Shown here: positions 1 through 64,000 of the stretch, one piece after another | Layout: every line of letters starts with the position of its first letter | How positions within the stretch are numbered: position 1 is the first letter of the stretch | Origin: Streptomyces violaceoruber | GTDB lineage: Bacteria; Actinomycetota; Actinomycetes; Streptomycetales; Streptomycetaceae | DNA: 64,000 bases | Direction: 5' to 3' | Assembly (NCBI GenBank): GCA_000720805.1 | Contig: JODI01000009.1 | Coordinates: forward strand, 1-64,000 | Notes under the pieces: model-generated | What the model saw: the letters and a program-made list of their open reading frames with translations, nothing else | Database searches by the model: none | What the model was told of the DNA's origin: nothing | Program-made: the position numbers and the translations under genes

Positions 1-183
1 CTGCACAAGTCGTATTGGACGGCAGACGAGGACCGCACCGACGACCCGTCTGGCATGGTCGCCATCGGCCTTCTGGCCGTAGCGTGCCTCGCCCACGACA
101 GCGGCATCCCTATCGAGGTGGAGTCCGACTACCTGCCCAAACACCTCCTCGAACGCGGCTGGCTCGGCGAGTTCCCCACGTAA
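1..183 (+). CDS. Imm49-family-like protein, C-terminal end (partial)
   Basis: The left window edge cuts this gene; only the last 60 codons are present, ending at TAA. The visible residues run HKSYW, then an acidic stretch, then AIGLLAVACLAHD, then PIEVESDYLPKHLL. This pattern (H-x-x-Y-W, a small-residue LA-x-A-x-LA-x-D helix, a YLP-x-x-LL motif) recurs at the C terminus of the gene at 2357-3913, so the two share a domain. From memory it resembles the immunity protein 49 family, which occurs in polymorphic-toxin loci and widely in Streptomyces. The family name is recall, not a search result. No toxin gene is visible beside it. Confidence 0.6.
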   Translation: MHKSYWTADEDRTDDPSGMVAIGLLAVACLAHDSGIPIEVESDYLPKHLLERGWLGEFPT

Positions 184-227
184 GGCCGTGATCCGCGACG
201 CCAGGTTGTACAGCACTCAGCCGTGAT

Positions 228-701
228 CTACGGCCACGCGATCTCGCCGTCTCGAAGGACGAGCGGTTCGAACCGGTCCGATTCGTAGGACCTGATCCAT
301 CCCAGGTGGACTGTCCCGGCCTCGCGGCGATGCCGGTCATCCGCCTTGGTGGACAGCCAGGCGAGGAGTTCGCCAATGCCGTCGAATTGGTCAGGGTGGA
401 TCTCCTGCCGAATGGTGAGAGCCCACGCCCCGTTCGTAGGGTCTTCCGGCCGCAGCAGTACCGACGTGAGTGCTCCATTCACCTTCCAGGCGTCGCCATG
501 CTGCCCCAGAAGAGGCTCAGGATGGTTCTCTACGGCAGGTTCGCCTGCGTCGTCCACCACCACGACCGGAAACTCGGACACGATGCGGAGAACCTCCGGC
601 TGGGGCCCCAGGCCGAGATGCCACCGCAACTCCGCGAGTTCCTCGTCGGACAGGCTCTCCCGCAGGTTCAGCACGATGTTGAGTTCAAAAACGTCAGCCA
701 T
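228..701 (-). CDS. Hypothetical protein, 157 aa
   Basis: An ATG-started frame with typical codon usage, convergent with the preceding gene (44 bp between stop codons). The protein is acidic and soluble: no signal peptide or membrane segment. It begins MADVFELNIVLNL, followed by an acidic helix, and ends with strand-rich sequence (VHLGWIRSYESDRFEPLVL). I do not recognise the family. A Streptomyces-specific domain of unknown function is likely. An 8-bp inverted repeat at 719-726/742-749 lies just upstream of the start and could be an operator. Confidence 0.7.
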   Translation of the reverse strand: MADVFELNIVLNLRESLSDEELAELRWHLGLGPQPEVLRIVSEFPVVVVDDAGEPAVENHPEPLLGQHGDAWKVNGALTSVLLRPEDPTNGAWALTIRQEIHPDQFDGIGELLAWLSTKADDRHRREAGTVHLGWIRSYESDRFEPLVLRDGEIAWP

Positions 702-811
702 GAAGGGTGACGCTATCGCCTGGGTGTGACGAGACCATCAGCACCCAGGTGAACCGAGCCGCCGATGGCCCACACCCCCCCCCAATTGCTGAGCAGAAAA
801 GTGCCGCCCAT

Positions 812-1009
812 TCACACCGCAGCCAACTCGCACCACACGTACTTGCCCCGGTTACCGTGCCTGGACAGCGGATGCCAACCCCACAGATCCGCGCAGGCCC
901 GCACGAGCGCCAGCCCCCGCCCCTCCTCCGCCAACTCCCCGAGCTGCTCCAACGCCCGCGGGGGTTCCGGTGGTTCCGGGTCCGCGTCCCACGCCCCGAT
1001 CCGCAGCAC
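812..1009 (-). pseudogene. C-terminal fragment of an ATP-binding (HATPase) protein
   Basis: The 65-codon frame contains EEGRGLALVRACADLWGW, the G-box region of the small GHKL/HATPase ATP-binding proteins (RsbW-like) common in Streptomyces, and ends GKYVWCELAAV like those proteins. The family is normally about 130-160 aa and starts with an N-box; that half is missing. A TGA lies in frame three codons upstream of the first GTG, and no N-box is visible in other frames upstream. It lies just downstream of the 19-codon gene and divergent from the XRE gene, a usual place for an intact copy. Most likely a truncated relic. Confidence 0.6.
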
Positions 1010-1028
1010 CCCCGCTCACGGTGACCGC

Positions 1029-1088
1029 TCAGGGGTCGTTGGGGATGTACAGGCAGTACTCCCACGGTTCGGACTCGTTTTCGGGCAC
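1029..1088 (-). CDS. Small conserved-type ORF, 19 aa
   Basis: GTG-started frame encoding a 19-residue peptide with PWEYCLYIPNDP before a TGA stop. I recall short proteins with this W-E-Y-C-x-Y-x-P signature beside ATP-binding/XRE/DUF397 gene groups in Streptomyces, but cannot verify it here. An in-frame stop two codons upstream means it cannot be longer. Its function is unknown. Confidence 0.4.
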   Translation of the reverse strand: MPENESEPWEYCLYIPNDP

Positions 1089-1314
1089 GCGTCAACTCCG
1101 TCGGGTGGTGAGGGGTTGGGGTCGGCAGGCGGTGGCAGTGTCGCAGCCGTCATGGCAGGACGGGGCGGCGCGCTTCCGGGACCCCGGCAATCCGCAGCGT
1201 GTGCGTCGCGTCACCGACGGTAGGTCATAAATTTCAGTCAAAGCAAGTGGATCCCGTAGCCTGACCCTCGAACGAGTCGGCCAGCCCATGCCGTTGAGGG
1301 AAAGAAGGACCCCT

Positions 1315-2166
1315 GTGCCAGCAAGACGGCACCCCACCGCCCGCCAGGTCCGACTGGGCGCGGAACTGCGGAAACTACGGGAGGCGGCAGGCCTCAAGGC
1401 GACCGAGGCAGCGAGTCTGCTGGGTGTGAACTCCGTCCAGATGAGCCAGATCGAGTCCGGCATCTCAGGCGTCAGTGAGCAGCGGCTTCGGCGACTCGCC
1501 GCCAACTACGCCTGCTCGGATGTCGAGTTGATCGACGCGCTGGTGGCCATGGCAACGGACCGGACACGCGGCTGGTGGGAGAAGTACCGGGGCCACCTGC
1601 CCACGCCGTTCCTGGACCTGTCCGAGTTGGAGCACCACTCCAGCTACCGGTGGGACGTCGACTTCCTGCACATCCCGGGCCTCCTGCAGACCGAGGCCTA
1701 CGCCGGAGCGCTCTTCTCCTACGTGAACCCGGAGTTCCCCGCAGAGGAAGTGCAGCGTTGGGTCCAGCATCGGATGGAGCGCAGGGTCATCATCGAGCGC
1801 CCCGCCCCGGTCCCGTACGAGGCCGTGATCCACGAAGCGGCGCTGCGCATCAGGGTCGGCGACCGCGCTGGAGTACGGGCTCAACTCACCCGAGTCCTGG
1901 AACTCTCCGAGGCCGACCACATCACCGTTCGCGTCATCCCCTTCGACCTGGACGACTTCGCCGGCGCCGGAAGCGCCATGGTGTACGCCGGCGGCCCGGT
2001 CCCCCGCCTGGACACAGTGGTACGCGATGGCCCTCACGGAACGGCGTTCATCGACGCCCACGCCCAACTCGGCCGCTTTCGAACGCTCTTCCGTAGGCTG
2101 GAGAGGGTGTCACTCGAACCCGACCGTTCGCGGGACTTCATCCACGGGATGGCGAAGGAGCTGTGA
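1315..2166 (+). CDS. XRE-family regulator with DUF5753 domain
   Basis: The 283-aa protein has an N-terminal helix-turn-helix (about residues 10-70: RQVRLGAELRKLREAAGLKA, then SQIESG, the recognition-helix region) followed by the DUF5753 ligand or partner domain (about 100-280: GLLQTEAYA and VRVIPFD are typical blocks). The frame is open from 1288, but GTG at 1315 is preferred because AAAGAAGGA lies 5-7 bp upstream. The DUF397 gene begins 4 bp after its stop, so the two are co-transcribed. Such XRE/DUF397 pairs are very common in Streptomyces; some are proposed toxin-antitoxin-like or developmental modules (Scr1/Scr2 type). The DNA target is not evident. Confidence 0.93.
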   Translation: MPARRHPTARQVRLGAELRKLREAAGLKATEAASLLGVNSVQMSQIESGISGVSEQRLRRLAANYACSDVELIDALVAMATDRTRGWWEKYRGHLPTPFLDLSELEHHSSYRWDVDFLHIPGLLQTEAYAGALFSYVNPEFPAEEVQRWVQHRMERRVIIERPAPVPYEAVIHEAALRIRVGDRAGVRAQLTRVLELSEADHITVRVIPFDLDDFAGAGSAMVYAGGPVPRLDTVVRDGPHGTAFIDAHAQLGRFRTLFRRLERVSLEPDRSRDFIHGMAKEL

Positions 2167-2170
2167 GCCC

Positions 2171-2392
2171 ATGGTTACTGCCTACATCTGGCGGAAGTCG
2201 TCCTACTCCGGCGGCGGCGAGGGCAATGCCTGCGTCGAGATCGCCGACTCCCCCACCCACATATTCATCCGCGACTCCAAGGCCCCCGCCCGCGCCACCC
2301 TCACCTTCCCCACCGGCGCCTTCACCCCCTTCCTCGAAGCCCTCAAGGCGACCTCGTCAGGGGATCTCCTCGATCCGCTGGCCGTTGAGTAG
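2171..2392 (+). CDS. DUF397 protein
   Basis: A 73-aa protein with the DUF397 signature: W-R-K-S-S-Y-S near the N terminus, then CVEIAD and IRDSK, and a C-terminal FLEALK helix. It is the standard partner of the DUF5753/XRE protein directly upstream, with 4 bp between stop and start. Pairs of this kind are thought to interact physically; the role here is unproven. Its 3' end overlaps the convergent gene at 2357-3913 by 36 bp. Confidence 0.93.
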   Translation: MVTAYIWRKSSYSGGGEGNACVEIADSPTHIFIRDSKAPARATLTFPTGAFTPFLEALKATSSGDLLDPLAVE

Positions 2393-3913
2393 ATACGTCG
2401 GCAGGTACCGCTGCTTCGGAGCGACGGGGAACCTGCGGTCGTACGCGAGGGCCGCCATCGCGAGGGGGCCGAGGGCCACCCGGGCGCGGGGGGCCGGGGA
2501 CTCCCCCCAGTACGCCCCGTGCTCCGCGAGGGCTTCGGCGAGGGTCTTGGTGAAGGCGTCGTGGTCCTGGGCGATGAGCCGGTGGAAGAGAGCGACCGGC
2601 TGGTAGTCGATGGCGTTCACGAACTCCAGCGGTGCGTGGGTCACGCCGTCGGCGCCGGATGTCTCCATGGTGGCGACCAGCTTCTTCACGACCCCCTCCA
2701 TGGAGGAGCGGTCGGGGGAGAAATAGGTCTGCAGGGTGTCGATCCAGTGCAGGACATACGCGTCGACGGAGTCGTCCTCGCGCAGTCGCGCCGCCGGGAC
2801 CTGGCAGAGCCGGCTGATCCGGTCCCACTGGCGGCACACGATGGCCAGGTAGAGCGCGTCGAGCCAGGCGCGGGCGTCCGCGGGCGGTTCGGCGGGCGCG
2901 GCGGGCAACCGCCTGACGAGGTGCTCGCCCAGGTGGCAGTCCTGCGGCTGTGCCCCGGTGAACAGGGCGGAGCCGAGCTGTACGGCGGTGGCCCAGGCGT
3001 CCCACGTGTCGATGCTCGCCACGTCCGGGTCGTCGGCGCAGCGGGCGTGGGCGAGGGTGAGAGCGGAGGCGAAGGCGTCGGCCCAGCCCTCCGGCCCCTG
3101 TGTGAGGCGTGTCAGCGACTCGGCCGTCGCGTGGGTGAGTTCAGTGACGTCGAGAGTCCCGGCCGCAGCGGCCGTGCTGCCGGTGGCGAGACGCCCTGCG
3201 CGGTCCAGGCGGACCAGGCCCTTCATCAGGCCGAGCAGATGGGGCGGCGGTTGTATGGAGAAGACCCGCGTGTCGTCGTCGATGACCGTGAGCGACTTCA
3301 GGCCGCCGCGGCGCCACCAGTAGACCCGTGGGGACAGCGCGCCCGGACCGTCCTCGAATGCGCCCAGCGCGTATGCGGCAAGGCTGTTGACGGCGTCGAC
3401 CACGGATCCGTCGACGATCGGGTGGTACACGAGATTGTGCCTGCTCGGTACGGCGACGAGGGCACCGGCGTGCGGGAGCGACTCGCCGGTGACCTGCCCG
3501 ACCGTGGCGGACAGGTACAGCGCCTTGCTGGCGACGAAGTGCGAGTCGCCGTAGAGGGAGTGGAGAATCGCCCCGTCCTCGAAGGGCACCTCATCGTGCG
3601 TGACGGGTACGCGCGTCAGGTTCGCGTACGCCGCCTGCCCCAGCTCCTCCAGCCCGACCCGCTCCACGTCATGGTCGGTGAGGATCCGCACGCTGTCGGG
3701 GCGGTCGACGGCATAGGCGAAGACGAGCCCGTCGGCCACCACACGCGCGTACCGCATGCTGCCGACGATCTCAGCGGTGATCGCCTCTTGCGGCAGCAGT
3801 CGCGCGTGTACGCCCCGCAGCAGCTCCTCGGTACTCTCGCCGCCGTCGCGACGGTCGCGAGCGTCCCGGGGTGAGTGGGGGGCGGGAGCGTCGTCATCCG
3901 GCTTCATCCCCAC
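2357..3913 (-). CDS. Two-domain protein with Imm49-like C terminus, 518 aa
   Basis: A large soluble protein without signal peptide or membrane segments. The N-terminal half (about 25-215) is strand-rich (YARVVADGLVFAYAVD, ALVAVPSRHNLVYHPI), a domain I cannot name. The C-terminal half (about 240-518) is helical and ends with HGAYWG, LGPLAMAALAYD and QRYLPTYLLNG, matching the partial protein at 1-183 in motif order. I therefore call this half Imm49-like. The predicted start is GTG (3913); ATG two codons later (3907) is equally possible. It probably binds a partner protein, but no cognate toxin is encoded nearby. A fusion of two domains is the odd feature. Confidence 0.75.
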   Translation of the reverse strand: MGMKPDDDAPAPHSPRDARDRRDGGESTEELLRGVHARLLPQEAITAEIVGSMRYARVVADGLVFAYAVDRPDSVRILTDHDVERVGLEELGQAAYANLTRVPVTHDEVPFEDGAILHSLYGDSHFVASKALYLSATVGQVTGESLPHAGALVAVPSRHNLVYHPIVDGSVVDAVNSLAAYALGAFEDGPGALSPRVYWWRRGGLKSLTVIDDDTRVFSIQPPPHLLGLMKGLVRLDRAGRLATGSTAAAAGTLDVTELTHATAESLTRLTQGPEGWADAFASALTLAHARCADDPDVASIDTWDAWATAVQLGSALFTGAQPQDCHLGEHLVRRLPAAPAEPPADARAWLDALYLAIVCRQWDRISRLCQVPAARLREDDSVDAYVLHWIDTLQTYFSPDRSSMEGVVKKLVATMETSGADGVTHAPLEFVNAIDYQPVALFHRLIAQDHDAFTKTLAEALAEHGAYWGESPAPRARVALGPLAMAALAYDRRFPVAPKQRYLPTYLLNGQRIEEIP

Positions 3914-3971
3914 GACTTTACGAGGCTTCCCGATCCACCCCGCCGGCAGCCTCCCCCGGGCCGCCGCCCCC

Positions 3972-6596
3972 TCAGAACAGACTCAGCAACGCCTCCGCCG
4001 GATCCGCCACCTTGCTCTCGCCGTCCGGCAGTGGCAGTTCGAACCACACCGTCTTGCCGCGTGGCGTCCGGCGGGAGCCCCAGGCCGCGCTGAGCAGGCC
4101 GACCAGTTGCAGGCCCCGGCCGCCCTCGTCGGTGTCGCGGGCGCGGCGGCGGCGGGGCTGGACCAGGCCGGAGTCCCAGACTTCGCACACCAGGGTGCGG
4201 TCCAGGAGCAGTCGCAGCCTGATCTCGCCCTCGCCGTACCGCAGGGCGTTCGTCACCAGTTCGCTGACGAGCAACTCCGTGGTGTCGACCAGGGGTTCGA
4301 GGTCCCAGGCGAGCAGCTGGCCTCGGGCGTACTCGCGGGCCTTGCCCACGCTGCGGGGTTCGCGCGGCAGGGTCCAGTCGCCGACCGAGCCCGCGGGCAG
4401 CCCCTGGACGCGGGCCATCAGCAGGGCGATGTCGTCCTCGCCGTGATGGGTGTCGAGGGTGTTCAGGACGTGGTCGCAGACGTCCTCCAGGGGAGCGGAG
4501 GGGTCGGTGAGGGTGCCGACGAACGCCTGGAGGCCCTCGTCGAGAGGATGGTCGCGGCTTTCGACCAGTCCATCCGTGTAGAGCGCGAGCAGGGCACCCT
4601 CGGCGAGTTCGACCTCGACCTCCTCGAAGGGTTCGCCGCCGACGCCGAGCGGCATGCCCGGCGGTACGTCGAGCATCAGGGCCGACTCGCCGGGCTCGAC
4701 CAGGACAGGCGGGAGGTGACCCGCGTTGGCGAAGGTGCAGCGACGGGTCACCGAGTCGTAGACCGCGTAGACGCAGGTCGCGAGATACACCTCGGACAGG
4801 TCGGCCTCGCGGGGGCGGCGGGCGGCGCGGGTGGCCTGCTGGACGCCGCCGGGGGCTCCGAGTCCGCGGGCGATCTCGTCCAGTGCCGAGAGGACCTCGG
4901 CCGGTTCGAGGTCGAGCAGGGCCAGGGTGCGGACGGCCGAGCGGAGTTCGCCCATCGCGACCGCCGCCCTGAGGCCACGGCCCATCACGTCACCGACCAC
5001 CAGGGCCGTACGGTGGCCCGGCAGTTCGATGACGTCGAACCAGTCGCCGCCGACCTCGCTCGGCCGGTCGGCGGAGGAGTTGCCGGGCAGGTAGCGGCAG
5101 GCGATGTCGAGGCCGGAGGCGACCGGGTCGCCGGGCGGGAGCAGGGACCGCTGCAGTATCAGCGCCCGCTCGTGCTCGCGCCGGTACAGCCGGGCGTTGT
5201 CGATACAGACGGCCGCGCGCGCCGCCAACTCGACCGCGAGGTCCCGGTCCCGGTCGCCGAAGGGCTCGCTGCCCTTGGTCCGGGCGAACTGCGCGAGGCC
5301 CACCACGGTGTCGTGGGCGACCATCGGCACCGCGATCGTGGACTGGACGAGGCCGCCCTCCTCGGCGGGGACGATCCGCGGGCGCGCGGTGCGCAGGGCG
5401 TCGGCGCAGGGCGAGTTGAACGGGTAGTGGTGGACCGCGCCGACCTCGACGGACTTGCCGGAACCGGCGAAGGGCGCGTCGGAGACCGCGCTGGCGAAGG
5501 CGACCCGGCGCAGTTCCGCGCTGCCGTCGGCGAGGCCGGGCGGGGTCTCGTCGCCGGCCAGCAGACCTTGGTAGAGGTCGACGGTGGCGAGGTCGCAGAA
5601 GCCGGGGACGACGACGTCGAGGAGTTCGCGGGCGGTGGTCTCCAGGTCGAGGGAGTTCCCTATGCGGGCTCCGGCCTCGTTCAGGAGGGCGAGATTGCGC
5701 CGGGCCGAGGCGGCCTCGCGGGCCGCGGCGCGGCGGGCGGTGATGTCGAGTCCGAGCCAGGCGATGCCGATGGGGCGACCGGTACCGCTGTGCACGCGGT
5801 AGAGGTTGATGGACCAGTGGCGGCGCTCCTCGGAGCCCGGCACCAAGCCGGTGACGTGCATGTCCGTGATGGAGTTGCCGGTCTCCAGCACCCGCCGCAG
5901 GGTCGCGGCGACCCGTTCGGCCTCGGGGCGCTGCAGGTAGTCGTGGACGCCCTTGCCGCGGTGGTCGTCGGGCGTGCCGCCGAAGGTGTTGGCGAACTGC
6001 TCGTTGGCCCGACGGACCCGCAGATCGGTGTCGATGAGCAGGAAACCGAACGGAGATTGGCCGAAAATGGACTGCGAGGCGGCAAGGTCGGTCTCAATGC
6101 TGCGCAGGGTGCGCACGTCGACGACGATGCAGACGGCGGCCTTCTCCGCGTCCTCGGTGCGCGTCGGCATGACGTACACCTCGGCGAGGCCCTGCCGGCC
6201 CGCGTCCCCGGACTGGGCGCCCGGCATCCGGAAGGGCACCACGCCGGTCCACTCCCGGCCGTCGAGGATCTCGGCCATCTTGCGCTGGCCGCGCTCGCGC
6301 AGGTCGGGGTCGATGAACGCCTCGATGGGGTCCATGCCCACGGCCTGCTCGGCCGGGATGCCGAAGATCTGCTCGGCGCGCAGGCTCCACTGGTCGACCA
6401 GCCCGTCGGGGCCGATGGAGAACGAGGCGACCTTTATGTAGTCGTAGATCGAGCCGGGCGGACTGCTCTGCCACATGGCGTCGCCGGGCGGCATCTCGAC
6501 CGACTCGGTCTCCGTCACGGCGTCAGCCGCAGCCCTGAACCTCGCGCCGTGCGACGGGTCCTCGGACTCCGTGGCCTTCGCTGGTATCTCGCTCAC
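3972..6596 (-). CDS. PAS-PAS-GAF-SpoIIE (PP2C) phosphatase-HATPase signalling protein
   Basis: 874 aa. Domains in order: two PAS-like segments (about 50-165 and 165-285, second with FGFLLIDTDLRVRRAN), a GAF domain (about 300-460), a SpoIIE/PP2C serine phosphatase (about 480-715; GGDWFDV, VVGDVMGRG and the DGLVES motif carry the metal-binding Asp residues), and a C-terminal HATPase (about 745-865; N-box ELVTNALRYG, G-box GGRGLQLV). Such proteins act in partner-switching control of sigma factors, combining phosphatase and anti-sigma kinase-like modules. Start is GTG at 6596, chosen for the GGAGGGG sequence 7-13 bp upstream; the frame remains open far beyond it but codon use and homology end there. 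No membrane segment, so cytoplasmic. Confidence 0.93.
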   Translation of the reverse strand: MSEIPAKATESEDPSHGARFRAAADAVTETESVEMPPGDAMWQSSPPGSIYDYIKVASFSIGPDGLVDQWSLRAEQIFGIPAEQAVGMDPIEAFIDPDLRERGQRKMAEILDGREWTGVVPFRMPGAQSGDAGRQGLAEVYVMPTRTEDAEKAAVCIVVDVRTLRSIETDLAASQSIFGQSPFGFLLIDTDLRVRRANEQFANTFGGTPDDHRGKGVHDYLQRPEAERVAATLRRVLETGNSITDMHVTGLVPGSEERRHWSINLYRVHSGTGRPIGIAWLGLDITARRAAAREAASARRNLALLNEAGARIGNSLDLETTARELLDVVVPGFCDLATVDLYQGLLAGDETPPGLADGSAELRRVAFASAVSDAPFAGSGKSVEVGAVHHYPFNSPCADALRTARPRIVPAEEGGLVQSTIAVPMVAHDTVVGLAQFARTKGSEPFGDRDRDLAVELAARAAVCIDNARLYRREHERALILQRSLLPPGDPVASGLDIACRYLPGNSSADRPSEVGGDWFDVIELPGHRTALVVGDVMGRGLRAAVAMGELRSAVRTLALLDLEPAEVLSALDEIARGLGAPGGVQQATRAARRPREADLSEVYLATCVYAVYDSVTRRCTFANAGHLPPVLVEPGESALMLDVPPGMPLGVGGEPFEEVEVELAEGALLALYTDGLVESRDHPLDEGLQAFVGTLTDPSAPLEDVCDHVLNTLDTHHGEDDIALLMARVQGLPAGSVGDWTLPREPRSVGKAREYARGQLLAWDLEPLVDTTELLVSELVTNALRYGEGEIRLRLLLDRTLVCEVWDSGLVQPRRRRARDTDEGGRGLQLVGLLSAAWGSRRTPRGKTVWFELPLPDGESKVADPAEALLSLF

Positions 6597-6909
6597 GCGA
6601 ACCGTCCCCTCCAGCTCACCGCGTCCGGCACCGGTCACCGGCAGCGGCTGCCCGCAGTATCCAGCACTACGGCGCCGCACGACACGGTGTTCACGATCAC
6701 AGCACGTTCCCGATGGTTTTCGGTCCCGGCTGCGACAACACTTCCAGTCTTCTAACCAGCGGACACGGCGTCGAATCACCCCCTTCGCAACCGCTCGACA
6801 TCCACCACCGGCCGGAACCGGTCCGTCGACAGCGCGGTCACGGACGTACACCTTCGGATGACCCGTCAGGAGGAGTTCGATCACTCCGGCAGGGCGTGTT
6901 CGCACCACA
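6597..6909. other. Intergenic region upstream of the SpoIIE-family gene
   Basis: About 310 bp without a supported gene between two same-strand genes. It should contain the promoter of the phosphatase gene. The part at about 6690-6760 is less GC-rich than its surroundings. I see no clear hairpin terminator or repeat. Confidence 0.5.
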
Positions 6910-7383
6910 TCATCCCGGCAGGGCGAGCTCGAACCACACCGTCTTGCCGGCGGCACCGGGCCGGGTGCCCCAGCGCTGCGAGGAGAGGGCGACCAGTTGC
7001 AGGCCCCGGCCGCTCTCGTCCTCGGGACGGGCGACGCGGGCGCGGGGCGGGTCCGGGAGCGGATCGGAGACCTCCACCAGCAGCACGCCGTCGAGGCGCG
7101 CGGCGCGCGCGTGACGTACCAGCCGTACGCCGATGGGGCCGGTGGCGTGCTGCAGCGAGTTGGTGACCAGTTCGCTGACGAGCAGGGCCGCCAGGTCGGC
7201 GACGCCGTCGAGGTCCCACGCCCGCAGCCGGCCGCGGACTGCGGCACGGGCCGCGCGTACGGCGTCCGGCTCCGCGGGGAAGGTCCACTCGGCGAAGTCG
7301 CCGCCTTCGGTGTCGATCACGCCGATCACATCCCCGGCCAGCGAACTCACCCATGTCCGGTTTCGTGGGGTTAATTGGCACAT
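6910..7383 (-). CDS. ATP-binding protein (RsbW/HATPase-like)
   Basis: About 157 aa, a single GHKL ATPase domain: N-box LLVSELVTNSLQHA, then VEVSDPLPD (G1 region) and ESGRGLQLVALSSQRWG (G2). Length and layout match the small Streptomyces anti-sigma-factor-like kinases. Its HATPase is similar to the C-terminal domain of the neighbouring SpoIIE-type protein, and both end with the same GKTVWFELxLP tail, suggesting local duplication. The start is uncertain: ATG at 7383 lacks a good ribosome site, and a GTG eleven codons later is possible. If ATG is used, codon 4 is the rare TTA. Confidence 0.85.
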   Translation of the reverse strand: MCQLTPRNRTWVSSLAGDVIGVIDTEGGDFAEWTFPAEPDAVRAARAAVRGRLRAWDLDGVADLAALLVSELVTNSLQHATGPIGVRLVRHARAARLDGVLLVEVSDPLPDPPRARVARPEDESGRGLQLVALSSQRWGTRPGAAGKTVWFELALPG

Positions 7384-7469
7384 ACCCGATATCGAGGGCC
7401 GCGTACCGTACTCTCCCTCGCGCTGTGGCACAAACGGTGTACGGACAAGCACCGGCGGTGTACTGATGA

Positions 7470-7880
7470 TCAGCGCGCGCCGCTGTCGAGGAGCGCGAGC
7501 GTCGCGCGCACCGCGGGCACGTCCTGTTCCAGCCAGTCCACGTCCCACAGTTCCTCGGGAGTGAGCCAGCGCAGCGCGTCGTGGTCCTGCAGGGGCTCGG
7601 GGTCGCGCGAGCCGGGGAGCAGGTGCGCGGTCCACACCTGGAGGACGTACGGCGCCTTCAGGGGCCACTGGCCCGGTACGCGGGCGACGGTCCGGGCCGT
7701 GACGCCGAGTTCCTCGCGCAGTTCGCGTACGAGGGCGGCCTCGGGTGTCTCTCCCGGCTCGACCTTGCCGCCGGGCAGTTCCCAGCGCCCGGCGAGTGCG
7801 GGCGGTGCGCTGCGGCGCGCGGCAAGGAGACGGCCGCTGTCGAAGAGGGCGGCCCCCACCACCACGATCCGTTCCGTCAT
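7470..7880 (-). CDS. NUDIX hydrolase (MutT-like)
   Basis: 136 aa. The NUDIX box is intact ([20 protein letters not shown] then ELG), with the RELREEL catalytic glutamates. The N-terminal sequence [20 protein letters not shown] and the short length resemble 8-oxo-dGTP pyrophosphatases of the MutT group, which clean the nucleotide pool; other nucleoside diphosphate derivatives are possible. Start ATG; no strong ribosome site was found. Confidence 0.92.
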
Positions 7881-7982
7881 GCGCCGGAGCCTACGGGAGG
7901 TCCGCGCGTCGGCGCGGGCGGGAGTCGAACAGGGCGGAAAACGGGGCGAAAACCGGGGGCGGGGTCGCACGCGCCCCTGGCC

Positions 7983-8174
7983 TCAGTCCGCCGAACTGGT
8001 TCCGTTCGGGCCGATGCGCTCGACCCAGTAGAGCTGTTTGTGGCCGCGACCGTCGAGGCTGTCCGCGATCTTCTGGGCCTCGGCCCGGGTCGCGTACCTG
8101 CCCACGCGGTACCGGTTGCCGTTGTCGTCCTGTCGTATGACGAGCCAGGGAAGAGTGATCGTGCTGTCGTTCAT
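7983..8174 (-). CDS. SPOR-domain mini-protein, 63 aa
   Basis: Sequence features: PWLVIRQDDNGNRYRVGRYAT, then RAEAQKIADSLDGRGHKQLYWVERI. The alternating strand-helix-strand pattern with A-x-x-A-E-A-Q is a SPOR-like (peptidoglycan-associated sporulation repeat) fold. Short orthologue-like proteins of this type are common in Streptomyces. No signal peptide, so a cell-wall role is not assured. Confidence 0.85.
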   Translation of the reverse strand: MNDSTITLPWLVIRQDDNGNRYRVGRYATRAEAQKIADSLDGRGHKQLYWVERIGPNGTSSAD

Positions 8175-8533
8175 CGCGCCCCTCCGCCTCCCGCCCTTGG
8201 CCTGCTCCGCGCCCCACCCGAAAAGGAAACCGCGATCCGCATATGCCCGAGCCTACGCCCTACCTTCACGCAGCGAACACGGGATTTCACAAAGAGGTAC
8301 GCAACCAGCCAGGACGGACCACTGCCCCAGGGGGCGCGCGCAGCCGAACGCGCCCCTGATCCCCGTGGGTGCGTCGGGTCGGCGGCACCTGGCACACGCC
8401 CACGCCGACCTGCGAGAACGGCTGGATTACAACGCCGTGCGCGGGAGCCCTCGTTGGGCGTTCGCCGGGGGCAACTGCCAGGAGGGCGTGCGCCGCTCAC
8501 CGGGAAACGTGCGCCGCATCACTTCCCGGCGTG
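8175..8533. other. Non-coding gap between SPOR and GntR genes
   Basis: About 360 bp with no gene I can support on either strand. A hairpin (8331-8338 pairing with 8349-8356) can form, and may end the GntR transcript that enters from the right. The rest shows no repeats. Confidence 0.45.
8331..8356 (-). terminator. Possible hairpin terminator downstream of GntR gene
   Basis: Stem GGGGCGCG / CGCGCCCC with a 10-nt loop. It is GC-rich and lacks a U tract, as is usual in Streptomyces. It sits about 180 bp after the GntR stop codon, so assignment to that transcript is tentative. Confidence 0.35.
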
Positions 8534-9286
8534 CTACTTCACCGGCAGGTGGTAGGCGACCTGGTAGCGGTCGGCCGGGATCACCAGGTCGGCCGTCTCC
8601 ACCGGGCGGCCCGAGGCGTAATAGGTGCGCTGGACGACCAGGACGACATGGCCGGGGACCCCGCCCAGGGCGAGCAGTTCCTCCGCGAGGCCGGGGCGGG
8701 CGCCGACCTCCTCGGTGACGTTGTCCACGACGACGTCGATGGCGGCCATGCGTTCGACCACGCCCATGCCGCCGAGGGGTCCCTCCTCGGGCAGCATCAC
8801 GGGCGTACGGCCGGTGACGGCGAGCGGCTCCCAGGAGGTGGAGAGCATCATCGCCTCGCCGGCCTCCCGGAAGACGTACTTCGTGCGCATCACGCGGTCG
8901 CCGGGCCGGATGGCGAGCCGCTCGGCGACGGCGACGCCCGCCTCGACCTGCTCGCTGCTGGACTCCCAGGTGCCGCGCGCCTCACCGTCGGCCTGCTCCT
9001 GCCGGAAGGGCGTGGCGCCGCCCGCCGGGCGGTATCCGGAGCGGGCGATACGGCGGGGATCGGGGCGCTCGCGCACATACGTGCCGGAGCCGGAGCGGCC
9101 CTCGACCAGCCCTTCGGCCATGAGCACCTTGCGCGCCTCCAGCGCGACGGTGTCCGAGACGCCGTACTCCTCGCGGATTCTGGCCTGGGAGGGGAGGCGG
9201 GTGTGCGGTGGCAGCGAACCGTCGACGATCTTCTTGCGGAGATCACCCGCGACACGCAGGTACGCCGGCTGCTCACCGAATGTCAC
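8534..9286 (-). CDS. GntR-family transcriptional regulator (UTRA/HutC subfamily)
   Basis: 250 aa: N-terminal winged helix (about 5-75; LPSQARIREEYGVSDTVALE then SGSGTYV) followed by an effector-binding UTRA domain (about 100-245; GDRVMRTKYVFREAG, VVLVVQRTYYASGRPVE, ADRYQVAYHLPVK). This layout is typical of HutC/DasR-like regulators that sense sugars or metabolites. It stands alone, so neither ligand nor regulon is clear. The upstream region (9302-9350) has GGTTGTACAGACAGCAAC and GTAGGTTGTGCC segments that could be its promoter or operator. Confidence 0.93.
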   Translation of the reverse strand: MTFGEQPAYLRVAGDLRKKIVDGSLPPHTRLPSQARIREEYGVSDTVALEARKVLMAEGLVEGRSGSGTYVRERPDPRRIARSGYRPAGGATPFRQEQADGEARGTWESSSEQVEAGVAVAERLAIRPGDRVMRTKYVFREAGEAMMLSTSWEPLAVTGRTPVMLPEEGPLGGMGVVERMAAIDVVVDNVTEEVGARPGLAEELLALGGVPGHVVLVVQRTYYASGRPVETADLVIPADRYQVAYHLPVK

Positions 9287-9433
9287 TGGCCGCTCCCATC
9301 AGGTTGTACAGACAGCAACAGCGTCGCAACCGTAGGTTGTGCCAGGCAAGCAAAGGCCAGAGAATCACTCGATGTGATGACATGTGTCCGCGAGGGGCTT
9401 TACGCAGGCACTTTCTCCCCGCTATAGGCGTCC

Positions 9434-10618
9434 TCACACATCGAGACCGCCACCGTCCGCGCCACCGTCCTGATCACCGCCGCCCTGATCGCCGTCGCTG
9501 CCGCCACCGTCGTCGTACGGCGGCGGGGTCGTGGCGAGCCTCAGAGCCTTGCGGGCGGTGACGGACCGGTCCGGGCGGTCCAGACGCATCGCCTCGTCGT
9601 AGTGCTCGTAGAACGTGTCCACGTCACCAGCCCCGGCCGCCTGGGCCCATGGCCTCTCCAGCGCCGTCAGCTCCTTCACCAGCGCCGCGACCGGCTCCTT
9701 GGCGTCGGCGGGCCATGCGCGACCGCGCAGCAGGCCGACCTCCTTGCCGAGCGCTTCGGACACCCGCGCGGCCCACTTCGTGTGGGCGGCCAGGTCGGCC
9801 TCGGGGCTGTCCTCGGGGGCCGAATCCAGGGCGGCCTCCTGGAGGTTGACCGCCTTCAGGTACGCGACCTGGTCGGCGTCGAGCGTCGTCCCGTCGTTGC
9901 GCAGGGAGCCGCCGTCAAGTCCGGCCCGTCCGTCGGTGTTGCCGAACGCGCAGGTGATCTCGCGGTCACCGAGCCGCCAGCTCTCGGCGGACGGAACGAT
10001 GTAGTACACGTCCACGTCGACCGGTACCGCCCAGCTGTCCATGGCGTACGACGACCGCAGCGCGGAGCACTTGTCGTCGGCGGTGCCGGTGACCTCCTCG
10101 TCGCCCGGGAAGCGCCCGCCCGGCAGCGTGACGACGGCGAAGACCTCCCCGTCGTGCCCGCCGGCACACGGCACCTCGTCGAGGTCGTAGAGCGAGCCCT
10201 CCAGCCCGCGGGGCGCGTCGAAGCACTCGCCCCGCGTGAGCGAACGGTTGTCCCGCGCCCCGTCCTTGACGCCCTCCCAGACCTTCGAGAGGCCACCGGT
10301 CGCGAGCACGACGACCCACAGAGCGAGCCCTACGGACGACAGCACGGAACCCGTGACGGCCATGCTCCGCCCGCGCTCCCCCTTCCGCCTGATCTGCCCG
10401 AGCGCGACCACCCCCAGCACGAGCCCCACGGCCGGAACGCAGCACAGGACGCCGAGAACGAGCGAGGCGACGGCGAGCGCGTTGACGGGCGCCGGCCGGG
10501 CGTACGGGCTGTACCCCTGCCCCCAGACCTGGTAGGGCGGCGGCGCCCCGTAGGGCCCGTACGGTCCCGGCTGGGGTTCCTGCGGCTGAGGGGCCCCAGC
10601 GGGCGGAGGTATGGACAC
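9434..10618 (-). CDS. DUF4190 / septum-formation-domain membrane protein
   Basis: 394 aa. The N terminus is Pro/Gln/Gly/Tyr-rich and cytoplasmic-looking (PPPAGAPQPQEPQPGPYG). Two hydrophobic segments follow (about 45-68 and 80-105: LAVASLVLGVLCCVPAVGLV, SVLSSVGLALWVVVLATGG), as in DUF4190. The outer part (about 125-250) has Cys pairs (GECFDAPRG, DEVPCAGGHDGEVFAVVTLP) typical of the septum formation domain family. The C-terminal tail is Gly/Asp-rich. Start GTG 10618 is chosen because AGGAG lies 10 bp upstream; GTG two codons earlier is possible, and the frame stays open for 87 further codons through a 15-bp repeat tract. Function unknown; likely envelope-associated. Confidence 0.85.
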   Translation of the reverse strand: MSIPPPAGAPQPQEPQPGPYGPYGAPPPYQVWGQGYSPYARPAPVNALAVASLVLGVLCCVPAVGLVLGVVALGQIRRKGERGRSMAVTGSVLSSVGLALWVVVLATGGLSKVWEGVKDGARDNRSLTRGECFDAPRGLEGSLYDLDEVPCAGGHDGEVFAVVTLPGGRFPGDEEVTGTADDKCSALRSSYAMDSWAVPVDVDVYYIVPSAESWRLGDREITCAFGNTDGRAGLDGGSLRNDGTTLDADQVAYLKAVNLQEAALDSAPEDSPEADLAAHTKWAARVSEALGKEVGLLRGRAWPADAKEPVAALVKELTALERPWAQAAGAGDVDTFYEHYDEAMRLDRPDRSVTARKALRLATTPPPYDDGGGSDGDQGGGDQDGGADGGGLDV

Positions 10619-10663
10619 GAGCACCGTGCTCCTGGTTCGGGCGGGGGGCGGGACGACGACGGC

Positions 10664-10754
10664 CGTACGGAACTCGACCGGATGGAACTCGGCCGCATTG
10701 AACTCGGCTGTACGGAACTCGGCCGCAACGGAAGTCAGCCGTACGGAACTGATG
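10664..10754. repeat. 15-bp tandem repeat, six units
   Basis: Six degenerate copies of a 15-bp unit (consensus CGTACGGAACTCGGC on the + strand), one stretched to 16 bp. On the minus strand it reads as AEFRT/AEFNA/AEFHP/VEFRT pentapeptides in the frame that leads into the septum-formation-domain gene, so it is either an upstream repeat or part of an unrecognised N-terminal extension. Confidence 0.75.
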
Positions 10755-10867
10755 CACGACAGAGCGCATGGTAAGCGCGGGCCGATGGGGTGCGGAACGC
10801 CGGTCGCCGATGTGACCTGCCGGTACGTCATGCGCGCCGGAGGGCGGCTTCCTGACGCGGCCGGGAC

Positions 10868-11026
10868 ATGGACCGGCACCTCGACCTGACATCAGGAATC
10901 CGGTCGGTTTACGGTGATGCGGCAGCCGCCCTCTTCGGCTTCGGGATGACCAGCTGGTACGACCGCAATGGGCCGCACCGCATCCCGGTCGAGACGAAGC
11001 CGGAGAGGACCGCCGTCGCGAGGTAG
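10868..11026 (+). CDS. Possible small ORF or gene fragment, 52 aa
   Basis: ATG-started frame of 53 codons with the sequence DAAAALFGFGMTSWYDRNGP and a charged tail. Codon bias is reasonable. It could be a small gene or the 3' remnant of a larger one. I recognise no family and see no strong ribosome site. It lies just before the TetR operator. Confidence 0.25.
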   Translation: MDRHLDLTSGIRSVYGDAAAALFGFGMTSWYDRNGPHRIPVETKPERTAVAR

Positions 11027-11090
11027 CGCGACGGAGCTCGCCCCGGGCGGGACCACGGACCGGCCCGGGGTGTGTCGCGCCCGACACACT

Positions 11091-11110
11091 TGAAAACCGA
11101 TCGGTTTTCA
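11091..11110. promoter_or_regulatory. Perfect 20-bp palindrome, likely TetR operator
   Basis: TGAAAACCGATCGGTTTTCA is a perfect palindrome 29 bp before the TetR start codon. Position and symmetry fit autoregulation by the TetR protein, which binds as a dimer. It also faces the possible small ORF on its left. Confidence 0.8.
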
Positions 11111-11139
11111 TTTCGTCCGTGTCGGGTTAACCTCGCGGT

Positions 11140-11709
11140 ATGACCACCGAAGTGAAGGCAAGCCCCAGAGAGCGGCTGCTGGAGGCAGCGGCCACGCTCA
11201 CCTACCGAGACGGCGTCGGCATCGGCGTCGAGGCGCTGTGCAAGGCGGCGGGGGTGTCCAAGCGCTCCATGTACCAGCTGTTCGAGAGCAAGGACGAACT
11301 GCTCGCGGCGAGCCTTGAGGAACGCGCCGCCGCCTTCGTGGCGAACCTCCTGCCCCCGGCGGACGACGGCCGCTCACCCCGCGAGCGGATCCTGTACGTC
11401 TTCGAGCGGGTGGAGTCACAGGCGGGCGCCCCCGAGTTCCGTGGCTGCCGGTACCTGGCCGTGCAGATCGAGCTCAAGGACCAGAATCACCCCGCGAGCC
11501 GGGTGGCCCACCGGATCAAGGGGAACCTGACGGAGTTCTTCCGTTCCGAGGCCGAACAGGGCGGCGCGAGCGATCCCGACCTGCTGTCCCGGCAGCTCAT
11601 CCTGGTCTTCGACGGCGGCAGTGCCCGCGCGGGAATCCAGGCCGACAGCCTGACCGGCCTCATCGCACCCACTGTGGCCACCCTGCTCGACGCGGCGGAC
11701 GTGCGCTGA
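11140..11709 (+). CDS. TetR/AcrR-family regulator
   Basis: 189 aa with the N-terminal TetR helix-turn-helix (about 10-60; RERLLEAAATLTYRDGVGIG, then VSKRSMYQLFESKDEL). The C-terminal ligand-binding domain contains CRYLAVQIELKD and SRVAHRIKGNLTEFF, resembling TetR_C regulators that control small oxidoreductases or detoxification genes. ATG start; the palindrome at 11091-11110 is probably its operator. The controlled partner gene is absent or lost: downstream DNA is decayed. Confidence 0.93.
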   Translation: MTTEVKASPRERLLEAAATLTYRDGVGIGVEALCKAAGVSKRSMYQLFESKDELLAASLEERAAAFVANLLPPADDGRSPRERILYVFERVESQAGAPEFRGCRYLAVQIELKDQNHPASRVAHRIKGNLTEFFRSEAEQGGASDPDLLSRQLILVFDGGSARAGIQADSLTGLIAPTVATLLDAADVR

Positions 11710-12476
11710 CGCACCGCGTCTTCGAACAGGCTCGGCGCCCGATGCGCTCCGGCGGGTGATGCCGGCCTCCGGCAGCCGGAGCGGCACCCACGGCCCCACG
11801 ATCCCGCTTCCGCTCCCCGGCGAACTCGGCGATCGCCGCGCGGACGACGCTCTCGCGTCTCTCCCGCGCCCCGATCCTGGCCGTCCCGTAATTCCGGCAG
11901 GCACCGGTCCCGTGCGCGTCAGGCCGCAAGGGGCCTGACGGCGCGCGGCCCGCCGGGCCCTTGTGCCGACCCCACGGCGTGCCGACCGCCGCGAGACGGC
12001 CCGGGTCGCCACCCGTCACGACAGCGCTCCGCCCCGGTTCAGGGGTGAGATGCCGCATGAGCCGCGAAGCCCCGCGCCGTGCGGCTCGCAGGGCATGGGC
12101 GGACGCGTCCGGCCCCGGCGACGGCCGAACGTCGCCGACGTCCCCGCGCTGTACGTGATGGGCGACCGGGACATGGTCACCTCAGTGCGCCCCCCGGACG
12201 GGGGCGGCTCGCTGAGCTGACCCGGCCCATGGGCGGCGGCGGATACCGCGGCGCCACCGACCAGCTGGAAGCCCTGCTCGACGCCCGCCGAAGACCGTGC
12301 GGTGGGCGCTGGAGAACCATCCGCGCATCCGGAGGCCGACGTCCGCCTGAACCACCGGGCGATGCGGTTCACCAGCGGCCACGGAGCCGACCGGTTCGGG
12401 CGACAGGCCCGGGCCGCCGAACGCGGCACGGCCCAGCCCTTGTCCCGTGCGGCGACGCCCGGCTGCCGTCGCGCCG
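11710..12476. other. Degenerate region with gene relics
   Basis: About 770 bp with no intact gene. Short coding relics are visible: on the minus strand near 11,790-11,900 ARERRESVVRAAIAEFA looks like the start of a TetR protein, then loses frame; on the plus strand near 12,130-12,180 NVADVPALYVMGDRDMV looks like an alpha/beta-hydrolase segment. A hairpin (11917-11925 pairing with 11932-11940) may end the TetR transcript. The stretch seems to mark a decayed boundary beside the polyketide cluster. Confidence 0.5.
11917..11940 (+). terminator. Hairpin downstream of TetR gene
   Basis: Perfect 9-bp stem CGTCAGGCC / GGCCTGACG with a 6-nt loop, about 210 bp after the TetR stop codon. No U tract follows. 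Confidence 0.4.
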
Positions 12477-12695
12477 TCAACCGGACCCCTGCCAGCTGTG
12501 CGCCGCCCTGAAGCCCGGTGTGCGTTCCAGGCGGCGCCAGCCCGCCGTGCTGCCGCGGCGGTGCGCCGCGGCGGAGTCGGGCCGGGCGGCGGCCCGGGCC
12601 AGGAGGACCGCGGTGAGCGCCGCGATCTCCTCGGCGCTCGCCTGGCCCTTCTCGACGCGGAACCCGGCGGCGACCGCGCCGGCCGTCGCGCTCAC
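12477..12695 (-). CDS. accE: Acyl-CoA carboxylase epsilon subunit
   Basis: A 72-aa protein with the AccE/PccE signature: FRVEKGQASAEEIAALTAVL followed by a basic, tryptophan-containing tail (GWRRLERTPGF). In Streptomyces the epsilon subunit stabilises the beta carboxyltransferase core and raises activity. GTG start overlaps the TGA of the beta gene (GTGA), so it is translationally coupled. It ends the operon that begins with the KS-alpha gene. Confidence 0.88.
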   Translation of the reverse strand: MSATAGAVAAGFRVEKGQASAEEIAALTAVLLARAAARPDSAAAHRRGSTAGWRRLERTPGFRAAHSWQGSG

Positions 12696-14269
12696 TGCGG
12701 TGGGTTGCCGTGCTTGCGCGACGGCAGGTCGGCGTGCTTCGTACGCAGCATCGCGAGCGAGCGGATCAGGATCTCCCGGGTTTCGGCCGGGTCGATGACA
12801 TCGTCGACCAGGCCTCGCTCGGCCGCGTAGTACGGGTGCATCAGCTCGGCCTTGTACTGCTTGACCACCTCGGCGCGCTTGGCCTCGGGGTCGTCGGCCG
12901 CGGCGATGTCGCGCCGGAAGATGACGCCCGCCGCGCCTTCCGCGCCCATCACCGCGATCTCGTTGGCCGGCCAGGCGAAGGTCAGATCGGCGCCGATGGA
13001 CTGGGAGTCCAGCACGATGTACGCGCCGCCGTAGGCCTTGCGCAGGACGATCGAGACCCGTGGGACGGTGGCGTTGCAGTACGCGTACAGCAGCTTCGCA
13101 CCGTGGCGGATGATGCCGCCGTGCTCCTGGTCCGCCCCGGGCAGAAAGCCCGGTACGTCGAGCAGGGTGACGATCGGGATGTTGAAGGCGTCGCACATCG
13201 TCACGAAGCGACCGGCCTTCTCCGAGGCCGCGATGTCCAGTACCCCGGCCAGCGTCTGCGGCTGGTTGGCGACGATGCCCACCACCCGGCCGTCCAGCCG
13301 GGCGAGACCGCAGACGATGTTCCGGGCCCAGCGCTCGTGGACCTCCAGCCAGTCGCCGTCGTCGACGAGTTCCTCGATCACCTTGTGCATGTCGTACGGC
13401 TGGTTGCCGTCCTGCGGCACCAGGTCGTGGAGCGTGGTCGTGCGCCGGTTCACCGGGTCGTCCGAGGGGTGGACGGGCGGGTTCTGCCGGTTGTTGGAGG
13501 GCAGCAGGGAGAGCAGGTAGCGCACTTCCGCCAGACAGGTCTCCTCGTCCTCGTACACGAAGTGCGCCACCCCGGACGTCGTGGCGTGCACGTCCGCGCC
13601 GCCCAGCGCGTTGTGGGTGAGCTGCGCGCCGGTGACGGCGCTGACCACGTCCGGTCCGGTGATGAACATCTGCGCGGTCTCGCGCACCATGAACACGAAG
13701 TCCGTCAGCGCCGGCGAGTACGCCGCGCCGCCCGCGCACGGGCCGAGCATCACCGAGATCTGCGGGATCACCCCCGAGGCGCGCGTGTTGCGCCGGAAGA
13801 TCCCGCCGTAGCCGGCCAGCGCGGAGACGCCCTCCTGGATCCGTGCCCCGGCCCCGTCGTTGAGGCTCACGAGCGGAGCGCCCGCCGACAGCGCCATGTC
13901 CATGATCTTGTGGATCTTCGCGGCGTGCGCCTCGCCGAGCGAGCCGCCGAAGATCCTGAAGTCATGCGCGTAGACGAAGACCGTCCGGCCGTCGACCGTG
14001 CCCCAGCCGGTGATCACGCCGTCCGTGTACGGCCGCTTGTGCTCCAGCCCGAAGCCGCTCGCCCGGTGCCGGCGCAGCTGCTCCACCTCCTGGAAGGAGC
14101 CGGGGTCGAGCAGGAGCGCGATCCGCTCCCGGGCCGTCAGCTTCCCTCTGGCGTGCTGCGCCCGGGTCGCCTGCTCCCCCGGGCCGTCCTCGGCCTGCGC
14201 CCGGATCCGAGCAAGTCCGGCCAGGTGTTCGCCGGTCACCTCGCCGGTCACCTCGTCGGTCACGGACAT
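12692..14269 (-). CDS. accB: Acyl-CoA carboxylase beta (carboxyltransferase) subunit
   Basis: 525 aa, full length for AccB/PccB carboxyltransferases. Biotin- and acyl-CoA-binding regions are recognisable: RGKLTARERIALLLDPGSF at the N terminus, GGAAYSPALTDFVFMV and GADVHATTSGVAHFV in the middle, TLLDVPGFLPGADQEHGGII and KAYGGAYIVLDSQSIGADLT near the end. It carboxylates acetyl-CoA (or propionyl-CoA) together with a biotin-carrying alpha subunit, which is not encoded here. It begins 20 bp after actVB, so it is probably co-transcribed with the polyketide synthase and serves malonyl-CoA supply. Confidence 0.95.
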   Translation of the reverse strand: MSVTDEVTGEVTGEHLAGLARIRAQAEDGPGEQATRAQHARGKLTARERIALLLDPGSFQEVEQLRRHRASGFGLEHKRPYTDGVITGWGTVDGRTVFVYAHDFRIFGGSLGEAHAAKIHKIMDMALSAGAPLVSLNDGAGARIQEGVSALAGYGGIFRRNTRASGVIPQISVMLGPCAGGAAYSPALTDFVFMVRETAQMFITGPDVVSAVTGAQLTHNALGGADVHATTSGVAHFVYEDEETCLAEVRYLLSLLPSNNRQNPPVHPSDDPVNRRTTTLHDLVPQDGNQPYDMHKVIEELVDDGDWLEVHERWARNIVCGLARLDGRVVGIVANQPQTLAGVLDIAASEKAGRFVTMCDAFNIPIVTLLDVPGFLPGADQEHGGIIRHGAKLLYAYCNATVPRVSIVLRKAYGGAYIVLDSQSIGADLTFAWPANEIAVMGAEGAAGVIFRRDIAAADDPEAKRAEVVKQYKAELMHPYYAAERGLVDDVIDPAETREILIRSLAMLRTKHADLPSRKHGNPPQ

Positions 14270-14289
14270 GGTGCCTCCTCAGTCTCTCC

Positions 14290-14823
14290 TCAGCCGGCGT
14301 GCGCGTGCGCGCCCCGCTCGGCGGCGGACAGGCAGGCGCCCGTCCCCGAGCACAGGGCGGCGAACCTGCGGTCCACGTAGACCGCCGGCACCCCCTTCTC
14401 CTCGACGTGCACGGACTGGACCTCGCCGAGCAGGATGATGTGGTCGCCCGCCGGGTAGCGCTCGTGGACCGTGCACTCGACGACCGCGAGCGCCCCGTCG
14501 AGCACGGTCGCTCCCCGTGCGGTGCGGATGAACTCCCCGCCCGCGAACTTGTCCGCGGACTTGCGCGCGAAGCGCAGGGCCAGCTCGGTGTGGTCGTCGC
14601 GCAGCACGCTCACCGCGAACTCGCCGCAGCTGTCGAACACCGAGAAGGAGTTGGCCGTACGGGCCAGGCAGACCAGCGCGAGCGGTGGCTCCATCGAGAC
14701 GGACACGAACGAGCTGGCGGTGAAACCGTGCGGAACTCCCCCGCGGTCATGGGCGGTGACGAGCGCCACCCCGGCGGGCACCCGGGCCATGGCGTCCCGG
14801 AGCATTCCCTGGTCGGCGGCCAT
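14290..14823 (-). CDS. actVB: Flavin reductase (ActVB-type)
   Basis: 177 aa, FMN reductase family: AMARVPAGVALVTAHDRGG, then HGFTASSFVSVSMEPPLALV, the flavin-binding core, and a C-terminal VYVDRRFAAL. ActVB is an NADH:FMN oxidoreductase that feeds reduced FMN to the monooxygenase ActVA-ORF5 and supports the dimerisation and quinone steps of actinorhodin synthesis. AAGGAG lies 6 bp before ATG. It starts 10 bp after actIV and is followed by accB. Confidence 0.94.
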   Translation of the reverse strand: MAADQGMLRDAMARVPAGVALVTAHDRGGVPHGFTASSFVSVSMEPPLALVCLARTANSFSVFDSCGEFAVSVLRDDHTELALRFARKSADKFAGGEFIRTARGATVLDGALAVVECTVHERYPAGDHIILLGEVQSVHVEEKGVPAVYVDRRFAALCSGTGACLSAAERGAHAHAG

Positions 14824-14833
14824 CTTCGACTCC

Positions 14834-15727
14834 TTAGGCGAGGCAGGCGGGCAGCCGCCCACCGTTGTGGGCGACCAGCTCCGCGAAGATCTCCATGGCG
14901 TCGCGCGCCGGTCTGCTCAGCAGCTCCTCCTGAGCCCGGTGCAGGTTCGCGACGAGGCGCTCCGCGTCCAGCAGGTCGGCGAAGGCGCCGAGGTCCGCCT
15001 CGCGCGCGGCCTGCAGCGGCGTCAGTCCGCTGTCGGCCGCCTCGGCGGCAAGGCGCTGGACCCACCGCAGATAGTCCCGGTTGGCGTCGAGCACCTCGGG
15101 TCCCGCCACCGGGCCGTGCCCGCCGACGACCACCTCGGGCTCGAGCTCCGCCAGGCGGTCGAGCGCGGCCACCGTGCCGGCCACCGAACCGAAGAGCACG
15201 AACGGGGTGACGCCCGACATGACGATGTCGCCCGCGAACAGCACCCGCTCCCCGGGCAGCCAGACCACCACGTCGTGTCCGGTGTGCGCGGGGCCGACGC
15301 AGATCAGTTCGGCCCGTCGTTCGCCGACGTGCACGGTGAGGCGGTCGCGGAAGGTCACGGTCGGCGGCGTCACCTCGATCTCGCCCCAGTCGACCCGCGG
15401 CCAGAGCCCGGTGAGGGCCAGGCCCGTCGTCACCATGGCGGTCCGCGTGTCCTCGTGCGCGATGATCTGCGTCCCCGGCGGGAAGACCTGGTTGCCGAAC
15501 GCGTGGTCGCCGTGGAAGTGGGTGTTGACCACGGTGCGGCCGGGGCCCGCGGCGAGCTTGTCGACCGTCTCGGCCAGCCGTCGCGCCCTCGGGATCGTCG
15601 ACAGCGTGTCGACGACGAGGGCGCCGTCGCCGCCCACGACGATCCCCGCGTTGCTCACACACCAGCCGCCGGGGGCCTGTTCGTACGCGTAGACCCCCTC
15701 GGCGACCTCATGGACCGCGGCCGTCAC
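14834..15727 (-). CDS. actIV: Metallo-beta-lactamase-fold second-ring cyclase/thioesterase
   Basis: 297 aa, the length of ActIV. The zinc motif HFHGDH occupies residues 70-75; further ligands are in the AHTGHD and GDIVMSG segments. ActIV-type enzymes close the second ring of the ACP-bound bicyclic intermediate and release it by thioester hydrolysis. GTG start overlaps the actVII stop codon (GTGA), so translation is coupled. Confidence 0.95.
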   Translation of the reverse strand: MTAAVHEVAEGVYAYEQAPGGWCVSNAGIVVGGDGALVVDTLSTIPRARRLAETVDKLAAGPGRTVVNTHFHGDHAFGNQVFPPGTQIIAHEDTRTAMVTTGLALTGLWPRVDWGEIEVTPPTVTFRDRLTVHVGERRAELICVGPAHTGHDVVVWLPGERVLFAGDIVMSGVTPFVLFGSVAGTVAALDRLAELEPEVVVGGHGPVAGPEVLDANRDYLRWVQRLAAEAADSGLTPLQAAREADLGAFADLLDAERLVANLHRAQEELLSRPARDAMEIFAELVAHNGGRLPACLA

Positions 15728-16671
15728 GGCGTCGGCCCGGCGGCAGTGGCCGCCGCGTGGCGGAGCGTGGCCCGGCTGTTGGCGCCGAGCACCTCACGCA
15801 GATGGGCGCGGGCGTCGGCGACGGTCCTGCCCCGGCCCAGGACCTCTTCGATCCGGGTCGGGTCGATCGCCACGGTGTGGCGGGCGGTGACGGTGTCCTT
15901 CTCGTTCCTGCCGAAGAGCCAGGCACCGCTGTGTCCGGAGAGCAGGGCGGGCGGGACGAGCTGCTTGTACACGATGCTCTCGCCGGGGAAGCAGAGCCGG
16001 ATCGAACGGGTCGTGTGCCGGCTGCCGTCCGCGGTCACCGTCTCCATGGTCATGTCCTGGACACCGACCGAACCGGTGTCCGCCGCCTCCTCGGTCAGCG
16101 TCACCTTCCCCACGTGCGGCAGCCGGTCGGCCCACAGGTCGCTGCGCTCGATGAAGGCGTAGGCGTCGTCCCCGGACGGCACCTGAACCGTGTCCTCGAA
16201 CGTGAACAGGAGCTCCTCGACCGGGAATTGCCGTTCCGCGAGCCGGGCCAGCGCGGCCAGCTCCTTCTCGCTGTTCGCGTCCAGCGCCGCGCGCAGTCCT
16301 GGCAGGGCGGCCTCGTCGACCGCTGCGAAGTCGTGGGTCAGCACGATCTCGGTGCCGCCGCCGTCGCGCCGGAACTCCCAGCTCCCGCCCATCGAGGCGA
16401 TGGGCGGCTGGGTGCGTTCCTGCCGGAACGTGACCCGCAGGGCATCGGGGTCCAGCGTCCGGCGGGAGGTCCAGGTCTTGACCTGGTCGGCCACGCGCGC
16501 CCAGATCTGGAAGCGTTCCGTGCTGCGGCCGCGCTCCAGGATCCGCACGTGCACCGCCGGTTCGAAGACGGCCGGCCACAGTTCGGCCCGCGCGACCAGC
16601 TCGTACAGCCGTCGCGCCGGTGCCGGGGTCCTGAGCGTGTGGACCACCCGGTGCTCTCCCGGCCGGCTCAT
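15724..16671 (-). CDS. actVII: Didomain polyketide aromatase/cyclase
   Basis: 315 aa made of two START/Bet v1-like domains (about 5-150 and 160-315), as in ActVII and other didomain aromatases. It aromatises the first ring (C7-C12) after C-9 ketoreduction. Typical blocks are RLYELVARAELWPAVFEPAV in the first half and GDDAYAFIERSDLWADRLPH in the second. ATG overlaps the ACP stop codon. Confidence 0.95.
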   Translation of the reverse strand: MSRPGEHRVVHTLRTPAPARRLYELVARAELWPAVFEPAVHVRILERGRSTERFQIWARVADQVKTWTSRRTLDPDALRVTFRQERTQPPIASMGGSWEFRRDGGGTEIVLTHDFAAVDEAALPGLRAALDANSEKELAALARLAERQFPVEELLFTFEDTVQVPSGDDAYAFIERSDLWADRLPHVGKVTLTEEAADTGSVGVQDMTMETVTADGSRHTTRSIRLCFPGESIVYKQLVPPALLSGHSGAWLFGRNEKDTVTARHTVAIDPTRIEEVLGRGRTVADARAHLREVLGANSRATLRHAAATAAGPTP

Positions 16672-16928
16672 GCCGCCTCGGCCAGCGCGCCGTTGACCAG
16701 TTCGAGCAGTTGCCGAGGCGTTTCGACGCGGGCCGCGAAGTCGTCGGGTATGGCCACGTCGTAGCGGCTTTCGAGCCGCGCGGCGGTCTCCATCAGGGCG
16801 AGCGAGTCGTAGCCGATGGTCTCGAAGCGGAGGTCGACGATGTCGCCGGACAGCTCCGTTCCGTCCGTCTCACCGGCGCATTCGACGAGGATGCGGCGCA
16901 GGTCGTCGATGGTCAGCAGGGTTGCCAT
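16668..16928 (-). CDS. actI-ORF3: Type II PKS acyl carrier protein
   Basis: 86 aa, acidic. Phosphopantetheine attachment is Ser42 in FETIGYDSLALMETAARLE. The growing octaketide is carried on this protein. It follows the chain length factor by 24 bp and overlaps actVII at its 3' end. Confidence 0.97.
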   Translation of the reverse strand: MATLLTIDDLRRILVECAGETDGTELSGDIVDLRFETIGYDSLALMETAARLESRYDVAIPDDFAARVETPRQLLELVNGALAEAA

Positions 16929-16952
16929 GGTGGTCTCCAGTTCTCGGTGTCA

Positions 16953-18176
16953 CTACGGGGTCGGTACGGGGCGGCGCAGGACGACCGCCGAGTTGAAGCC
17001 CCAGCGGCCCCTGGCCAGGACCAGGGCGGTGCGCAGGGGTGCGGTGCGCGGTTCGCCGAGCACCAGGTCGATGCCGTACTCCCGCGGTACGGACTCCACA
17101 CCCGCGGTCGGCGGGATCACGCCTTCGCGGATGGACATCAGAGCGGTGACCACGTCGAGCGGGCCACCGCCGGAGTAGAGGCGACCCGTCGTCGTCTTCG
17201 GGACGGTGACAGGCACACCGTGGCTGCCGAACACCTGGCCGATGGCCCGGGCCTCAGCGGCGTCCAGCTCGGGTACGCCCGCCCCGTCGGCGAACACGAC
17301 GTCGACGTCCTCGGGGCCGAGCCCGGCGTCGGTCAGCGCGAGCCGGATCGCGCGCTCCAGGCCCGAGGGCCGTCCGGAGCCGGGGGCGGGGTCGAAGGTC
17401 GAGGCACAGCCCGCGAGTTCACCGTACGCGTCGTGCCGGCCCCGGGCCTCGGCCGCGGCGCTGTCCTCCAGGACGAGGAGGGCGCCGCCCTCGCCCGGGA
17501 CATGGCCTGCCGCCTGCTCGTCGAAGGGCAGATAGGCCCGGGCCGGGTCGGTGGCGGTGCTGACCCGCCCGCTCGCGAGCTGCGAGACCCAGCCCCATGG
17601 GTCGAGTGCCGAGTCGACCCCGCCGGAGACCACCAGCGGGGTGCCGCGGCGGATCGTGCGGCGGGCGTGGGCGAGGGCGTCCAGGCCCCCGGCCTGCTCC
17701 GCCACCAGGGCACTGCTCGGGCCGCGCATGCCGTGCCGGATGGAGATCTGGCCGGTGTTCACCGCGTAGAACCACGCGAAGGACTCGTACACGCTGACCG
17801 ATTTGGGGCCCTCGGTCCACAGCTTGCGGAACTCCCGGTGGGTGAAGTCGAATCCGCCGCAGGCGTTGGCCGTCACCACGCCCATGTCGTAGTCGGTCAG
17901 CGACTCCGGGTCGGCCTTCGCGTCCTGAAGCGCCCAGGCCGCGGCGGTCAGCGCGAGCCGCGTGGAGGGGTCCGTCTGCGGCAGCAGCCGGCTCGGGACG
18001 TGGTCCGGCGCGTGGAAGTCGTCGATCTGGCCGGCGAGCGTGGCCGCGTACCGGCTCACGTCGAAGCGGGTGACCGGGCCGAGGCCGAAGTGGCCGGCCA
18101 GCACGGCCGCCCAGTACGGCTCCAGGCCGAGACCGTTGGGGGCGACGACGCCGACTCCGGTGATGAGGACGCTCAT
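16953..18176 (-). CDS. actI-ORF2: Ketosynthase beta / chain length factor
   Basis: 407 aa, ketosynthase fold. The active-site cysteine is replaced by Gln161 ([14 protein letters not shown]), the hallmark of chain length factors, which decarboxylate malonyl-ACP and set chain length. ATG overlaps the KS-alpha stop (ATGA), giving coupled synthesis of the heterodimer. Confidence 0.97.
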
Positions 18177-19447
18177 GCGACCGCTCCCGCCGCCTCGGCG
18201 CCGCGCAGGACCATCGCACTCTGGAAGCCGCCGAAGCCGCTGCCCACGGTGAGTACGGTCCCCAGCTTCCGTTCCCGCGCCTCCAGCGGGACGTAGTCGA
18301 GATCGCACTCGGGGTCGCTGGTGTGCAGGTTCGCGGTCGGTGGCACCACGCCGTGTTCGAGGGCGAGCACGCTGGCCGCGATCTCCAGCGAGCCGATCGC
18401 GCCGAGCGAGTGGCCCACCATCGACTTGATCGAGCTGACCGGAGTGCGACGGGCGTGATCGCCGAGTGCGCGCTTGTACGCCGCGGTCTCGTGACGGTCG
18501 TTCTGCCGGGTGCCGGAGCCGTGGGCGTTGATGTAGTCGATGTCCGTCGCGTCCGTGCGGGACTCGTCGAGGGCGACCCGGATGGCCTCGGCCATCTCGC
18601 GGCCGTCGGCCTTCAGCCCCGTCATGTGGTACGCGTTGCAGCGCGTCGCGTACCCCGGGATCTCGGCGTGGATGCGGGCACCGCGGGCCAGCGCTCCGGC
18701 GTAGTCCTCCAGGACGAACATCGCGGCACCCTCGGCCAGCACGAAGCCGTCGCGCGTACCGTCGAACGGCCGCGAGGCGTGCTCCGGGTCGTCGTTGCGC
18801 GCCGTCGTGGCGCGGATCGCGTCGAAGCAGGCGACGACGATCGGGGTGATCGGGGTGTCGGCGGCCCCCGCGACCATCACGTCGGCGCTGCCCTCCTCGA
18901 TCAGCCGCACCGCGTGGCCCACGGAGTCCAGGCCCGAGGTGCAGCCGTTCGACACCATCGCCACCGGGCCCTCGGCGCCGACCGCCCAGGCCACTTCGGC
19001 CGGCATGACGCTGGGCACCAGGTAGTCGAACATGTGCCGGGACAGCCAGGCGGCGTCGACCTCCCACTCACGTCCGGAGTCCGACAGCAGCAGGTACTCG
19101 CGTTCCAGGCTGGTCGCGGCTGCCACCGCGCTGCCGAGACTGACCCCGACCCGGGTGGGGTCCAGGGTGCCGAAGTCGAGCCCGCTCGCGACGACGGCCT
19201 CCCGGGCACAGGCCACGGCGAACTGCGAGGCCCGGTCCATCCGGTCGAGCTCCCGCGGGCCGAAGCCCTCGGCGACCGGGTCGAAATCAGCTTCCGCGGC
19301 GACCTGCGAACGGTAGGGCGAGGGGTCGAAGAACGAGATCCGGCGCGTCGCCGTCCGCCCCGAGGTGAGCAGTTCCCAGAACTGCCGCGTGCCGTTCCCG
19401 CCCGGGGCGCGGACGCCGACGCCCGTGATGACGACTCTGCGCTTCAA
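18173..19447 (-). CDS. actI-ORF1: Ketosynthase alpha of the minimal type II PKS
   Basis: 424 aa. Catalytic residues are in place: Cys169 ([11 protein letters not shown]), His309 (NAHGSGT), Lys341 and His346 ([10 protein letters not shown]). With the chain length factor and ACP it condenses malonyl units to an octaketide. Start is TTG at 19447: AAGGAG lies 9 bp upstream, and homology begins with [10 protein letters not shown] immediately after. The frame remains open upstream but that part is the divergent promoter region. First gene of the operon running to accE. Confidence 0.97.
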
Positions 19448-19503
19448 TCGGAACAGCTCCTTCGGTGAGTTCACCCGGTGGTCGTCGTCATCGTCGGCCC
19501 CGT

Positions 19504-19543
19504 GGCTCGAAAGCGGCTCGAAGGCCGATACGGAGCCCCTCGA
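19504..19543 (-). promoter_or_regulatory. SARP box upstream of actI operon
   Basis: TCGA cores start at 19507, 19518 and 19540, with a degenerate TACG at 19529: four positions at exact 11-bp spacing. Read on the minus strand the better copies are TCGAGCC, TCGAGCC and TCGAGGG, oriented toward actI-ORF1. This is the spacing bound by SARP activators such as ActII-ORF4, one helical turn per repeat. Confidence 0.75.
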
Positions 19544-19588
19544 CGCCGGATCCACCGTCGCGGCGTCCCAGCCGCACCCCAATCCCCT

Positions 19589-19606
19589 TCGACCGTCGCT
19601 CGAGCC
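19589..19606 (+). promoter_or_regulatory. SARP box upstream of actIII
   Basis: TCGACCG at 19589 and TCGAGCC at 19600, 11 bp apart, on the + strand and 52 bp before the actIII start codon. This is a second site in the divergent actIII-actI region, oriented for actIII. Confidence 0.65.
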
Positions 19607-19657
19607 CGGCGCCCAAGGCTGGGCAGGTCCGGGACCACGAAGCAGGGAGAGGGACAC

Positions 19658-20443
19658 ATGGCCACGCAGGTCTCGAAGGTCGCACTGGTGACGGGCGCGA
19701 CGAGCGGTATCGGGCTGGAGATCGCCCGAAGGCTCGGCAAGGAGGGGTTGCACGTCTTCGTCTGCGCGCGCGGCGAGGAGGCGCTGCGCACGACGCTGAA
19801 GGAACTGCGGGAAGCGGGAGTGGAGGCGGACGGCCGGGCCTGCGACGTCCGCTCGGTCCCCGAGATCGAGGCCCTCGTGGCGGCGGTGGTCGAGCGCTAC
19901 GGTCCGATCGACGTCCTGGTGAACAACGCGGGCCGGCCCGGCGGCGGCGCCACGGCCGAGCTCGCCGACGAGCTCTGGCTCGATGTGATCGACACGAATC
20001 TCACCAGCGTGTTCCGGATGACCCAGCGGGTCCTGAAGGCCGGCGGCATGCTCGAACGGGGAACCGGCCGGATCATCAACATCGCCTCGACGGGCGGGAA
20101 GCAGGGCGTCGTGCACGCCGCCCCGTACTCGGCGTCGAAGCACGGCGTGGTCGGCTTCAGCAAGGCGCTCGGCCTCGAACTGGCCAGGACCGGCATCACG
20201 GTGAACGCCGTCTGCCCTGGATTCGTCGAGACGCCGATGGCCGCGTCCGTGCGCGAGCACTACTCGGAGATCTGGGACGTGTCGACCGAGGAGGCCTTCG
20301 ACCGGATCACCGCGCGCGTGCCGATCGGCCGGTACGTGCAGCCGTCCGAGGTGGCGGAGATGGTGGCGTATCTGATCGGGGACGGGGCTGCCGCGGTCAC
20401 CGCGCAGGCGCTGAACGTCTGCGGCGGCCTGGGCAACTACTGA
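19658..20443 (+). CDS. actIII: C-9 polyketide ketoreductase
   Basis: 261 aa short-chain dehydrogenase. NADPH-binding TGATSGIG at residues 12-19; the catalytic tetrad Asn114, Ser144, Tyr157 and Lys161 sits at the numbering I know for actinorhodin ketoreductase. It reduces the C-9 carbonyl of the nascent octaketide. A purine-rich GGGAGAGGG lies 5 bp before ATG. Divergent from actI and followed by a strong terminator. Confidence 0.97.
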
Positions 20444-20456
20444 CGCCCGGCGGCGT

Positions 20457-20507
20457 GTGAACGCGGTGGAGCCCCTCGCGGACTGCGAGGGGCTCCACCG
20501 CGTTCAC
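20457..20507. terminator. Strong bidirectional terminator
   Basis: A perfect 23-bp stem (20457-20479 pairing with 20485-20507) with a 5-nt loop lies between the convergent actIII and actII-ORF4 genes, 14 bp and 11 bp from their stop codons. It serves both directions. Confidence 0.93.
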
Positions 20508-20517
20508 GGGCCGGTGA

Positions 20518-21285
20518 CTAGGCGAGCATATGGTCACCGTTGAGAATCTCCAGGTGCATGCGCTGGATTTCGGGCGTAGGGTCCACCCCCAGTTCGTCGG
20601 ACAGAATCTGCCGGAGATTTCGGTACGACGCCAGTGCCTCCGCACGCCGGCCCACCCGGTAGAGCGCTCCCATCAGCTTGGCGTGCAGGGTTTCGTTGAG
20701 CGGATGGGAAATTACCAGTGACCGGAGCTCGGGAATCATCGGCCCTATCCTGCCCAGCCGCCAATTCGCGTCGATGCGGAGCTGCACCCCGAAGAGCCGG
20801 AGTTCCTCCAGATGAGCGATATGACTTTCGAGCACCCGGCCGCACGGGACCGTGGACAGCGCCGGGCCGCGCCAGAGATCCAGTCCCGCGTTCAGGGAGG
20901 CGAGCGCCTCCTCGGGCCGGCCCTCCTCGAGCAGCCGGCTGCCGGTGCGGATCAGCCGCTCGACGATCATGACATCGAGCTCGTCGTCGTCGATCAGGGC
21001 GAAGTATCCGGGCGGCCGGGTCAGGACCAACTCCCTTTCCCCGGCTGTCACCTGGTGCTCCGCCAGCAGGCGACGGGTGTGGTAGACGTAGGTCTGCAGT
21101 GTCGTCATGGCGCTGCGCGGCGGGTCGTCCGCCCACAGTTCCTCGATGAGGACCCCCGAGCCCACCACCTCATGCCGCCTGAGCAGCAACAACGCCAGGA
21201 GTTGGGTCGCCTTCGAGGATTTGAGCGGAATCAACCGCCCCGCGTCATTGATTACATGGACATGCCCCAACAGATTGAATCTCAT
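20518..21285 (-). CDS. actII-ORF4: SARP pathway activator ActII-ORF4
   Basis: 255 aa, the length of ActII-ORF4. N-terminal OmpR-like winged helix (about 1-95; [28 protein letters not shown]) and bacterial transcriptional activation domain (about 100-250; [28 protein letters not shown]). It should bind the 11-bp-spaced TCGA repeats at 19504-19606, 29440-29471 and 35115-35143 and activate the structural genes. I checked every TAA trinucleotide on the opposite strand across the gene and found none, so it has no TTA codon, unlike the S. coelicolor gene as I remember it. Confidence 0.96.
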
Positions 21286-21391
21286 GCTGCGCCCCCGTCG
21301 AGATTCTCCGTTTTCCTAGGGGCGACAATAACAGGATTACTTGACAGACTTCAACGTGCTTGGTGTCACAGAAGATCGTTTATTCGTCCAC

Positions 21392-21427
21392 ATATAAATC
21401 AGCGCAGCAAGCTGCGCTGATTTATAT
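21392..21427 (-). terminator. AT-rich perfect hairpin after actII-ORF3
   Basis: ATATAAATCAGCGCAGC pairs perfectly (17 bp) with 21411-21427 across a 2-nt loop. It lies 15 bp beyond the actII-ORF3 stop codon and 100 bp upstream of actII-ORF4, in an unusually AT-rich stretch (about 21,300-21,460). Probably a terminator that insulates the activator from the export operon; an operator role is possible. Confidence 0.7.
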
Positions 21428-21441
21428 TTCTACGGCTTTTT

Positions 21442-23577
21442 CTACCGGGAAACAGGAGCCGGCGCCTCCGAATTCGTGGAATCGGAAATTCCTGATCCGG
21501 GATTTTCCTCGGCGGAGTCCTCGCGCCGGAAGAGCCGGTGCGGCCACCACATCCACCGGCCGACGTCGAGGGTGAGCGCGGTGACCAGGACCGAGCGCAC
21601 GATCATGGTGTCGAGCAGGATGCCCACCGCCACCGTGAAACCGAGTTCGGCGATGAAGACCAGGGGCAGCGTGGACAGCGCGGCGAAGGTCCCGGCCAGC
21701 ACCAGACCGGCCGCGGTGATCACCCCACCGGTCGAGGTGAGCCCCTTGAGAGCGCCCTGCCGGGTGCCGAACCGGTTGCTCTCCTCCCTGATCCGGGTGA
21801 CGAGGAAGATGTTGTAGTCGACGCCCAGGGCGACCAGGAAGACGAACACCCAGAGCGGGAAGGCGGAATCGGCCCCCGCGAAGTCGAAGACGTGGTTGAA
21901 GAAGAAGGCGGCGAGGCCGAGCGCGGTGAAGAAGGACAGCACCACGCTCGCGATCAGCAGCAGCGGGGCCACGAGTGCCCGCAGCAGCAGCGCGAGGACG
22001 CAGAACACCACGGCGAGGATCACCGGGATGATCAGGCCGCGGTCGCGGTCGGAGGCGTCACGCATGTCGTGGACCACGGCGCTGCTGCCGCCCACCATCG
22101 CCTCCGCCCCATCGAGCCGGCCGAGGGTCTCGCGGGCCGCGGTGACCGCGTCCATCGCCGCCGGGCTGTCGGCTCCGGCGCTGAGCGTCGCCTCGACACG
22201 GGCCAGCCCGTCCTTGACCTCGGGCTCCGCGACCTCGGTGACGCCGGGCACCGTCTCCAGCGCGGCGCGCACCTGGGACCCCGAGGAGCCCTTGGCGATC
22301 ACGACCATCGGCTCACCGGAACCGGCCGGGAAGTGCCGGGCGAGGATCTCCTCGCCCACCACCGACTCCGGCTTGGTCTTGAAGCCGTCCTTCTGCTGCA
22401 GCCCGTCGGCGTTCAGGGTGACGGCCAGCGTGGCCACCGCCCCCAGCACCAGGCTGGTCGTGATCCAGACCGTACGCGGACGTCCGGCGACCAGCCGGGC
22501 GACCCGCGTCCACACGCCCCGGGTGACGTCGGGCTCCGTACCGTGCTTCGGCCGGGCCGGCCAGAAGATCCAGCGTCCGAAGATCACCAGCAGGGCGGGC
22601 AGCAGCGTCATCATCGACAGCAGGCCGACCAGCACGCCGACGGCGCAGACCGGGCCGAGGCCCTTGGTGGAGTTCAGCGCGGCCAGCAGCAGGACGAGCA
22701 TGCTGACGGCGACGGTGGCGGCACTGGCCACGATGGCGGGACCCGCGCGGTGCAGCGCCACGGCCATGGCCTCGTGCCGGTCCTCGTGCCGCCGCAACTC
22801 CTCCCGGTAGCGGGCTACGAGCAGCAGCGCGTAGTCGGTGGCCGCGCCGAGCACCAGCACCGTGAGGATCATCGCCGTCTGGGCGTTGACCGTCAGTCCC
22901 GCGTTCTTGGCCAGGAGGTAGATGATCGCCTGCGAGATGACCAGGGACATGCCCGCGGAGATCATCGGCAGCAGCCAGAGCAGCGGACTGCGGTAGGTGA
23001 CGACGAGGATCGTCACGACGATGAGGAGGGTGACCAGGGTGAGTTTGAAGTCGGCGCTGCTGAAGGACTCCGCGGAGTCGGCGGCATAGCCGGTCGGGCC
23101 CGTCACATGGACGCCCGGACCGTCGGGCGCGTTCGGCCGCGCGGTCGCCCGCAGATCCTTCGTGGCCGCGTTGAGCCCTTCCCAGCCCTCCTTGCCGAGG
23201 TGGACGTTGACCACGGTGCGCAGGGCCTTGCCGTCGTCCGAGCGCACCGGGCCGTACGGCTTGCCCACCACGTTGGCGCCGTCCGCGAAGTGGGCGGCGT
23301 CGGCCCGGGCCTTCGCCTCGTCGGCGGCCGTGATCCCGGACGGGCGGTCGTAGACGACGATGGCCGGGCTGGTGTCGGAGGGCTGGAACTTCTCGGAGAG
23401 CTTGAGCACCTCGGTCGATTCCGCGTTGCCGGGCAGCCAGGCGGCGGCGTCGTTGGACTCCACGTCGCCGAGCTTCCCGGCGAGCGGCTGGAGCACGATC
23501 AGCAGGCCGATCCAGCCCACGAGCACCAGCCACTTGACCCGGCGTCCGCCGGGCCACGCCAGCAGTGTGCGTGTCAT
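21442..23577 (-). CDS. actII-ORF3: MMPL/RND-family exporter
   Basis: 711 aa MMPL transporter with two repeats of large outer domain plus membrane bundle: membrane segment near residue 15-35, then 175-320 (TLLIVVTILVVTYRSPLLWL, GAATDYALLLVARYREEL) and a second bundle at about 515-690 (LGVDYNIFLVTRIREES). The D-Y motifs are the proton relay. ActII-ORF3 (ActB) exports actinorhodin. ATG overlaps the actII-ORF2 stop codon by one base (TGATG). Confidence 0.95.
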   Translation of the reverse strand: MTRTLLAWPGGRRVKWLVLVGWIGLLIVLQPLAGKLGDVESNDAAAWLPGNAESTEVLKLSEKFQPSDTSPAIVVYDRPSGITAADEAKARADAAHFADGANVVGKPYGPVRSDDGKALRTVVNVHLGKEGWEGLNAATKDLRATARPNAPDGPGVHVTGPTGYAADSAESFSSADFKLTLVTLLIVVTILVVTYRSPLLWLLPMISAGMSLVISQAIIYLLAKNAGLTVNAQTAMILTVLVLGAATDYALLLVARYREELRRHEDRHEAMAVALHRAGPAIVASAATVAVSMLVLLLAALNSTKGLGPVCAVGVLVGLLSMMTLLPALLVIFGRWIFWPARPKHGTEPDVTRGVWTRVARLVAGRPRTVWITTSLVLGAVATLAVTLNADGLQQKDGFKTKPESVVGEEILARHFPAGSGEPMVVIAKGSSGSQVRAALETVPGVTEVAEPEVKDGLARVEATLSAGADSPAAMDAVTAARETLGRLDGAEAMVGGSSAVVHDMRDASDRDRGLIIPVILAVVFCVLALLLRALVAPLLLIASVVLSFFTALGLAAFFFNHVFDFAGADSAFPLWVFVFLVALGVDYNIFLVTRIREESNRFGTRQGALKGLTSTGGVITAAGLVLAGTFAALSTLPLVFIAELGFTVAVGILLDTMIVRSVLVTALTLDVGRWMWWPHRLFRREDSAEENPGSGISDSTNSEAPAPVSR

Positions 23578-25313
23578 CAGAAACCCTCCTCCTCGCGAGG
23601 CTTGGGCGGCAGCCCGAAGGCCAGCGCGAAGGACACCACCAGCAGTCCGATCACGACCCAGAGCGTGCGGACCATCGCGGTGCTGAAGTTCTCGGTGTGG
23701 GCCGTCCGCCAGGCGCGCGCCGTGGCCTCGGCCACCTCCGGCCGGGCCTGCTCGATGTTCCGGCAGCTGTCGGGCGTCCGTTCGGAGTCCTTCTGGCTGA
23801 CAGATTCCCGCAGGCACGCCCGCAGGTCGGCGAGCAGCCGGTCCTGCTCGGCCGTGCTCGCCCCGGCGGCGGCGAGTTCGGCCCGGGTCCGGCTCTCGCC
23901 GTCCGCGACGCTCGCCGTTGCCTGGGAGCCGAGCAGCCCGAAGAACAACGTGGCGAGCACCGCGACGCCGATCGCGAAGCCGAGCTGCTGGACCGCGGTG
24001 AGGATCCCGGAGGCGGTGCCGGCCTCCTGCTTGTCGACGTCGGCCAGGGCGATGTCGAAGAGCAGTCCGATCATGATCCCCATGCCGAGCCCGGCCACGG
24101 AGATGCCGGGGACGAGCTCCCAGCTGGTCAGCCCGCCGGCCTGGTCGCCGATCGTCAGCAGCATGATCAGTACGCCGGCCGCCAGCACCGCGAGCCCCCC
24201 GTGCAGGGCCTTGCGGCCGAACTTCGCTCCCAGCACCGCCCCGGTCAGGATCGCGCCGACGACCAGGAACACCGACCAGGGCGTCATCGTCAGCGCCGCC
24301 CGGGTCGGGCTGAAGCCCAGGCCGATCTGCAGATGCAGGCCGAGCAGCAGCGACATTCCGGAGATGCCGGTGAAGAACACCAGCGCCACCGCCAGTCCCG
24401 CGGCGTAGCGGGGCCTGCGCAGCAGGCTGAGCTCGATCAGCGTGGCACCGCCGCGCTTCTCCTGCCGCAGTTCGTAGGCGACGAAGGCGGCGAGCACGGC
24501 CGCTCCGGCCGCCATCAGCACGAACGTCCAGGCGGGCCAGCCGCGTTCGCGCCCCTGGACGAGCGGGAAGATCAGCAGCGTCAGCCCGAGCGTCACCAGC
24601 AGCGTGCCGCCGGCGTCGAACTTCGGCGGCACGGGTGCCTTGCCCTCGGGCAGCAGCAGCACCGCGCCGATGATCACGGCTGCCCCGATCGGCAGGTTGA
24701 TCAGGAAGACGGACCGCCAGCCCGTACCGAACAGATCGGCGTCGACCAGGAATCCGGCGACGATCGGGCCGAGCACGGCGCCCAGTCCGATGGCGGGCCC
24801 GAACGCGCCGAACGCCGCCGCGGTCTCCTTGGGCGGGAACATCTGCTTGATGAGGCCGAGCCCCTGAGGAATCATCAGCGCGCCCAGCCCGCCCTGCAGG
24901 AAGCGCGCGGCGATGAGCATCTCGGAACTGCCCGCCACCGAGCACAGCACGGAGGCCAGGGTGAATCCGGCGGCGCCGAGGACGAACATGCGCTTGCGGC
25001 CGTGGATGTCGCCCAGCCGGCCGCCGACCACGAGCAGCACGGCGAAGGCGAGGGTGTACCCGACGGTGATCCACTGGATGACGCTGAGGCTGCCTTCCAG
25101 ATCGGCGCGGACCGCGGGCGCGGCCACGTTCATGACCGTGCCGTCGAGCAGGTCCATGATCTCGGCGCCGAGGATGACCCCCAGCGCGGCCCACCGGCGC
25201 GCGTAGGGCGCAGGCTCGGCCGCGGTTCCGGCCGGCCCCGGGTCCTGCTCCCGCGCCAGCGCCGTCGGAGGCGCCGCCGCCCCGTCCGGCTCGTCTGCTT
25301 CAACGGAACTCAT
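23577..25313 (-). CDS. actII-ORF2: MFS drug exporter (DHA2, 14-TM) ActA
   Basis: 578 aa, EmrB/QacA type with 14 predicted membrane segments. Motifs: LLDGTVMNVAAPAV in TM1 and GRLGDIHGRKRMFV (motif A) after TM2, GPIVAGFLV in TM5 (motif C). It is the main actinorhodin export pump in S. coelicolor. A TetR gene is divergently transcribed from the same region and a perfect inverted repeat lies between. A loop of about 85 residues (about 455-540) with conserved Cys pairs lies outside, before the final membrane segment. Confidence 0.95.
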   Translation of the reverse strand: MSSVEADEPDGAAAPPTALAREQDPGPAGTAAEPAPYARRWAALGVILGAEIMDLLDGTVMNVAAPAVRADLEGSLSVIQWITVGYTLAFAVLLVVGGRLGDIHGRKRMFVLGAAGFTLASVLCSVAGSSEMLIAARFLQGGLGALMIPQGLGLIKQMFPPKETAAAFGAFGPAIGLGAVLGPIVAGFLVDADLFGTGWRSVFLINLPIGAAVIIGAVLLLPEGKAPVPPKFDAGGTLLVTLGLTLLIFPLVQGRERGWPAWTFVLMAAGAAVLAAFVAYELRQEKRGGATLIELSLLRRPRYAAGLAVALVFFTGISGMSLLLGLHLQIGLGFSPTRAALTMTPWSVFLVVGAILTGAVLGAKFGRKALHGGLAVLAAGVLIMLLTIGDQAGGLTSWELVPGISVAGLGMGIMIGLLFDIALADVDKQEAGTASGILTAVQQLGFAIGVAVLATLFFGLLGSQATASVADGESRTRAELAAAGASTAEQDRLLADLRACLRESVSQKDSERTPDSCRNIEQARPEVAEATARAWRTAHTENFSTAMVRTLWVVIGLLVVSFALAFGLPPKPREEEGF

Positions 25314-25349
25314 GGCGTCCCCCGCGGTCTTCGACTATAGGTCCACGAA

Positions 25350-25380
25350 CGACCACCGTTCTATATTGGAACGGTGGTCG
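25350..25380. promoter_or_regulatory. Operator of the ActII-ORF1 repressor
   Basis: CGACCACCGTTC and GAACGGTGGTCG form a perfect 12-bp inverted repeat with a 7-bp AT-rich spacer (TATATTG), midway between the divergent actII-ORF2 and actII-ORF1. The spacer could be part of a -10 box. In S. coelicolor ActR binds here and is released by actinorhodin or its precursors. Confidence 0.85.
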
Positions 25381-25451
25381 TGTCAAGAAACGGTGGCCCG
25401 TCGATGCCATACGATGAGGATCACTGGCTGCGAAGCGAGGGAAGGAGTCCC

Positions 25452-26204
25452 ATGCCCCAGGAGATCCCCGTACCTCCGTGGCGCCGGCCGAAGAAGGCGC
25501 CGCCCCGCATGCCCCTGACCCAGGACCGGATCGTCGACACGGCGCTCGGCATCCTCGACGCCGAGGGCCTCGACGCCCTGAGCATGCGGCGGCTCGCGCA
25601 GGAGCTGAAGACCGGGCACGCTTCGCTGTACGCGCACGTGGGGAACCGGGACGAGCTGTTCGACCTCGTCTTCGACCTCGTCCTGACCGAGGTGGAGATC
25701 CCGGAACCGGAGCCGGGCCGCTGGGCGGAGCAGGTCAAGGAGATGTGCCGGTCGCTGCGGCGGATGTTCCTGTCCCACCGGGACCTGGCGCGCATCGCGA
25801 TCGACCGGATCCCGCTGGGCCCCAACGGGATCATGGGGATGGAGCGCACCCTGAACCTGCTGCGCGCGGGGGGCCTGCGGGACGAGCTCGCCGCCTACGG
25901 GGGCGACCTGCTGTCGACCTTTGTCACGGCGGAGGCCCTGGAGCAGTCGTCCCGGCATTCCGGTGCGGAGCAGAACCGGGAGCAGGCCGGCATGTTCGCC
26001 GACCAGCTCCACGGCTACCTGAAGTCGCTGCCGGCCGCCCAGTTCCCGAACCTGGTCCACCTGGCCGGCCCGATCACCTCGCTCGACTCCGACCGTCGGT
26101 TCGAGCTCGGACTCGAGATCATCATCGCCGGCCTGGTGGCCGGAGCCGGCGACGGTGCGGACGACGGTGTCAGGACGGCAGGACCGACCCCTCCGGAGTC
26201 ATGA
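25452..26204 (+). CDS. actII-ORF1: TetR-family repressor ActR
   Basis: 250 aa. N-terminal TetR helix-turn-helix (about 20-70; LTQDRIVDTALGILDAEGLD, HASLYAHVGNRDEL) and a TetR_C ligand-binding domain. Controls export by repressing actII-ORF2/3 and is induced by pathway products. The ATG at 25452 is preferred because GAAGGAG is 5 bp upstream; the frame is open earlier, through the operator. It overlaps actVA-ORF6 convergently by 35 bp. Confidence 0.95.
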   Translation: MPQEIPVPPWRRPKKAPPRMPLTQDRIVDTALGILDAEGLDALSMRRLAQELKTGHASLYAHVGNRDELFDLVFDLVLTEVEIPEPEPGRWAEQVKEMCRSLRRMFLSHRDLARIAIDRIPLGPNGIMGMERTLNLLRAGGLRDELAAYGGDLLSTFVTAEALEQSSRHSGAEQNREQAGMFADQLHGYLKSLPAAQFPNLVHLAGPITSLDSDRRFELGLEIIIAGLVAGAGDGADDGVRTAGPTPPES

Positions 26205-26511
26205 GGACGGCCTTCGGCGGTCCCGCCAGACCGGGCAGCGCGCTCAGCGCCTCCCGCAGCCGCGCCGAGCGCGGGTCGGCGCTGAAGTTGTCCCGGTAGG
26301 CCTGTTCGCTCTCCCACTGGGCGTAGTTGACGACCGCGGTGCCGTCCGTGCTCGCGTGATACGTGGCCGACAGGAAGCCGGGCACCTCGCGGATCCACTC
26401 CTGCACCCCGCCCGTGGCCAGCTCCACCAGCTTGCGCTGGGTGGCGGGGCCGTCCACCGGGAAGGTGACGACGGCGACAAAGCCCACCCGGGGATCGTTC
26501 ACTTCAGCCAT
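26170..26511 (-). CDS. actVA-ORF6: ABM-family quinone-forming monooxygenase
   Basis: 113 aa, exactly the size of ActVA-ORF6. Single antibiotic biosynthesis monooxygenase domain: FVAVVTFPVDG, FLSATYHASTDGTAVVNYAQ. The cofactor-independent enzyme oxidises the C-6 phenol ring to the quinone (6-deoxydihydrokalafungin to dihydrokalafungin). ATG overlaps the actVA-ORF5 stop by 8 bp. Confidence 0.96.
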   Translation of the reverse strand: MAEVNDPRVGFVAVVTFPVDGPATQRKLVELATGGVQEWIREVPGFLSATYHASTDGTAVVNYAQWESEQAYRDNFSADPRSARLREALSALPGLAGPPKAVLMTPEGSVLPS

Positions 26512-27649
26512 CGTTGCTCCTCCTCAGCAGCTCTCCGGCATACAGCGTCGCTCCCGGCCCGAACTGCAGCCCGATATGGCTCGCAGCCGCGTGCACATCG
26601 CGCCAGAGGCGCTGCAGCGGACTGTCCTGCGTCTGCGCCCTGGTGCCCGCGCAGGCGAACAGCCGGTCGGTCGCAGCGGTCAGCAGCTCGGCCGCCAGGG
26701 CGCAGTCCCGCGCCCCACGGCCGACGAGCTCGCCGGTCACCCCGCCGGCGTCGGCGACCTCGGCGACCCGCTCCAGCAGCAGCTGGGCCGCGTCGATCTC
26801 GCCGGTGGCCCGCGCCAGGGTGTGCTCGTACAGCACACGGTCCTGGGAGGAGACGGCGTTCTGCCCGGTCGGCCCGGCCAGTTTCGCGGCGATCCACGAG
26901 GTCCACACGGCCGCGGCGCCGCGGGCCGCGCCGAGCATCGGCAGCGCGAAGGCCAGCCCGTTGACCGCGCGCATGGGCACGGTGTGGCAGATCGCCTCGG
27001 CACCCGGACCGAGGCCGGCCGAGATGGCCGCACGGGTGCAGGCCCGCGCGTCCGGCACGAACACCCCGTCGAGCACGAGGGTGTTGCTTCCTGTTCCGCG
27101 CATGCCCATCGGGTACCAGCTGTCGACGATCCCGTACGCCTGTCGCGGCACCGCGAAGAACCACGGCTCCTCCCCCGCCTTGGCGCACACCAGCGCCCAG
27201 TCGGAGTGGTCGACGACGCTGACGAACGGCCAGGTGCCCGAGACGTGCCAGCCGCCCGCCGTCCTCTCGGCGCGGCCGAGCGGCATCAGGGCACCGACGA
27301 TCAGGGCGTCGGGACCGGCGGACCACAGCTCGCCCTGGCCCTCGTCCGGCAGATAGGCGGCCATCCGGCCGAGACTCGCCGTGAGGGAGGCGTACCAGGC
27401 GGTCGAGGCGCACGCCTCGCCCAGCACCGCGACCGGCTCCACGAGCTCGGTGAAGGTCGCGGCCCTGCCGCCGTGCGCCACCGGAACGAAGTGGGCGGCG
27501 AAACCGCCCTGAAGAACCGCACGGACCACGTCGGGGCTCAGCCGGCGCTGCTGCTCGGCGTCGGCTGCCCGCTTGCCGGCGAGCTCGGCGATCCGGCGGG
27601 CTCCGGCCGCCAGGGGGGACCGCTCCTGGGTCATCGCGTCCTCGCTCAT
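26504..27649 (-). CDS. actVA-ORF5: FMN-dependent hydroxylase component (ActVA-ORF5)
   Basis: 381 aa with the acyl-CoA dehydrogenase-like fold of class D flavin monooxygenases. Blocks: AEQQRRLSPDVVRAVLQGGF, GWHVSGTWPFVSVVDHSDW, MGMRGTGSNTLVLDGVFVPD. With FMNH2 from ActVB it hydroxylates dihydrokalafungin and its precursor at C-6 and C-8. ATG overlaps the actVA-ORF4 stop (ATGA). Confidence 0.95.
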   Translation of the reverse strand: MSEDAMTQERSPLAAGARRIAELAGKRAADAEQQRRLSPDVVRAVLQGGFAAHFVPVAHGGRAATFTELVEPVAVLGEACASTAWYASLTASLGRMAAYLPDEGQGELWSAGPDALIVGALMPLGRAERTAGGWHVSGTWPFVSVVDHSDWALVCAKAGEEPWFFAVPRQAYGIVDSWYPMGMRGTGSNTLVLDGVFVPDARACTRAAISAGLGPGAEAICHTVPMRAVNGLAFALPMLGAARGAAAVWTSWIAAKLAGPTGQNAVSSQDRVLYEHTLARATGEIDAAQLLLERVAEVADAGGVTGELVGRGARDCALAAELLTAATDRLFACAGTRAQTQDSPLQRLWRDVHAAASHIGLQFGPGATLYAGELLRRSNDG

Positions 27650-28530
27650 GCCGGACGCACCGGGGCCCAGCCGGTCTTGGCCAGCCACTGGTCGAGGGTG
27701 AGCAACTGCGGGAAACGAGCGCGCAGCGTGGGGATGTCGGCGTGATAGCCGATCCCGTTGAGCCAGGTGTACGAGATCGCCTGCCATTCGAAGCCCGTGC
27801 GGTGCAGCTCCGGTATCGGCACCGAGACGAAGCGGGCGGGCAGTCCGGTGTGCCGGCCGAACGCGTCCGCGATCTGCTCGCCGGTCAGCTCGTCCCCCGC
27901 CAGCTCGATCTTGGCGCCGCCGCAGGTTGCGGGGTCGTCGAAGGCGTCGGCCGCGAAATACCCGATGTCGGGGCCACTGATCATCTGCAGGGTGTTGGTC
28001 GGTCCGAGTCCCCGCCGGAAGGTCAGCACGCCGTCCTCCATGACGAGGGGCGACATGTCGTGGTTCAGGTTCTCCATGAAGTACGACGGCCGCAGGAAGG
28101 TGAAGTTGAGCTCGTTCTCCTGGATCCGCTGCTCGATCGCGAGCTTGGACAGCCGCCAGTTCACGCCCTCCGGCCGCTCCGCCCCGCCGACCGAGCTGTG
28201 TACGTAGTGCTGGATGCCGAGGTCGCGAGCGGCGTCGGCGCAGATCTTGCCCTGCCGCTCCTCGCCCTCCACGCCCGCCGGTGTCATCGGCGTCTGGATG
28301 CTGAACACCCCGTAGGCGCCCTTCATCGCCGCGCGCACCGACTCGGCGTCCTCGAGGTCGCCGGTGTGCAGGCTCGCGCCCAGCTCCCGCAGCTCCTTGG
28401 CCCTGGGCGCGCCCGGGTCGCGGACGAAGGCCCGGACGGTCCAGCCGCGTTCCAGCAGGTACCGGGCCGCGGAGCCGCCCTGCTTGCCGGTGGCGCCGAG
28501 GACCAGTACGGGCTTGTTCTCATCGGGCAT
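27646..28530 (-). CDS. actVA-ORF4: NmrA-like NAD(P)-binding protein (ActVA-ORF4)
   Basis: 294 aa atypical short-chain reductase with GATGKQGGSAARYLL near the N terminus (residues 12-26) but no Tyr-x-x-x-Lys in the normal place. ActVA-ORF4 is needed for the C-10 coupling that dimerises dihydrokalafungin units into actinorhodin. It lies between actVA-ORF3 (24 bp upstream) and actVA-ORF5 (overlapping stop/start). Confidence 0.94.
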   Translation of the reverse strand: MPDENKPVLVLGATGKQGGSAARYLLERGWTVRAFVRDPGAPRAKELRELGASLHTGDLEDAESVRAAMKGAYGVFSIQTPMTPAGVEGEERQGKICADAARDLGIQHYVHSSVGGAERPEGVNWRLSKLAIEQRIQENELNFTFLRPSYFMENLNHDMSPLVMEDGVLTFRRGLGPTNTLQMISGPDIGYFAADAFDDPATCGGAKIELAGDELTGEQIADAFGRHTGLPARFVSVPIPELHRTGFEWQAISYTWLNGIGYHADIPTLRARFPQLLTLDQWLAKTGWAPVRPA

Positions 28531-28554
28531 GGCTGTACCTTTCGTTGGTCGTCG

Positions 28555-29388
28555 TCACGAGACGCGGGAACCTGCGGGCGAGGTGGACACCGAGAGCCGG
28601 CTGACCGACAGCCGCGCCCCTTGGCCGAAGTAGCGCTCCAGGAACAGCCCCAGGCCGAAGCTGAGGCCGCGCGGCCGTACGGGCTCCTCCCGGCCGCCGT
28701 TGTCCCGCCGGAGCCAGCGCGCGTCCAGCGAGCGGAAGCCGATCCGGTCCACGGACAGCACCTCCTGCCCGTCGGCCTTCCAGTGGGCGGTGCCGGCCGC
28801 GACGTCGTAACCGACCTCGAGCCGGTGGAGCGTGCCGGGGGTGCGGTCCGCGACCGGGACGCAGTAGGTGAAGGACGCGAACGCGGCGTCCGGCTGGAGC
28901 GCGAGCCGCTCGTAGACCGCGTAGAGGCGGCTGTGCGTGAGGAAGAAGTCGAAGATCATGCCGGTCTCGAGGTCGACCGAGATCAGACCGCCCGCGCCGA
29001 GCCGGGGGTCCGCGGTCGCCTCGGCCACGTCGTCGTACGGATGGGAGCGCAGGCCGAAGCCGCGCAGTCCCATCTCGGCCGTGACCGAGAGCAGTTCGCC
29101 CGGCACCGCGGTGAACCCGCCGCGCGCCGATGCGGTGCCACCGGTGGTGAAGGCCCCCCACCGCAGATGGAGCGGGGCACCGTCCGGCCCTGGCTTGGGC
29201 TCGGTGAACGCCGGCCGCCTGGTCCCGGGACGGACGGCGCTCGGCACGACCACCAGGCCGTCCGGCCCGCCGCGGACCACCCCGTCCCCTTCCGGGAGAC
29301 CGTCGACCGGGCGCAGCCGCCATGGCGCGCCCGGTCCCTCGGTCACCAGTCCCCCGGTGAATTCCTCACGGAAGATCTCTGTGCTCAT
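28555..29388 (-). CDS. actVA-ORF3: ActVA-ORF3-type protein of unknown function
   Basis: 277 aa, strand-rich, no signal peptide. GGLISVDLETGMIFDFFLTH and ASFTYCVPVADRTPGTLHRL suggest a concanavalin-like beta-sandwich. Identity follows from position and length, since the S. coelicolor gene at this place encodes a protein of similar size. GGGAGGG lies 6 bp before ATG. A SARP-type box lies 50-80 bp upstream, so it may open a transcription unit running to actVA-ORF6. Biochemical role unknown. Confidence 0.85.
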   Translation of the reverse strand: MSTEIFREEFTGGLVTEGPGAPWRLRPVDGLPEGDGVVRGGPDGLVVVPSAVRPGTRRPAFTEPKPGPDGAPLHLRWGAFTTGGTASARGGFTAVPGELLSVTAEMGLRGFGLRSHPYDDVAEATADPRLGAGGLISVDLETGMIFDFFLTHSRLYAVYERLALQPDAAFASFTYCVPVADRTPGTLHRLEVGYDVAAGTAHWKADGQEVLSVDRIGFRSLDARWLRRDNGGREEPVRPRGLSFGLGLFLERYFGQGARLSVSRLSVSTSPAGSRVS

Positions 29389-29439
29389 CCGGCCCTCCCC
29401 GTGGTGTGCCCTTCCTAGGGGCTCCACCCTGTCAAGAGG

Positions 29440-29471
29440 GCATCGAGGGGCGCTCGAAGCGGGGTCGAAGG
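29440..29471 (-). promoter_or_regulatory. SARP box upstream of actVA-ORF3
   Basis: TCGA cores at 29443, 29454 and 29465: three at exact 11-bp spacing. On the minus strand they read TCGACCC, TCGAGCG and TCGATGC, directed toward actVA-ORF3. The start codon lies 52 bp beyond the nearest repeat. It lies between actVA-ORF2 and ORF3, within what is usually treated as one operon. Confidence 0.7.
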
Positions 29472-29490
29472 CGCCCGGGGCCGGTCCGGG

Positions 29491-29886
29491 TCAGACGTTG
29501 CGGCCACGCTGGGCGGTGTCGTCGCCGAGGCCCCAGGTGATGATGCGCTTGGGGTGGATACGGATCATCGCGGTGCCGAAGTACGGGTGCGGCGGCTGGG
29601 CGTCGGTCAGTGCCTCGGCCCGGCCCCGCACTTCGATACCGCGTACGTTCCACGGCTGCATGGAGATCAGGTCGTCGACGACGAAGGCGACCTGTTCGTT
29701 CTTGCCGACGTTGCGGAACTTCTTGCTGGCCGTCAGATTGTGGCCGCCGATGTCGATCGTGCCGGTCTCGGTGTTGATCCGGAACGAGACGGGATTGACC
29801 TGGGGCTGACCGTCGGGCGCCACGGTGGCCAGCCGGCCTAGGTTCTGGGAGGCGTAGTACTCGAGCTCGTCAGGAGTGAAAGGCAT
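29491..29886 (-). CDS. actVA-ORF2: PPOX-class F420/flavin-dependent oxidoreductase-like protein
   Basis: 131 aa split-barrel flavin-binding fold: LATVAPDGQPQVNPVSFRIN and ASKKFRNVGKNEQVAFVVDD. The lack of membrane segments and short length fit F420-dependent PPOX proteins. In actinorhodin synthesis the role of ActVA-ORF2 is not firmly known. It starts 1 bp after the stop of actVA-ORF1's neighbour spacing region, that is 1 bp separates it from actVA-ORF1's 3' end. Confidence 0.9.
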   Translation of the reverse strand: MPFTPDELEYYASQNLGRLATVAPDGQPQVNPVSFRINTETGTIDIGGHNLTASKKFRNVGKNEQVAFVVDDLISMQPWNVRGIEVRGRAEALTDAQPPHPYFGTAMIRIHPKRIITWGLGDDTAQRGRNV

Positions 29887-29887
29887 G

Positions 29888-31489
29888 TCAGCTTCCTTGG
29901 GCCTTGGTGTGGTCGGATAATTCCCGGCCGGGCACGGGGCCCGCCGGGGGCGTCGGAGTCGTGACGGTGGAGGGCAGCCAGCGGAGCACGGCGAGGGCGC
30001 CCGCGAAGGCCACCGCGGCAGCCGCCCCGGCGGCCAGATGCATGGCGTCCACGAAGGCCTGCCGTGCGGGACCGACAAGTCCGCTCTCCCCCAGCCGAGT
30101 CGCAGCCAGGAGCGTGGCGTCCAGGGACTCGCCGGCCTCGTGCCGCGCGGAGGGCGGCAGTACGGCGAGCTCGTCCTCGACGCCGCGGCGGTAGGCGGCG
30201 CCCATGAGGGAGCCGAGTACCGCGACGCCCAGGGCGCCGCCCAGCTGGCGCACGGTGTTGTTCATCGCGGAGGCCACGCCCGCCTTCTCGCGTGGGATCG
30301 CGTTCATGATGGACACGGCTGCGGTCGGCATGACGCAGGCTACGCCCGCGCCCAGTGCGGCGAACAGGACGAGGATCAGCCAGAGCGGAGCGTGCTGGGT
30401 CACGAAGACGACTCCGGAGAGTGAGGCGGTCACGGCCAGCATTCCCGCCGCGCACACGTTCCGGGGGCCGATCGAGCGCACCAGAACCGTACTGAGGGGT
30501 CCGCAGACCACGTTCGCGACGGCCAGCGCCACGGTACAACTCCCGGCCTGCAGCGGGGTGTAGCCACGCACGCTCTGCAGGTAGAAGGCGCTGAAGAAGA
30601 GGAAGCCCATCATCGCGAAGCTGACGAAGCCGACGGCCGCGACGGCGGTGGAGAAGGCTTTCAGCCGGAAGAAGCCGAGCTCCAGCGAGGGCTCCGCGGT
30701 ACGGCGCTCGTGCCACAGGAACACACCGAGCAGGCCGAGGCCCGCCAGGCCGGGCCCCCAGACCGTGGGCTGGGTGACCCCGCCGGTCCGCCCGGCCTCG
30801 ATGATCGCGTAGACGAGCAGCACGAGACCGGCGATCGAGAGCAGCAGCCCGGCCGCGTCGACGCGCTTGCCCGCGGCACCCCGGGTCTCGGGCACCAGCA
30901 GCGCCACCGCGACCAGGCAGACCGCCACGACCGGCACGTTGACCAGGAAGACCGAGCCCCACCAGAAGTGCGCGAGCAGCAGCCCTCCGGTGACGGGCCC
31001 GATGCCGAGGGCGAAGCCGACCGAGGCCGCCCAGATCCCGAGGGCCTTGGGGCGCTCACGCATCGGGAAGACCGCGGCGATGGTGGCGAGGGTGCTCGGC
31101 AGCACCGCCGCGCCGCTCACCCCCATGCAGGCACGGGCGGCGATGAGCTGCTCCGGCGACCCGGCGTAGGCCCCGGCCAGGGACGAGAGCCCGAACAGGC
31201 CGAGACCCAGCAGGAGTACGCGCCTGCGGCCCAGCCGGTCGCCGAGCACGCCCCAGGTGAACAGGGTCGCCGCGAAGGCCAGGGTGTAGGCGCTGAGCAC
31301 CCATTCGACCTGGCTGTGCGAGGCGCCGAGGCCCTGCTCCGGGTCGGTGAGGGTGCGCAGCGTCACGTTGAGCACGGTGTTGTCGAGGATGATGCTCACC
31401 AGGCTGAGGACCATCACCGCGAGAACGGCCCAGCGCCGCGGATGCCCCTCGTGCGCCGGGCCGCCCGGTCGAGCGGGACCCGGTGTCAC
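29888..31489 (-). CDS. actVA-ORF1: MFS exporter (DHA2) ActVA-ORF1
   Basis: 533 aa, 14-segment EmrB/QacA-type transporter: IILDNTVLNVTL in TM1, GVLGDRLGRRRVLLLG (motif A), GIGPVTGGLLLAHF (motif C). Third efflux system of the cluster, probably exporting late intermediates or product. Codon 524 (29918-29920 on the opposite strand) is the rare TTA, so full-length translation needs the bldA tRNA. GTG overlaps the actVI-ORF4 stop codon (GTGA). Confidence 0.95.
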   Translation of the reverse strand: MTPGPARPGGPAHEGHPRRWAVLAVMVLSLVSIILDNTVLNVTLRTLTDPEQGLGASHSQVEWVLSAYTLAFAATLFTWGVLGDRLGRRRVLLLGLGLFGLSSLAGAYAGSPEQLIAARACMGVSGAAVLPSTLATIAAVFPMRERPKALGIWAASVGFALGIGPVTGGLLLAHFWWGSVFLVNVPVVAVCLVAVALLVPETRGAAGKRVDAAGLLLSIAGLVLLVYAIIEAGRTGGVTQPTVWGPGLAGLGLLGVFLWHERRTAEPSLELGFFRLKAFSTAVAAVGFVSFAMMGFLFFSAFYLQSVRGYTPLQAGSCTVALAVANVVCGPLSTVLVRSIGPRNVCAAGMLAVTASLSGVVFVTQHAPLWLILVLFAALGAGVACVMPTAAVSIMNAIPREKAGVASAMNNTVRQLGGALGVAVLGSLMGAAYRRGVEDELAVLPPSARHEAGESLDATLLAATRLGESGLVGPARQAFVDAMHLAAGAAAAVAFAGALAVLRWLPSTVTTPTPPAGPVPGRELSDHTKAQGS

Positions 31490-32406
31490 AGGTCCGGCAC
31501 CAGGACGAGCTTCCCGCGCACATGGCCCTGCTCCAGCCTGTGGTGGGCCTCGGCCGCCTTGGCGAAGGGAAGGACGGCCTCGACGTGCGGCCGCAGCCGG
31601 CCCTCGGCGCACAGCGCGGCCAGGGCGGCGAGCCGCTCGGCGGATCGCACCACCTGCGGCATGACGATGCCCTCCTGGGCCGCGGCACGGAAGTTGGCGA
31701 TGGTGGCGATCCGGGCCCGGTCCGCGACGAGTTCGAGCGACACCGCGAGCGCCTCCGGTCCGCCGTGGCAGTCGAGGGCCGCGTCGACGCCGTCCGGGGC
31801 CAGGGCGCGCACCCGGTCGGCGAAGCCCGGGCCGTAGGCGACCGGCAGCGCGCCCAGCGAGCGCAGATAATCGTGGTTGTGCTCGCCGGCGCTCCCGATC
31901 GCCGTGCCGCCCCGCTCCCGGACGAGCTGGACGGCGAGGCTGCCGACCCCGCCGGCCGCGGCGTGCACGAGCACGGTGTCCCCCTCGCCTACCCGCAGCG
32001 CGGCCACGGCGATGTCAGCGGTCTGCCCCACGGCCGAGAGGGACCCCGCGACCTCCCAGGACAGCTGCGGCGGCTTGGCGGTGATCTGGTCCGCGCCGAC
32101 GGCGAGCACCTCCGCGCCGGACTGCAGCACGGCGAACCCCAGCACCTCGTCGCCGGGCGCGAACCCGGTCACCTCCGGCCCGGTCCGCTCGACGACCCCG
32201 GCGAACTCGTTGCCGAGGATCTGCGGAAACTCGACCGGATAACGACCCCGCATGCCGCCGGAGCGCACCCGGCAGTCGAACCCGTTGACCCCTGCGGCCC
32301 GCACCCGGACCGTCACCTGGCCCGGTCCTGGCACCGGCTCGGGGACATCGACGAGGCCCAGTACGTCCGGCCCGCCGAACTGGTGGATGGCTACGGCCTT
32401 AGGCAT
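31486..32406 (-). CDS. actVI-ORF4: Medium-chain quinone oxidoreductase-like enzyme (ActVI-ORF4)
   Basis: 306 aa NADPH:quinone oxidoreductase-type MDR protein: PGPGQVTVRVRAAGVNGFD, NEFAGVVERTGP, and the nucleotide-binding VHAAAGGVGSLAVQLV. Zinc-binding cysteines are absent. Similar to ActVI-ORF2 in fold; proposed to act in reduction of pyran ring intermediates as a partly redundant enoyl reductase. Starts 29 bp after actVI-ORF3. Confidence 0.92.
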   Translation of the reverse strand: MPKAVAIHQFGGPDVLGLVDVPEPVPGPGQVTVRVRAAGVNGFDCRVRSGGMRGRYPVEFPQILGNEFAGVVERTGPEVTGFAPGDEVLGFAVLQSGAEVLAVGADQITAKPPQLSWEVAGSLSAVGQTADIAVAALRVGEGDTVLVHAAAGGVGSLAVQLVRERGGTAIGSAGEHNHDYLRSLGALPVAYGPGFADRVRALAPDGVDAALDCHGGPEALAVSLELVADRARIATIANFRAAAQEGIVMPQVVRSAERLAALAALCAEGRLRPHVEAVLPFAKAAEAHHRLEQGHVRGKLVLVPDL

Positions 32407-32435
32407 GCGTTCTCCACATTCGCTTGACGGTGCTG

Positions 32436-33074
32436 TTACTTGTTGACCTGCGTACTGGCCAGGACGGTCTGGGGCTTCGCCGGGTCCGGGAAGCACTCGA
32501 ACGGGCCCCACTCGTCCAGGATCGGCTGGTAGCGGTACCAGTAGAAGCCGGGCTGCTCGTAACTCGAGCCGCCCGGAACGAAGTTGAGCGTACCGGCGGT
32601 CTTCGGCGCCTTGTAGGTGACCTTCAGCGTCGGCAGGTCGAACTCGACACCGCCCTCGAACGGGCCGGACGCGCTGACGATGATGTCCCGGCCCTCGATC
32701 TTGACCTTGAGAGCGGAGTCGCCGAGGCCGCTGCCTCCGGTGAGCTTCACCTTCTTGACCTTCGCGCCCTCCGGGATCCGGTAGGCGGCCCGCACGTCCT
32801 TGACGATCTTGTTGTATTGGGCGAAGGCGGTGATCGGGTCCGGGTCGTACGTGGCCTGGAACTGCTTGCCGGCGCGGACCGAGGCGGGCACGGTGACATC
32901 GAAGCCACGCTGGTAGTCGTAGACCGGGTGCGTGTTGCCCTGCACCCAGGTGCGGCACTCGTACGGCACGGCGACGCTCGCGGCATGCGCACTGGTGCCC
33001 AGGGTCACGAGTCCCCCCAGGGCGAGGGCGGACGCGGTGGTCAGACGTATCACCTGTTGACGCGACGAGGTCAT
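32436..33074 (-). CDS. actVI-ORF3: Secreted ActVI-ORF3-type protein
   Basis: 212 aa with a clear signal peptide (RQQVIRLTTASALALGGLV then AHA, cleavage near residue 31). The mature part is strand-rich with two Cys (about residues 40 and 196) that could form a disulfide. It is the homologue by position and length of ActVI-ORF3, proposed to assist pyran ring formation as a dehydratase-like protein, perhaps outside the membrane. The biochemical role is weakly established. Confidence 0.9.
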   Translation of the reverse strand: MTSSRQQVIRLTTASALALGGLVTLGTSAHAASVAVPYECRTWVQGNTHPVYDYQRGFDVTVPASVRAGKQFQATYDPDPITAFAQYNKIVKDVRAAYRIPEGAKVKKVKLTGGSGLGDSALKVKIEGRDIIVSASGPFEGGVEFDLPTLKVTYKAPKTAGTLNFVPGGSSYEQPGFYWYRYQPILDEWGPFECFPDPAKPQTVLASTQVNK

Positions 33075-33180
33075 GGAAAGGTCTCCTTCGGACTCTTGGA
33101 ATACGAACTCGGGATGGACGTCGAGAACGGTCAGGGAGGGCAGAGGGGTCAGGGGTCAGGGGATCAAAAGGCCAGGGGGG

Positions 33181-34170
33181 TCAGGGAATGAGTACGACCC
33201 GGCCCAGCTGGGCCCTCGCCTCGACGACGGTGTGAGCCTCGGCGGCCCGCTCCAGGGGCAGCCGGGCGTGCACCGCGGACTTGACCTGGCCGTCGGCCAG
33301 CAGCCGGGTGAGTTCGGCGACGCCCGCCTCGTACTCGTGCGGGCGGCCGCCCCGCCAGGCCGACAGCGCGAAGCCGGTGACGTACTTGATGCCGATGAGG
33401 TCCATCACCGACACCCGTGGGATCTCCAACTCGCCACCGGACGAGCCGTAGAACACCAGCCGGCCGCCCGGGGCGAGCAGGCCGATGCCCTGGTGCAGGA
33501 CCTCGGCGCCGACGCCGTCCAGGATCAGGTCCGGGCCGCGGCCCCCGGTGAGTTCCCGGACCTCTTCGGCCCAGTGCGGGGAGCGGTGGTCGACGACGGC
33601 GTCGGCACCGTTCGTGCGGGCGAACTCCCGTTTGCCGGCCGCGCCCGCGGTGCCGATGATCCGGCCGGCCCCGGCCGCCCGGGCGAGCTGGACCGCGATG
33701 TGGCCCACGCCGCCGGCCGCCGCGTGCACCAGCACCGTCTCGCCCTTGGCCAGCTGCCCGGTCCGCAGGATGCCGAGGGCGATCAGTCCGGTGCCCGGGA
33801 GGACCGCGGCCTCGGCGGCGTCCAGCTCCTCGGGTACGGGTACGACGGTGACGGCGTCGACGACGACCTGCTCGGCGTAGGCGCCGTAGAGGGTGAAGGC
33901 GCCGACCCGGTCCCCCGGGCGCGGGACCACGACGCCGGGTCCCACCGCGGTGATCCTGCCGACCACGTCGCCGCCGAGCACGACGGGGAAGACGGGCTGC
34001 CACATCGGCGCGGGGAAGACCTCGCGCCGCATCTGGGTCTGCGCGTGGCCGACGCTGACGGCCTCGACGGCGATTCTCACCTGGCCGGGGCCGGGCTCGG
34101 GGACCTGGCGCTCGGCGACGTACAGCACGTCGGGATCCCCGTACCTGTCGAACTGCACGGCACGCATCAC
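33181..34170 (-). CDS. actVI-ORF2: Enoyl reductase for pyran ring (ActVI-ORF2)
   Basis: 329 aa MDR-family reductase without zinc ligands: PGPGQVRIAVEAVSVGHAQT, GGDVVGRITAVGPG, VHAAAGGVGHIAVQLA (NADPH-binding loop). ActVI-ORF2 reduces the C14-C15 double bond stereospecifically to the dihydrokalafungin precursor. Start is GTG overlapping the actVI-ORF1 stop; the adjacent ATG is also possible. AGGAGG lies 7 bp before the GTG. Confidence 0.94.
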   Translation of the reverse strand: MMRAVQFDRYGDPDVLYVAERQVPEPGPGQVRIAVEAVSVGHAQTQMRREVFPAPMWQPVFPVVLGGDVVGRITAVGPGVVVPRPGDRVGAFTLYGAYAEQVVVDAVTVVPVPEELDAAEAAVLPGTGLIALGILRTGQLAKGETVLVHAAAGGVGHIAVQLARAAGAGRIIGTAGAAGKREFARTNGADAVVDHRSPHWAEEVRELTGGRGPDLILDGVGAEVLHQGIGLLAPGGRLVFYGSSGGELEIPRVSVMDLIGIKYVTGFALSAWRGGRPHEYEAGVAELTRLLADGQVKSAVHARLPLERAAEAHTVVEARAQLGRVVLIP

Positions 34171-35090
34171 TTCTTCTCCTCCTGGGACTGCTCGGTCCGC
34201 CCCAGGGCGGCCAGTACGGCGTGGTGCCGGTCGTCACGGTCCCGGACCAGCTCGGCATAGGTCCGGTGTCCATAGGCGGCCTCGGTCTGTGCGACCAGGG
34301 CCTCGACGGCCTGCGGGGTGAGGGCGGGCTGTCCGAGCCCACGCCAGCCCTGTTCGAGGCCGCTGCCGAGATGCTCCAGCCACTTGCGCAGGCCGCCCGG
34401 ACCGCCGCCCAGGTGGAACGCGTGGAACGGTCCGACGGTGGACCAGCGCAGCCCGATCGAGTCGGTGACGATCCGGTCGAGCTCCTCGACGGTCACCACG
34501 CCTTCGAGGACGAGGTGGATGCTCTCGCGCAGCAGCGCGGACTGCAGCCGGTTGGCGGCGAAGCCGGGCAGCGCCCTGCGCAGTACGACCGGGGTCCGCC
34601 CGACCGACTCAAGGAAGGCCACCGTCCTCTTCACGGCCTCCGGGTCGGTGCGCTCCCCGCCGATCACCTCGACCAGCGGAACGATGTGCGGCGGGTTGAA
34701 CGGATGGGCGACGACCAGCCGGCCCGGTCCGGGCATGTCCCGGCTCAGATCGTCGGGGAGCAGTTTCGACGTCGAGGACAGTACGAGGGCCCGGCCCGGG
34801 GCGGCCTCGCCGATCTCGGCGAACAGCCGCTGCTTGAGAGGCAGGTCGTCGGGGGCGTTCTCGCAGACGAGGTCCGCTCCGGTCACCGCCCGCCCGACGT
34901 CCGGCTCGTACTCGATCCGCGCCGCCAGCTCGTCCGCCCGGCCCGGGGAGAACAGCTCGAGCCCCTCGCGCACGACGCGAGGGGCGTCAGGCCTGCGGCT
35001 GTTGACCCGTACGGTCAGCCCACAGGCGCTGAACAGATTGATCCATCCCAGGCCGATCGTGCCCGCCCCGATCACTGTCACGGTGCTCAT
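34167..35090 (-). CDS. actVI-ORF1: C-3 ketoreductase (ActVI-ORF1, 3-hydroxyacyl-CoA dehydrogenase fold)
   Basis: 307 aa. Rossmann motif VIGAGTIGLGW at the N terminus; VVAHPFNPPHIVPLVE holds the catalytic histidine of the hydroxyacyl-CoA dehydrogenase/lambda-crystallin family. It sets the 3S stereocentre of the pyran ring by reducing the bicyclic keto acid released by ActIV. Divergent from actVI-ORFA with a shared SARP box in the 73-bp gap. Confidence 0.95.
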   Translation of the reverse strand: MSTVTVIGAGTIGLGWINLFSACGLTVRVNSRRPDAPRVVREGLELFSPGRADELAARIEYEPDVGRAVTGADLVCENAPDDLPLKQRLFAEIGEAAPGRALVLSSTSKLLPDDLSRDMPGPGRLVVAHPFNPPHIVPLVEVIGGERTDPEAVKRTVAFLESVGRTPVVLRRALPGFAANRLQSALLRESIHLVLEGVVTVEELDRIVTDSIGLRWSTVGPFHAFHLGGGPGGLRKWLEHLGSGLEQGWRGLGQPALTPQAVEALVAQTEAAYGHRTYAELVRDRDDRHHAVLAALGRTEQSQEEKK

Positions 35091-35114
35091 GGCGACGAGG
35101 CTGGCAGGGCACAC

Positions 35115-35143
35115 TCGAACCCGGCTCGAGCGGACTTCGAGGC
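35115..35143. promoter_or_regulatory. SARP box between actVI-ORF1 and actVI-ORFA
   Basis: TCGAACC, TCGAGCG and TCGAGGC start at 35115, 35126 and 35137, exactly 11 bp apart. The last is 20 bp before the actVI-ORFA ATG, which leaves room for a -10 element but little leader, so that mRNA may be nearly leaderless. ActII-ORF4 is known to bind the equivalent S. coelicolor region. Confidence 0.8.
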
Positions 35144-35163
35144 CACGGGGCGACCGTGGCCGC

Positions 35164-35613
35164 ATGACCATCACCGCGCTTCCCACCGGCCTGTATGCCG
35201 AGGTCCTGTCGTTCTACGGCCACCAGATGCAGAAGTTGGACGGCCGCGACTTCACCGGCTACGCCGCGACCTTCACCGAGGACGGCGAGTTCAAGCACTC
35301 CCCCACGCTGCCCGCCGCCCGTACCCGTGCCGGGATCATCGCCGTCCTGGAGGACTTCCACCGCAAGTTCGACGCCCGCAGGATCCAGCGCCGGCACTGG
35401 TTCAACCACGTGGCGCTGAGCCAGGCGCCCGACGGCTCGATCACGGCGACGAGCTACTGCCTGGTGCTCACCGTCCACGCCGACGTCAAGGAGCCCGAGT
35501 TCGGACCGAGTTGCGTCGTTCACGACGTCCTGGTCCGCGGTGAGGACGGCGAACTGCTCCTGCGGTCCCGCCACGTCAGCCACGACCACGCCTTCCCCGG
35601 CCGCCCGGCGTAG
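35164..35613 (+). CDS. actVI-ORFA: SnoaL/NTF2-like protein (ActVI-ORFA)
   Basis: 149 aa with an NTF2-like fold: FYGHQMQKLDGRDFTGYAAT, FTEDGEFKHSP, VRGEDGELLLRSRHVSHDHA. Homologue of ActVI-ORFA, which supports efficient pyran formation and ActVI-ORF1 function in S. coelicolor. First gene on the + strand after the SARP box; a terminator-like hairpin follows. Confidence 0.93.
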   Translation: MTITALPTGLYAEVLSFYGHQMQKLDGRDFTGYAATFTEDGEFKHSPTLPAARTRAGIIAVLEDFHRKFDARRIQRRHWFNHVALSQAPDGSITATSYCLVLTVHADVKEPEFGPSCVVHDVLVRGEDGELLLRSRHVSHDHAFPGRPA

Positions 35614-35627
35614 GACCAGCGCCCGGG

Positions 35628-35657
35628 GACCGCCCGCAGAACGATCTGGGGGCGGTC
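35628..35657 (+). terminator. Terminator after actVI-ORFA
   Basis: GACCGCCC-G-CAG pairs with CTG-G-GGGCGGTC (one mismatch) across a 6-nt loop, 14 bp after the stop codon. Rho-independent type, without a U tract. Confidence 0.65.
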
Positions 35658-35859
35658 GGGACGCGGCGGAACTCCGGCCCGGTCTCTCCTTGCCGAACCC
35701 CGAGGCCCCTGCCCGTGCCGGACCGACCCGGCAGCCCGGATGCGCCTCGCCCCGGAGCGGCCGGCAGGCGGCCGGCCCTCAAGGATCATCTCGGGACGGA
35801 CTCGCCCATCCGCCGTTCCCGTCCCCTTCTCGAGCACCGCAACCGCCGCGACCTGCGTC

Positions 35860-35876
35860 GTATGAAGATTTCATAC
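35860..35876. promoter_or_regulatory. Inverted repeat upstream of second SARP gene
   Basis: GTATGAAGATTTCATAC: 7-bp arms with a 3-bp spacer, in an AT-rich patch, 101 bp before the SARP start codon. Candidate operator for a dimeric regulator of this gene. Confidence 0.5.
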
Positions 35877-35976
35877 CGTGGGCTCTCAGCCTTCACCCCC
35901 TTCTCGTGGCGCCCTCACTGTTGTCCTCCCGGTGCCGCGTGCCAGGCTCGCGCCATCCGGCGAGAAGGGAACTGGC

Positions 35977-36789
35977 ATGGCTGATCTCGATATTGGGCTG
36001 CTCGGATCGTTCACGGCCTTGGTGGGCGGTGCGTCCATCGTCCCCAGCGCGGCCAAGCAGCGCAGGCTGCTGGCACTGCTCGCGGTCAGCTGCGGACGCG
36101 AGATGAGCATGGCCGCCATCGCCGAGGAGCTGTGGGAGGGGTGCCCTCCGGCCGGCCCGTCGGCCGCCGTGCAGACGTATGTGAAGCAACTGCGGCAGCG
36201 GATCGCCACCGCTGTCTCCCGGCTCGCTCCGGGTGTCGATCCCAAGGAGGTCCTCAGCCGCGGGCACAGCGGCTACCGGCTCGACATGCCCGAAGTGCGG
36301 GTGGACGCCCGGGAGTTCGAGCGCCTCGTACGACATGGCGAGCAGGCCATCAACCGGGGTGAGGACGAGCAGGGTGTCCTGCTGCTGTCCGAGGGGCTCG
36401 CCCTGTGGCGTGGGCAGGCCCTGAGCGACGTACGGATGTCGGGGGTCCTGCGTGCCGAGGCGCTGCGACTGGACGAGGTACGGCTCGCCGCTGTCCAGTC
36501 GCGTATCGACGCCGAACTGCGGCTCGGTCGCCATGTGCATCTGGTGAGCGAATTGACCGCGCTCACCAGTCTGCATCCGCTTCAGGAGCATCTGCACGCG
36601 CAGTTCATCGTCGCGCTCTATCGCAGTGGGCGTCCCTCACAGGCTCTGGAGGCGTTCCGGAGGCTGCGTGCCGAGTCCGTGAAGGAGCTGGGGATCGAGC
36701 CGTCGCGGAGGCTTCAGGAGCTCCACCGGTGGGTGCTGGCCGGTGAGCCGCTCCTGGATGCCCGGGTCCGCACCCTGACCGCGTTCTAG
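35977..36789 (+). CDS. Second SARP-family regulator
   Basis: 270 aa: winged-helix DNA-binding domain (about 1-100; SAAKQRRLLALLAVSCGREM, IAEELWEG, LSRGHSGYRL) and bacterial transcriptional activation domain (about 105-255; LALWRGQALSDV, LHAQFIVALYRSGRPSQALE). Length and layout are those of small SARPs. It lies outside the act gene set and faces away from it, so it probably controls the neighbouring peptide cluster. GAGAAGGGA precedes ATG. No TTA codon was found. Confidence 0.94.
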   Translation: MADLDIGLLGSFTALVGGASIVPSAAKQRRLLALLAVSCGREMSMAAIAEELWEGCPPAGPSAAVQTYVKQLRQRIATAVSRLAPGVDPKEVLSRGHSGYRLDMPEVRVDAREFERLVRHGEQAINRGEDEQGVLLLSEGLALWRGQALSDVRMSGVLRAEALRLDEVRLAAVQSRIDAELRLGRHVHLVSELTALTSLHPLQEHLHAQFIVALYRSGRPSQALEAFRRLRAESVKELGIEPSRRLQELHRWVLAGEPLLDARVRTLTAF

Positions 36790-36823
36790 TCGGCGCCAGT
36801 TCCCATCGAAAGGAGGGCAGGCG

Positions 36824-37450
36824 ATGCCACACACTCCTGCTGACGCCGTCACGGTCCGCCTCTGGTCTCTGTCCGAGGACGTGACCGTCGAACACGACGA
36901 AGGACACGACCAGGTGGTGCTCAAGAGCCGTTGGGGCACGGACTGTCTGGAGCGGCCCGGACCCGAGGTCCGGGAGGCTCTGCGGCGGATGGAGCTGGGG
37001 CCCGTGGTCCTCGCCAACGCCGCTGATCAGCACTTCGACCTGAACGCGGTGATGCTGCCGGTGCTGAACAAACTGTCCCATCTGGTGGTGCACACGCTCG
37101 GCGCCGACGACCTCAGGGGCCCGTTGCTGTCGGTGTTCCCGGTGGCGCAGGACGCACTCTTCACCCTGGTCTGGGTGCCGGACCGGCGGGCCGTGCGGCT
37201 GTCCCGCGGGATGGTCCTGACCAGGCTCGACTCCGGGCTCTCGCTGGAGTCCGAAGGCAGTCCGCACCGGGTCGTGCTGCACCGGCCCGAGGCCGCGCTC
37301 GTCATGGCGATGCTGGCCTGGCCGGTCACTCCGGACAAGGTGAAGGCGGCGCTGCCGCTGCCGCTGCAGATGACCGAGGGCATCATCCGCTTTCTGGCAG
37401 CGGCAGGAATGGCGCCGCCCGTGGACGACGACACGTACGACGCCGTCTGA
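36824..37450 (+). CDS. Stand-alone SagB-dehydrogenase N-terminal-like domain protein
   Basis: 208 aa, no signal or membrane segment. VTVRLWSLSEDVTVEHDEG, VLKSRWGTDCLERPGPEVREA, then LRRMELGP resemble the N-terminal domain that precedes the nitroreductase domain in SagB/McbC-type dehydrogenases. The C-terminal part (HRPEAALVMAML, LQMTEGIIRFLAAAGM) looks like its winged helix. The FMN-binding nitroreductase domain is absent. It is 34 bp after the SARP gene and likely co-transcribed. It might bind a peptide or carrier; function not known. Confidence 0.65.
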   Translation: MPHTPADAVTVRLWSLSEDVTVEHDEGHDQVVLKSRWGTDCLERPGPEVREALRRMELGPVVLANAADQHFDLNAVMLPVLNKLSHLVVHTLGADDLRGPLLSVFPVAQDALFTLVWVPDRRAVRLSRGMVLTRLDSGLSLESEGSPHRVVLHRPEAALVMAMLAWPVTPDKVKAALPLPLQMTEGIIRFLAAAGMAPPVDDDTYDAV

Positions 37451-37607
37451 ACCGCCGGCCTCCCGAACCGCCGGTGTCCTGAGCCATGAGCCCTGGGACC
37501 GTGACCGCTTGGTGCGCGCGGCCATGGGCTGCGTCCACCGGTGCGCGCGTCCTTCGCGGACTCCTCCCCGGTCCGCGATCAAGTCCGCGGCCCGCTCGTC
37601 CTCTCGA

Positions 37608-38216
37608 TCAGACCAGCCAGCCGGCGTCCCGGGCGATGCGGATCGCGTCGACCCTGTTGCGGGCGTTCAGCTTGGCGACCACCGTCGTGAGGTAGTTGCG
37701 CACGGTCCCGGTGGACAGGTGCAGAGTGGAGGCGATCTCCTTGGCCTCGGAGCCGTCCGCGACGAGGCGCAGCACCTCCGTCTCGCGCTCGGTGAGCGGG
37801 CTTTGCGCACCGCTCCACGAGGCGAGCGCCAGCTTGGAGTCGATGACCAGATGCCCGGCGACGACCCGCCTGATGGCGTGGGCCAGTTCGGCCGGTGACT
37901 CATCCTTGAGCAGATAGCCGTGCACCTCCGCCGCGAGCGCCCGGCGCAGGGTGCCGGGGCGGCCGAGGCTGGTGAGCATGAGCGTCTTGCAGCTGGGCAG
38001 ACGTTCGTGGAGCTGTACGGCGGCGCTCAGACCGTCCAGGCCCGGCAGGTCGATGTCGATCACCGCGATGTCGGGCCTGACATCGAGGGCCGCGTCGAGG
38101 ATCTTGTCCCCACGATCCAGTTCACTGACGACTTCGAGATCTTTCTCCATGTTCAGAAGCGCCACCAGCGCTCCCCGGACCATGTTCATGTCTTCTGCGA
38201 GCAATATCCGAATCAT
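37608..38216 (-). CDS. NarL/LuxR-type response regulator
   Basis: 202 aa: receiver domain (Asp54 phospho-acceptor in AVIDIDLPGLDG; Lys in GYLLKDES) and a LuxR helix-turn-helix (SPLTERETEVLRLVADG, STGTVRNYLTTVVAKL). Paired with the histidine kinase gene 77 bp upstream on the same strand. Resembles the DesR/LiaR group of envelope-responsive regulators. Confidence 0.94.
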   Translation of the reverse strand: MIRILLAEDMNMVRGALVALLNMEKDLEVVSELDRGDKILDAALDVRPDIAVIDIDLPGLDGLSAAVQLHERLPSCKTLMLTSLGRPGTLRRALAAEVHGYLLKDESPAELAHAIRRVVAGHLVIDSKLALASWSGAQSPLTERETEVLRLVADGSEAKEIASTLHLSTGTVRNYLTTVVAKLNARNRVDAIRIARDAGWLV

Positions 38217-38293
38217 CGCAGCGCTCCCCCCCTGGCACAGCGATCGACAACCATCAGCTTACCAACTGGCCTGTCCAGGTGGGACGTTGACGG

Positions 38294-39535
38294 TCAAGCT
38301 GCCGACTTGCTGTCGTCCGGGCGATCCTCCCAGTCCGCGTCGGCGGTACTGTCCAGTCTCCGCTGTTCGGGTGCCTGGGCCACGACCCGGAACGTTCTGT
38401 CGTCCTGCTCCACGCTCAGGCTGCCGTCGACCGCGCTCAGTCGCGTCTGCAAGTTGCCGAGGCCGCTTCCGCTGTGCGGGGACGGGTCCCGGTAGCCCTT
38501 CGCCACACCGTCGTTGACGATGGTCAGCCGTACCTGGCCGGCGACCTCCTCCGCGGCGATCTCGCAGTACGTCGCGCGGCTGTGGCGCAGTACGTTGGTG
38601 ACCGCCTCGCGGAGCACCGTCGCGAACACGGTGCCCAGTTCCCGGTCCAGCTGCCCGATCCGCACGCGCGCGGTGACGCGCACGTCGGCGGCGCTGAGCA
38701 CGGACTGGGCCGAGCCGATCTCGTCCTCGAAGGACATGTCACGGTAGCCGCTCGCCACACTGCGCACGTCGGCCAGCGACTGGCGGGACATGGTGAGCAC
38801 GTCCTCGACCTCGGCCTTGGCCTGGGCGGGATGCGCGGGCAGCAGGCGGTGGATCAGCTCGCCCTTGAGCGTGATCGCCGAGAGGCTGTAACCGAGCAGG
38901 TCGTGCAGGTCTCGTGCGAAGCGGAGGCGTTCCTGGGTGACCGCGACGCGGGTGAGTTCACCGCGGGTCTCGTGCAGGACGCGGATCAGGTCGGCGAGCC
39001 GGGTGAGGCCGAAGATCACGAGGCCGGTCAGCAGGGTGGACTGGACGTAGTAGAACGTTTCCACCACAGGCAGGCCGCGAAGCAGGGGCGGAACGAGCAT
39101 CGAGGCGCCCACCACCCCGTACAGGAGCCAGCCCTGGCGTGGGGGCAGGAGGAGTAATAAGGAGCCCGCGAGGAAACCCGCCATCGAGCCCCACTGCGTC
39201 TTGAAAACGAGGAGGGGAAGGTAGGTCAGAAGTGCCTGGGCGCTCAGAGTGAGGAACTTGCAGCTGGTGGATGCGAGGTGCGCACCGGGTCTGGAGTGCA
39301 GCAGTTGCAGTCCGAAGATGCCGAGGAGACACAAGACCGCCGCGGCCAACGGGACGGCCGCGGAGTGTGAGCTCAGGATGTTGAGCAAGGTGATGCTGAA
39401 GTAACAGAACAGCGCCGCGAGCAGGATGAGTCGGCCCAGCCGGGGTGCAGGGATGCTGCCGCTCCTGGCGAGCAGTTCATCCGGCTGCCAGGCGTCCTCG
39501 GCCACCTCGTGTGAGCCTGGGCGACGATACGTCAT
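38294..39535 (-). CDS. Histidine kinase (HisKA_3) with two TTA codons
   Basis: 413 aa membrane kinase: five or six N-terminal membrane segments (about 30-190), a HisKA_3 dimerisation domain with phospho-His in ARDLHDLLGYSLSA, and an HATPase (LREAVTNVLRHS N-box, GSGLGNLQTRL). Codons 126 and 127 (opposite strand 39155-39160) are consecutive TTA Leu codons in a run of leucines within a membrane segment. TTA is read only by the bldA tRNA, so expression should depend on development. Confidence 0.94.
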   Translation of the reverse strand: MTYRRPGSHEVAEDAWQPDELLARSGSIPAPRLGRLILLAALFCYFSITLLNILSSHSAAVPLAAAVLCLLGIFGLQLLHSRPGAHLASTSCKFLTLSAQALLTYLPLLVFKTQWGSMAGFLAGSLLLLLPPRQGWLLYGVVGASMLVPPLLRGLPVVETFYYVQSTLLTGLVIFGLTRLADLIRVLHETRGELTRVAVTQERLRFARDLHDLLGYSLSAITLKGELIHRLLPAHPAQAKAEVEDVLTMSRQSLADVRSVASGYRDMSFEDEIGSAQSVLSAADVRVTARVRIGQLDRELGTVFATVLREAVTNVLRHSRATYCEIAAEEVAGQVRLTIVNDGVAKGYRDPSPHSGSGLGNLQTRLSAVDGSLSVEQDDRTFRVVAQAPEQRRLDSTADADWEDRPDDSKSAA

Positions 39536-39714
39536 GGTCGAATCCCCTCTCGCACAGCCCCGTCCCCGTGCGGAGCATAAGCGAGCGGGATGTGGATCAC
39601 GTAGGGATTACGAAACCGCAGGCGGCTGTGCAGCAAGCGCTTGTCCGCCGGATCGGGCCGACGGACCCCGGAGTTCGAGCAGCGGCACCCGGGGCGGTGG
39701 GGACGTCCCGGAGC

Positions 39715-40362
39715 TCAGGAGCGGGCGAGCAGACCCTGTTCCAGGGCGACGACGACGGCGCGGGTGCGGTCGCTCACGTCGAGTTTCGCGAAGACTCGCA
39801 GAAGGTGCGTCTTCACCGTGGCCTCGCCGATGACCAGCCGACGGCCGATCTCGGCGTTGGACAGGCCGTCGGCGACCGCGTGCAGCACGTCCCGCTCGCG
39901 GGCGGTGAGAACGACCGGCTCGGGGCGGCGCATCCGGGCCACGAGACGCTCCGCGACCTTGGGCGCGAGGACCGTCTCACCGCGCGCGGCCGAGCGGATG
40001 GCGTCGGCGAGCTGCTCGCGGGTGGTGTCCTTGAGGAGGTAGCCGACCGCGCCGGCCTCCACGGCCCGTTCGATCTCGACGTCCGTGTCGTACGTGGTGA
40101 GGATCAGTACCCGGGTGGCCACCGGCAGGGCGACGATCTCGGTGGTGGCGGCCACACCGTCGAGCACCGGCATGCGCAGGTCGAGGAGGGCCACATCGGG
40201 GGCGAGCCGCTCGACGAGGTCGACGCCCTCACGGCCGTCGCTCCCTTCGCCGACGATCTCTATCGTGGGCTCGTTGGTCAGCAGGGCGATGACTCCTGCG
40301 CGCATCACAGCGTGGTCGTCGACCACGACCACCCGGATCCGGTCGTACGCGGTGTCGGTCAT
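39715..40362 (-). CDS. NarL/LuxR-type response regulator
   Basis: 215 aa. Receiver domain with Asp61 in LLDLRMPVLDG and Lys in GYLLKDTT, then LuxR helix-turn-helix (LTARERDVLHAVADGLSNAE, EATVKTHLLRVFAKL). AGGAG lies 5 bp before ATG. It begins 2 bp after the stop codon of its partner kinase, so the two form an operon. Confidence 0.95.
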   Translation of the reverse strand: MTDTAYDRIRVVVVDDHAVMRAGVIALLTNEPTIEIVGEGSDGREGVDLVERLAPDVALLDLRMPVLDGVAATTEIVALPVATRVLILTTYDTDVEIERAVEAGAVGYLLKDTTREQLADAIRSAARGETVLAPKVAERLVARMRRPEPVVLTARERDVLHAVADGLSNAEIGRRLVIGEATVKTHLLRVFAKLDVSDRTRAVVVALEQGLLARS

Positions 40363-40364
40363 GG

Positions 40365-41552
40365 TCACTCCTGACTGTGCGTGGGAAGGGTGGCGAGGAC
40401 ACGGGTGCCGTCCCCGAGGGAGCTGGTGACGGCGAGTTCGCCGTCGAGTTCGGCCAGTCGTCGGCGCATGCCGTCCAGGCCGAACCCACGGGACTCCTCG
40501 ACGACGAAGCCGCAGCCGTCGTCGGTGATCTCCAGCTCGACACCGCCCGCGAGTTCGGTGAGGACGACGCCGACGGTGGAGGCGCCCGAGTGTTTGCGCA
40601 CGTTGGCGAGGGACTCCTGTGTGCAGCGCAACAGGGCGATGCGGGTGCGCTGGCTCAGCTCCATGTCGGGCAGTTCGGCGGTGACGGTGAGGCCGGTGTC
40701 CTGGACGAAACGATCCAGGGTTCTGCGCAGGGTGGTGGCCAGTGAGCCGGGTGCGACGCCGCTCTCGGGGGCGGAGCCGACGAGCACCCGGGCCTCGGCC
40801 AGGTTCTCCCGCGCGGTCTGCTCGATGGAGGTGAGCTGCTCGGCGCAGCGGGCGGGGTCGGTGGCCGTGGCGCTGCGGGCGGCCTCCGCGAGCACCACGA
40901 TGGAGGCGAAGCCCTGGGCGAGGGTGTCGTGGATCTCCCGGGCGAGCCGTTCGCGCTCCTCGGCCGCGCCCTGCCGCTGATACGCGGCCGCCAACTCCTC
41001 CTGGGTGGTGGCCAGTTCGGTGGTCAGTTGCTCCTGTCGCTCGTTGCTCTGGCCGACGAAGCGGTCCACCCACAGCCCCAGACCCACCCCTGCCGCGTAG
41101 GCGACGATCGTGAACACCGCGTTCCCGGTGAGGAATTGCGGGCTCCAGCCCTGGTCGAGCGTGCCACCGAACACGGTGAGGGCCGCGGCGGCCCCGCTCA
41201 GCGTGATCGCGTCCCGTGGGCCGCGGGTGAAGAGCCAGAACTGCGGCAGGGACACCACGTAGAAGGCGGCCCCGCCGTCCAGGAGGTAGGCCGTCGCGCC
41301 CAGGACGAGCGCGAGGACGGCGAGGTAGGTACGGGGACGCAGCAGGGGGTTGTCCGGCCGGGTGAGAACGACGGTGTGACACAGCGCGACCAGGGCGAGC
41401 AGGCCGAGCAGCCAGTACCTCCGGGCCGGCGACGCGTCGATCACGGCGACGGCCGGGGGCAGCAGGCCGAACAGGATCCAGCCTGCCGAGTTCCAGCGGA
41501 GGATACGGTTCCGGGCGAGCCGGTCACCCGGCTGCTGCTGCCACTGACTCAC
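40365..41552 (-). CDS. Histidine kinase (HisKA_3)
   Basis: 395 aa with about five membrane segments (25-165), phospho-His in AREIHDTLAQGFAS and an HATPase (CTQESLANVRKHS, GFGLDGMRRRL). GTG start with GAGGTG 7 bp upstream. Cognate to the response regulator just downstream. The next gene upstream (MMPL transporter) is on the same strand 51 bp away and could be its target or part of the same unit. Confidence 0.95.
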   Translation of the reverse strand: MSQWQQQPGDRLARNRILRWNSAGWILFGLLPPAVAVIDASPARRYWLLGLLALVALCHTVVLTRPDNPLLRPRTYLAVLALVLGATAYLLDGGAAFYVVSLPQFWLFTRGPRDAITLSGAAAALTVFGGTLDQGWSPQFLTGNAVFTIVAYAAGVGLGLWVDRFVGQSNERQEQLTTELATTQEELAAAYQRQGAAEERERLAREIHDTLAQGFASIVVLAEAARSATATDPARCAEQLTSIEQTARENLAEARVLVGSAPESGVAPGSLATTLRRTLDRFVQDTGLTVTAELPDMELSQRTRIALLRCTQESLANVRKHSGASTVGVVLTELAGGVELEITDDGCGFVVEESRGFGLDGMRRRLAELDGELAVTSSLGDGTRVLATLPTHSQE

Positions 41553-41603
41553 GCTGATTCACCTCGTTCGTAAGGGAGTTGAGAGGGCCGGCGGTCGAGT
41601 CGA

Positions 41604-43817
41604 TCAGCCTACCGATTCCAGGCGGCGGGGGGACTGTTCGGTGCTGCGGCGGGCACGGCGCACTCCGCGTGAGGGCCACCAGTTGGCCTCACCGAGCAGG
41701 AGCATCATGGACGGCAGAACCAGCATACGGATGACGAAGGCGTCCAGGAGGACGGCGACCGCGAGGCTGAAGCCGATCTGCTTCATCTCGATCAGGTGCA
41801 GGGCCGCGAAGCTGGCGAAGACCGTGACCATGACCACGGCCGCGCTGGTCACCACGCCTGCCGAGCTGCCGATGCCCTCGATCACGGCCTTGCGGGTCGG
41901 GACTCCGCGCAGGGCGGCCTCCCGGATCCGGCTGATCACGAAGACCTGGTAGTCCATCGACAGACCGAACAGGATCACGAAGAGGAACAGCGGGACACGG
42001 GAGCCGATCGAACCGGTGGAGGTGAAGTCGACCAGGCCTTCGGCCCAGGTGTGCTGGAAGACCATGACGAGAATGCCGAGCGAGGCAGCGGCGGAGAGAA
42101 GGTTGAGGACGATGCCGACCAGGCCGAGGACCACGGAGCGGAACGCCCAGACCGTCATGACGAAGGTCACCAGGAGCAGTGCCCCGATGATGAGCGGCAG
42201 CTTCTGTTCCTGGTGGGTCGGATAGTCGGTGTAGCGGGCGACGTCACCGGTCACCGCGGTCTCCGCACCCCGCACCTGGTCCACGGTCTCGGGGACGTAC
42301 TTGTTGCGGATGTCCTTGAGCGAGGACTGGGCCTCGTCGCTGCTGACGTAGTGCGGGACCTGGAGCTGGAGCATGCTGATGCGCTTGTCGGGCGACGTGG
42401 TCAGCCGGGAGGTGCCGCTCAGGCGCGGGTCGTCCTTGACGTCGGCGGCGAGTTCGCGCAGGGCGGCCGTCACCTCGGGCGAACGGTCGGCGTCGGCGCG
42501 GACGACGACCTGGTGCATGGACTTCAGCTCCGGGTAGGCCGCGTTCAGCCGGTCGTAGATCTGCATGGCGACGATGGAGCGGGAGTGTGTCTCGCGGCCC
42601 ATGTCGGTGAGCTTGAGGTTGAGGATCGGGGCGGCGAGGGCGAGCAGCCCGACGACGGTGACGGTGAGGGTGGCGACGGGGTGCTTGGCGACGGGGCGCA
42701 GCACCGCGGCGGTCAGGCGGCCGGGACCGGTCCTGTGCGTCTTCTGCTTCTTCGGCGCGAGCCCGCGGGCCGCCCGGCGCTCGGCCCGGCGCTCGGCACG
42801 CATGCCCAGTTTGGCGAGGAGGGCGGGCAGCACGGTCAGGGAGCTGACGACGGCGACGAGGGTGACGAGGATCGCGCCGGTGGCGATGGACGAGAAGATG
42901 ACGTCATCGGCGAGGTAGAGGGTGGCGCTCGAGACGGCGACGGCGAGACCGGAGAGGACGACGGCCCGTCCGGAGGTGGCGGCGGCGAGTTCGACGACGG
43001 CCTGCGGGCTCAGCTTGCCGCCGGCGCGCGCCCGCTCCTCACGTTCGCGCTTGAGGTAGAAGAGCGTGTAGTCGACGCCGACAGCGAGGCCGATCAGCAG
43101 GATGACGTTGGTGCCGACGCCCGCGTCGGGGAAGATGTGCGAGGCCACCATCGACAGGCCGACGGCCGCGACGATCGAGGACAGGGCGAGCAGCAGCGGT
43201 ACGAGGGCCATCGCCACGGAACTGAAGACCAGCAGCAGCGTGATGAGGGTGACCGGCAGGGCGATCACCTCGGTGCGCGAGAGGTCGTCGCCGCGCAGCT
43301 TGTCGACGCCCTTGCTGATGGACGGCGATCCGGTCTCCTCGACGTGCAGCCCGGGGTTGGCCTTCTGTACGGCCGCGGTCTGCTCGATCAGCGGGTCGAC
43401 GTGCTTCTTGCCCTCCAGCTCCGGGCCCTTCATGGTGACGGTGACCCGCACCGCACTGTTGTCCTTGCTGTGGACCGGGTCGGCGACGGAGAGCACCTCG
43501 GGCAGCTTGGCCATCCTGGCGGCGACGTCGTCGGCGGCCGAGTCGGCCGCGGCGATGTCGAGCTTTCCGGTGCCCGGCTTCGCGGTGATCAGGACGTGTT
43601 CGACGGGACGCTGCTGTAAGCCGCCCTCCGCGGCGATCGCCTCGCCGCGTCCCGCCTCACCGATGCGGAAGTCCTCGGTGGTCGCCGGGTTGGTGCCGAC
43701 GGTGATGCCGATACCGAGGCACAGGACGACGAACACGAACCAGCCGACGATGCCCCGCCAGGGGTGGACGGCGCTCCAACGAGCCATGCGTACGGGAAGA
43801 TTCTTCATGTCAACCAT
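41604..43817 (-). CDS. MMPL-family transporter
   Basis: 737 aa, two MMPL bundles (VDYTLFYLKREREERARAGG in the first, GLSMDYQVFVISRIREAALR in the second), outer domains at about 45-180 and 400-530. Such proteins export lipids, lipopeptides or antibiotics. Codon 67 (opposite strand 43617-43619) is TTA, so translation may depend on bldA. It precedes the two-component pair and may belong to the neighbouring peptide cluster. Start ATG 43817; ATG three codons later is possible. Confidence 0.93.
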   Translation of the reverse strand: MVDMKNLPVRMARWSAVHPWRGIVGWFVFVVLCLGIGITVGTNPATTEDFRIGEAGRGEAIAAEGGLQQRPVEHVLITAKPGTGKLDIAAADSAADDVAARMAKLPEVLSVADPVHSKDNSAVRVTVTMKGPELEGKKHVDPLIEQTAAVQKANPGLHVEETGSPSISKGVDKLRGDDLSRTEVIALPVTLITLLLVFSSVAMALVPLLLALSSIVAAVGLSMVASHIFPDAGVGTNVILLIGLAVGVDYTLFYLKREREERARAGGKLSPQAVVELAAATSGRAVVLSGLAVAVSSATLYLADDVIFSSIATGAILVTLVAVVSSLTVLPALLAKLGMRAERRAERRAARGLAPKKQKTHRTGPGRLTAAVLRPVAKHPVATLTVTVVGLLALAAPILNLKLTDMGRETHSRSIVAMQIYDRLNAAYPELKSMHQVVVRADADRSPEVTAALRELAADVKDDPRLSGTSRLTTSPDKRISMLQLQVPHYVSSDEAQSSLKDIRNKYVPETVDQVRGAETAVTGDVARYTDYPTHQEQKLPLIIGALLLVTFVMTVWAFRSVVLGLVGIVLNLLSAAASLGILVMVFQHTWAEGLVDFTSTGSIGSRVPLFLFVILFGLSMDYQVFVISRIREAALRGVPTRKAVIEGIGSSAGVVTSAAVVMVTVFASFAALHLIEMKQIGFSLAVAVLLDAFVIRMLVLPSMMLLLGEANWWPSRGVRRARRSTEQSPRRLESVG

Positions 43818-43866
43818 GCTCTTCGTCGGGGGTGCGGTGGCGACAGCAGCTACCGGTTGAACTTGA

Positions 43867-43886
43867 GGTCCACCGACTGGTGGACC
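43867..43886 (-). terminator. Terminator after the GHMP kinase gene
   Basis: GGTCCACC and GGTGGACC form a perfect 8-bp stem with a 4-nt loop, 10 bp beyond the stop codon of the operon that runs from 51878. It separates the operon from the MMPL gene. Confidence 0.7.
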
Positions 43887-43896
43887 CCCGTCCGGC

Positions 43897-44790
43897 TCAG
43901 TGGAAGCTGAGGGTGTGGAAAACCGTCACGTTGCCTTCCAGTTCCTGGCACCGCTGCGCCGCGGCGGCGAGCCGGCTCCCGCTGTCGGGCGCCGCGGTGT
44001 CCAGGAGGATCCCGAGCGAGGTGCCGCTGTGGCCGATGACGACGCCGAGACCGCCGACCTCCTCGCAGACGCGGATCATCGGCTCCAACGACCTCTTGTG
44101 TCGCAGCACCTGGTTCATCCGGGCGCTTTCGGTGGCCACCCGGCCGACCTCGGCCAGGTCTCCGCGGGCCACGGCGCGTGTGACGCGGTCCAGGAGGCGG
44201 GCGTACGTCCGCCGGTCGGCCGTGGTGAACGGTTTCGGCAGGGCGTTGAAGGCGACCGTGTCGACCGCGCCTCCCTCATCGATGCCGACGACCGTCATCG
44301 GGGGCAGTGAACCGAGTTTCGCGCGCAGCCGCACGCTGCGGTGGTGGAAGGCGACGATCGCCGGGTACAGGACGCCGTCGGTGGGTTCGATGCGCGCCAG
44401 GTACGACTCGATACGGCCCGGCGGCATGGGTTCGCCGAGGGCGTTGGCGACGGCCCGTGCCGTGGCCACCAGGTCGGCGGACGAACTCGCGAGGCCCTTG
44501 CCCTCGGGCAGGGTGCTGTCGATGACCAGCGCCCCGCCGCCGGGTCTTCCGGCGTCCTCCAGGATCATCCCGGCCAGCCGCAGCGCCTTCTTCTTGTGGG
44601 CCGGTTCGACGACCACCTCCGCCTGGTCCGGGGCCAGTACGAAGCGGGCCGTGGACCAGCGGGCCACCGGCAGGGTGACCAGGAAGTCTCCGTCCTCCTC
44701 GGGCAGCACGCCCTGGAGCAGTTCACCGAAGGTGCCGAAGGCCGTGCTGACCCCGGTGGCCGCCGGCCGGCGGTAGTCGATCGTGGTCAC
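43897..44790 (-). CDS. GHMP kinase, threonine-kinase-like
   Basis: 297 aa GHMP-superfamily small-molecule kinase. ATP loop PEGKGLASSSADLV at residues 95-108; GELLQGVLP at the N terminus and GVVIGHSGTSLGILLD near the C terminus resemble PduX-type L-threonine kinases. In this operon it would make O-phospho-L-threonine, the substrate for the PLP enzyme encoded at the operon start. GTG overlaps the NRPS stop codon. Confidence 0.85.
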   Translation of the reverse strand: MTTIDYRRPAATGVSTAFGTFGELLQGVLPEEDGDFLVTLPVARWSTARFVLAPDQAEVVVEPAHKKKALRLAGMILEDAGRPGGGALVIDSTLPEGKGLASSSADLVATARAVANALGEPMPPGRIESYLARIEPTDGVLYPAIVAFHHRSVRLRAKLGSLPPMTVVGIDEGGAVDTVAFNALPKPFTTADRRTYARLLDRVTRAVARGDLAEVGRVATESARMNQVLRHKRSLEPMIRVCEEVGGLGVVIGHSGTSLGILLDTAAPDSGSRLAAAAQRCQELEGNVTVFHTLSFH

Positions 44791-47700
44791 GTGCGACTCC
44801 TGTCCTGTACGTGTCTGTTCCGGGCGTGTGTCCGGGTGGTCGTCTCCCGTATCCGGGCCGCGCTGAGGGCCGGCCTGGTACCGATGAAGTAGTGGCCGCC
44901 GTCGTCCAGTTCGTGGAGCGTGACGCGCTCGGCGAGGGTCCGCCAGGCGCCGACGGCACGGGCCGCGTCCGCGGTCTGCGGGTCGTCACGGGCGACGACG
45001 ACGTCCACCGGGGCGGCCAGGCGGTGCGGGTGCGGCTGTTCCTGTAGCCGGATGAGGTGCCGGTGGGAGGTGTGGACGTCGTGCCGGTAGGCGCGATCGG
45101 CGACCTCGGCCCGTTCCGGCTGGTACGCGTCCAGCTCCACGTAGGCGTGGCCACCGCGCAGCCGGCCGAGCAGGGTGCGCCGGTCCACGACCGCGAGCTC
45201 GGTCAGTTCGGTCCGCAACGCCTCCGCGTCCGGGAGCAGTTGGGCGCCGAGAAAGACCCGTTCGACGGGTCGGCCCGCCGCCTCCAGGAGCCGGGCGGTC
45301 TCCAGGGCGGCCGCGGCGCCGGCACAGTGGCCCCACAGCAGGACGGGCGTGGTGAGGTGGGCGAGGATCTCGTCCCTGGCGCGGCGGGCCAGTTCGGGCA
45401 CGTCCAGCAGGGGTTCGTCGGGGGCGGCGAAGTCGTGGCCGGGCGGTTCGGCCCCGTACACGGTGACGCCGTCGCGCTCCAGCTCCTGTGCGAGCCCCCG
45501 GTAGTTGACGGCGTTCCCGGCGGCGTACGGGAAGCAGACCAGGGTGTGGTGCGGGCTGCGCACCGGAAGCAGTGGATGCAGCAGCCGGTGGCGGTGCGGT
45601 CGGCGGGGCTCGCCGTCGCGGCGGCGGGTCAGGACGCGGGCCAGGTCGGCGAGGACCGGGTGGGCGACCAGGTCGGCGACGGTCAGTCGGCGGCCGAGGT
45701 GGGCGATGAGCCGGGCGGCGGCCAGGGAGGTGCCGCCGAGCGAGAAGAAACTGTCGTCCTTGCCGATGCGTTCCAGGGGGACGCCGAGCATTTCGGCCCA
45801 GGCCACGGCGAGGCGCCGCTCGTCGGGTGTGGCCGGGGCGGTGCGGGTGACGCCGCCGTGGCCGAGAGTGCCGGCGAGTCCGGCCAGCGCCGCCTTGTCG
45901 ACCTTGCCGTTGGCGGTCAGCGGGAGGTGTTCGAGCCGGTGGCAGTAGGTGGGCACCATGTAGTCGGGCAGCCGGGCCGCGAGGAAGTCGCGTGCCCGTG
46001 CCGCGGTGTCGGGGGCGGCGGTGTCCGTCTCGTCCGTGGTGAAGAAGGCGACGAGGGTGCGGGTGGCACCGAGGTCGCCGTCGATGACGACCGCCACGTC
46101 CCGCACCCCCGGCATGGTCGCCAGTCTGTGCTCGATCTCGCCGAGCTCTATCCGGTAGCCGCGGATCTTCACCTGTTCGTCGTGGCGGCCCAGGAACTCC
46201 AGACGGCCGTCGGGCAGCCAGCGGCCGAAGTCGCCGCTGCGGTACATGCGGGTGTGGGCGCGGAACGGGTCGGGGACGAAGGCCTGCCGGGTTCGTTCCT
46301 CGTCGTTGATGTAGCCGCGGCCCACGCAGACGCCGGAGAAGGCGATCTCGCCGGTCGTGCCGAGGGGGACGAGCTCCAGATTGTGGTCGAGCACGTACGT
46401 GGTGACGTTCCGCAGGGGTCGCCCGAGCGGCACGAAACCGCGCTCGGGAACGCCGTCCAGGATCTCGTGCATGGTGTCGTCACACACCTCGGTGGCGCCG
46501 TAGGCGTTGACGAGGCGGATGCCGGGGTGGGCGGCGAACCAGCGGCGGACCGGTTCCAGGTCGAGGACCTCGCCGGTGACGGAGAGGGTGTGCAGGGCGC
46601 CGAGGTCGCGCGGGTGCCGCTCCAGGTGGCGCAGCAGGACGTCGAGATAGGCGGGTACGGTCTGCGCGACGGTCACGTGGCGGTCGACGAGTTCGTCGAG
46701 GAACCCGCAGACGTCGAGCATCACGTCGGTGTCGATGATGCGGGTGGTCCCGCCGGCCAGCAGCGGCGCGGCGAACTGCCACAGGGAGATGTCGAATCCC
46801 GCGGACGCGGTCTGCGCCACCACCTGCCCTCGGCCCGCCGCGAGCCCCATGTCGTCGATCTTCGCGTAGAGGTGGTTGACCAGGCCCGCATGCTCGCACA
46901 GGGCGCCCTTGGGTGTGCCGGTGGAGCCCGACGTGAAGTAGATGTAGGCGGCCTGGGCGGGAGCGGGTGGTCCCGGGAGGGGGTGTTCCGGCGAGACGTC
47001 ACGGATGTGGTCCGACGTCAGGACGGGGAGACCGCCTTCGAGTTCGGCGGCCGCTTTGCGGACCAGAGCCTCGCAGTGGTGGTCGGTGAGGGCCAGCACG
47101 CAGACGGCTTCGTCGAGTTGGACGGCCACGCGTTCCACGGGCAGGTCGTGCGGCATCGGGAGGTACACGGCGCCCGCCTTGAGGACGCCGATGGCGCTCG
47201 CGATCCAGTCGAGGGTGCGGTCCATGACCACCGCGACCACGTCTTCGGCGCCGGCTCCCGCCGCGATCAGGGCACGCGCGACGCGGTCGGAGCGTTCGTC
47301 GAGCTCCCGATAGGTCCAGGTCCGGTCGCCGTGGGCGGCGGCGGGGGCGCCGGGGCGTTCCCGTGCCCGTTGCCGGAACAGGTCCACGAAGGTGAGGTCG
47401 GGCGGGTCGTCACGCGGACCGGCGAGTCCGTAGAGCTGGGTCGCGGTCTCCTCCGGGGACAGCAGGCTCCGGCGGTCGTGACGGGCCGACGGGTCCTCGG
47501 CGAGCAGGCGCAGGGCGGTCAGTTGGTATCCGGCGAGGCGTGCGGCGTGGTCGCCGTCGAAGGCTCCGAGGTCGTACGTCACGTGCAGCGTGAGGCCGTC
47601 CGGGCCCCGCGCCCACGCGAACCGCACCACGGCGCCCGGACCGTGGCCGGGGACGCCGGTCGTGAGGCCGGACAGGTCGAGCACGGCGTCGGTCGCGCCG

Positions 47701-48107
47701 GGCGTCGTCTCCGGCGCGAGGGAGACGGCTCCGGCCAACTCGGCCCAGGTGCACGGGTCGATGGTCAGGCGCAGCGTGCGCGGTGAACTCCCCCGCGGCG
47801 GCACGTAACCGGACAGGACGCCGCGTTCGGAGGTGAGCGTGGCCAGGACGCGGGCGTGCGCGGTGAGCAGGAGGCCGGGCAGGTCGGTGCCGAGGGCGCG
47901 TGCGGTGCGCTCCAGGTCGGCGGCCAAGGCTGAGGGGAGTGTGGTCCGGTATGTGCCGGCGCCGGGTCCGCCCGCGTGCGGGGCGCGCCAACGGGGGACT
48001 GTGGCGGCGCACCCGGCGGTGGAGGCCTCGGGCGGGGGTCCGTCCTCGGGACCCGGGTGCCAAGGGTGGTCCTGGTGTGGCCGGCCGGAAAGGCTCGTCG
48101 CGGTCAT
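44787..48107 (-). CDS. NRPS: truncated C, A, T, TE
   Basis: 1106 aa. Residues 1-220 resemble the C-terminal lobe of a condensation domain but have no HHxxxDG motif. An adenylation domain follows (about 235-725; YFTSGSTGTPKG, FDISLWQ, NAYGATE, YRSGDFGRWLPDG, NGKVDKAAL). Carrier domain serine is about Ser794 in FFSLGGTSLAAARL. The thioesterase (about 860-1090) has GHCAGA with Cys about 928 in place of the usual nucleophilic Ser. The first A-domain code positions read D-I-W. The layout (A-T-TE without a functional C) suggests loading, modification and release of a single amino acid. ATG overlaps the ATP-grasp stop codon. Confidence 0.93.
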   Translation of the reverse strand: MTATSLSGRPHQDHPWHPGPEDGPPPEASTAGCAATVPRWRAPHAGGPGAGTYRTTLPSALAADLERTARALGTDLPGLLLTAHARVLATLTSERGVLSGYVPPRGSSPRTLRLTIDPCTWAELAGAVSLAPETTPGATDAVLDLSGLTTGVPGHGPGAVVRFAWARGPDGLTLHVTYDLGAFDGDHAARLAGYQLTALRLLAEDPSARHDRRSLLSPEETATQLYGLAGPRDDPPDLTFVDLFRQRARERPGAPAAAHGDRTWTYRELDERSDRVARALIAAGAGAEDVVAVVMDRTLDWIASAIGVLKAGAVYLPMPHDLPVERVAVQLDEAVCVLALTDHHCEALVRKAAAELEGGLPVLTSDHIRDVSPEHPLPGPPAPAQAAYIYFTSGSTGTPKGALCEHAGLVNHLYAKIDDMGLAAGRGQVVAQTASAGFDISLWQFAAPLLAGGTTRIIDTDVMLDVCGFLDELVDRHVTVAQTVPAYLDVLLRHLERHPRDLGALHTLSVTGEVLDLEPVRRWFAAHPGIRLVNAYGATEVCDDTMHEILDGVPERGFVPLGRPLRNVTTYVLDHNLELVPLGTTGEIAFSGVCVGRGYINDEERTRQAFVPDPFRAHTRMYRSGDFGRWLPDGRLEFLGRHDEQVKIRGYRIELGEIEHRLATMPGVRDVAVVIDGDLGATRTLVAFFTTDETDTAAPDTAARARDFLAARLPDYMVPTYCHRLEHLPLTANGKVDKAALAGLAGTLGHGGVTRTAPATPDERRLAVAWAEMLGVPLERIGKDDSFFSLGGTSLAAARLIAHLGRRLTVADLVAHPVLADLARVLTRRRDGEPRRPHRHRLLHPLLPVRSPHHTLVCFPYAAGNAVNYRGLAQELERDGVTVYGAEPPGHDFAAPDEPLLDVPELARRARDEILAHLTTPVLLWGHCAGAAAALETARLLEAAGRPVERVFLGAQLLPDAEALRTELTELAVVDRRTLLGRLRGGHAYVELDAYQPERAEVADRAYRHDVHTSHRHLIRLQEQPHPHRLAAPVDVVVARDDPQTADAARAVGAWRTLAERVTLHELDDGGHYFIGTRPALSAARIRETTTRTHARNRHVQDRSRT

Positions 48108-49342
48108 CTGGTCGCGGCCCTCTCTCGTGATGGGTGCGGGGCGGGTACGGGATCCAGGTCCACCTCGATGAGGTCCGCGGCCGCCAGGGCGCGGCGGGCC
48201 GCCTTCAGCGGGTCGGGTGCCACGGCCACCACGCAGGCCAGGCGGTCCTGGAACGAGTGGGTGATGCGGATGTCGCGGCCGGGCGCGGTGGTCGCCCGCG
48301 CGGCCAGGACACCGGGGGCCGCGGCGGCCGCGGGCAGCCCGCGTACCGCCGTCACCCGGCCCTCGCGGGTCGCCCGGACGAAGCGCACCGCGGCGTGGCC
48401 CGCGCCGGGGACCGGCGCCGCCGCCGGGAGGCCCGCGGCGCGGGCCACCACGGCGTCCACCAGGTCCACGCCCAGGGCGGCTCGCACCGCGACCGGGATC
48501 ATGCCGCCCGCCAGGCGGGGGTTGACCTCGATGACGACCGGGCCGCCGGCGGACCAGCGCAGTTCGGTGTGGGCGGCGCCCCAGCCGAGGCCCAGCGCGG
48601 ACAGGGCGCGTACGGCCGTCTCACCCAGGGCCCGGGTCGTGGGCCCGGGCGTGGCGGCCGGGACGTCATGGCCCGTCTCCACGAAGTACGGGACCGGGCC
48701 CACGTGTTTGGCGACCACCGTGACGACCCGGCCGTCGAACGTCTCGACCGAGAATTCCGGTCCGGCCACCGCCTCCTCCACCAGGATGCGGGTGTTGCCG
48801 TCGCCCAGGAGCCGGTGGGCCCAGTGACGGGTTTCGTCCGCGTCGCGGCACAGACGTACGCCGACCGAGCCCGAGCCGCTGACCGGCTTGAGCACGACGG
48901 GGTATCCGATGGACTCGGCCGCGGCGACGGACGCCGCGGCGTCCGCGACGGCCTCGAACCCCGGCACCGGCACCCCGGCCGCGCGATGCCGCTCCCGCTG
49001 CACGTCCTTGGCGCGGCAGGCCGCCACCGCGTCACCGTCGGGACCCGGCAGACCGAGCACCGCGGCGGCGCGGGCCGCCGCCGCGACGTAGTACTCGGAG
49101 CTGGAGGTGACGCCCGCGAGGCCGCCCGCCGCGGAGAGGCCGGTCAGGGTACGCAGCACCGCGTCCGGGTCGGCGGTGTCCAGGGTCCGGGTGTCGACGG
49201 CGTCCTCGACGGCGTACGGATACCGTCCCGGGTCCCGGGCGAGCAGCACCGGCCGCAGGCCCCGCGCGCGTGCGGCGGCGCAGAACTCCCGCCCCGTACC
49301 CGTTGTGTTGCTCTCCACGAAGGCCATCCAGCCGCCGCTCAT
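48104..49342 (-). CDS. ATP-grasp ligase (DabC-like)
   Basis: 412 aa ATP-grasp fold: preATP-grasp lobe (residues 1-110), then PVVLKPVSGSGSVGVRL (ATP-lysine loop), ILVEEAVAGPEFSVE and VIEVNPRLAGGMIPV (Mg ligands). It catalyses an ATP-dependent carboxylate-amine ligation of unknown partners. An ATP-grasp gene also accompanies the diaminobutyrate genes of friulimicin-type clusters (dabC), as far as I remember. ATG overlaps the lyase stop codon. Confidence 0.88.
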   Translation of the reverse strand: MSGGWMAFVESNTTGTGREFCAAARARGLRPVLLARDPGRYPYAVEDAVDTRTLDTADPDAVLRTLTGLSAAGGLAGVTSSSEYYVAAAARAAAVLGLPGPDGDAVAACRAKDVQRERHRAAGVPVPGFEAVADAAASVAAAESIGYPVVLKPVSGSGSVGVRLCRDADETRHWAHRLLGDGNTRILVEEAVAGPEFSVETFDGRVVTVVAKHVGPVPYFVETGHDVPAATPGPTTRALGETAVRALSALGLGWGAAHTELRWSAGGPVVIEVNPRLAGGMIPVAVRAALGVDLVDAVVARAAGLPAAAPVPGAGHAAVRFVRATREGRVTAVRGLPAAAAAPGVLAARATTAPGRDIRITHSFQDRLACVVAVAPDPLKAARRALAAADLIEVDLDPVPAPHPSRERAATR

Positions 49343-50814
49343 CGGGAGCCTCCCGGCGTGTACCGCGCCACGACCGACTGTGCCTCGGCGTCCAGTCGCA
49401 GGCGCGCCTCCCGCAGGCGGGCGCGGTGGGCGGCGGCCCACTGCGCGTGGTCGTGCAGACGGCCCCGCAGGGCGTCCACCGCCTTGCCGCACTCCCCCGG
49501 ACCGCCGCCGCGGTTCAGGGCCGCGACCACCTCGTGCAGTTCGGGGAGCGCCGTTTCCAGGCCCTCGTGCCGCAGGTCCGCCGTGAGGAGTTCGGTGCTG
49601 CCGGACTCGACCGCCCGGCGTACGGCCGCGCCGACGGCGTGGTGCGCCGTACGGAACGGGACGCCCTGCGCGACCATCCGGTTGGCGACCACGGTGGCTG
49701 TCACGAAGCCCTCATCGGCGCGGGCCTCCATCCGCTCGGCGACCGGGCGGGCCCCGGACACCAGCACCTGGCCGAGCAGGATCGCGTCCCGTACGGCGGC
49801 CAGGGCGGGCCAGGCCACCGAGACGGCTTCCGTGCCGACCTCGATGGAGTTGGTGAACGGGGTCGACTTCATCGCCGAGGCCGCCGCCGTCCAGGCGCCG
49901 ATGGCGATCGCCGCCTTCGCCTTGACGTGTTCGAGCAGGAACGCGTTGCGTTTCTGCGGCATCGCGGAGCTGCCCCCGACGAGCCGTTCGGGAAAGTCGA
50001 CGAAGCCGAACTCCTGCGTGCTCCACAGCTGGAGATCGGTGGCGAGCCGGCTGAGGGTGACCGCGGCCGACGCGCCCACGGCGAGCCCGCGCAGCATGGT
50101 GTCCCGAGCGGCGACCGCGTCGGTGGCGTGCAGCGGCGGTGCGGTGAAGCCCAGCAGGACGGCTGTGCGCTCCGGGTTGACCTGGAGGTCGGTACCGGCG
50201 ACGGCGCCCGCCCCGAGGGGACAGCGGTCCAGTTCGTCGACCGTGTGCCGCAGTGCCGCGAGGTCCCGGTCCAGGGCGGCGGCGATGCCCGCCAGGTAGT
50301 AGCCGTAGGTCACCGGCATCGCGGGCTGGAAGTGGGTGTAGATGGGCATGACGACGTCGGCGTGCGCGCGGCTGCGGGACAGGAGGACACCTTGCTGGCG
50401 CATCAGCTGCCCGTGGAGGTCGGACAGCTCGTCGCGCAGTCGCATCGCCGTGACGGTCGCCTTGAGGTCGTTGCGGGAGCGGGCGGTGTGCAGCTTGCCG
50501 CCGACGTCGGCCCCCAGTTCGGCGGAGAGGTGGCCCTCGTACATGAGGTAGGCGCCGCGCGGGGCGTCCAGGCCCTCCAGTTCGCGGAAGCCGCTCGCTC
50601 GCAGCCGCCGGACGGCCTCGATGAGCCGGGCCGCGGCCTCGCCCGGCAGCAGTCCGCTCTCGGCGAGCATCACCACGTGCGCGAGGTCGACGGTGGTGAT
50701 GGGTCCGAGCTCGCGGCGGATCTCCTCGGGGCTCTGTTCGCCGTAGACGATGCGGCGCGTACGGGGGGCGAGAGTGCCGCTGAGGCGGCCGGTGTCCTTG
50801 CTCCGGGGGCTCAT
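49339..50814 (-). CDS. Argininosuccinate-lyase-like enzyme (DabB-like)
   Basis: 491 aa fumarase/aspartase-superfamily protein: KLHTARSRNDLKATVTAMRL, THFQPAMPVTYGYYLAGI, and the signature loop GGSSAMPQKRNAFLLEHVKA. It differs from housekeeping ArgH in being part of this operon. In diaminobutyrate pathways (friulimicin DabB, pacidamycin) such enzymes remove fumarate from an aspartate adduct to leave an amino group. ATG overlaps the PLP gene stop codon. Confidence 0.9.
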   Translation of the reverse strand: MSPRSKDTGRLSGTLAPRTRRIVYGEQSPEEIRRELGPITTVDLAHVVMLAESGLLPGEAAARLIEAVRRLRASGFRELEGLDAPRGAYLMYEGHLSAELGADVGGKLHTARSRNDLKATVTAMRLRDELSDLHGQLMRQQGVLLSRSRAHADVVMPIYTHFQPAMPVTYGYYLAGIAAALDRDLAALRHTVDELDRCPLGAGAVAGTDLQVNPERTAVLLGFTAPPLHATDAVAARDTMLRGLAVGASAAVTLSRLATDLQLWSTQEFGFVDFPERLVGGSSAMPQKRNAFLLEHVKAKAAIAIGAWTAAASAMKSTPFTNSIEVGTEAVSVAWPALAAVRDAILLGQVLVSGARPVAERMEARADEGFVTATVVANRMVAQGVPFRTAHHAVGAAVRRAVESGSTELLTADLRHEGLETALPELHEVVAALNRGGGPGECGKAVDALRGRLHDHAQWAAAHRARLREARLRLDAEAQSVVARYTPGGSR

Positions 50815-51878
50815 GACAGGACCCCTTCGGCGCGCGGGGCGCGCGGGACGACGCCGGGCACCGCGTCGTAGGAACGCCGTCGCCAGACGAACCGGGACCA
50901 GCGGTCCCCCGCCGTCCCGGGCTCGGTGACCCGGCGAGGCCCGGCCGGACGGTCCACCGCCGTGTGGCCGCCCGCGGCGAGCCAGGCGTCGTCGTAGACC
51001 GTGGCCTGGTAGCGGTAGCCCTCGTCGGGGAGCATCACGACACAGGTCCGGTCGGGGTTGCGCGCGGCCCACCAGCGGGCGACCTGGTAGGCGGCGCCGC
51101 TGGTGGGGCCCTGGAACAGGGCGTGCCGGGCGTGCAGTTCGCGGGTGCTGGCGTATGCCTCCGCGGCGGACAGCCAGTGCACCTCGTCGAAGACACCGTG
51201 GTCGAGGTTGGCCGGCCACAGGCTGTTGCCGAGTCCGCGCAGTTCGCGCGGGCCGTCCGGCTGGCCGAACAGAACGCTGTGGTGGGTGTCGACGCCGAGC
51301 GCGACGGTGTCCGGGGTACGGGCGCGCAGGGCGCGGGTGGTACCGCACATGGATCCGCCCGAACCGACCGGGCCGGCCAGGCAGTCGACCGTGCCGAGAG
51401 TGCGCTGCAACTGGTCGGCGACCGTGGTGTACGAGCGCGGGTTGTCAGGGTTGCTGTACTGCTCGGGGCAGAAGGTGTCGGGCAGTTCGGCCCGGATCTC
51501 GGCGAGGCGGTTGAGCCGGGCCGTCTGGTAGCCGCCGACCGGCGCGGGCTCCTGGCAGATCTCGACGCGGGCGCCGAGGTCGGTGAGCCTGCGGTACAGG
51601 TTGCCGTCGATGGCCGGGTCGCTGACCAGGATCAGCTTCCGGCGCATCAGGGCGGCCTGCATGGCCAGGGCGAGTCCGAAGGTGCCGGAGGTGGTCTCGA
51701 CGATGACCGTGTCCGGCCCCAACTCGCCCTTTTCCTGCGCGCGTTGCAGAATGTAGTGGGCGGGAAGCAGCTTCATCAGCGTGAAGACGGCACCGTAGAG
51801 GTTGGAGTCGATCCGGATGAGGCGCGGCATCATCGTGGCCTCGGTGATCGAGGGGTACGTCGAGGTGGCCGGAGGCAT
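50811..51878 (-). CDS. Cysteine-synthase-like PLP enzyme (DabA-like)
   Basis: 355 aa, fold type II PLP enzyme. Lys36 in YGAVFTLMKLLPAHYIL is the probable Schiff-base lysine; ETTSGTFGLALAMQAALM is the substrate (Asn-loop) region; GPVGSGGSMCGTTRAL binds the phosphate. By analogy with SbnA and DabA it would replace the phosphate of O-phospho-threonine with the amine of aspartate (or another amino acid). AGGAG lies 4 bp before ATG. First gene of the five-gene operon, downstream of a repeat-rich divergent promoter. Confidence 0.88.
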   Translation of the reverse strand: MPPATSTYPSITEATMMPRLIRIDSNLYGAVFTLMKLLPAHYILQRAQEKGELGPDTVIVETTSGTFGLALAMQAALMRRKLILVSDPAIDGNLYRRLTDLGARVEICQEPAPVGGYQTARLNRLAEIRAELPDTFCPEQYSNPDNPRSYTTVADQLQRTLGTVDCLAGPVGSGGSMCGTTRALRARTPDTVALGVDTHHSVLFGQPDGPRELRGLGNSLWPANLDHGVFDEVHWLSAAEAYASTRELHARHALFQGPTSGAAYQVARWWAARNPDRTCVVMLPDEGYRYQATVYDDAWLAAGGHTAVDRPAGPRRVTEPGTAGDRWSRFVWRRRSYDAVPGVVPRAPRAEGVLS

Positions 51879-51993
51879 GGTGCTCCTGGGATCGTGGGCG
51901 GGTTCGGGGTTCCCGGGGTGAAGGCGAGGCTTTTGCGTGGATAGGAGCCTCTTCGGGCGAACACTCCTGTGCGGTCCATGCTGACGCGCCGGC

Positions 51994-52045
51994 CTGACAC
52001 GGGACTGACACCGGGGCGGGGACCGCCTTGTCAGCGGCGTGTCAG
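51994..52045. promoter_or_regulatory. Symmetric pairs of CTGACA repeats, likely activator site
   Basis: CTGACAC occurs at 51994 and 52005 (11 bp apart). On the other strand CTGACAC and CTGACAA occur at 52045-52039 and 52034-52028, also 11 bp apart. The two pairs are mirror images about 52019.5. They lie in the 233-bp divergent gap between the PLP operon and the thioesterase gene, which suits a SARP-type activator driving both directions. Confidence 0.65.
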
Positions 52046-52111
52046 CGCGGATCGAGACCATCGCCCGGGCACCTGTGGGTGCCGGAGCGACTGACGACCC
52101 CTGGGGGCAGG

Positions 52112-52840
52112 ATGCTGTGGACGCAGGTCGTGGAACCGAGACCCTTCGCCGAGCGGCGCCTGGTGTGCTTCCCGCACGCCGGCGGCTCTCCCTACTTCTT
52201 CCGTGGCTGGAGCAAGGCTCTGCACGAGCTCGAGGTGCATGCGGTGTGCTATCCGGGGCGCGCCGAGCGTTTCGGTGAGCCGTGCGCCACCGAACTCGCC
52301 CCGATGGCACAGCGGATCGCGGCGGAGCTGCTGACCGACGACGACCCCCGCCCGCTCGCCCTGTTCGGCCACAGCATGGGCGCGACCGTGGCCTACGAGG
52401 TGGCGAGAACCCTCGAGGCGGCGGGCCGCACCGTGCACCATCTGTTCGCCTCCGGCGCCCGTGCCCCGCAGCTGCACGTTCCGGACGCCGCGGCGGCGAC
52501 CGCCTGGGACGAGGCCGCGGTCGTCAGGACCCTGGTAGAACTGGGCGGCACCGACCCGGAGTTGCTGGGCAGCCGGGCGTTCCTGGACCTGGTCCTGCCG
52601 TACATCGGCGCCGACTTCCGGATGCTCGCCGCGTACGGGCGTGGCCCGGCCGAGCCGCTCGCCTGCCCGGTCACGGCGCTGGTCGGCACCGACGATCCCC
52701 GGGTGACCGCCGATCAGGCGGCGGCCTGGCGGGAGGTCACCCGGGGGCGGTTCCAGTTGCGGACCCTGCCAGGAGGGCACTTCTATCTGGAGCAGGACCC
52801 ACCGTACGAAACAGTGGCCGGGACGCGATTCGGCGAGTAG
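52112..52840 (+). CDS. Type II thioesterase
   Basis: 242 aa alpha/beta-hydrolase. LVCFPHAGGSPYFFRGWSKA, the nucleophile Ser88 in LFGHSMGATVAYEVA, and LPGGHFYLEQ with the catalytic His are typical of editing thioesterases in NRPS/PKS clusters, which clear misprimed or stalled carrier proteins. ATG start after a GGGGGCAGG sequence. It is divergent from the diaminobutyrate operon and convergent with the DAHP synthase gene. Confidence 0.94.
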   Translation: MLWTQVVEPRPFAERRLVCFPHAGGSPYFFRGWSKALHELEVHAVCYPGRAERFGEPCATELAPMAQRIAAELLTDDDPRPLALFGHSMGATVAYEVARTLEAAGRTVHHLFASGARAPQLHVPDAAAATAWDEAAVVRTLVELGGTDPELLGSRAFLDLVLPYIGADFRMLAAYGRGPAEPLACPVTALVGTDDPRVTADQAAAWREVTRGRFQLRTLPGGHFYLEQDPPYETVAGTRFGE

Positions 52841-52856
52841 CCCGAACCGGCCCCGG

Positions 52857-54212
52857 TCACTGGTCGCGGTACATCTCCGCCAGCAGGAACGCGAGGTCCA
52901 ACGACTGCGTGTGGTTCAGCCGCGGGTCGCAGGCCGTCTCGTACCGGACCGGCAGGTCCTCCGCGAGGAGCGCGTTGCCGCCGCCGACGCACTCCGTGAC
53001 GTCGTCGCCGGTCAACTCGACGTGGATGCCGCCCGGGTGGGTGCCCAGGGCGCGGTGGACCTCCACGAAGCCGCGTACCTCGTCGAGCACCGTCTCGAAG
53101 CGGCGGGTCTTGTGGCCGCTGGGCGCCGTTGTCGTGTTGCCGTGCATCGGGTCGCTGACCCAGCAGACCTGGGCTCCCTCGGCGCCGACCTTCTCGACGA
53201 GGACGGGCAGCACGTCACGTACGCGCTCCGCTCCCGCCCGCACCACGAAGGTGAGGCGGCCGGGCTCGCGGTGCGGGTCGAGGCGGTCGATCAGCTTCAG
53301 CACATCGTCGGCGGCGGCGGACGGGCCGAGCTTGACGGCGATCGGATTGCTGATGCGGGAGAAGAACTCGACGTGGGCGCCGTCGAGTTGGCGGGTGCGC
53401 TCACCGATCCACAGCAGGTGGCCGCTGCCCGCGTAGAGCCGGCCGGTCTCCGGATCGGTGCGGGTGAGCGCGGCCTCGTAGTCCAGGAGCAGTCCTTCGT
53501 GGCTGACGTAGAACTCGGCGGTGCCGAGTTCCCGGGTGTCGATGCCGCACGCGTGCATGAAGGCCAGGCTGCGGCCTATCTCGTCGGCGAGCGACTCGTA
53601 CCGCTCCCCGGCGCGTGAGCGGGCGACGAACCCCCGGTTCCAGGCGTGCACCTGGCTCAGTCCGGCGAAGCCGCCCGTGGTGAGGGAACGGACCAGGTCG
53701 AGTGTGCTTGCCGACGCCTCGTACATGGTGCGCAGGCGGGCCGGGTCGGGTCTGCGGGCGTCGGCGGTGAACTCCAGGCCGTTGACCGCGTCCCCGCGGT
53801 AGGACGGCAGGGTCGCATCGCCCTGCCGCTCGACCGGACTGGAGCGCGGTTTGGCGTACTGGCCGGCCATCCTGCCGACCTTGACGACCGGCAGGGCGGT
53901 GGCGTGCGTCAGGACCACGGCCATCTGCAGCAGCGTCTTCAGCTTGCGGCGCACGGAGTCGGCGGTCACCTGCGCGAAGGTCTCGGCGCAGTCGCCTCCC
54001 TGCAACAGGATCGCCTGGCCGCGGGCCACGGCCGCCATCCGCCCCCGCAGGTCGGCGCACTCGCCGGCGGTGACAAGCGGTGCTTCGGTGGCGAGCCGGT
54101 CGGTGACGTCGCGCAGCGCGGTGGGGTCGGGCCAGTCGGGTTGTTGAACGGCCGGGAACGTGCGCCGGAGTTCAGCGAATTCTGCGGTTGTCCCGTCCAG
54201 GAGGACTTCCAT
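52857..54212 (-). CDS. Class II (plant-type) DAHP synthase
   Basis: 451 aa. Motifs: LQGGDCAETFAQVTADSV, VVKVGRMAGQYAKPRS, DPMHGNTTTAPSGHKTRRF. It condenses phosphoenolpyruvate with erythrose 4-phosphate, the first step of the shikimate pathway. It is adjacent to trpE and transcribed divergently, so it serves as a dedicated copy for aromatic precursor supply, as in the CDA cluster of S. coelicolor. ATG preceded by GGGAAGG. Confidence 0.95.
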   Translation of the reverse strand: MEVLLDGTTAEFAELRRTFPAVQQPDWPDPTALRDVTDRLATEAPLVTAGECADLRGRMAAVARGQAILLQGGDCAETFAQVTADSVRRKLKTLLQMAVVLTHATALPVVKVGRMAGQYAKPRSSPVERQGDATLPSYRGDAVNGLEFTADARRPDPARLRTMYEASASTLDLVRSLTTGGFAGLSQVHAWNRGFVARSRAGERYESLADEIGRSLAFMHACGIDTRELGTAEFYVSHEGLLLDYEAALTRTDPETGRLYAGSGHLLWIGERTRQLDGAHVEFFSRISNPIAVKLGPSAAADDVLKLIDRLDPHREPGRLTFVVRAGAERVRDVLPVLVEKVGAEGAQVCWVSDPMHGNTTTAPSGHKTRRFETVLDEVRGFVEVHRALGTHPGGIHVELTGDDVTECVGGGNALLAEDLPVRYETACDPRLNHTQSLDLAFLLAEMYRDQ

Positions 54213-54388
54213 GGCCGTGCCTTCCCTGTGGGTGTCGAATATGCGCCCACTACATATCCACTGCCGGCACCCGGTCAAGCAATTCGAAAATGGACTGCAT
54301 CGGCTCCACGGAATTGGTCTGGCCGCGTTCACAGGGCGGTTGATTGACTCTTCCTGACCGTGACACCCGATTCGGTGGGGAGTTCATC

Positions 54389-55915
54389 TTGAACGAAACG
54401 GGAACCATTGAGGTGCGGATGGCCGCTGCCCGTCTGCCCCGGCATGAACCGCTCGCTCTCTATGCCCTGTTGACCGGCGGCCGTCCCTCGGCGGACGTGT
54501 TCCTCCTGGAGAATCTGCCGGACGGCGGCGAGGACCGGCACTCGGCCGTCGTCGGCGTCGGACGGCTCGCCGAGATCCGGGTGTACGACCGGTATCTCGA
54601 CATCGACGGCGTGCCGGCCGTGGCGGCGGCCCTCGCCCGGGCCGCCGGATCGGCGGGGCTCACCGAGGACGCGCCGCCGGGCCCCGAGCCCGGCAACCCG
54701 CACCGGCTGCGCTTCACCGGCCAGGACATGCTGTGGGCGGCCCTCGGCCGGGTCCGGCGCGTCTTCGCGGTGCACGGTGAACTGCCCGAGCAGGGTCACG
54801 CGTTCGGATTCCTCTCGTCGTTCGCGTACGAGTCCGCCTGGCACATGGAGACGCTGCCCCGGCGGACCAAGGAGCCGCACGGCCCCGACATCACGCTCTC
54901 GCTCTTCCGGGACACCGTCCGGTACGACGCCGCGGACGGTGCACCACGTCATCTGCGGGCACACAGCGCGGCGTTCTCGGAGGCCCCGCCGGCGGCCGGC
55001 GTCGCCGCGGCCGCCGCCGAGGCGGCACGGACCACTGCCGTGGCGGCACCGGAGGCGCCCGTGCCCCGCTCGGTGCGCGACAGTGTCGACCGTGACACGT
55101 TCCTGGACTGGGCGGACCGCTGCCTGCGGCACATCGCGGTCGGCGACCTGTACCAGATCCAGATCGGGCACCGTGTCGACGTCACCACGGACCTGGAGCC
55201 GCTCGACGTCTACCGGCGCCTGCGCGCGCGGAACCCGTCGCCGTACATGTATCTGATGCCGCGAGCGGGCGGCACGCTCATCGGTGCGAGCCCGGAACTG
55301 TTCTTCCGGATCGAACCCGACGACCTGGACGGGGACGAGATCGTGATGCGGCCCATCGCGGGCACCGCGCGGCGCGGCCCCGACGACGAGGTCAACCGGC
55401 GTCGCGTCAAGGAGATGCGGGAGTCCAGCAAGGAACAGGCCGAGCACATCATGCTCGTCGACCTGTGCCGGAACGACATCGGCCGGATCAGCAGGCCCAG
55501 CACCCAGCCGGTGGACCGGCTCATGGAGGTGGAGACCTTCTCGCACGTCTTCCACCTGGTGTCGACGGTCTCCGGCCGCCTGGAGCCGGACGTGGACGTG
55601 TGGCAGGTGGTACGCGCGACGTTCCCCGCCGGAACCATGACCGGGGCGCCCAAGGTGCGCGCCATGGAGATCATCGACGGCCTGGAGGGAGAGCGCCGCG
55701 GCAGCTACGCGGGCGCGGTGGGCCTGATCGACGTACGGGGCTGGTGCGAGCTCGCCCTGTGCATCCGCACGATCGAGCACGACGGCGCCGTCTACTCCAC
55801 GCAGAGCTCGGCCGGCATGGTCGCCGAGTCGGATCCGCAGGCGGAGTGGCGGGAGACCCTGGCGAAGATGGGCGCGGCGTACTGGGCGCTGACCGGAAAG
55901 GAGCTGCTGCCGTGA
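54389..55915 (+). CDS. trpE: Anthranilate synthase component I
   Basis: 508 aa chorismate-binding enzyme: SVDRDTFLDWADRCLRHIAV, GTLIGASPELFFRIE, MRPIAGTARRGPDDEVNRRR, TFPAGTMTGAPKVRAMEIID. TTG at 54389 is chosen because GGGGAG is 6 bp upstream; another TTG 15 codons earlier is possible. The N-terminal tryptophan-binding motif is LLEN (residues 39-42) rather than the LLES of feedback-regulated TrpE. It overlaps trpG by 4 bp. Confidence 0.95.
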   Translation: MNETGTIEVRMAAARLPRHEPLALYALLTGGRPSADVFLLENLPDGGEDRHSAVVGVGRLAEIRVYDRYLDIDGVPAVAAALARAAGSAGLTEDAPPGPEPGNPHRLRFTGQDMLWAALGRVRRVFAVHGELPEQGHAFGFLSSFAYESAWHMETLPRRTKEPHGPDITLSLFRDTVRYDAADGAPRHLRAHSAAFSEAPPAAGVAAAAAEAARTTAVAAPEAPVPRSVRDSVDRDTFLDWADRCLRHIAVGDLYQIQIGHRVDVTTDLEPLDVYRRLRARNPSPYMYLMPRAGGTLIGASPELFFRIEPDDLDGDEIVMRPIAGTARRGPDDEVNRRRVKEMRESSKEQAEHIMLVDLCRNDIGRISRPSTQPVDRLMEVETFSHVFHLVSTVSGRLEPDVDVWQVVRATFPAGTMTGAPKVRAMEIIDGLEGERRGSYAGAVGLIDVRGWCELALCIRTIEHDGAVYSTQSSAGMVAESDPQAEWRETLAKMGAAYWALTGKELLP

Positions 55916-56493
55916 AGGTTCTGCTGATCGACGCGTACGACAGCTTTGTCCACATCATCGACCAGTACCTGCGCACCCTGGGCGCCGACACACTGGTCGT
56001 CCGCTCCCTGACCCGGACACCCGCTGCCCTGGCGGGGCTCGAGCCGGATGCCGTGGTGCTCGGGCCGGGTCCCGGGCATCCGGCCGACTCGGGGCACGTG
56101 GAGCTGGTGCACGAGTTCGCGGGGCGGGTGCCGCTGCTCGGCGTGTGTCTGGGGCACCAGGCCATCGGGCTCGCGTACGGCGGTCGGATCGAGGTGGCCG
56201 AGCAGGTGATGCACGGGCGGACCAGCACCGTGCGGCACGACGGCGCGGGGCTGTTCCAAGGGCTGGGCCACACACTGGAGGCGACCCGGTACCACTCCCT
56301 GCTGGTCGCCGAGCCGCTGCCGGAGGAGCTCATCACGACGGCGGTGGCCGCCGACCACGGCTATGTGATGGGGCTGCGGCACCGGACACTGCCCGTCGAA
56401 GGGGTGCAGTTCCACCCGGAGTCCGTGATGACGACGGGCGGGCTGACCATGATGCGCAACTTCCTGGAGCTTTGCGCCTCCCCCGTCAGTTGA
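55912..56493 (+). CDS. trpG: Anthranilate synthase component II (glutamine amidotransferase)
   Basis: 193 aa class I amidotransferase: Cys79 in LLGVCLGHQAIGLAYGG, with the His-Glu pair in GVQFHPESVMTTGG. It supplies ammonia to TrpE. GTG overlaps the trpE stop codon (GTGA), ensuring equal synthesis. Its 3' end overlaps the convergent MocR gene by 8 bp. Confidence 0.96.
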   Translation: MKVLLIDAYDSFVHIIDQYLRTLGADTLVVRSLTRTPAALAGLEPDAVVLGPGPGHPADSGHVELVHEFAGRVPLLGVCLGHQAIGLAYGGRIEVAEQVMHGRTSTVRHDGAGLFQGLGHTLEATRYHSLLVAEPLPEELITTAVAADHGYVMGLRHRTLPVEGVQFHPESVMTTGGLTMMRNFLELCASPVS

Positions 56494-57868
56494 GGACCGC
56501 GCCCAGCTCCGCGACGGCATCCCCGATCCCCGTACGCGGAAGCTGGGCATGCCCCACCACCAGCGCGGGCGCCCCCTCCCCCGGCCGCGCGTGGAACGCC
56601 GCCGCGCCCCGCACCAGCACGGAGCGGCTCAGCGCCCCCGCCACCAGCGCCGCCTCGTCGGTGTGCGGGGGCAGCTGTATGCAGGCGTGCAGTCCGGCCG
56701 CCGGGCCCAGGACCGTGGCACCGGGCAGATGCCGTCGCACCGACGTCTCCAGGACCTGCCGGCGGTCCCGGCACAGGGAGTTGAGGCGGCGCAGATGACG
56801 GTCGTACAGGCCGCTGCGCAGGAACTGCGCGAACGCCAGCTGAGCCAGGCTGTCGGTACCCAGGTCGTGCCGGGCGCGGGCACGCAGCAGCGGGGCGAGG
56901 ACGGCCCGCGGTGCCGCGAGCCAGCCCAGGCGCAGGCCCGGGGCGAGCGTCTTGCTGGCGGTGCCCGCGTAGACGACGTGATCCGGGGCGAGCCGCCGCA
57001 GGGCGAGGGGCCGGGGCGTGCCGCGCTCGTACCAGAGGCCGCCGTCGTAGTCGTCCTCCACGATCCAGCCCCCGGTCTCCTGTGCCCACGCGACGAGTTC
57101 GGCCCGCCGCCGCGCGGACAGGGTGACACCGGTCGGGTACTGGTGGGCGGGCGTGACGAGCACGGCGCGCACCCCCGACATCCGCAGCGCCGCCACGTCG
57201 ACGCCCTCCGCGTCGACCGGCAGCGGCACCGGCCGCAGTCCGCACTCACGCACGAACTGGCGCTGGCGCGGATGCCCCGGGTTCTCCATTCCCAGGGCGT
57301 CCACGCCCAGTTCGGGCAGCGCCGCGCCGAGCAGACCGAGGGTCTGGGCGAAGCCCGCGACGACCATGATCCGGTCCGGTGTGCTGGGCACACCGCACAC
57401 CCGGCCCAGGTAGTGGGCGAGTTCGGTGCGCAGGGCCGGCACCCCGGCGGGCGGCGGGTAGTCGTGGTCGGCCGGGCCCGCGGACTGCAGGGCCCGCTGG
57501 TAGCAGGTGAGCCAGTCGCGGCGCGGGAAGTGGGGGAACACGGGGGCGTTGGGGCGCAGGTCCCAGCGCACGTCCGGCACCCGGCCGTCCTCCAGCAGGG
57601 TCGGTACGACCGGCTCGGGCCGCAGATGCCGTACGACGCGGGTGCCCGCGCCCTGCACCGCCTCCAGATAGCCCTCGGCGACGAGCTGTCCGTACGCCTC
57701 GACGACCACACTGCGCGAGACGCCGAGGTCGTCGGCGAGGCTGCGGCTGGAGGGCAGCCGGCTGCCCGGGTGCAGCACTCCGGCAGCGACCTCGCTCTTG
57801 ATGAATCGCTGGATCTGTGACGTCAGCGGGACGTGGGAGTCCCGGACGACGTTCATCGCCCCATTCAT
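56486..57868 (-). CDS. MocR/GabR-type regulator (GntR HTH + aminotransferase fold)
   Basis: 460 aa: GntR winged helix (about 10-75; FIKSEVAAGVLHPGSRLPSS, then SRSVVVEAYGQLVAEGYLE) fused to a fold type I aminotransferase domain (about 120-460) with the PLP lysine in YAGTASKTLAPGLRLGW. MocR regulators sense PLP-linked amino acid metabolites. It lies divergent from trpD and convergent with trpG, so it is a good candidate for controlling the trp genes of this cluster. Confidence 0.94.
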   Translation of the reverse strand: MNGAMNVVRDSHVPLTSQIQRFIKSEVAAGVLHPGSRLPSSRSLADDLGVSRSVVVEAYGQLVAEGYLEAVQGAGTRVVRHLRPEPVVPTLLEDGRVPDVRWDLRPNAPVFPHFPRRDWLTCYQRALQSAGPADHDYPPPAGVPALRTELAHYLGRVCGVPSTPDRIMVVAGFAQTLGLLGAALPELGVDALGMENPGHPRQRQFVRECGLRPVPLPVDAEGVDVAALRMSGVRAVLVTPAHQYPTGVTLSARRRAELVAWAQETGGWIVEDDYDGGLWYERGTPRPLALRRLAPDHVVYAGTASKTLAPGLRLGWLAAPRAVLAPLLRARARHDLGTDSLAQLAFAQFLRSGLYDRHLRRLNSLCRDRRQVLETSVRRHLPGATVLGPAAGLHACIQLPPHTDEAALVAGALSRSVLVRGAAAFHARPGEGAPALVVGHAQLPRTGIGDAVAELGAVLN

Positions 57869-57997
57869 GCTGCTCGCATCCCTTTCGCCGAATTGGACCG
57901 CACGAATAATGCGGCGGTGGTCTGGAAAGGACCCGTTGCATTTCCCAGACTGAGACCAGGCTGAAAAGTGAACCCATTCGTGTACGAGGAGATCGCC

Positions 57998-59047
57998 GTG
58001 GAAACCTGGCCCCAATTACTCAACGCCCTGCTGGACCGCAATGACCTGTCCACGGCCCAGACCGAATGGGCGATGGACGAGGCCATGTCCGGTGCGGCGG
58101 GTCCGGCGCGGCTCGCCGCCCTGATGATGGGCCTGCGCGCGAAGGGCGAGACGGCCGCGGAGGTCGAGGGCCTGGCGCGCGGCATGCTCCGGCACGCGGT
58201 GCCGCTGACGGTGCCGGGCCGCTGCCTAGACATCGTGGGGACCGGCGGCGACGGTTCGCACAGCGTGAACATCTCCACGATGTCGGCGCTCGTGGCGGCC
58301 GGGGCCGGGGTCCGGGTCGTCAAGCACGGCAACCGCTCCGCGTCCTCGGCCTGCGGATCGGCCGATGTGCTGGAGGAGCTGGGGGTGTCGCTCGACCTGC
58401 CGGCCGACGAGGTGGGTGCGGTCGCCGAGGAGACCGGCATCACGTTCTGCTTCGCCCCGCTGTTCCACCCGGCGATGCGGCACGCCGCCGGGCCGCGCCG
58501 CGAGCTCGGCATCCGTACGGTGTTCAACGCCCTCGGTCCGCTGACCAATCCGGCGCGGCCGGCGGCCCAGGCGATCGGGGTGGCCGACCCGGCACTGGCC
58601 CGGCGCGTCGCCGAGGTTCTCGCGCGGCGGGGCACGGACGCACTGGTGTTCCGCGGCGACGACGGGATGGACGAGCTGACGGTCACCACTACCTCCACCG
58701 TGTGGTCGGTCACCGGCGGCGAGGTGCGCCGGGAGTCGTTCGATCCGCGGGACATCGGTGTCCCGCGGGCCGCCGCGGGGTCGCTGCGCGGCGGGGACCG
58801 GGTGTACAACGCCCGGGTGGCCCGGGATGTCCTGGCCGGGGCCCGGGGGCCGGTCAGGGATGCGGTGCTGCTGTCCGCGGCGGCCGGCCTGGCGGCGTTC
58901 GACGGCGGTACCGCGCCGGTGGCCGAACGCCTGTCCTCCGCTCTGGACCGTGCGGGGCGTTCCGTGGACTCGGGGGCAGCGGCGGGGGTGCTGGAGCGGT
59001 GGGTGGCCGTTTCGGCGGGGCGTGCGGCGCGGATGGCGGCGGCCTGA
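57998..59047 (+). CDS. trpD: Anthranilate phosphoribosyltransferase
   Basis: 349 aa: RLAALMMGLRAKGETAAEVE, PRPP-binding DIVGTGGDGSHSVNIST, KHGNRSASSACGSADVLEEL, RTVFNALGPLTNPA. Converts anthranilate and PRPP to phosphoribosyl-anthranilate. GTG at 57998 is chosen over GTG 57968 because GAGGAG lies about 6 bp upstream. Codon 7 is TTA (58016-58018), so translation needs the bldA tRNA. Divergent from the MocR gene. Confidence 0.95.
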   Translation: METWPQLLNALLDRNDLSTAQTEWAMDEAMSGAAGPARLAALMMGLRAKGETAAEVEGLARGMLRHAVPLTVPGRCLDIVGTGGDGSHSVNISTMSALVAAGAGVRVVKHGNRSASSACGSADVLEELGVSLDLPADEVGAVAEETGITFCFAPLFHPAMRHAAGPRRELGIRTVFNALGPLTNPARPAAQAIGVADPALARRVAEVLARRGTDALVFRGDDGMDELTVTTTSTVWSVTGGEVRRESFDPRDIGVPRAAAGSLRGGDRVYNARVARDVLAGARGPVRDAVLLSAAAGLAAFDGGTAPVAERLSSALDRAGRSVDSGAAAGVLERWVAVSAGRAARMAAA

Positions 59048-59352
59048 GCGTCTGCCGGGTTGCCGTCGGGGCCTGGTGCGGGTACGTCGTGGTTGGTCGC
59101 GCAGTTCCCCGCGCCCCTTGAGTGCGCGGCTCCGCCGCGCGTCCAGGGGCGCGGGATGTGCGCCCTGATACGGCGCACGGAGTGCGCCGTTGAGGGGCGC
59201 GGAGTGCGCCGTTGAGGGGCGCGGAGTGCGCCGTTGAGGTGCGCGGAGTGCGCCGTTGAGGTGCGCGGAGTGCGCCGTTGAGGGGCGCGGGGAACTGCGC
59301 GACCAACCACGACTCGCCCGCACCCGGCCCCCGACACCAGCCCGGCAGACGC
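59048..59352. repeat. Long inverted repeat flanking a 22-bp tandem array
   Basis: Perfect 32-bp arms at 59087-59118 and 59281-59312 are inverted copies; similarity continues outward for roughly 35 bp more on each side. They enclose tandem 22-bp units. The arm sequence (GGCGCGGGGAACTGCGCGAC) is a dispersed intergenic repeat of Streptomyces as I remember it. It lies between the convergent trpD and trpC genes and can act as terminator for both. Confidence 0.8.
59195..59282. repeat. Four 22-bp tandem repeats
   Basis: Units start at 59195, 59217, 59239 and 59261; they differ only at the second base (GGGCGCGG or GTGCGCGG, then AGTGCGCCGTTGAG). A fifth degenerate unit with a 2-base change precedes them. 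Not CRISPR: there are no unique spacers. Confidence 0.88.
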
Positions 59353-60138
59353 CTAGCCGCCCGCCAACACCGACACGGCCGAAGCCCCGCCGCCCGCAGC
59401 CCTCACCAGCGCCTCCCCCACCAGCACCGCATCCGCCCCGAGCGCCCCGTACTCCGCCACGTCGGCAGACGCTCGCACCCCCGACTCGGCGACCCGCACG
59501 ACGTCGGCCGGCAGGTGCGGAACGACCCGCGCGAACGTCGACCGGTCCACGCTCAGCGTGCGCAGATCACGCGCGTTGACGCCGATCACCCGTGCCCCGG
59601 CCTCGAGCGCGCGCTCGGCCTCCGCCTCGTCGTGGGTCTCCACCAGCGGTGTCAGGCCGATCTCCGTGGCGAGTGCCGACAGATCGGCCAGTTGCGGCTG
59701 TTCGAGCGCCGCCACGATCAGCAGGACCAGGTCCGCGCCGTGCGCCCGCGCCTCCCAGACCTGGTAGGGGTCCACCACGAAGTCCTTGCGCAGCACCGGC
59801 AGGGCGACCCTGGCCCGCACCGCGTCCAGGTCGGCGAGGCTGCCGTCGAACCTGCGGCGCTCGGTCAGCACGCTGATCGCGGCCGCGCCGCCCTCCTCGT
59901 ACGCCGCCGCGAGCCCGGCGGGGTCGGCGATCGTGGCCAGCGGACCGCGGGAGGGACTCGCGCGCTTCACCTCGGCGATGATCCGGGGACGCCCGTCCAC
60001 GGCCCTCAGCACGGACACGCAGTCCGCACCCGGGCCGAGCGCCGCCGCCCGCTGCCTCACCTCTCGTTCCGGCACGGCGCGCCGGCGCTCCGCGAGGTCC
60101 TCGCGCGCCCCCGCCACGATGTCGTCGAGCACTGTCAT
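59353..60138 (-). CDS. trpC: Indole-3-glycerol phosphate synthase
   Basis: 261 aa TIM barrel: [66 protein letters not shown]. Converts CdRP to indole-3-glycerol phosphate. Convergent with trpD. No trpA, trpB or trpF is visible, so the housekeeping copies (PriA for TrpF) would complete tryptophan. Confidence 0.95.
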
Positions 60139-60168
60139 CCGTACGATCCCCCTGGTTGTCTGCCGTGT

Positions 60169-60203
60169 CGGAGGGACCCGGCACTCTCCGCCGGGCCCCT
60201 CCG
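60169..60203 (-). terminator. Terminator after the SyrP-like gene
   Basis: CGGAGGGACCCGGC pairs with GCCGGGCCCCTCCG (a few mismatches) across a 7-nt loop, 20 bp beyond the stop codon of the hydroxylase gene and just before trpC. It ends the operon coming from the right. Confidence 0.7.
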
Positions 60204-60223
60204 AACCGTCCGGTGCGCACCGC

Positions 60224-61174
60224 TCAGGTCATCGAGACGACGACCTTGCGCGTGCCGGTGAACGCCTCCCGCCCGTGCAGGACGGAGAAGTTGTGGACGA
60301 TCATCACGTCGCCCCGCTGCCAGGGCTCGATCAGCTTGTGCTCGCGCTGCGCCGCCCGGACCTCGGCGAGGTCCTCGTCGGAGAGGGGGGTGCCGTCGGC
60401 GTACGTCACCCAGTGCGGCAGGTCGTCGACCGAGTCGGTCAGGGACAGGAGCAACTCCCCCTCGTCATCGGGCAGGTTGGAGGGGTGCCACTGGTCGGCC
60501 TGGTTGAACCAGGTGTCGCGGCCGGTGCGCGGGTTCTTACGGACGCCGGGGCGGTGCTGGCCGACCCGCAGGCCGCCGTCGGCCGTCCACCCGAAGTCGG
60601 CGCCCGACTCGGTGAGGAACTCCTCGACGGCCGCCCTGTCGTCCGTCTCGAAGGTGTCCTGCCAGGACTTGCCGAGCCCCGCCCCGCCGTGCAGGTACTG
60701 GCGGTAGACGACTCCGGCGGCGAACCGCTCCCGCACCTCGGGGGAGAGTGCGCCGAGCAGGGCCTCGCCGTCGCAGACCGGGGTGGCGCCGCCGGTGTCG
60801 GGGGCGTCCAGGCAGCAGAAGTACAGCCTCTCGGGCCAGCTACGGGCGTACGACAACTCGTTGTGCAGGCTGATGTCGTAGCGCGCCGGGTACTCGGTGG
60901 AGGTGAAGACGCCGTCGGAGAGCGTCTTGCGGGGGGTGTTGCCGCCGCGATAGCTCTCGATGAGGTCGCCGCCGAAGCCGCTGACGGCGGCGTGGAACGC
61001 GGTGGCGTCGGGGATGCCGGCGCCGCGCAGCAGAACCACCCCGTACGAGTCGAGCAGCACCCGCGTCCGGCCGCGCACCTCCTCCCAGCGTGCCTCGTCC
61101 CAGGCGTCGGCCGGGGTCTCGGTGTACAGGATCGCGAGCGTGGTGCCGCCCGTGGTCCGAGTCTCGTGCCGCAT
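60224..61174 (-). CDS. TauD/SyrP-like Fe(II)/2-oxoglutarate hydroxylase
   Basis: 316 aa. [20 protein letters not shown] has the His-x-Glu iron ligands; the distal His is in [35 protein letters not shown] and [14 protein letters not shown] fit the SyrP branch, which beta-hydroxylates carrier-bound aspartate or similar residues in NRPS pathways. Starts 1 bp after the P450 stop codon. Confidence 0.88.
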
Positions 61175-61175
61175 C

Positions 61176-62423
61176 TCAGCGAACCTCCTCGGCGGCCGGC
61201 TCCGCGCGCAGTGCGACGGGCAGTCCGCTGTAGCCCTGGATGAAGTTGGAGTAGAGGCGCCGCGGGGGGCCGAGCGGCGTGATCTCGGCGACCATGGCGC
61301 GCAGCGCCTCCACCATGGCGTTCACATGGACCCGGCCCAGGAAGGCGCCGAGGCAGAAATGCGGGCCGTGGCCGAAGACCACGTGCTTGTTGGGGGTGCG
61401 GCCGACGTCGAAGGCGTACGGGTCGGTGAAGACGTCCTCGTCGAAGTTGGCGGAGGCGTTCCACAGGGTGACCACGTCGCCGGCCTGGATGATCCGGTCC
61501 CCGATCTCCACATCGGCCAGGGCACGGCGTCCGAAGTGCATGGCGGGCGTCGTCCAGCGCAGGATCTCCTCCGTGGCCGAATCCGAGGTGACGTCGCCGC
61601 TCTTGAGGCGGCGCCACTGGCCGGGGTTCTCGGCCAGCGCGATGAGGCCGCCGGTGATCGACATCCGGGTCGACTCGTCGCCGCCGAGGATGAGGCTGTA
61701 GCTGTTGAGGACGATCTCGTCGTCGGTCAGCGGCTTGCCGTCGATGGTGGCGGTGGCCAGGGTGCTGAGGACGTCGTCGCCCGGCTTCGCCCGGCGCTCG
61801 GCCGCGAGTTGGGAGATGTAGAGCAGGATCTCGTTGCGTGCCAGGAGAGATTCGAACTCGCTCTCCTCGGAACTGTGCCGCGACAGCGTCCGGGTGTTCC
61901 ACTCGACCAGCTGCGGGCGGTCGGCGGCCGGGATGTCGAGAAGGTCGCCCATGGTGTGCATCGGGATGTGGTCGACGACGTCGGTGACGAAGTCGATCCG
62001 GTCCGACTCGACGGCGGCACCGAGCAGTTCACGTGTGTGCCGGTGCACGCCGTCCACCACGGGCGCGAGGACGCGCGGCGAGAACGACTTCAGCATCAGG
62101 TTGCGGATCTCGCGGTGGCGCACTCCGTCGGTGACGGCGAGCATCTTGCCGGCGGCCGAGTCCTCGCCCTGGAGCAGCGTGGTGAGGACGGTCCCCTTCT
62201 CGGAGGTGAACCGCTTGTTGTCGCGGTAGACGGCGACCGCGTCCGCGTACCGGGAGATCACCCAGAACCCGGGGCCGGCCGGGCCCGCCGGGTGCCAGTG
62301 CACGGGGCTCTCGGTGCGGAACCTGCGCCACATGGCGTGCTGGTCGACGTCGAGGAAGGTCTGCGGGTCGGTGAGGTCGAGCGAGGCGGGGTCGGGTGCC
62401 GCCTCGCGCTCTGTGAGAGGCAT
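61176..62423 (-). CDS. Cytochrome P450
   Basis: 415 aa. Heme-binding Cys357 in FGHGPHFCLGAFLGR; ExxR in ATEEILRWTTP; I-helix LILGGDESTR, where Ser follows the acid in place of the usual Thr. Bacterial soluble type without membrane anchor. In NRPS clusters such P450s often beta-hydroxylate carrier-bound amino acids or couple aromatic rings. No ferredoxin gene is nearby. ATG start; 28 bp separates it from the ABC permease gene. Confidence 0.94.
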   Translation of the reverse strand: MPLTEREAAPDPASLDLTDPQTFLDVDQHAMWRRFRTESPVHWHPAGPAGPGFWVISRYADAVAVYRDNKRFTSEKGTVLTTLLQGEDSAAGKMLAVTDGVRHREIRNLMLKSFSPRVLAPVVDGVHRHTRELLGAAVESDRIDFVTDVVDHIPMHTMGDLLDIPAADRPQLVEWNTRTLSRHSSEESEFESLLARNEILLYISQLAAERRAKPGDDVLSTLATATIDGKPLTDDEIVLNSYSLILGGDESTRMSITGGLIALAENPGQWRRLKSGDVTSDSATEEILRWTTPAMHFGRRALADVEIGDRIIQAGDVVTLWNASANFDEDVFTDPYAFDVGRTPNKHVVFGHGPHFCLGAFLGRVHVNAMVEALRAMVAEITPLGPPRRLYSNFIQGYSGLPVALRAEPAAEEVR

Positions 62424-62450
62424 GGTGGGTGTTCCTAACGGCTTCGGGGC

Positions 62451-63314
62451 TCAGGGCTTTCGGAATCGGCGCAGGCTGAGGGCGAGGCAGACCGCGAACA
62501 GCACGCTCAGGGTCACCGCGACCACGATCAGCGGGTGCTCGCCGACGAAGCCGGGGCTTGTGGTGGCGGGGTTGCCCCACAGGTCGCGGCAGGCGGCGAT
62601 GACGGCGCTGACCGGGTTCCACTCGGCGATCGGGCGGATCGCGCCCGGCATGGACTGCGGGGAGAGGAAGGCGCTGGACAGGAAGGGCAGCACGACGACG
62701 ATGAACGGCGCGACGACGCTGATCGTCTCGATGCTGCGCAGGGTCGTGGCGAGCAGCACGCCGAGCCACAGCATCACGTACGTGAAGACCGCGACCAGGG
62801 CGAACCCGGCGAGCGTGGGCAGCGGCCCGGTGTGCGAACGCCAGCCGAGCAGCAGCCCGGCGCCCGTGGTGACGGCGAGCGCGGCCAGGGCGACCAGGAA
62901 GTCCGCGCCGGTGTGTCCCAGGGGCACGGCGGACCGGCTGATCGGCAGCGAACGGAACCGGTCGATGATGCCGCCCTGCAGGTCCATCGCCATCGACACG
63001 GCGGTCGGTCCCACGCAGGCGAGCCCCACCTGGACGGCGCCGCCGGCGAAGACGTACTCGACGTAGCTTCCGCCGGCGGGCAGCGTGATGGCGTCCCGGA
63101 ACAGGTAGCCGAGCAGCACCATCGACACGAGCGGGTTGAGCACGACGCCGATGGCCCGGCCGGGCCCCCGGCGCAGCCGCCTGAGCCTGCGTCCCAGTAC
63201 GGCGAGCACTTCGGTCCCGAAGGTCCGGGCTCCGCCCGGCCGGGCCCCGTCGAGGAGGGGATTCTCGACGGGGGGCCGGCCGGGGGTGGGCGCCGCGGGG
63301 AGAGTGGTCGTCAT
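62451..63314 (-). CDS. ABC-2 type transporter permease
   Basis: 287 aa with about six membrane segments (ABC-2 family, DrrB-like): GYLFRDAITLP, MAMDLQGGIIDRFRSLPISR (the conserved cytoplasmic coupling segment), SSAFLSPQSMPG. The ATP-binding partner is not within the window. Likely exports the peptide product. ATG overlaps the stop codon of the small gene upstream (ATGA). Confidence 0.93.
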   Translation of the reverse strand: MTTTLPAAPTPGRPPVENPLLDGARPGGARTFGTEVLAVLGRRLRRLRRGPGRAIGVVLNPLVSMVLLGYLFRDAITLPAGGSYVEYVFAGGAVQVGLACVGPTAVSMAMDLQGGIIDRFRSLPISRSAVPLGHTGADFLVALAALAVTTGAGLLLGWRSHTGPLPTLAGFALVAVFTYVMLWLGVLLATTLRSIETISVVAPFIVVVLPFLSSAFLSPQSMPGAIRPIAEWNPVSAVIAACRDLWGNPATTSPGFVGEHPLIVVAVTLSVLFAVCLALSLRRFRKP

Positions 63315-63556
63315 GACGGGTTCCGTTCGTCCGGGGCGGCGTCCGTCGGCCGGTGCGGCGCGCGGGGCGAAAGGCCGTCGTGCGGTGCGCGGGGCGAAAG
63401 GCCGTCGTGCGGCGCGCGGGGCGACGGGCCGTCGTGCGTGCCCCGTGCCGCGCCGAGGCCCGGCGTCAAGAGGACGCCCTTCCAGCCGGCCCGGCGGGCG
63501 GCCGCCCACAGGCGACGCCGACGCACGGCCCGGGCGCGGGAGACCGCCTGTGTCAT
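63311..63556 (-). CDS. Small repeat protein between NRPS and ABC permease, 81 aa
   Basis: Very basic N-terminal half (RARAVRRRRLWAAARRAGWK) and a C-terminal half of 9-residue repeats (DGLSPRAPH, three to four copies) made by 27-bp DNA repeats. Start ATG overlaps the NRPS stop codon (ATGA) and the stop overlaps the permease ATG, so it is read in a coupled operon. It resembles nothing I know. It could be a real small protein or a decayed gene held open by coupling. Confidence 0.5.
   Translation of the reverse strand: MTQAVSRARAVRRRRLWAAARRAGWKGVLLTPGLGAARGTHDGPSPRAPHDGLSPRAPHDGLSPRAPHRPTDAAPDERNPS
63353..63433. repeat. Three 27-bp tandem repeats
   Basis: Units at 63353, 63380 and 63407 (GTGCGGCGCGCGGGGCGAAA plus GGCCGTC); the third has two changes. 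They lie inside the 81-aa coding frame and keep it open, since the length is divisible by three. Confidence 0.9.
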
Positions 63557-64000
63557 CGCCCGCTCCTGTCCGACTGCGCGTGCAGCCGCTCCAGCTGTGC
63601 CGCGACCGCCCGGCCTATCTCCTCCACCGGGCCGGGGCTGAGCATGTCGTCGTGGGCGCAGTCGATGTGGTGCGCGGTCACGGTGCCGTCGGTGTACGGG
63701 GCCCAGAGGCGTTCTTTGTCCCTCTCCTCGCCCCACGGGGAGCGGTCGGCCAGGAACAGGTGCATCTCGCCGTCGTAACCGCGCGGACGGTAGCGGGTGT
63801 TGAGGATCTGGTGGCGGGCCATCAGATCCACCATGCGGGCCATCCGCATCTCCCCCATCCGGGCCAGCGCGCTGCCGTCGGCGCGCAGGGCGTCGACGAT
63901 GTCCGCCGGGGTGAGGTCCCGGTCGCCGAACTCTTCACGGCTGTGCCCGATGCCCTCCAGCAGCCAGGCCAGGCTGCCCTGCGCGTCCCGCTCGTCGACG
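63553..64000 (-). CDS. NRPS, C-terminal thioesterase end (partial)
   Basis: The right window edge cuts this gene: the 148 visible codons are its 3' end. RGYDGEMHLFLADRSPWGEE, then WAPYTDGTVTAHHIDCAHDD, where His of CAHDDML is the catalytic His of a type I thioesterase. SLAWLLEGIGHSREEFGDRD is the lid region. The domain releases a peptide by hydrolysis or cyclisation. It shows that the cluster continues to the right with at least one large NRPS read on the minus strand. Confidence 0.85.
   Translation of the reverse strand, partial: VDERDAQGSLAWLLEGIGHSREEFGDRDLTPADIVDALRADGSALARMGEMRMARMVDLMARHQILNTRYRPRGYDGEMHLFLADRSPWGEERDKERLWAPYTDGTVTAHHIDCAHDDMLSPGPVEEIGRAVAAQLERLHAQSDRSGR

Follow-up and report, generated by a model that had tools for sequence, protein, structure and literature searches.

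In this study, a five-gene operon was identified on the minus strand (51878-43897) of a 64,000-nucleotide stretch of a Streptomyces violaceoruber contig, hereafter the window. We give about even chances to the reading that L-2,3-diaminobutyrate (Dab) is produced in free form by this operon and then loaded in trans onto an assembly line, the recipient most likely being T3, the terminal thiolation domain of a three-module nonribosomal peptide synthetase (NRPS) in the same cluster. The first gene encodes an SbnA-like PLP enzyme, the second an enzyme resembling argininosuccinate lyase, the third an ATP-grasp ligase, the fourth an NRPS protein of (half-C)-A-T-TE architecture and the fifth a GHMP kinase, and every neighbouring pair of genes overlaps by exactly 4 bp, as the initial annotation had stated.

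A kinase, a cysteine-synthase-like enzyme and an argininosuccinate-lyase-like enzyme, which together characterize a 2,3-diaminobutyrate cassette, all occur in the operon. The PLP-dependent, SbnA/cysteine-synthase-like enzyme (50811..51878, minus strand; PF00291) reaches 212.7 bits against the SbnA model TIGR03945, under the cut-off of 349.95, and so does not qualify as an SbnA equivalog; its K36 is invariant in all five aligned homologues and aligns with K47 of the SbnA structure 5d87, which we take to be the catalytic lysine. The lyase-like enzyme (49339..50814, minus strand; PF00206 and PF14698) scores as an argininosuccinate lyase with TIGR00838 (292.3 bits, above the cut-off of 279.5), and its RSRND and SSxMPQKRN residues are invariant in five of five homologues; despite this score, the gene context argues for a specialised enzyme. 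The GHMP kinase (43897..44790, minus strand; PF00288 and PF08544), conserved with the cassette, is a proposed threonine kinase; no NCBIfam model shows threonine as its substrate, and its best NCBIfam matches, which include homoserine, mevalonate and shikimate kinases, all fall far under their cut-offs. Domain and family matches identify the remaining enzyme as an ATP-grasp carboxylate-amine ligase with a LAL_C2 domain (48104..49342, minus strand), whose nearest solved relatives are the L-amino acid ligases 3vot and 30vh.

The identical five-gene order, for which the initial annotation had proposed a genome search, recurs in 28 of the 80 kinase loci retrieved, which counts for the trans-loading reading, and an alternative order (A-T-TE, lyase, kinase, PLP enzyme, ATP-grasp) was observed in nine of the 80. 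The gene surroundings of the operon vary between genomes. In S. pilosus the operon adjoins an 11-module synthetase that is amphomycin-like, its codes being read by us, as an assumption, as fitting amphomycin. The operon was also found in the genome of S. canus DSM 40017 (L036), presumably the same strain as S. canus ATCC 12237. The latter is named as an amphomycin producer in PMC9113097. The proposal that the cassette makes 2,3-diaminobutyrate, already put forward in the initial annotation together with the expectation that producers of Dab peptides would carry the operon, is therefore well supported by the gene context, the S. canus genome and the amphomycin-like neighbour in S. pilosus.

The NRPS protein of the operon (44787..48107, minus strand) has 1106 aa and, from domain matches and a structure model, resembles a PstA-like trans loader. 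All its domains being encoded on the minus strand, it begins with the C-terminal lobe of a condensation domain without HHxxxDG (residues 27-235, 47403..48029), recognized from an AF2 model and structure comparison, followed by an adenylation domain (residues 239-742, 45882..47393) with intact TSGSTGTPKG, NAYGATE and NGKVD motifs, a thiolation domain with LGGTS (residues 756-835, 45603..45842) and a thioesterase-like domain (residues 846-1085, 44853..45572) with GGHYF, His1072 and the nucleophile Cys928 in GHCAG (codon 45326-45324). The adenylation code, DIWTSTADDK, is nearly invariant, as DIWxSTADD fits 31 of the 35 readable homologue codes and the other four differ at one position. A search of the open-licence literature on specificity codes returned no match, and the meanings given here to the codes of these clusters (Dab, Kyn, Trp, Asn, Asp and others) are our assumption. 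Active-site cysteines occur in the shuttles SyrC and CmaE. Of 40 TE domains aligned, 13 have another residue than Cys at the nucleophile position, among them S. aureoverticillatus with a Gly, whose terminal A domain is wholly absent, so Cys-dependent transfer is not general, and the case for the cysteine as an essential shuttle residue is weakened accordingly. An Arg stands at this position in Streptomyces sp. cf386, and seven of nine second-order relatives lack the nucleophile and have a TE0-like look.

The partner NRPS, whose 3' end encoding the TE was read at 63553..64000 of the window (minus strand), extends to position 74856 of the contig (G000:C9:63553-74856) and comprises three modules, C-A-T-E-C-A-T-C-[dead A]-T-TE. 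None of the nine clusters read, which count both the window and the near-identical S. cellulosae, has an intact terminal A domain, the domain being broken, reduced to fragments or missing, and none shows a TSGSTGxPKG motif in the terminal module. The operon proteins of S. cellulosae NRRL B-2687 (L022) share 97-99% identity with those of the window. The C3, T3 and TE motifs are kept in all six aligned clusters. Between the window and NBC_01351, the dead-A region is 52% identical, while A1 and A2 reach 77-80%. A comparison of T-domain and C-domain similarity singled out no recipient, and neither this cluster type nor the use of its terminal module was found described in the open-licence literature.

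The cluster also carries a tryptophan halogenase and a tryptophan supply; the latter starts with a class II DAHP synthase (52857..54332, minus strand; domain/family matches) and continues with anthranilate synthase I, a GntR-aminotransferase-type protein, TrpD and TrpC (54344..60138), a set that NBC_01351 shares. Domain matches further placed a TauD-family dioxygenase with a cytochrome P450 at 60224..62423 and an MMPL transporter downstream of the operon at 41604..43817, both on the minus strand. A match to the transporter (59-92%) occurs in each of the five related clusters mapped, at times away from the operon, and so does one to the divergent neighbour of the operon, a stand-alone (type II) thioesterase (52028..52840, plus strand; PF00975), which lies elsewhere in the cluster in cf386. 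The NRPS/PKS genes at 98-115 kb of the contig were rejected as cluster members because they have no match of at least 40% identity in the mapped stretches of these five clusters.

Modules without an A domain also accompany A-T-TE proteins in other clusters. Module 2 of the S. pilosus synthetase has a 78-residue stump in place of its A domain, and the Actinokineospora and Amorphoplanes NRPSs read C-A-T-C-T-C-A-T-E. Micromonospora sp. NBS 11-29 carries the five-gene operon with a C-A-T-E-C-T-TE NRPS about 13 kb off, whose terminal module is A-less, a pairing made by proximity, as more NRPS genes lie beyond. Among 12 further A-T-TE groups, A-less modules were present in five, four were not interpretable, and no A-less C-T was detected in the 80 kb retrieved around the operon in three (L080, L081 and L099). 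Of six comparison clusters without A-T-TE, two also contain C-T units and two (L086 and L092) have a nearby A-T protein without TE. The three groups lacking an A-less C-T, and the C-T units in clusters that have no A-T-TE, count against the trans-loading reading.

With reference to these features, we infer the following chemistry from sequence. The kinase would convert threonine to O-phosphothreonine, the SbnA-like PLP enzyme would swap the phosphate at C3 for the amine of aspartate, and the lyase would remove fumarate to leave Dab. The ATP-grasp enzyme may take part in some ATP-dependent step; it was observed in all 46 retrieved kinase loci in which the lyase and a PLP enzyme of at least 36% identity occur as well, although the initial annotation gave it no role and no assigned role was found in the open-licence literature. 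The (half-C)-A-T-TE protein would then adenylate Dab, keep it on its own carrier and hand it, probably through Cys928, to an NRPS carrier without a working A domain, in this cluster most likely T3, whose own A domain is dead.

A serious rival supplier for T3 is a stand-alone A protein (G000:C9:90973-92640) with an Asp-like code that reads DLTMMGHIGK in one alignment and DLTTMGHIGK in another, differing at the fourth position. It is possible, with clearly less than an even chance, that this protein charges T3 with an Asp-type residue while Dab enters through module 1, whether activated by that module's own A domain or put onto T1 by the A-T-TE, which would then be an extra Dab feeder rather than the source of the terminal residue. 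The A domain of module 1 is intact, has a code that looks like one for a diamine and could take up Dab unaided, and the stand-alone A protein is found in eight of the nine clusters. One of them, G280, combines it with a broken A3 and a module 1 code of DVWVINVDDK, and has genes for SbnA (373 bits, above the 349.95 cut-off) and SbnB adjoining the halogenase. A search of the whole G280 genome revealed no Dab operon, no kinase match and none spanning the A-T-TE, so T3 there must be charged another way. In cf386, by contrast, no orthologue of the stand-alone A was found, A3 is of full length with the A3- and A10-motif lysines changed to Arg and a broken P-loop, and the A-T-TE is the only A-domain protein found besides the NRPS in the 455-532 kb stretch. 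Even so, the dead A3 of cf386 retains an Asn/Asp-like code, DVTGVAEVG, rather than a Dab-like one, and the Arg at its A-T-TE nucleophile position weakens this genome as clean proof for T3. The occurrence of A-less modules with A-T-TE in the amphomycin-like and Micromonospora NBS clusters also speaks against Asp loading of T3.

The existence of the G280 cluster without an A-T-TE would suit a relic, or a hydrolytic editor, carried along from an amphomycin-like cluster, with the four Dab enzymes alone being of importance, as would the differing gene surroundings of the operon and the loss of the nucleophile in S. aureoverticillatus and cf386. We consider this unlikely, since between the window and S. 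cinerochromogenes the A (84%) and TE (83%) domains are about as similar as the PLP enzyme (89%), lyase (85%), ATP-grasp (85%) and kinase (87%), and even homologues that have lost the TE nucleophile (L033, L035, L038 and L051) still carry the A10 lysine. Again, thioesterases of the Cys type, for example in ObiF1, release small strained products, a beta-lactam or similar, and ObiF1 (6n8e) is among the solved relatives of the A-T-TE, its alignment spanning residues 228-1078. That the Cys-bearing TE frees Dab from its own carrier in such a form is nevertheless highly improbable, as the nucleophile varies between homologues and Cys-bearing ones adjoin A-less amphomycin-like modules, where the published role is loading.

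Returning to trans loading, we tentatively suggest, as a possibility short of even odds, that the terminal module may be an open slot without its own A domain, filled by interchangeable loaders (the Dab A-T-TE or the Asp-type stand-alone A), and possibly used twice, adding two residues before release, where both are present as in the window; the Dab operon or SbnA/SbnB would be swapped as a cassette. The clusters thus offer a series of A-domain loss within one NRPS family with candidate trans loaders, from full length with broken motifs through fragments to complete loss, and an apparent natural swap of amino-acid supply, which make a good system for studying how trans replaces cis loading and how release modules are re-tasked. 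They also point to the ATP-grasp enzyme as the companion of every complete cassette among the retrieved kinase loci.

A-less C-T modules served in trans by an A-T-TE protein are described in PMC9113097 for the friulimicin (PstA), laspartomycin (LpmA) and malacidin pathways, and PacP of pacidamycin, an A-T-TE0 protein, delivers its aminoacyl group to PacH, a free carrier, according to PMC8748450. The dedicated carrier of the initial annotation is supported, as is its Dab reading; its suggestion that operon and A-T-TE form a new combination is given up, in view of these precedents and of the same operon beside the amphomycin-like NRPS. Our system shares with PstA, LpmA and malacidin a stand-alone A-T-TE, here preceded by a half C domain, and an A-less C-T module, a likeness of architecture for which the S. 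pilosus, S. canus and Amorphoplanes homologues were compared in place of the PstA and LpmA sequences. In the published systems the recipient is an inner C-T, the second module of CAT-CT-CATE, whereas the A-less module of C-A-T-E-C-A-T-C-[a]-T-TE is terminal and TE-bearing. PacP likewise loads another T domain, but its transfer is described as spontaneous with a TE believed inactive (PMC8748450), while the TE of the window keeps Cys and His. SyrC, CmaE and the TEII LgnA are there described as separate proteins moving aminoacyl groups between carriers, unlike the A, T and TE fused behind a half C domain here. The SbnA/SbnB route to 2,3-diaminopropionate uses a homologous PLP enzyme (SbnA, 5d87), but the window has a kinase, a lyase and an ATP-grasp enzyme instead of SbnB. 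Gausemycin of Streptomyces sp. B188M101 contains chlorokynurenine and 2,3-diaminobutyrate, with PLP and lyase genes in its cluster, and is a 14-residue lipopeptide according to PMC12471526, whereas our NRPS has three modules. The cluster is distinct from the published cases in its partner, a three-module NRPS with a dead terminal A domain in a tryptophan-halogenase cluster.

Five genes of a proposed L-2,3-diaminobutyrate (Dab) operon run from 51878 to 43897 on the minus strand, with an overlap of exactly 4 bp at every junction, which bears out the coupled layout described in the initial annotation. With Pfam and NCBIfam, they were identified in order as an SbnA/cysteine-synthase-like PLP enzyme, an argininosuccinate-lyase-like enzyme, an ATP-grasp protein with a LAL_C2 domain, an A-T-TE NRPS protein and a GHMP kinase, and they are respectively 79%, 73%, 72%, 63% and 79% identical to those of Streptomyces sp. 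NBC_01351. In alignments of five sequences per enzyme, the PLP lysine K36, the RSRND and SSxMPQKRN residues of the lyase and many positions of the ATP-grasp were unchanged.

Judging from family chemistry, the kinase would phosphorylate threonine, the PLP enzyme would perform beta-replacement with aspartate and the lyase would release fumarate. The kinase gave only weak matches to the homoserine, mevalonate and shikimate kinase models. The lyase scores over the argH cut-off and could be named ArgH by the family model alone, but its place in the operon speaks against this. The ATP-grasp is similar to L-amino acid ligases, and in a search of open-licence literature we recognised no paper assigning a reaction to it. 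The A code was readable in 35 of 41 A-T-TE homologues, being DIWxSTADD in 31 and one residue off in 4; two homologues without the final K in the read-out nevertheless carry it (NGKADK).

Scanning one genome per species with the kinase as query yielded 313 relatives, from which 80 loci were kept. The complete order PLP enzyme, lyase, ATP-grasp, A-T-TE, kinase, which the initial annotation proposed to look for, was found in 28 of these 80 (L074 as fragments only), and 2 further loci are interrupted by contig ends. Nine loci have the order A-T-TE, lyase, kinase, PLP enzyme, ATP-grasp, with the PLP enzyme and ATP-grasp in a single open frame in the five read (L053, L079, L082, L099 and cf386). Ten hold the kinase and Dab-type enzymes without A-T-TE on that strand, the half-C part being matched on the opposite strand in two (L092, L100); one locus is a short contig, and in the remaining 30 the kinase stands by itself, next to a remote PLP enzyme, or accompanied by just a TE fragment. 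The ATP-grasp was present in all 46 loci in which the kinase is joined by a lyase and by a PLP enzyme with 36% identity or above, and was matched at E <= 1e-60 in 41 of 295 genomes of the window's genus. Kinase relatives of 66-73% identity (L044, L046-L049, L052, L054-L056 and others) adjoin a remote PLP enzyme (27-31%) in divergent orientation, neither a lyase nor an ATP-grasp being matched in the locus, and probably serve another pathway. In Azospirillum oryzae (L018), too, genes for all four enzymes (kinase, PLP enzyme, ATP-grasp, lyase) are grouped, and on rhizobial plasmids relatives of the ATP-grasp are located at lyase and cysteine-synthase genes.

The window's cluster, which includes a DAHP synthase, tryptophan genes, a TauD dioxygenase and a P450, extends past the window on the same contig (G000:C9) with a three-module NRPS (63553-74856; C-A-T-E-C-A-T-C-[A]-T-TE), a type II polyketide-like set, a tryptophan halogenase and a stand-alone A protein. 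At window 55792-56550, the frame chosen by the gene caller is on the minus strand and has no Pfam match; by comparison with NBC_01351 an anthranilate synthase component II would be expected, but it could not be located. The 892-residue YcaO protein encoded at G000:C9:94954-97632 has a long N-terminal part; several of these NRPS clusters contain a match to it, and the one in NBC_01351 carries the annotation TOMM precursor leader peptide-binding protein. Next to this cluster, at G000:C9:97960-115221, is a distinct NRPS/PKS cluster that includes ketosynthase and hydroxyacyl-CoA dehydrogenase domains; one of its C-domain matches contains an internal TGA.

A third TSGSTGxPKG motif was not seen in any of the nine clusters read, of which the window's and that of S. 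cellulosae are almost the same (97% identical in the NRPS part) and that of genome G228 may not be independent of the named ones. The terminal A domain (A3) consists of two fragments in the window, with a P-loop region reading IRGGTAG, retains about 150 residues in NBC_01351 and is fragmentary in S. olivochromogenes, S. cinerochromogenes, S. cellulosae, G228 and a further genome, G280; it is absent from S. aureoverticillatus, where C is directly joined to T, and full length in cf386, with the P-loop HTAGAGGRPRG and the A10 lysine replaced by Arg. Alignment of six of these NRPSs showed intact motifs in C3, T3 and TE and intact A domains in modules 1 and 2; window and NBC_01351 are 80% identical in A1 and 77% in A2 versus 52% in the dead A. 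At G280:C61:70517-82063 (L193, L202) the terminal T domain is doubled head to tail in near-identical copies, which may be a real duplication or an assembly artefact. As a separate case, Micromonospora sp. NBS 11-29 has the five-gene operon about 13 kb from a C-A-T-E-C-T-TE NRPS. Within the fetched 80 kb, no A-less module was found in the A-T-TE groups L080, L081 and L099; groups L050, L079, L062 and L045 were cut or frame-broken in this survey. Among six comparison clusters without A-T-TE, two have C-T units (L086, L019), and an A-T protein lies near L086 and L092.

With regard to the charging of T3, the A-T-TE protein occurs in eight of the nine clusters (all but G280), as does the stand-alone A protein (all but cf386), whose code is Asp-like. 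In cf386 the A-T-TE is the sole T3-loader candidate seen in the cluster. The Dab operon is absent from G280: a whole-genome search gave no match spanning A-T-TE, the kinase was unmatched genome-wide at E <= 1e-3 and the ATP-grasp at E <= 1e-60, and there the stand-alone A protein likely loads T3. The window holds both proteins. Therefore, taking these three clusters together, we give an even chance to charging of T3 by the A-T-TE, and regard charging by the stand-alone A protein as a possible but weaker candidate. Adjoining the halogenase of G280 are genes for SbnA (373 bits, above cut-off) and SbnB (TIGR03944 at 211.9 bits, where the cut-off is 326.9, with the gene's 5' part alone searched; PF02423 matches too). 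Module 1 of G280 retains the DVWVINVDDK code, so module 1 would be the diamino-acid slot.

Two codes were read for module 2: DAFLVTGVGK, shared by the window, NBC_01351, S. cinerochromogenes, S. olivochromogenes, S. aureoverticillatus and G228, and DAWLAAGVSK, shared by cf386 and G280. All six DAFLVTGVGK clusters have the gene C9:94124-95173 or its match, the NBC_01351 counterpart beginning at 26158 and annotated as tryptophan 2,3-dioxygenase; no match appeared in the stretches read of cf386 and G280. The dioxygenase match co-occurs with the kynurenine-like code and was unseen where the code looks tryptophan-like, which would fit chlorokynurenine in the former group and chlorotryptophan in the latter.

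The initial annotation counted absence of the operon from Dab-peptide producers as evidence against its reading; PMC9113097 names S. canus ATCC 12237 as a producer of amphomycin, and the operon is present in S. canus DSM 40017 (L036). In S. pilosus it adjoins NRPSs of 3 + 6 + 2 modules, whose codes we take to fit an amphomycin-like peptide; a 78-residue stump occupies the place of A in module 2. As described in PMC8748450, PacP is an A-T-TE0 protein whose residue moves to PacH in a spontaneous step, and LgnA is a TEII shifting Thr between carriers. From these precedents, therefore, the combination of Dab enzymes with A-T-TE, suggested as possibly new, is already known, and the window's cluster differs from them in its NRPS partner with a broken third A domain.
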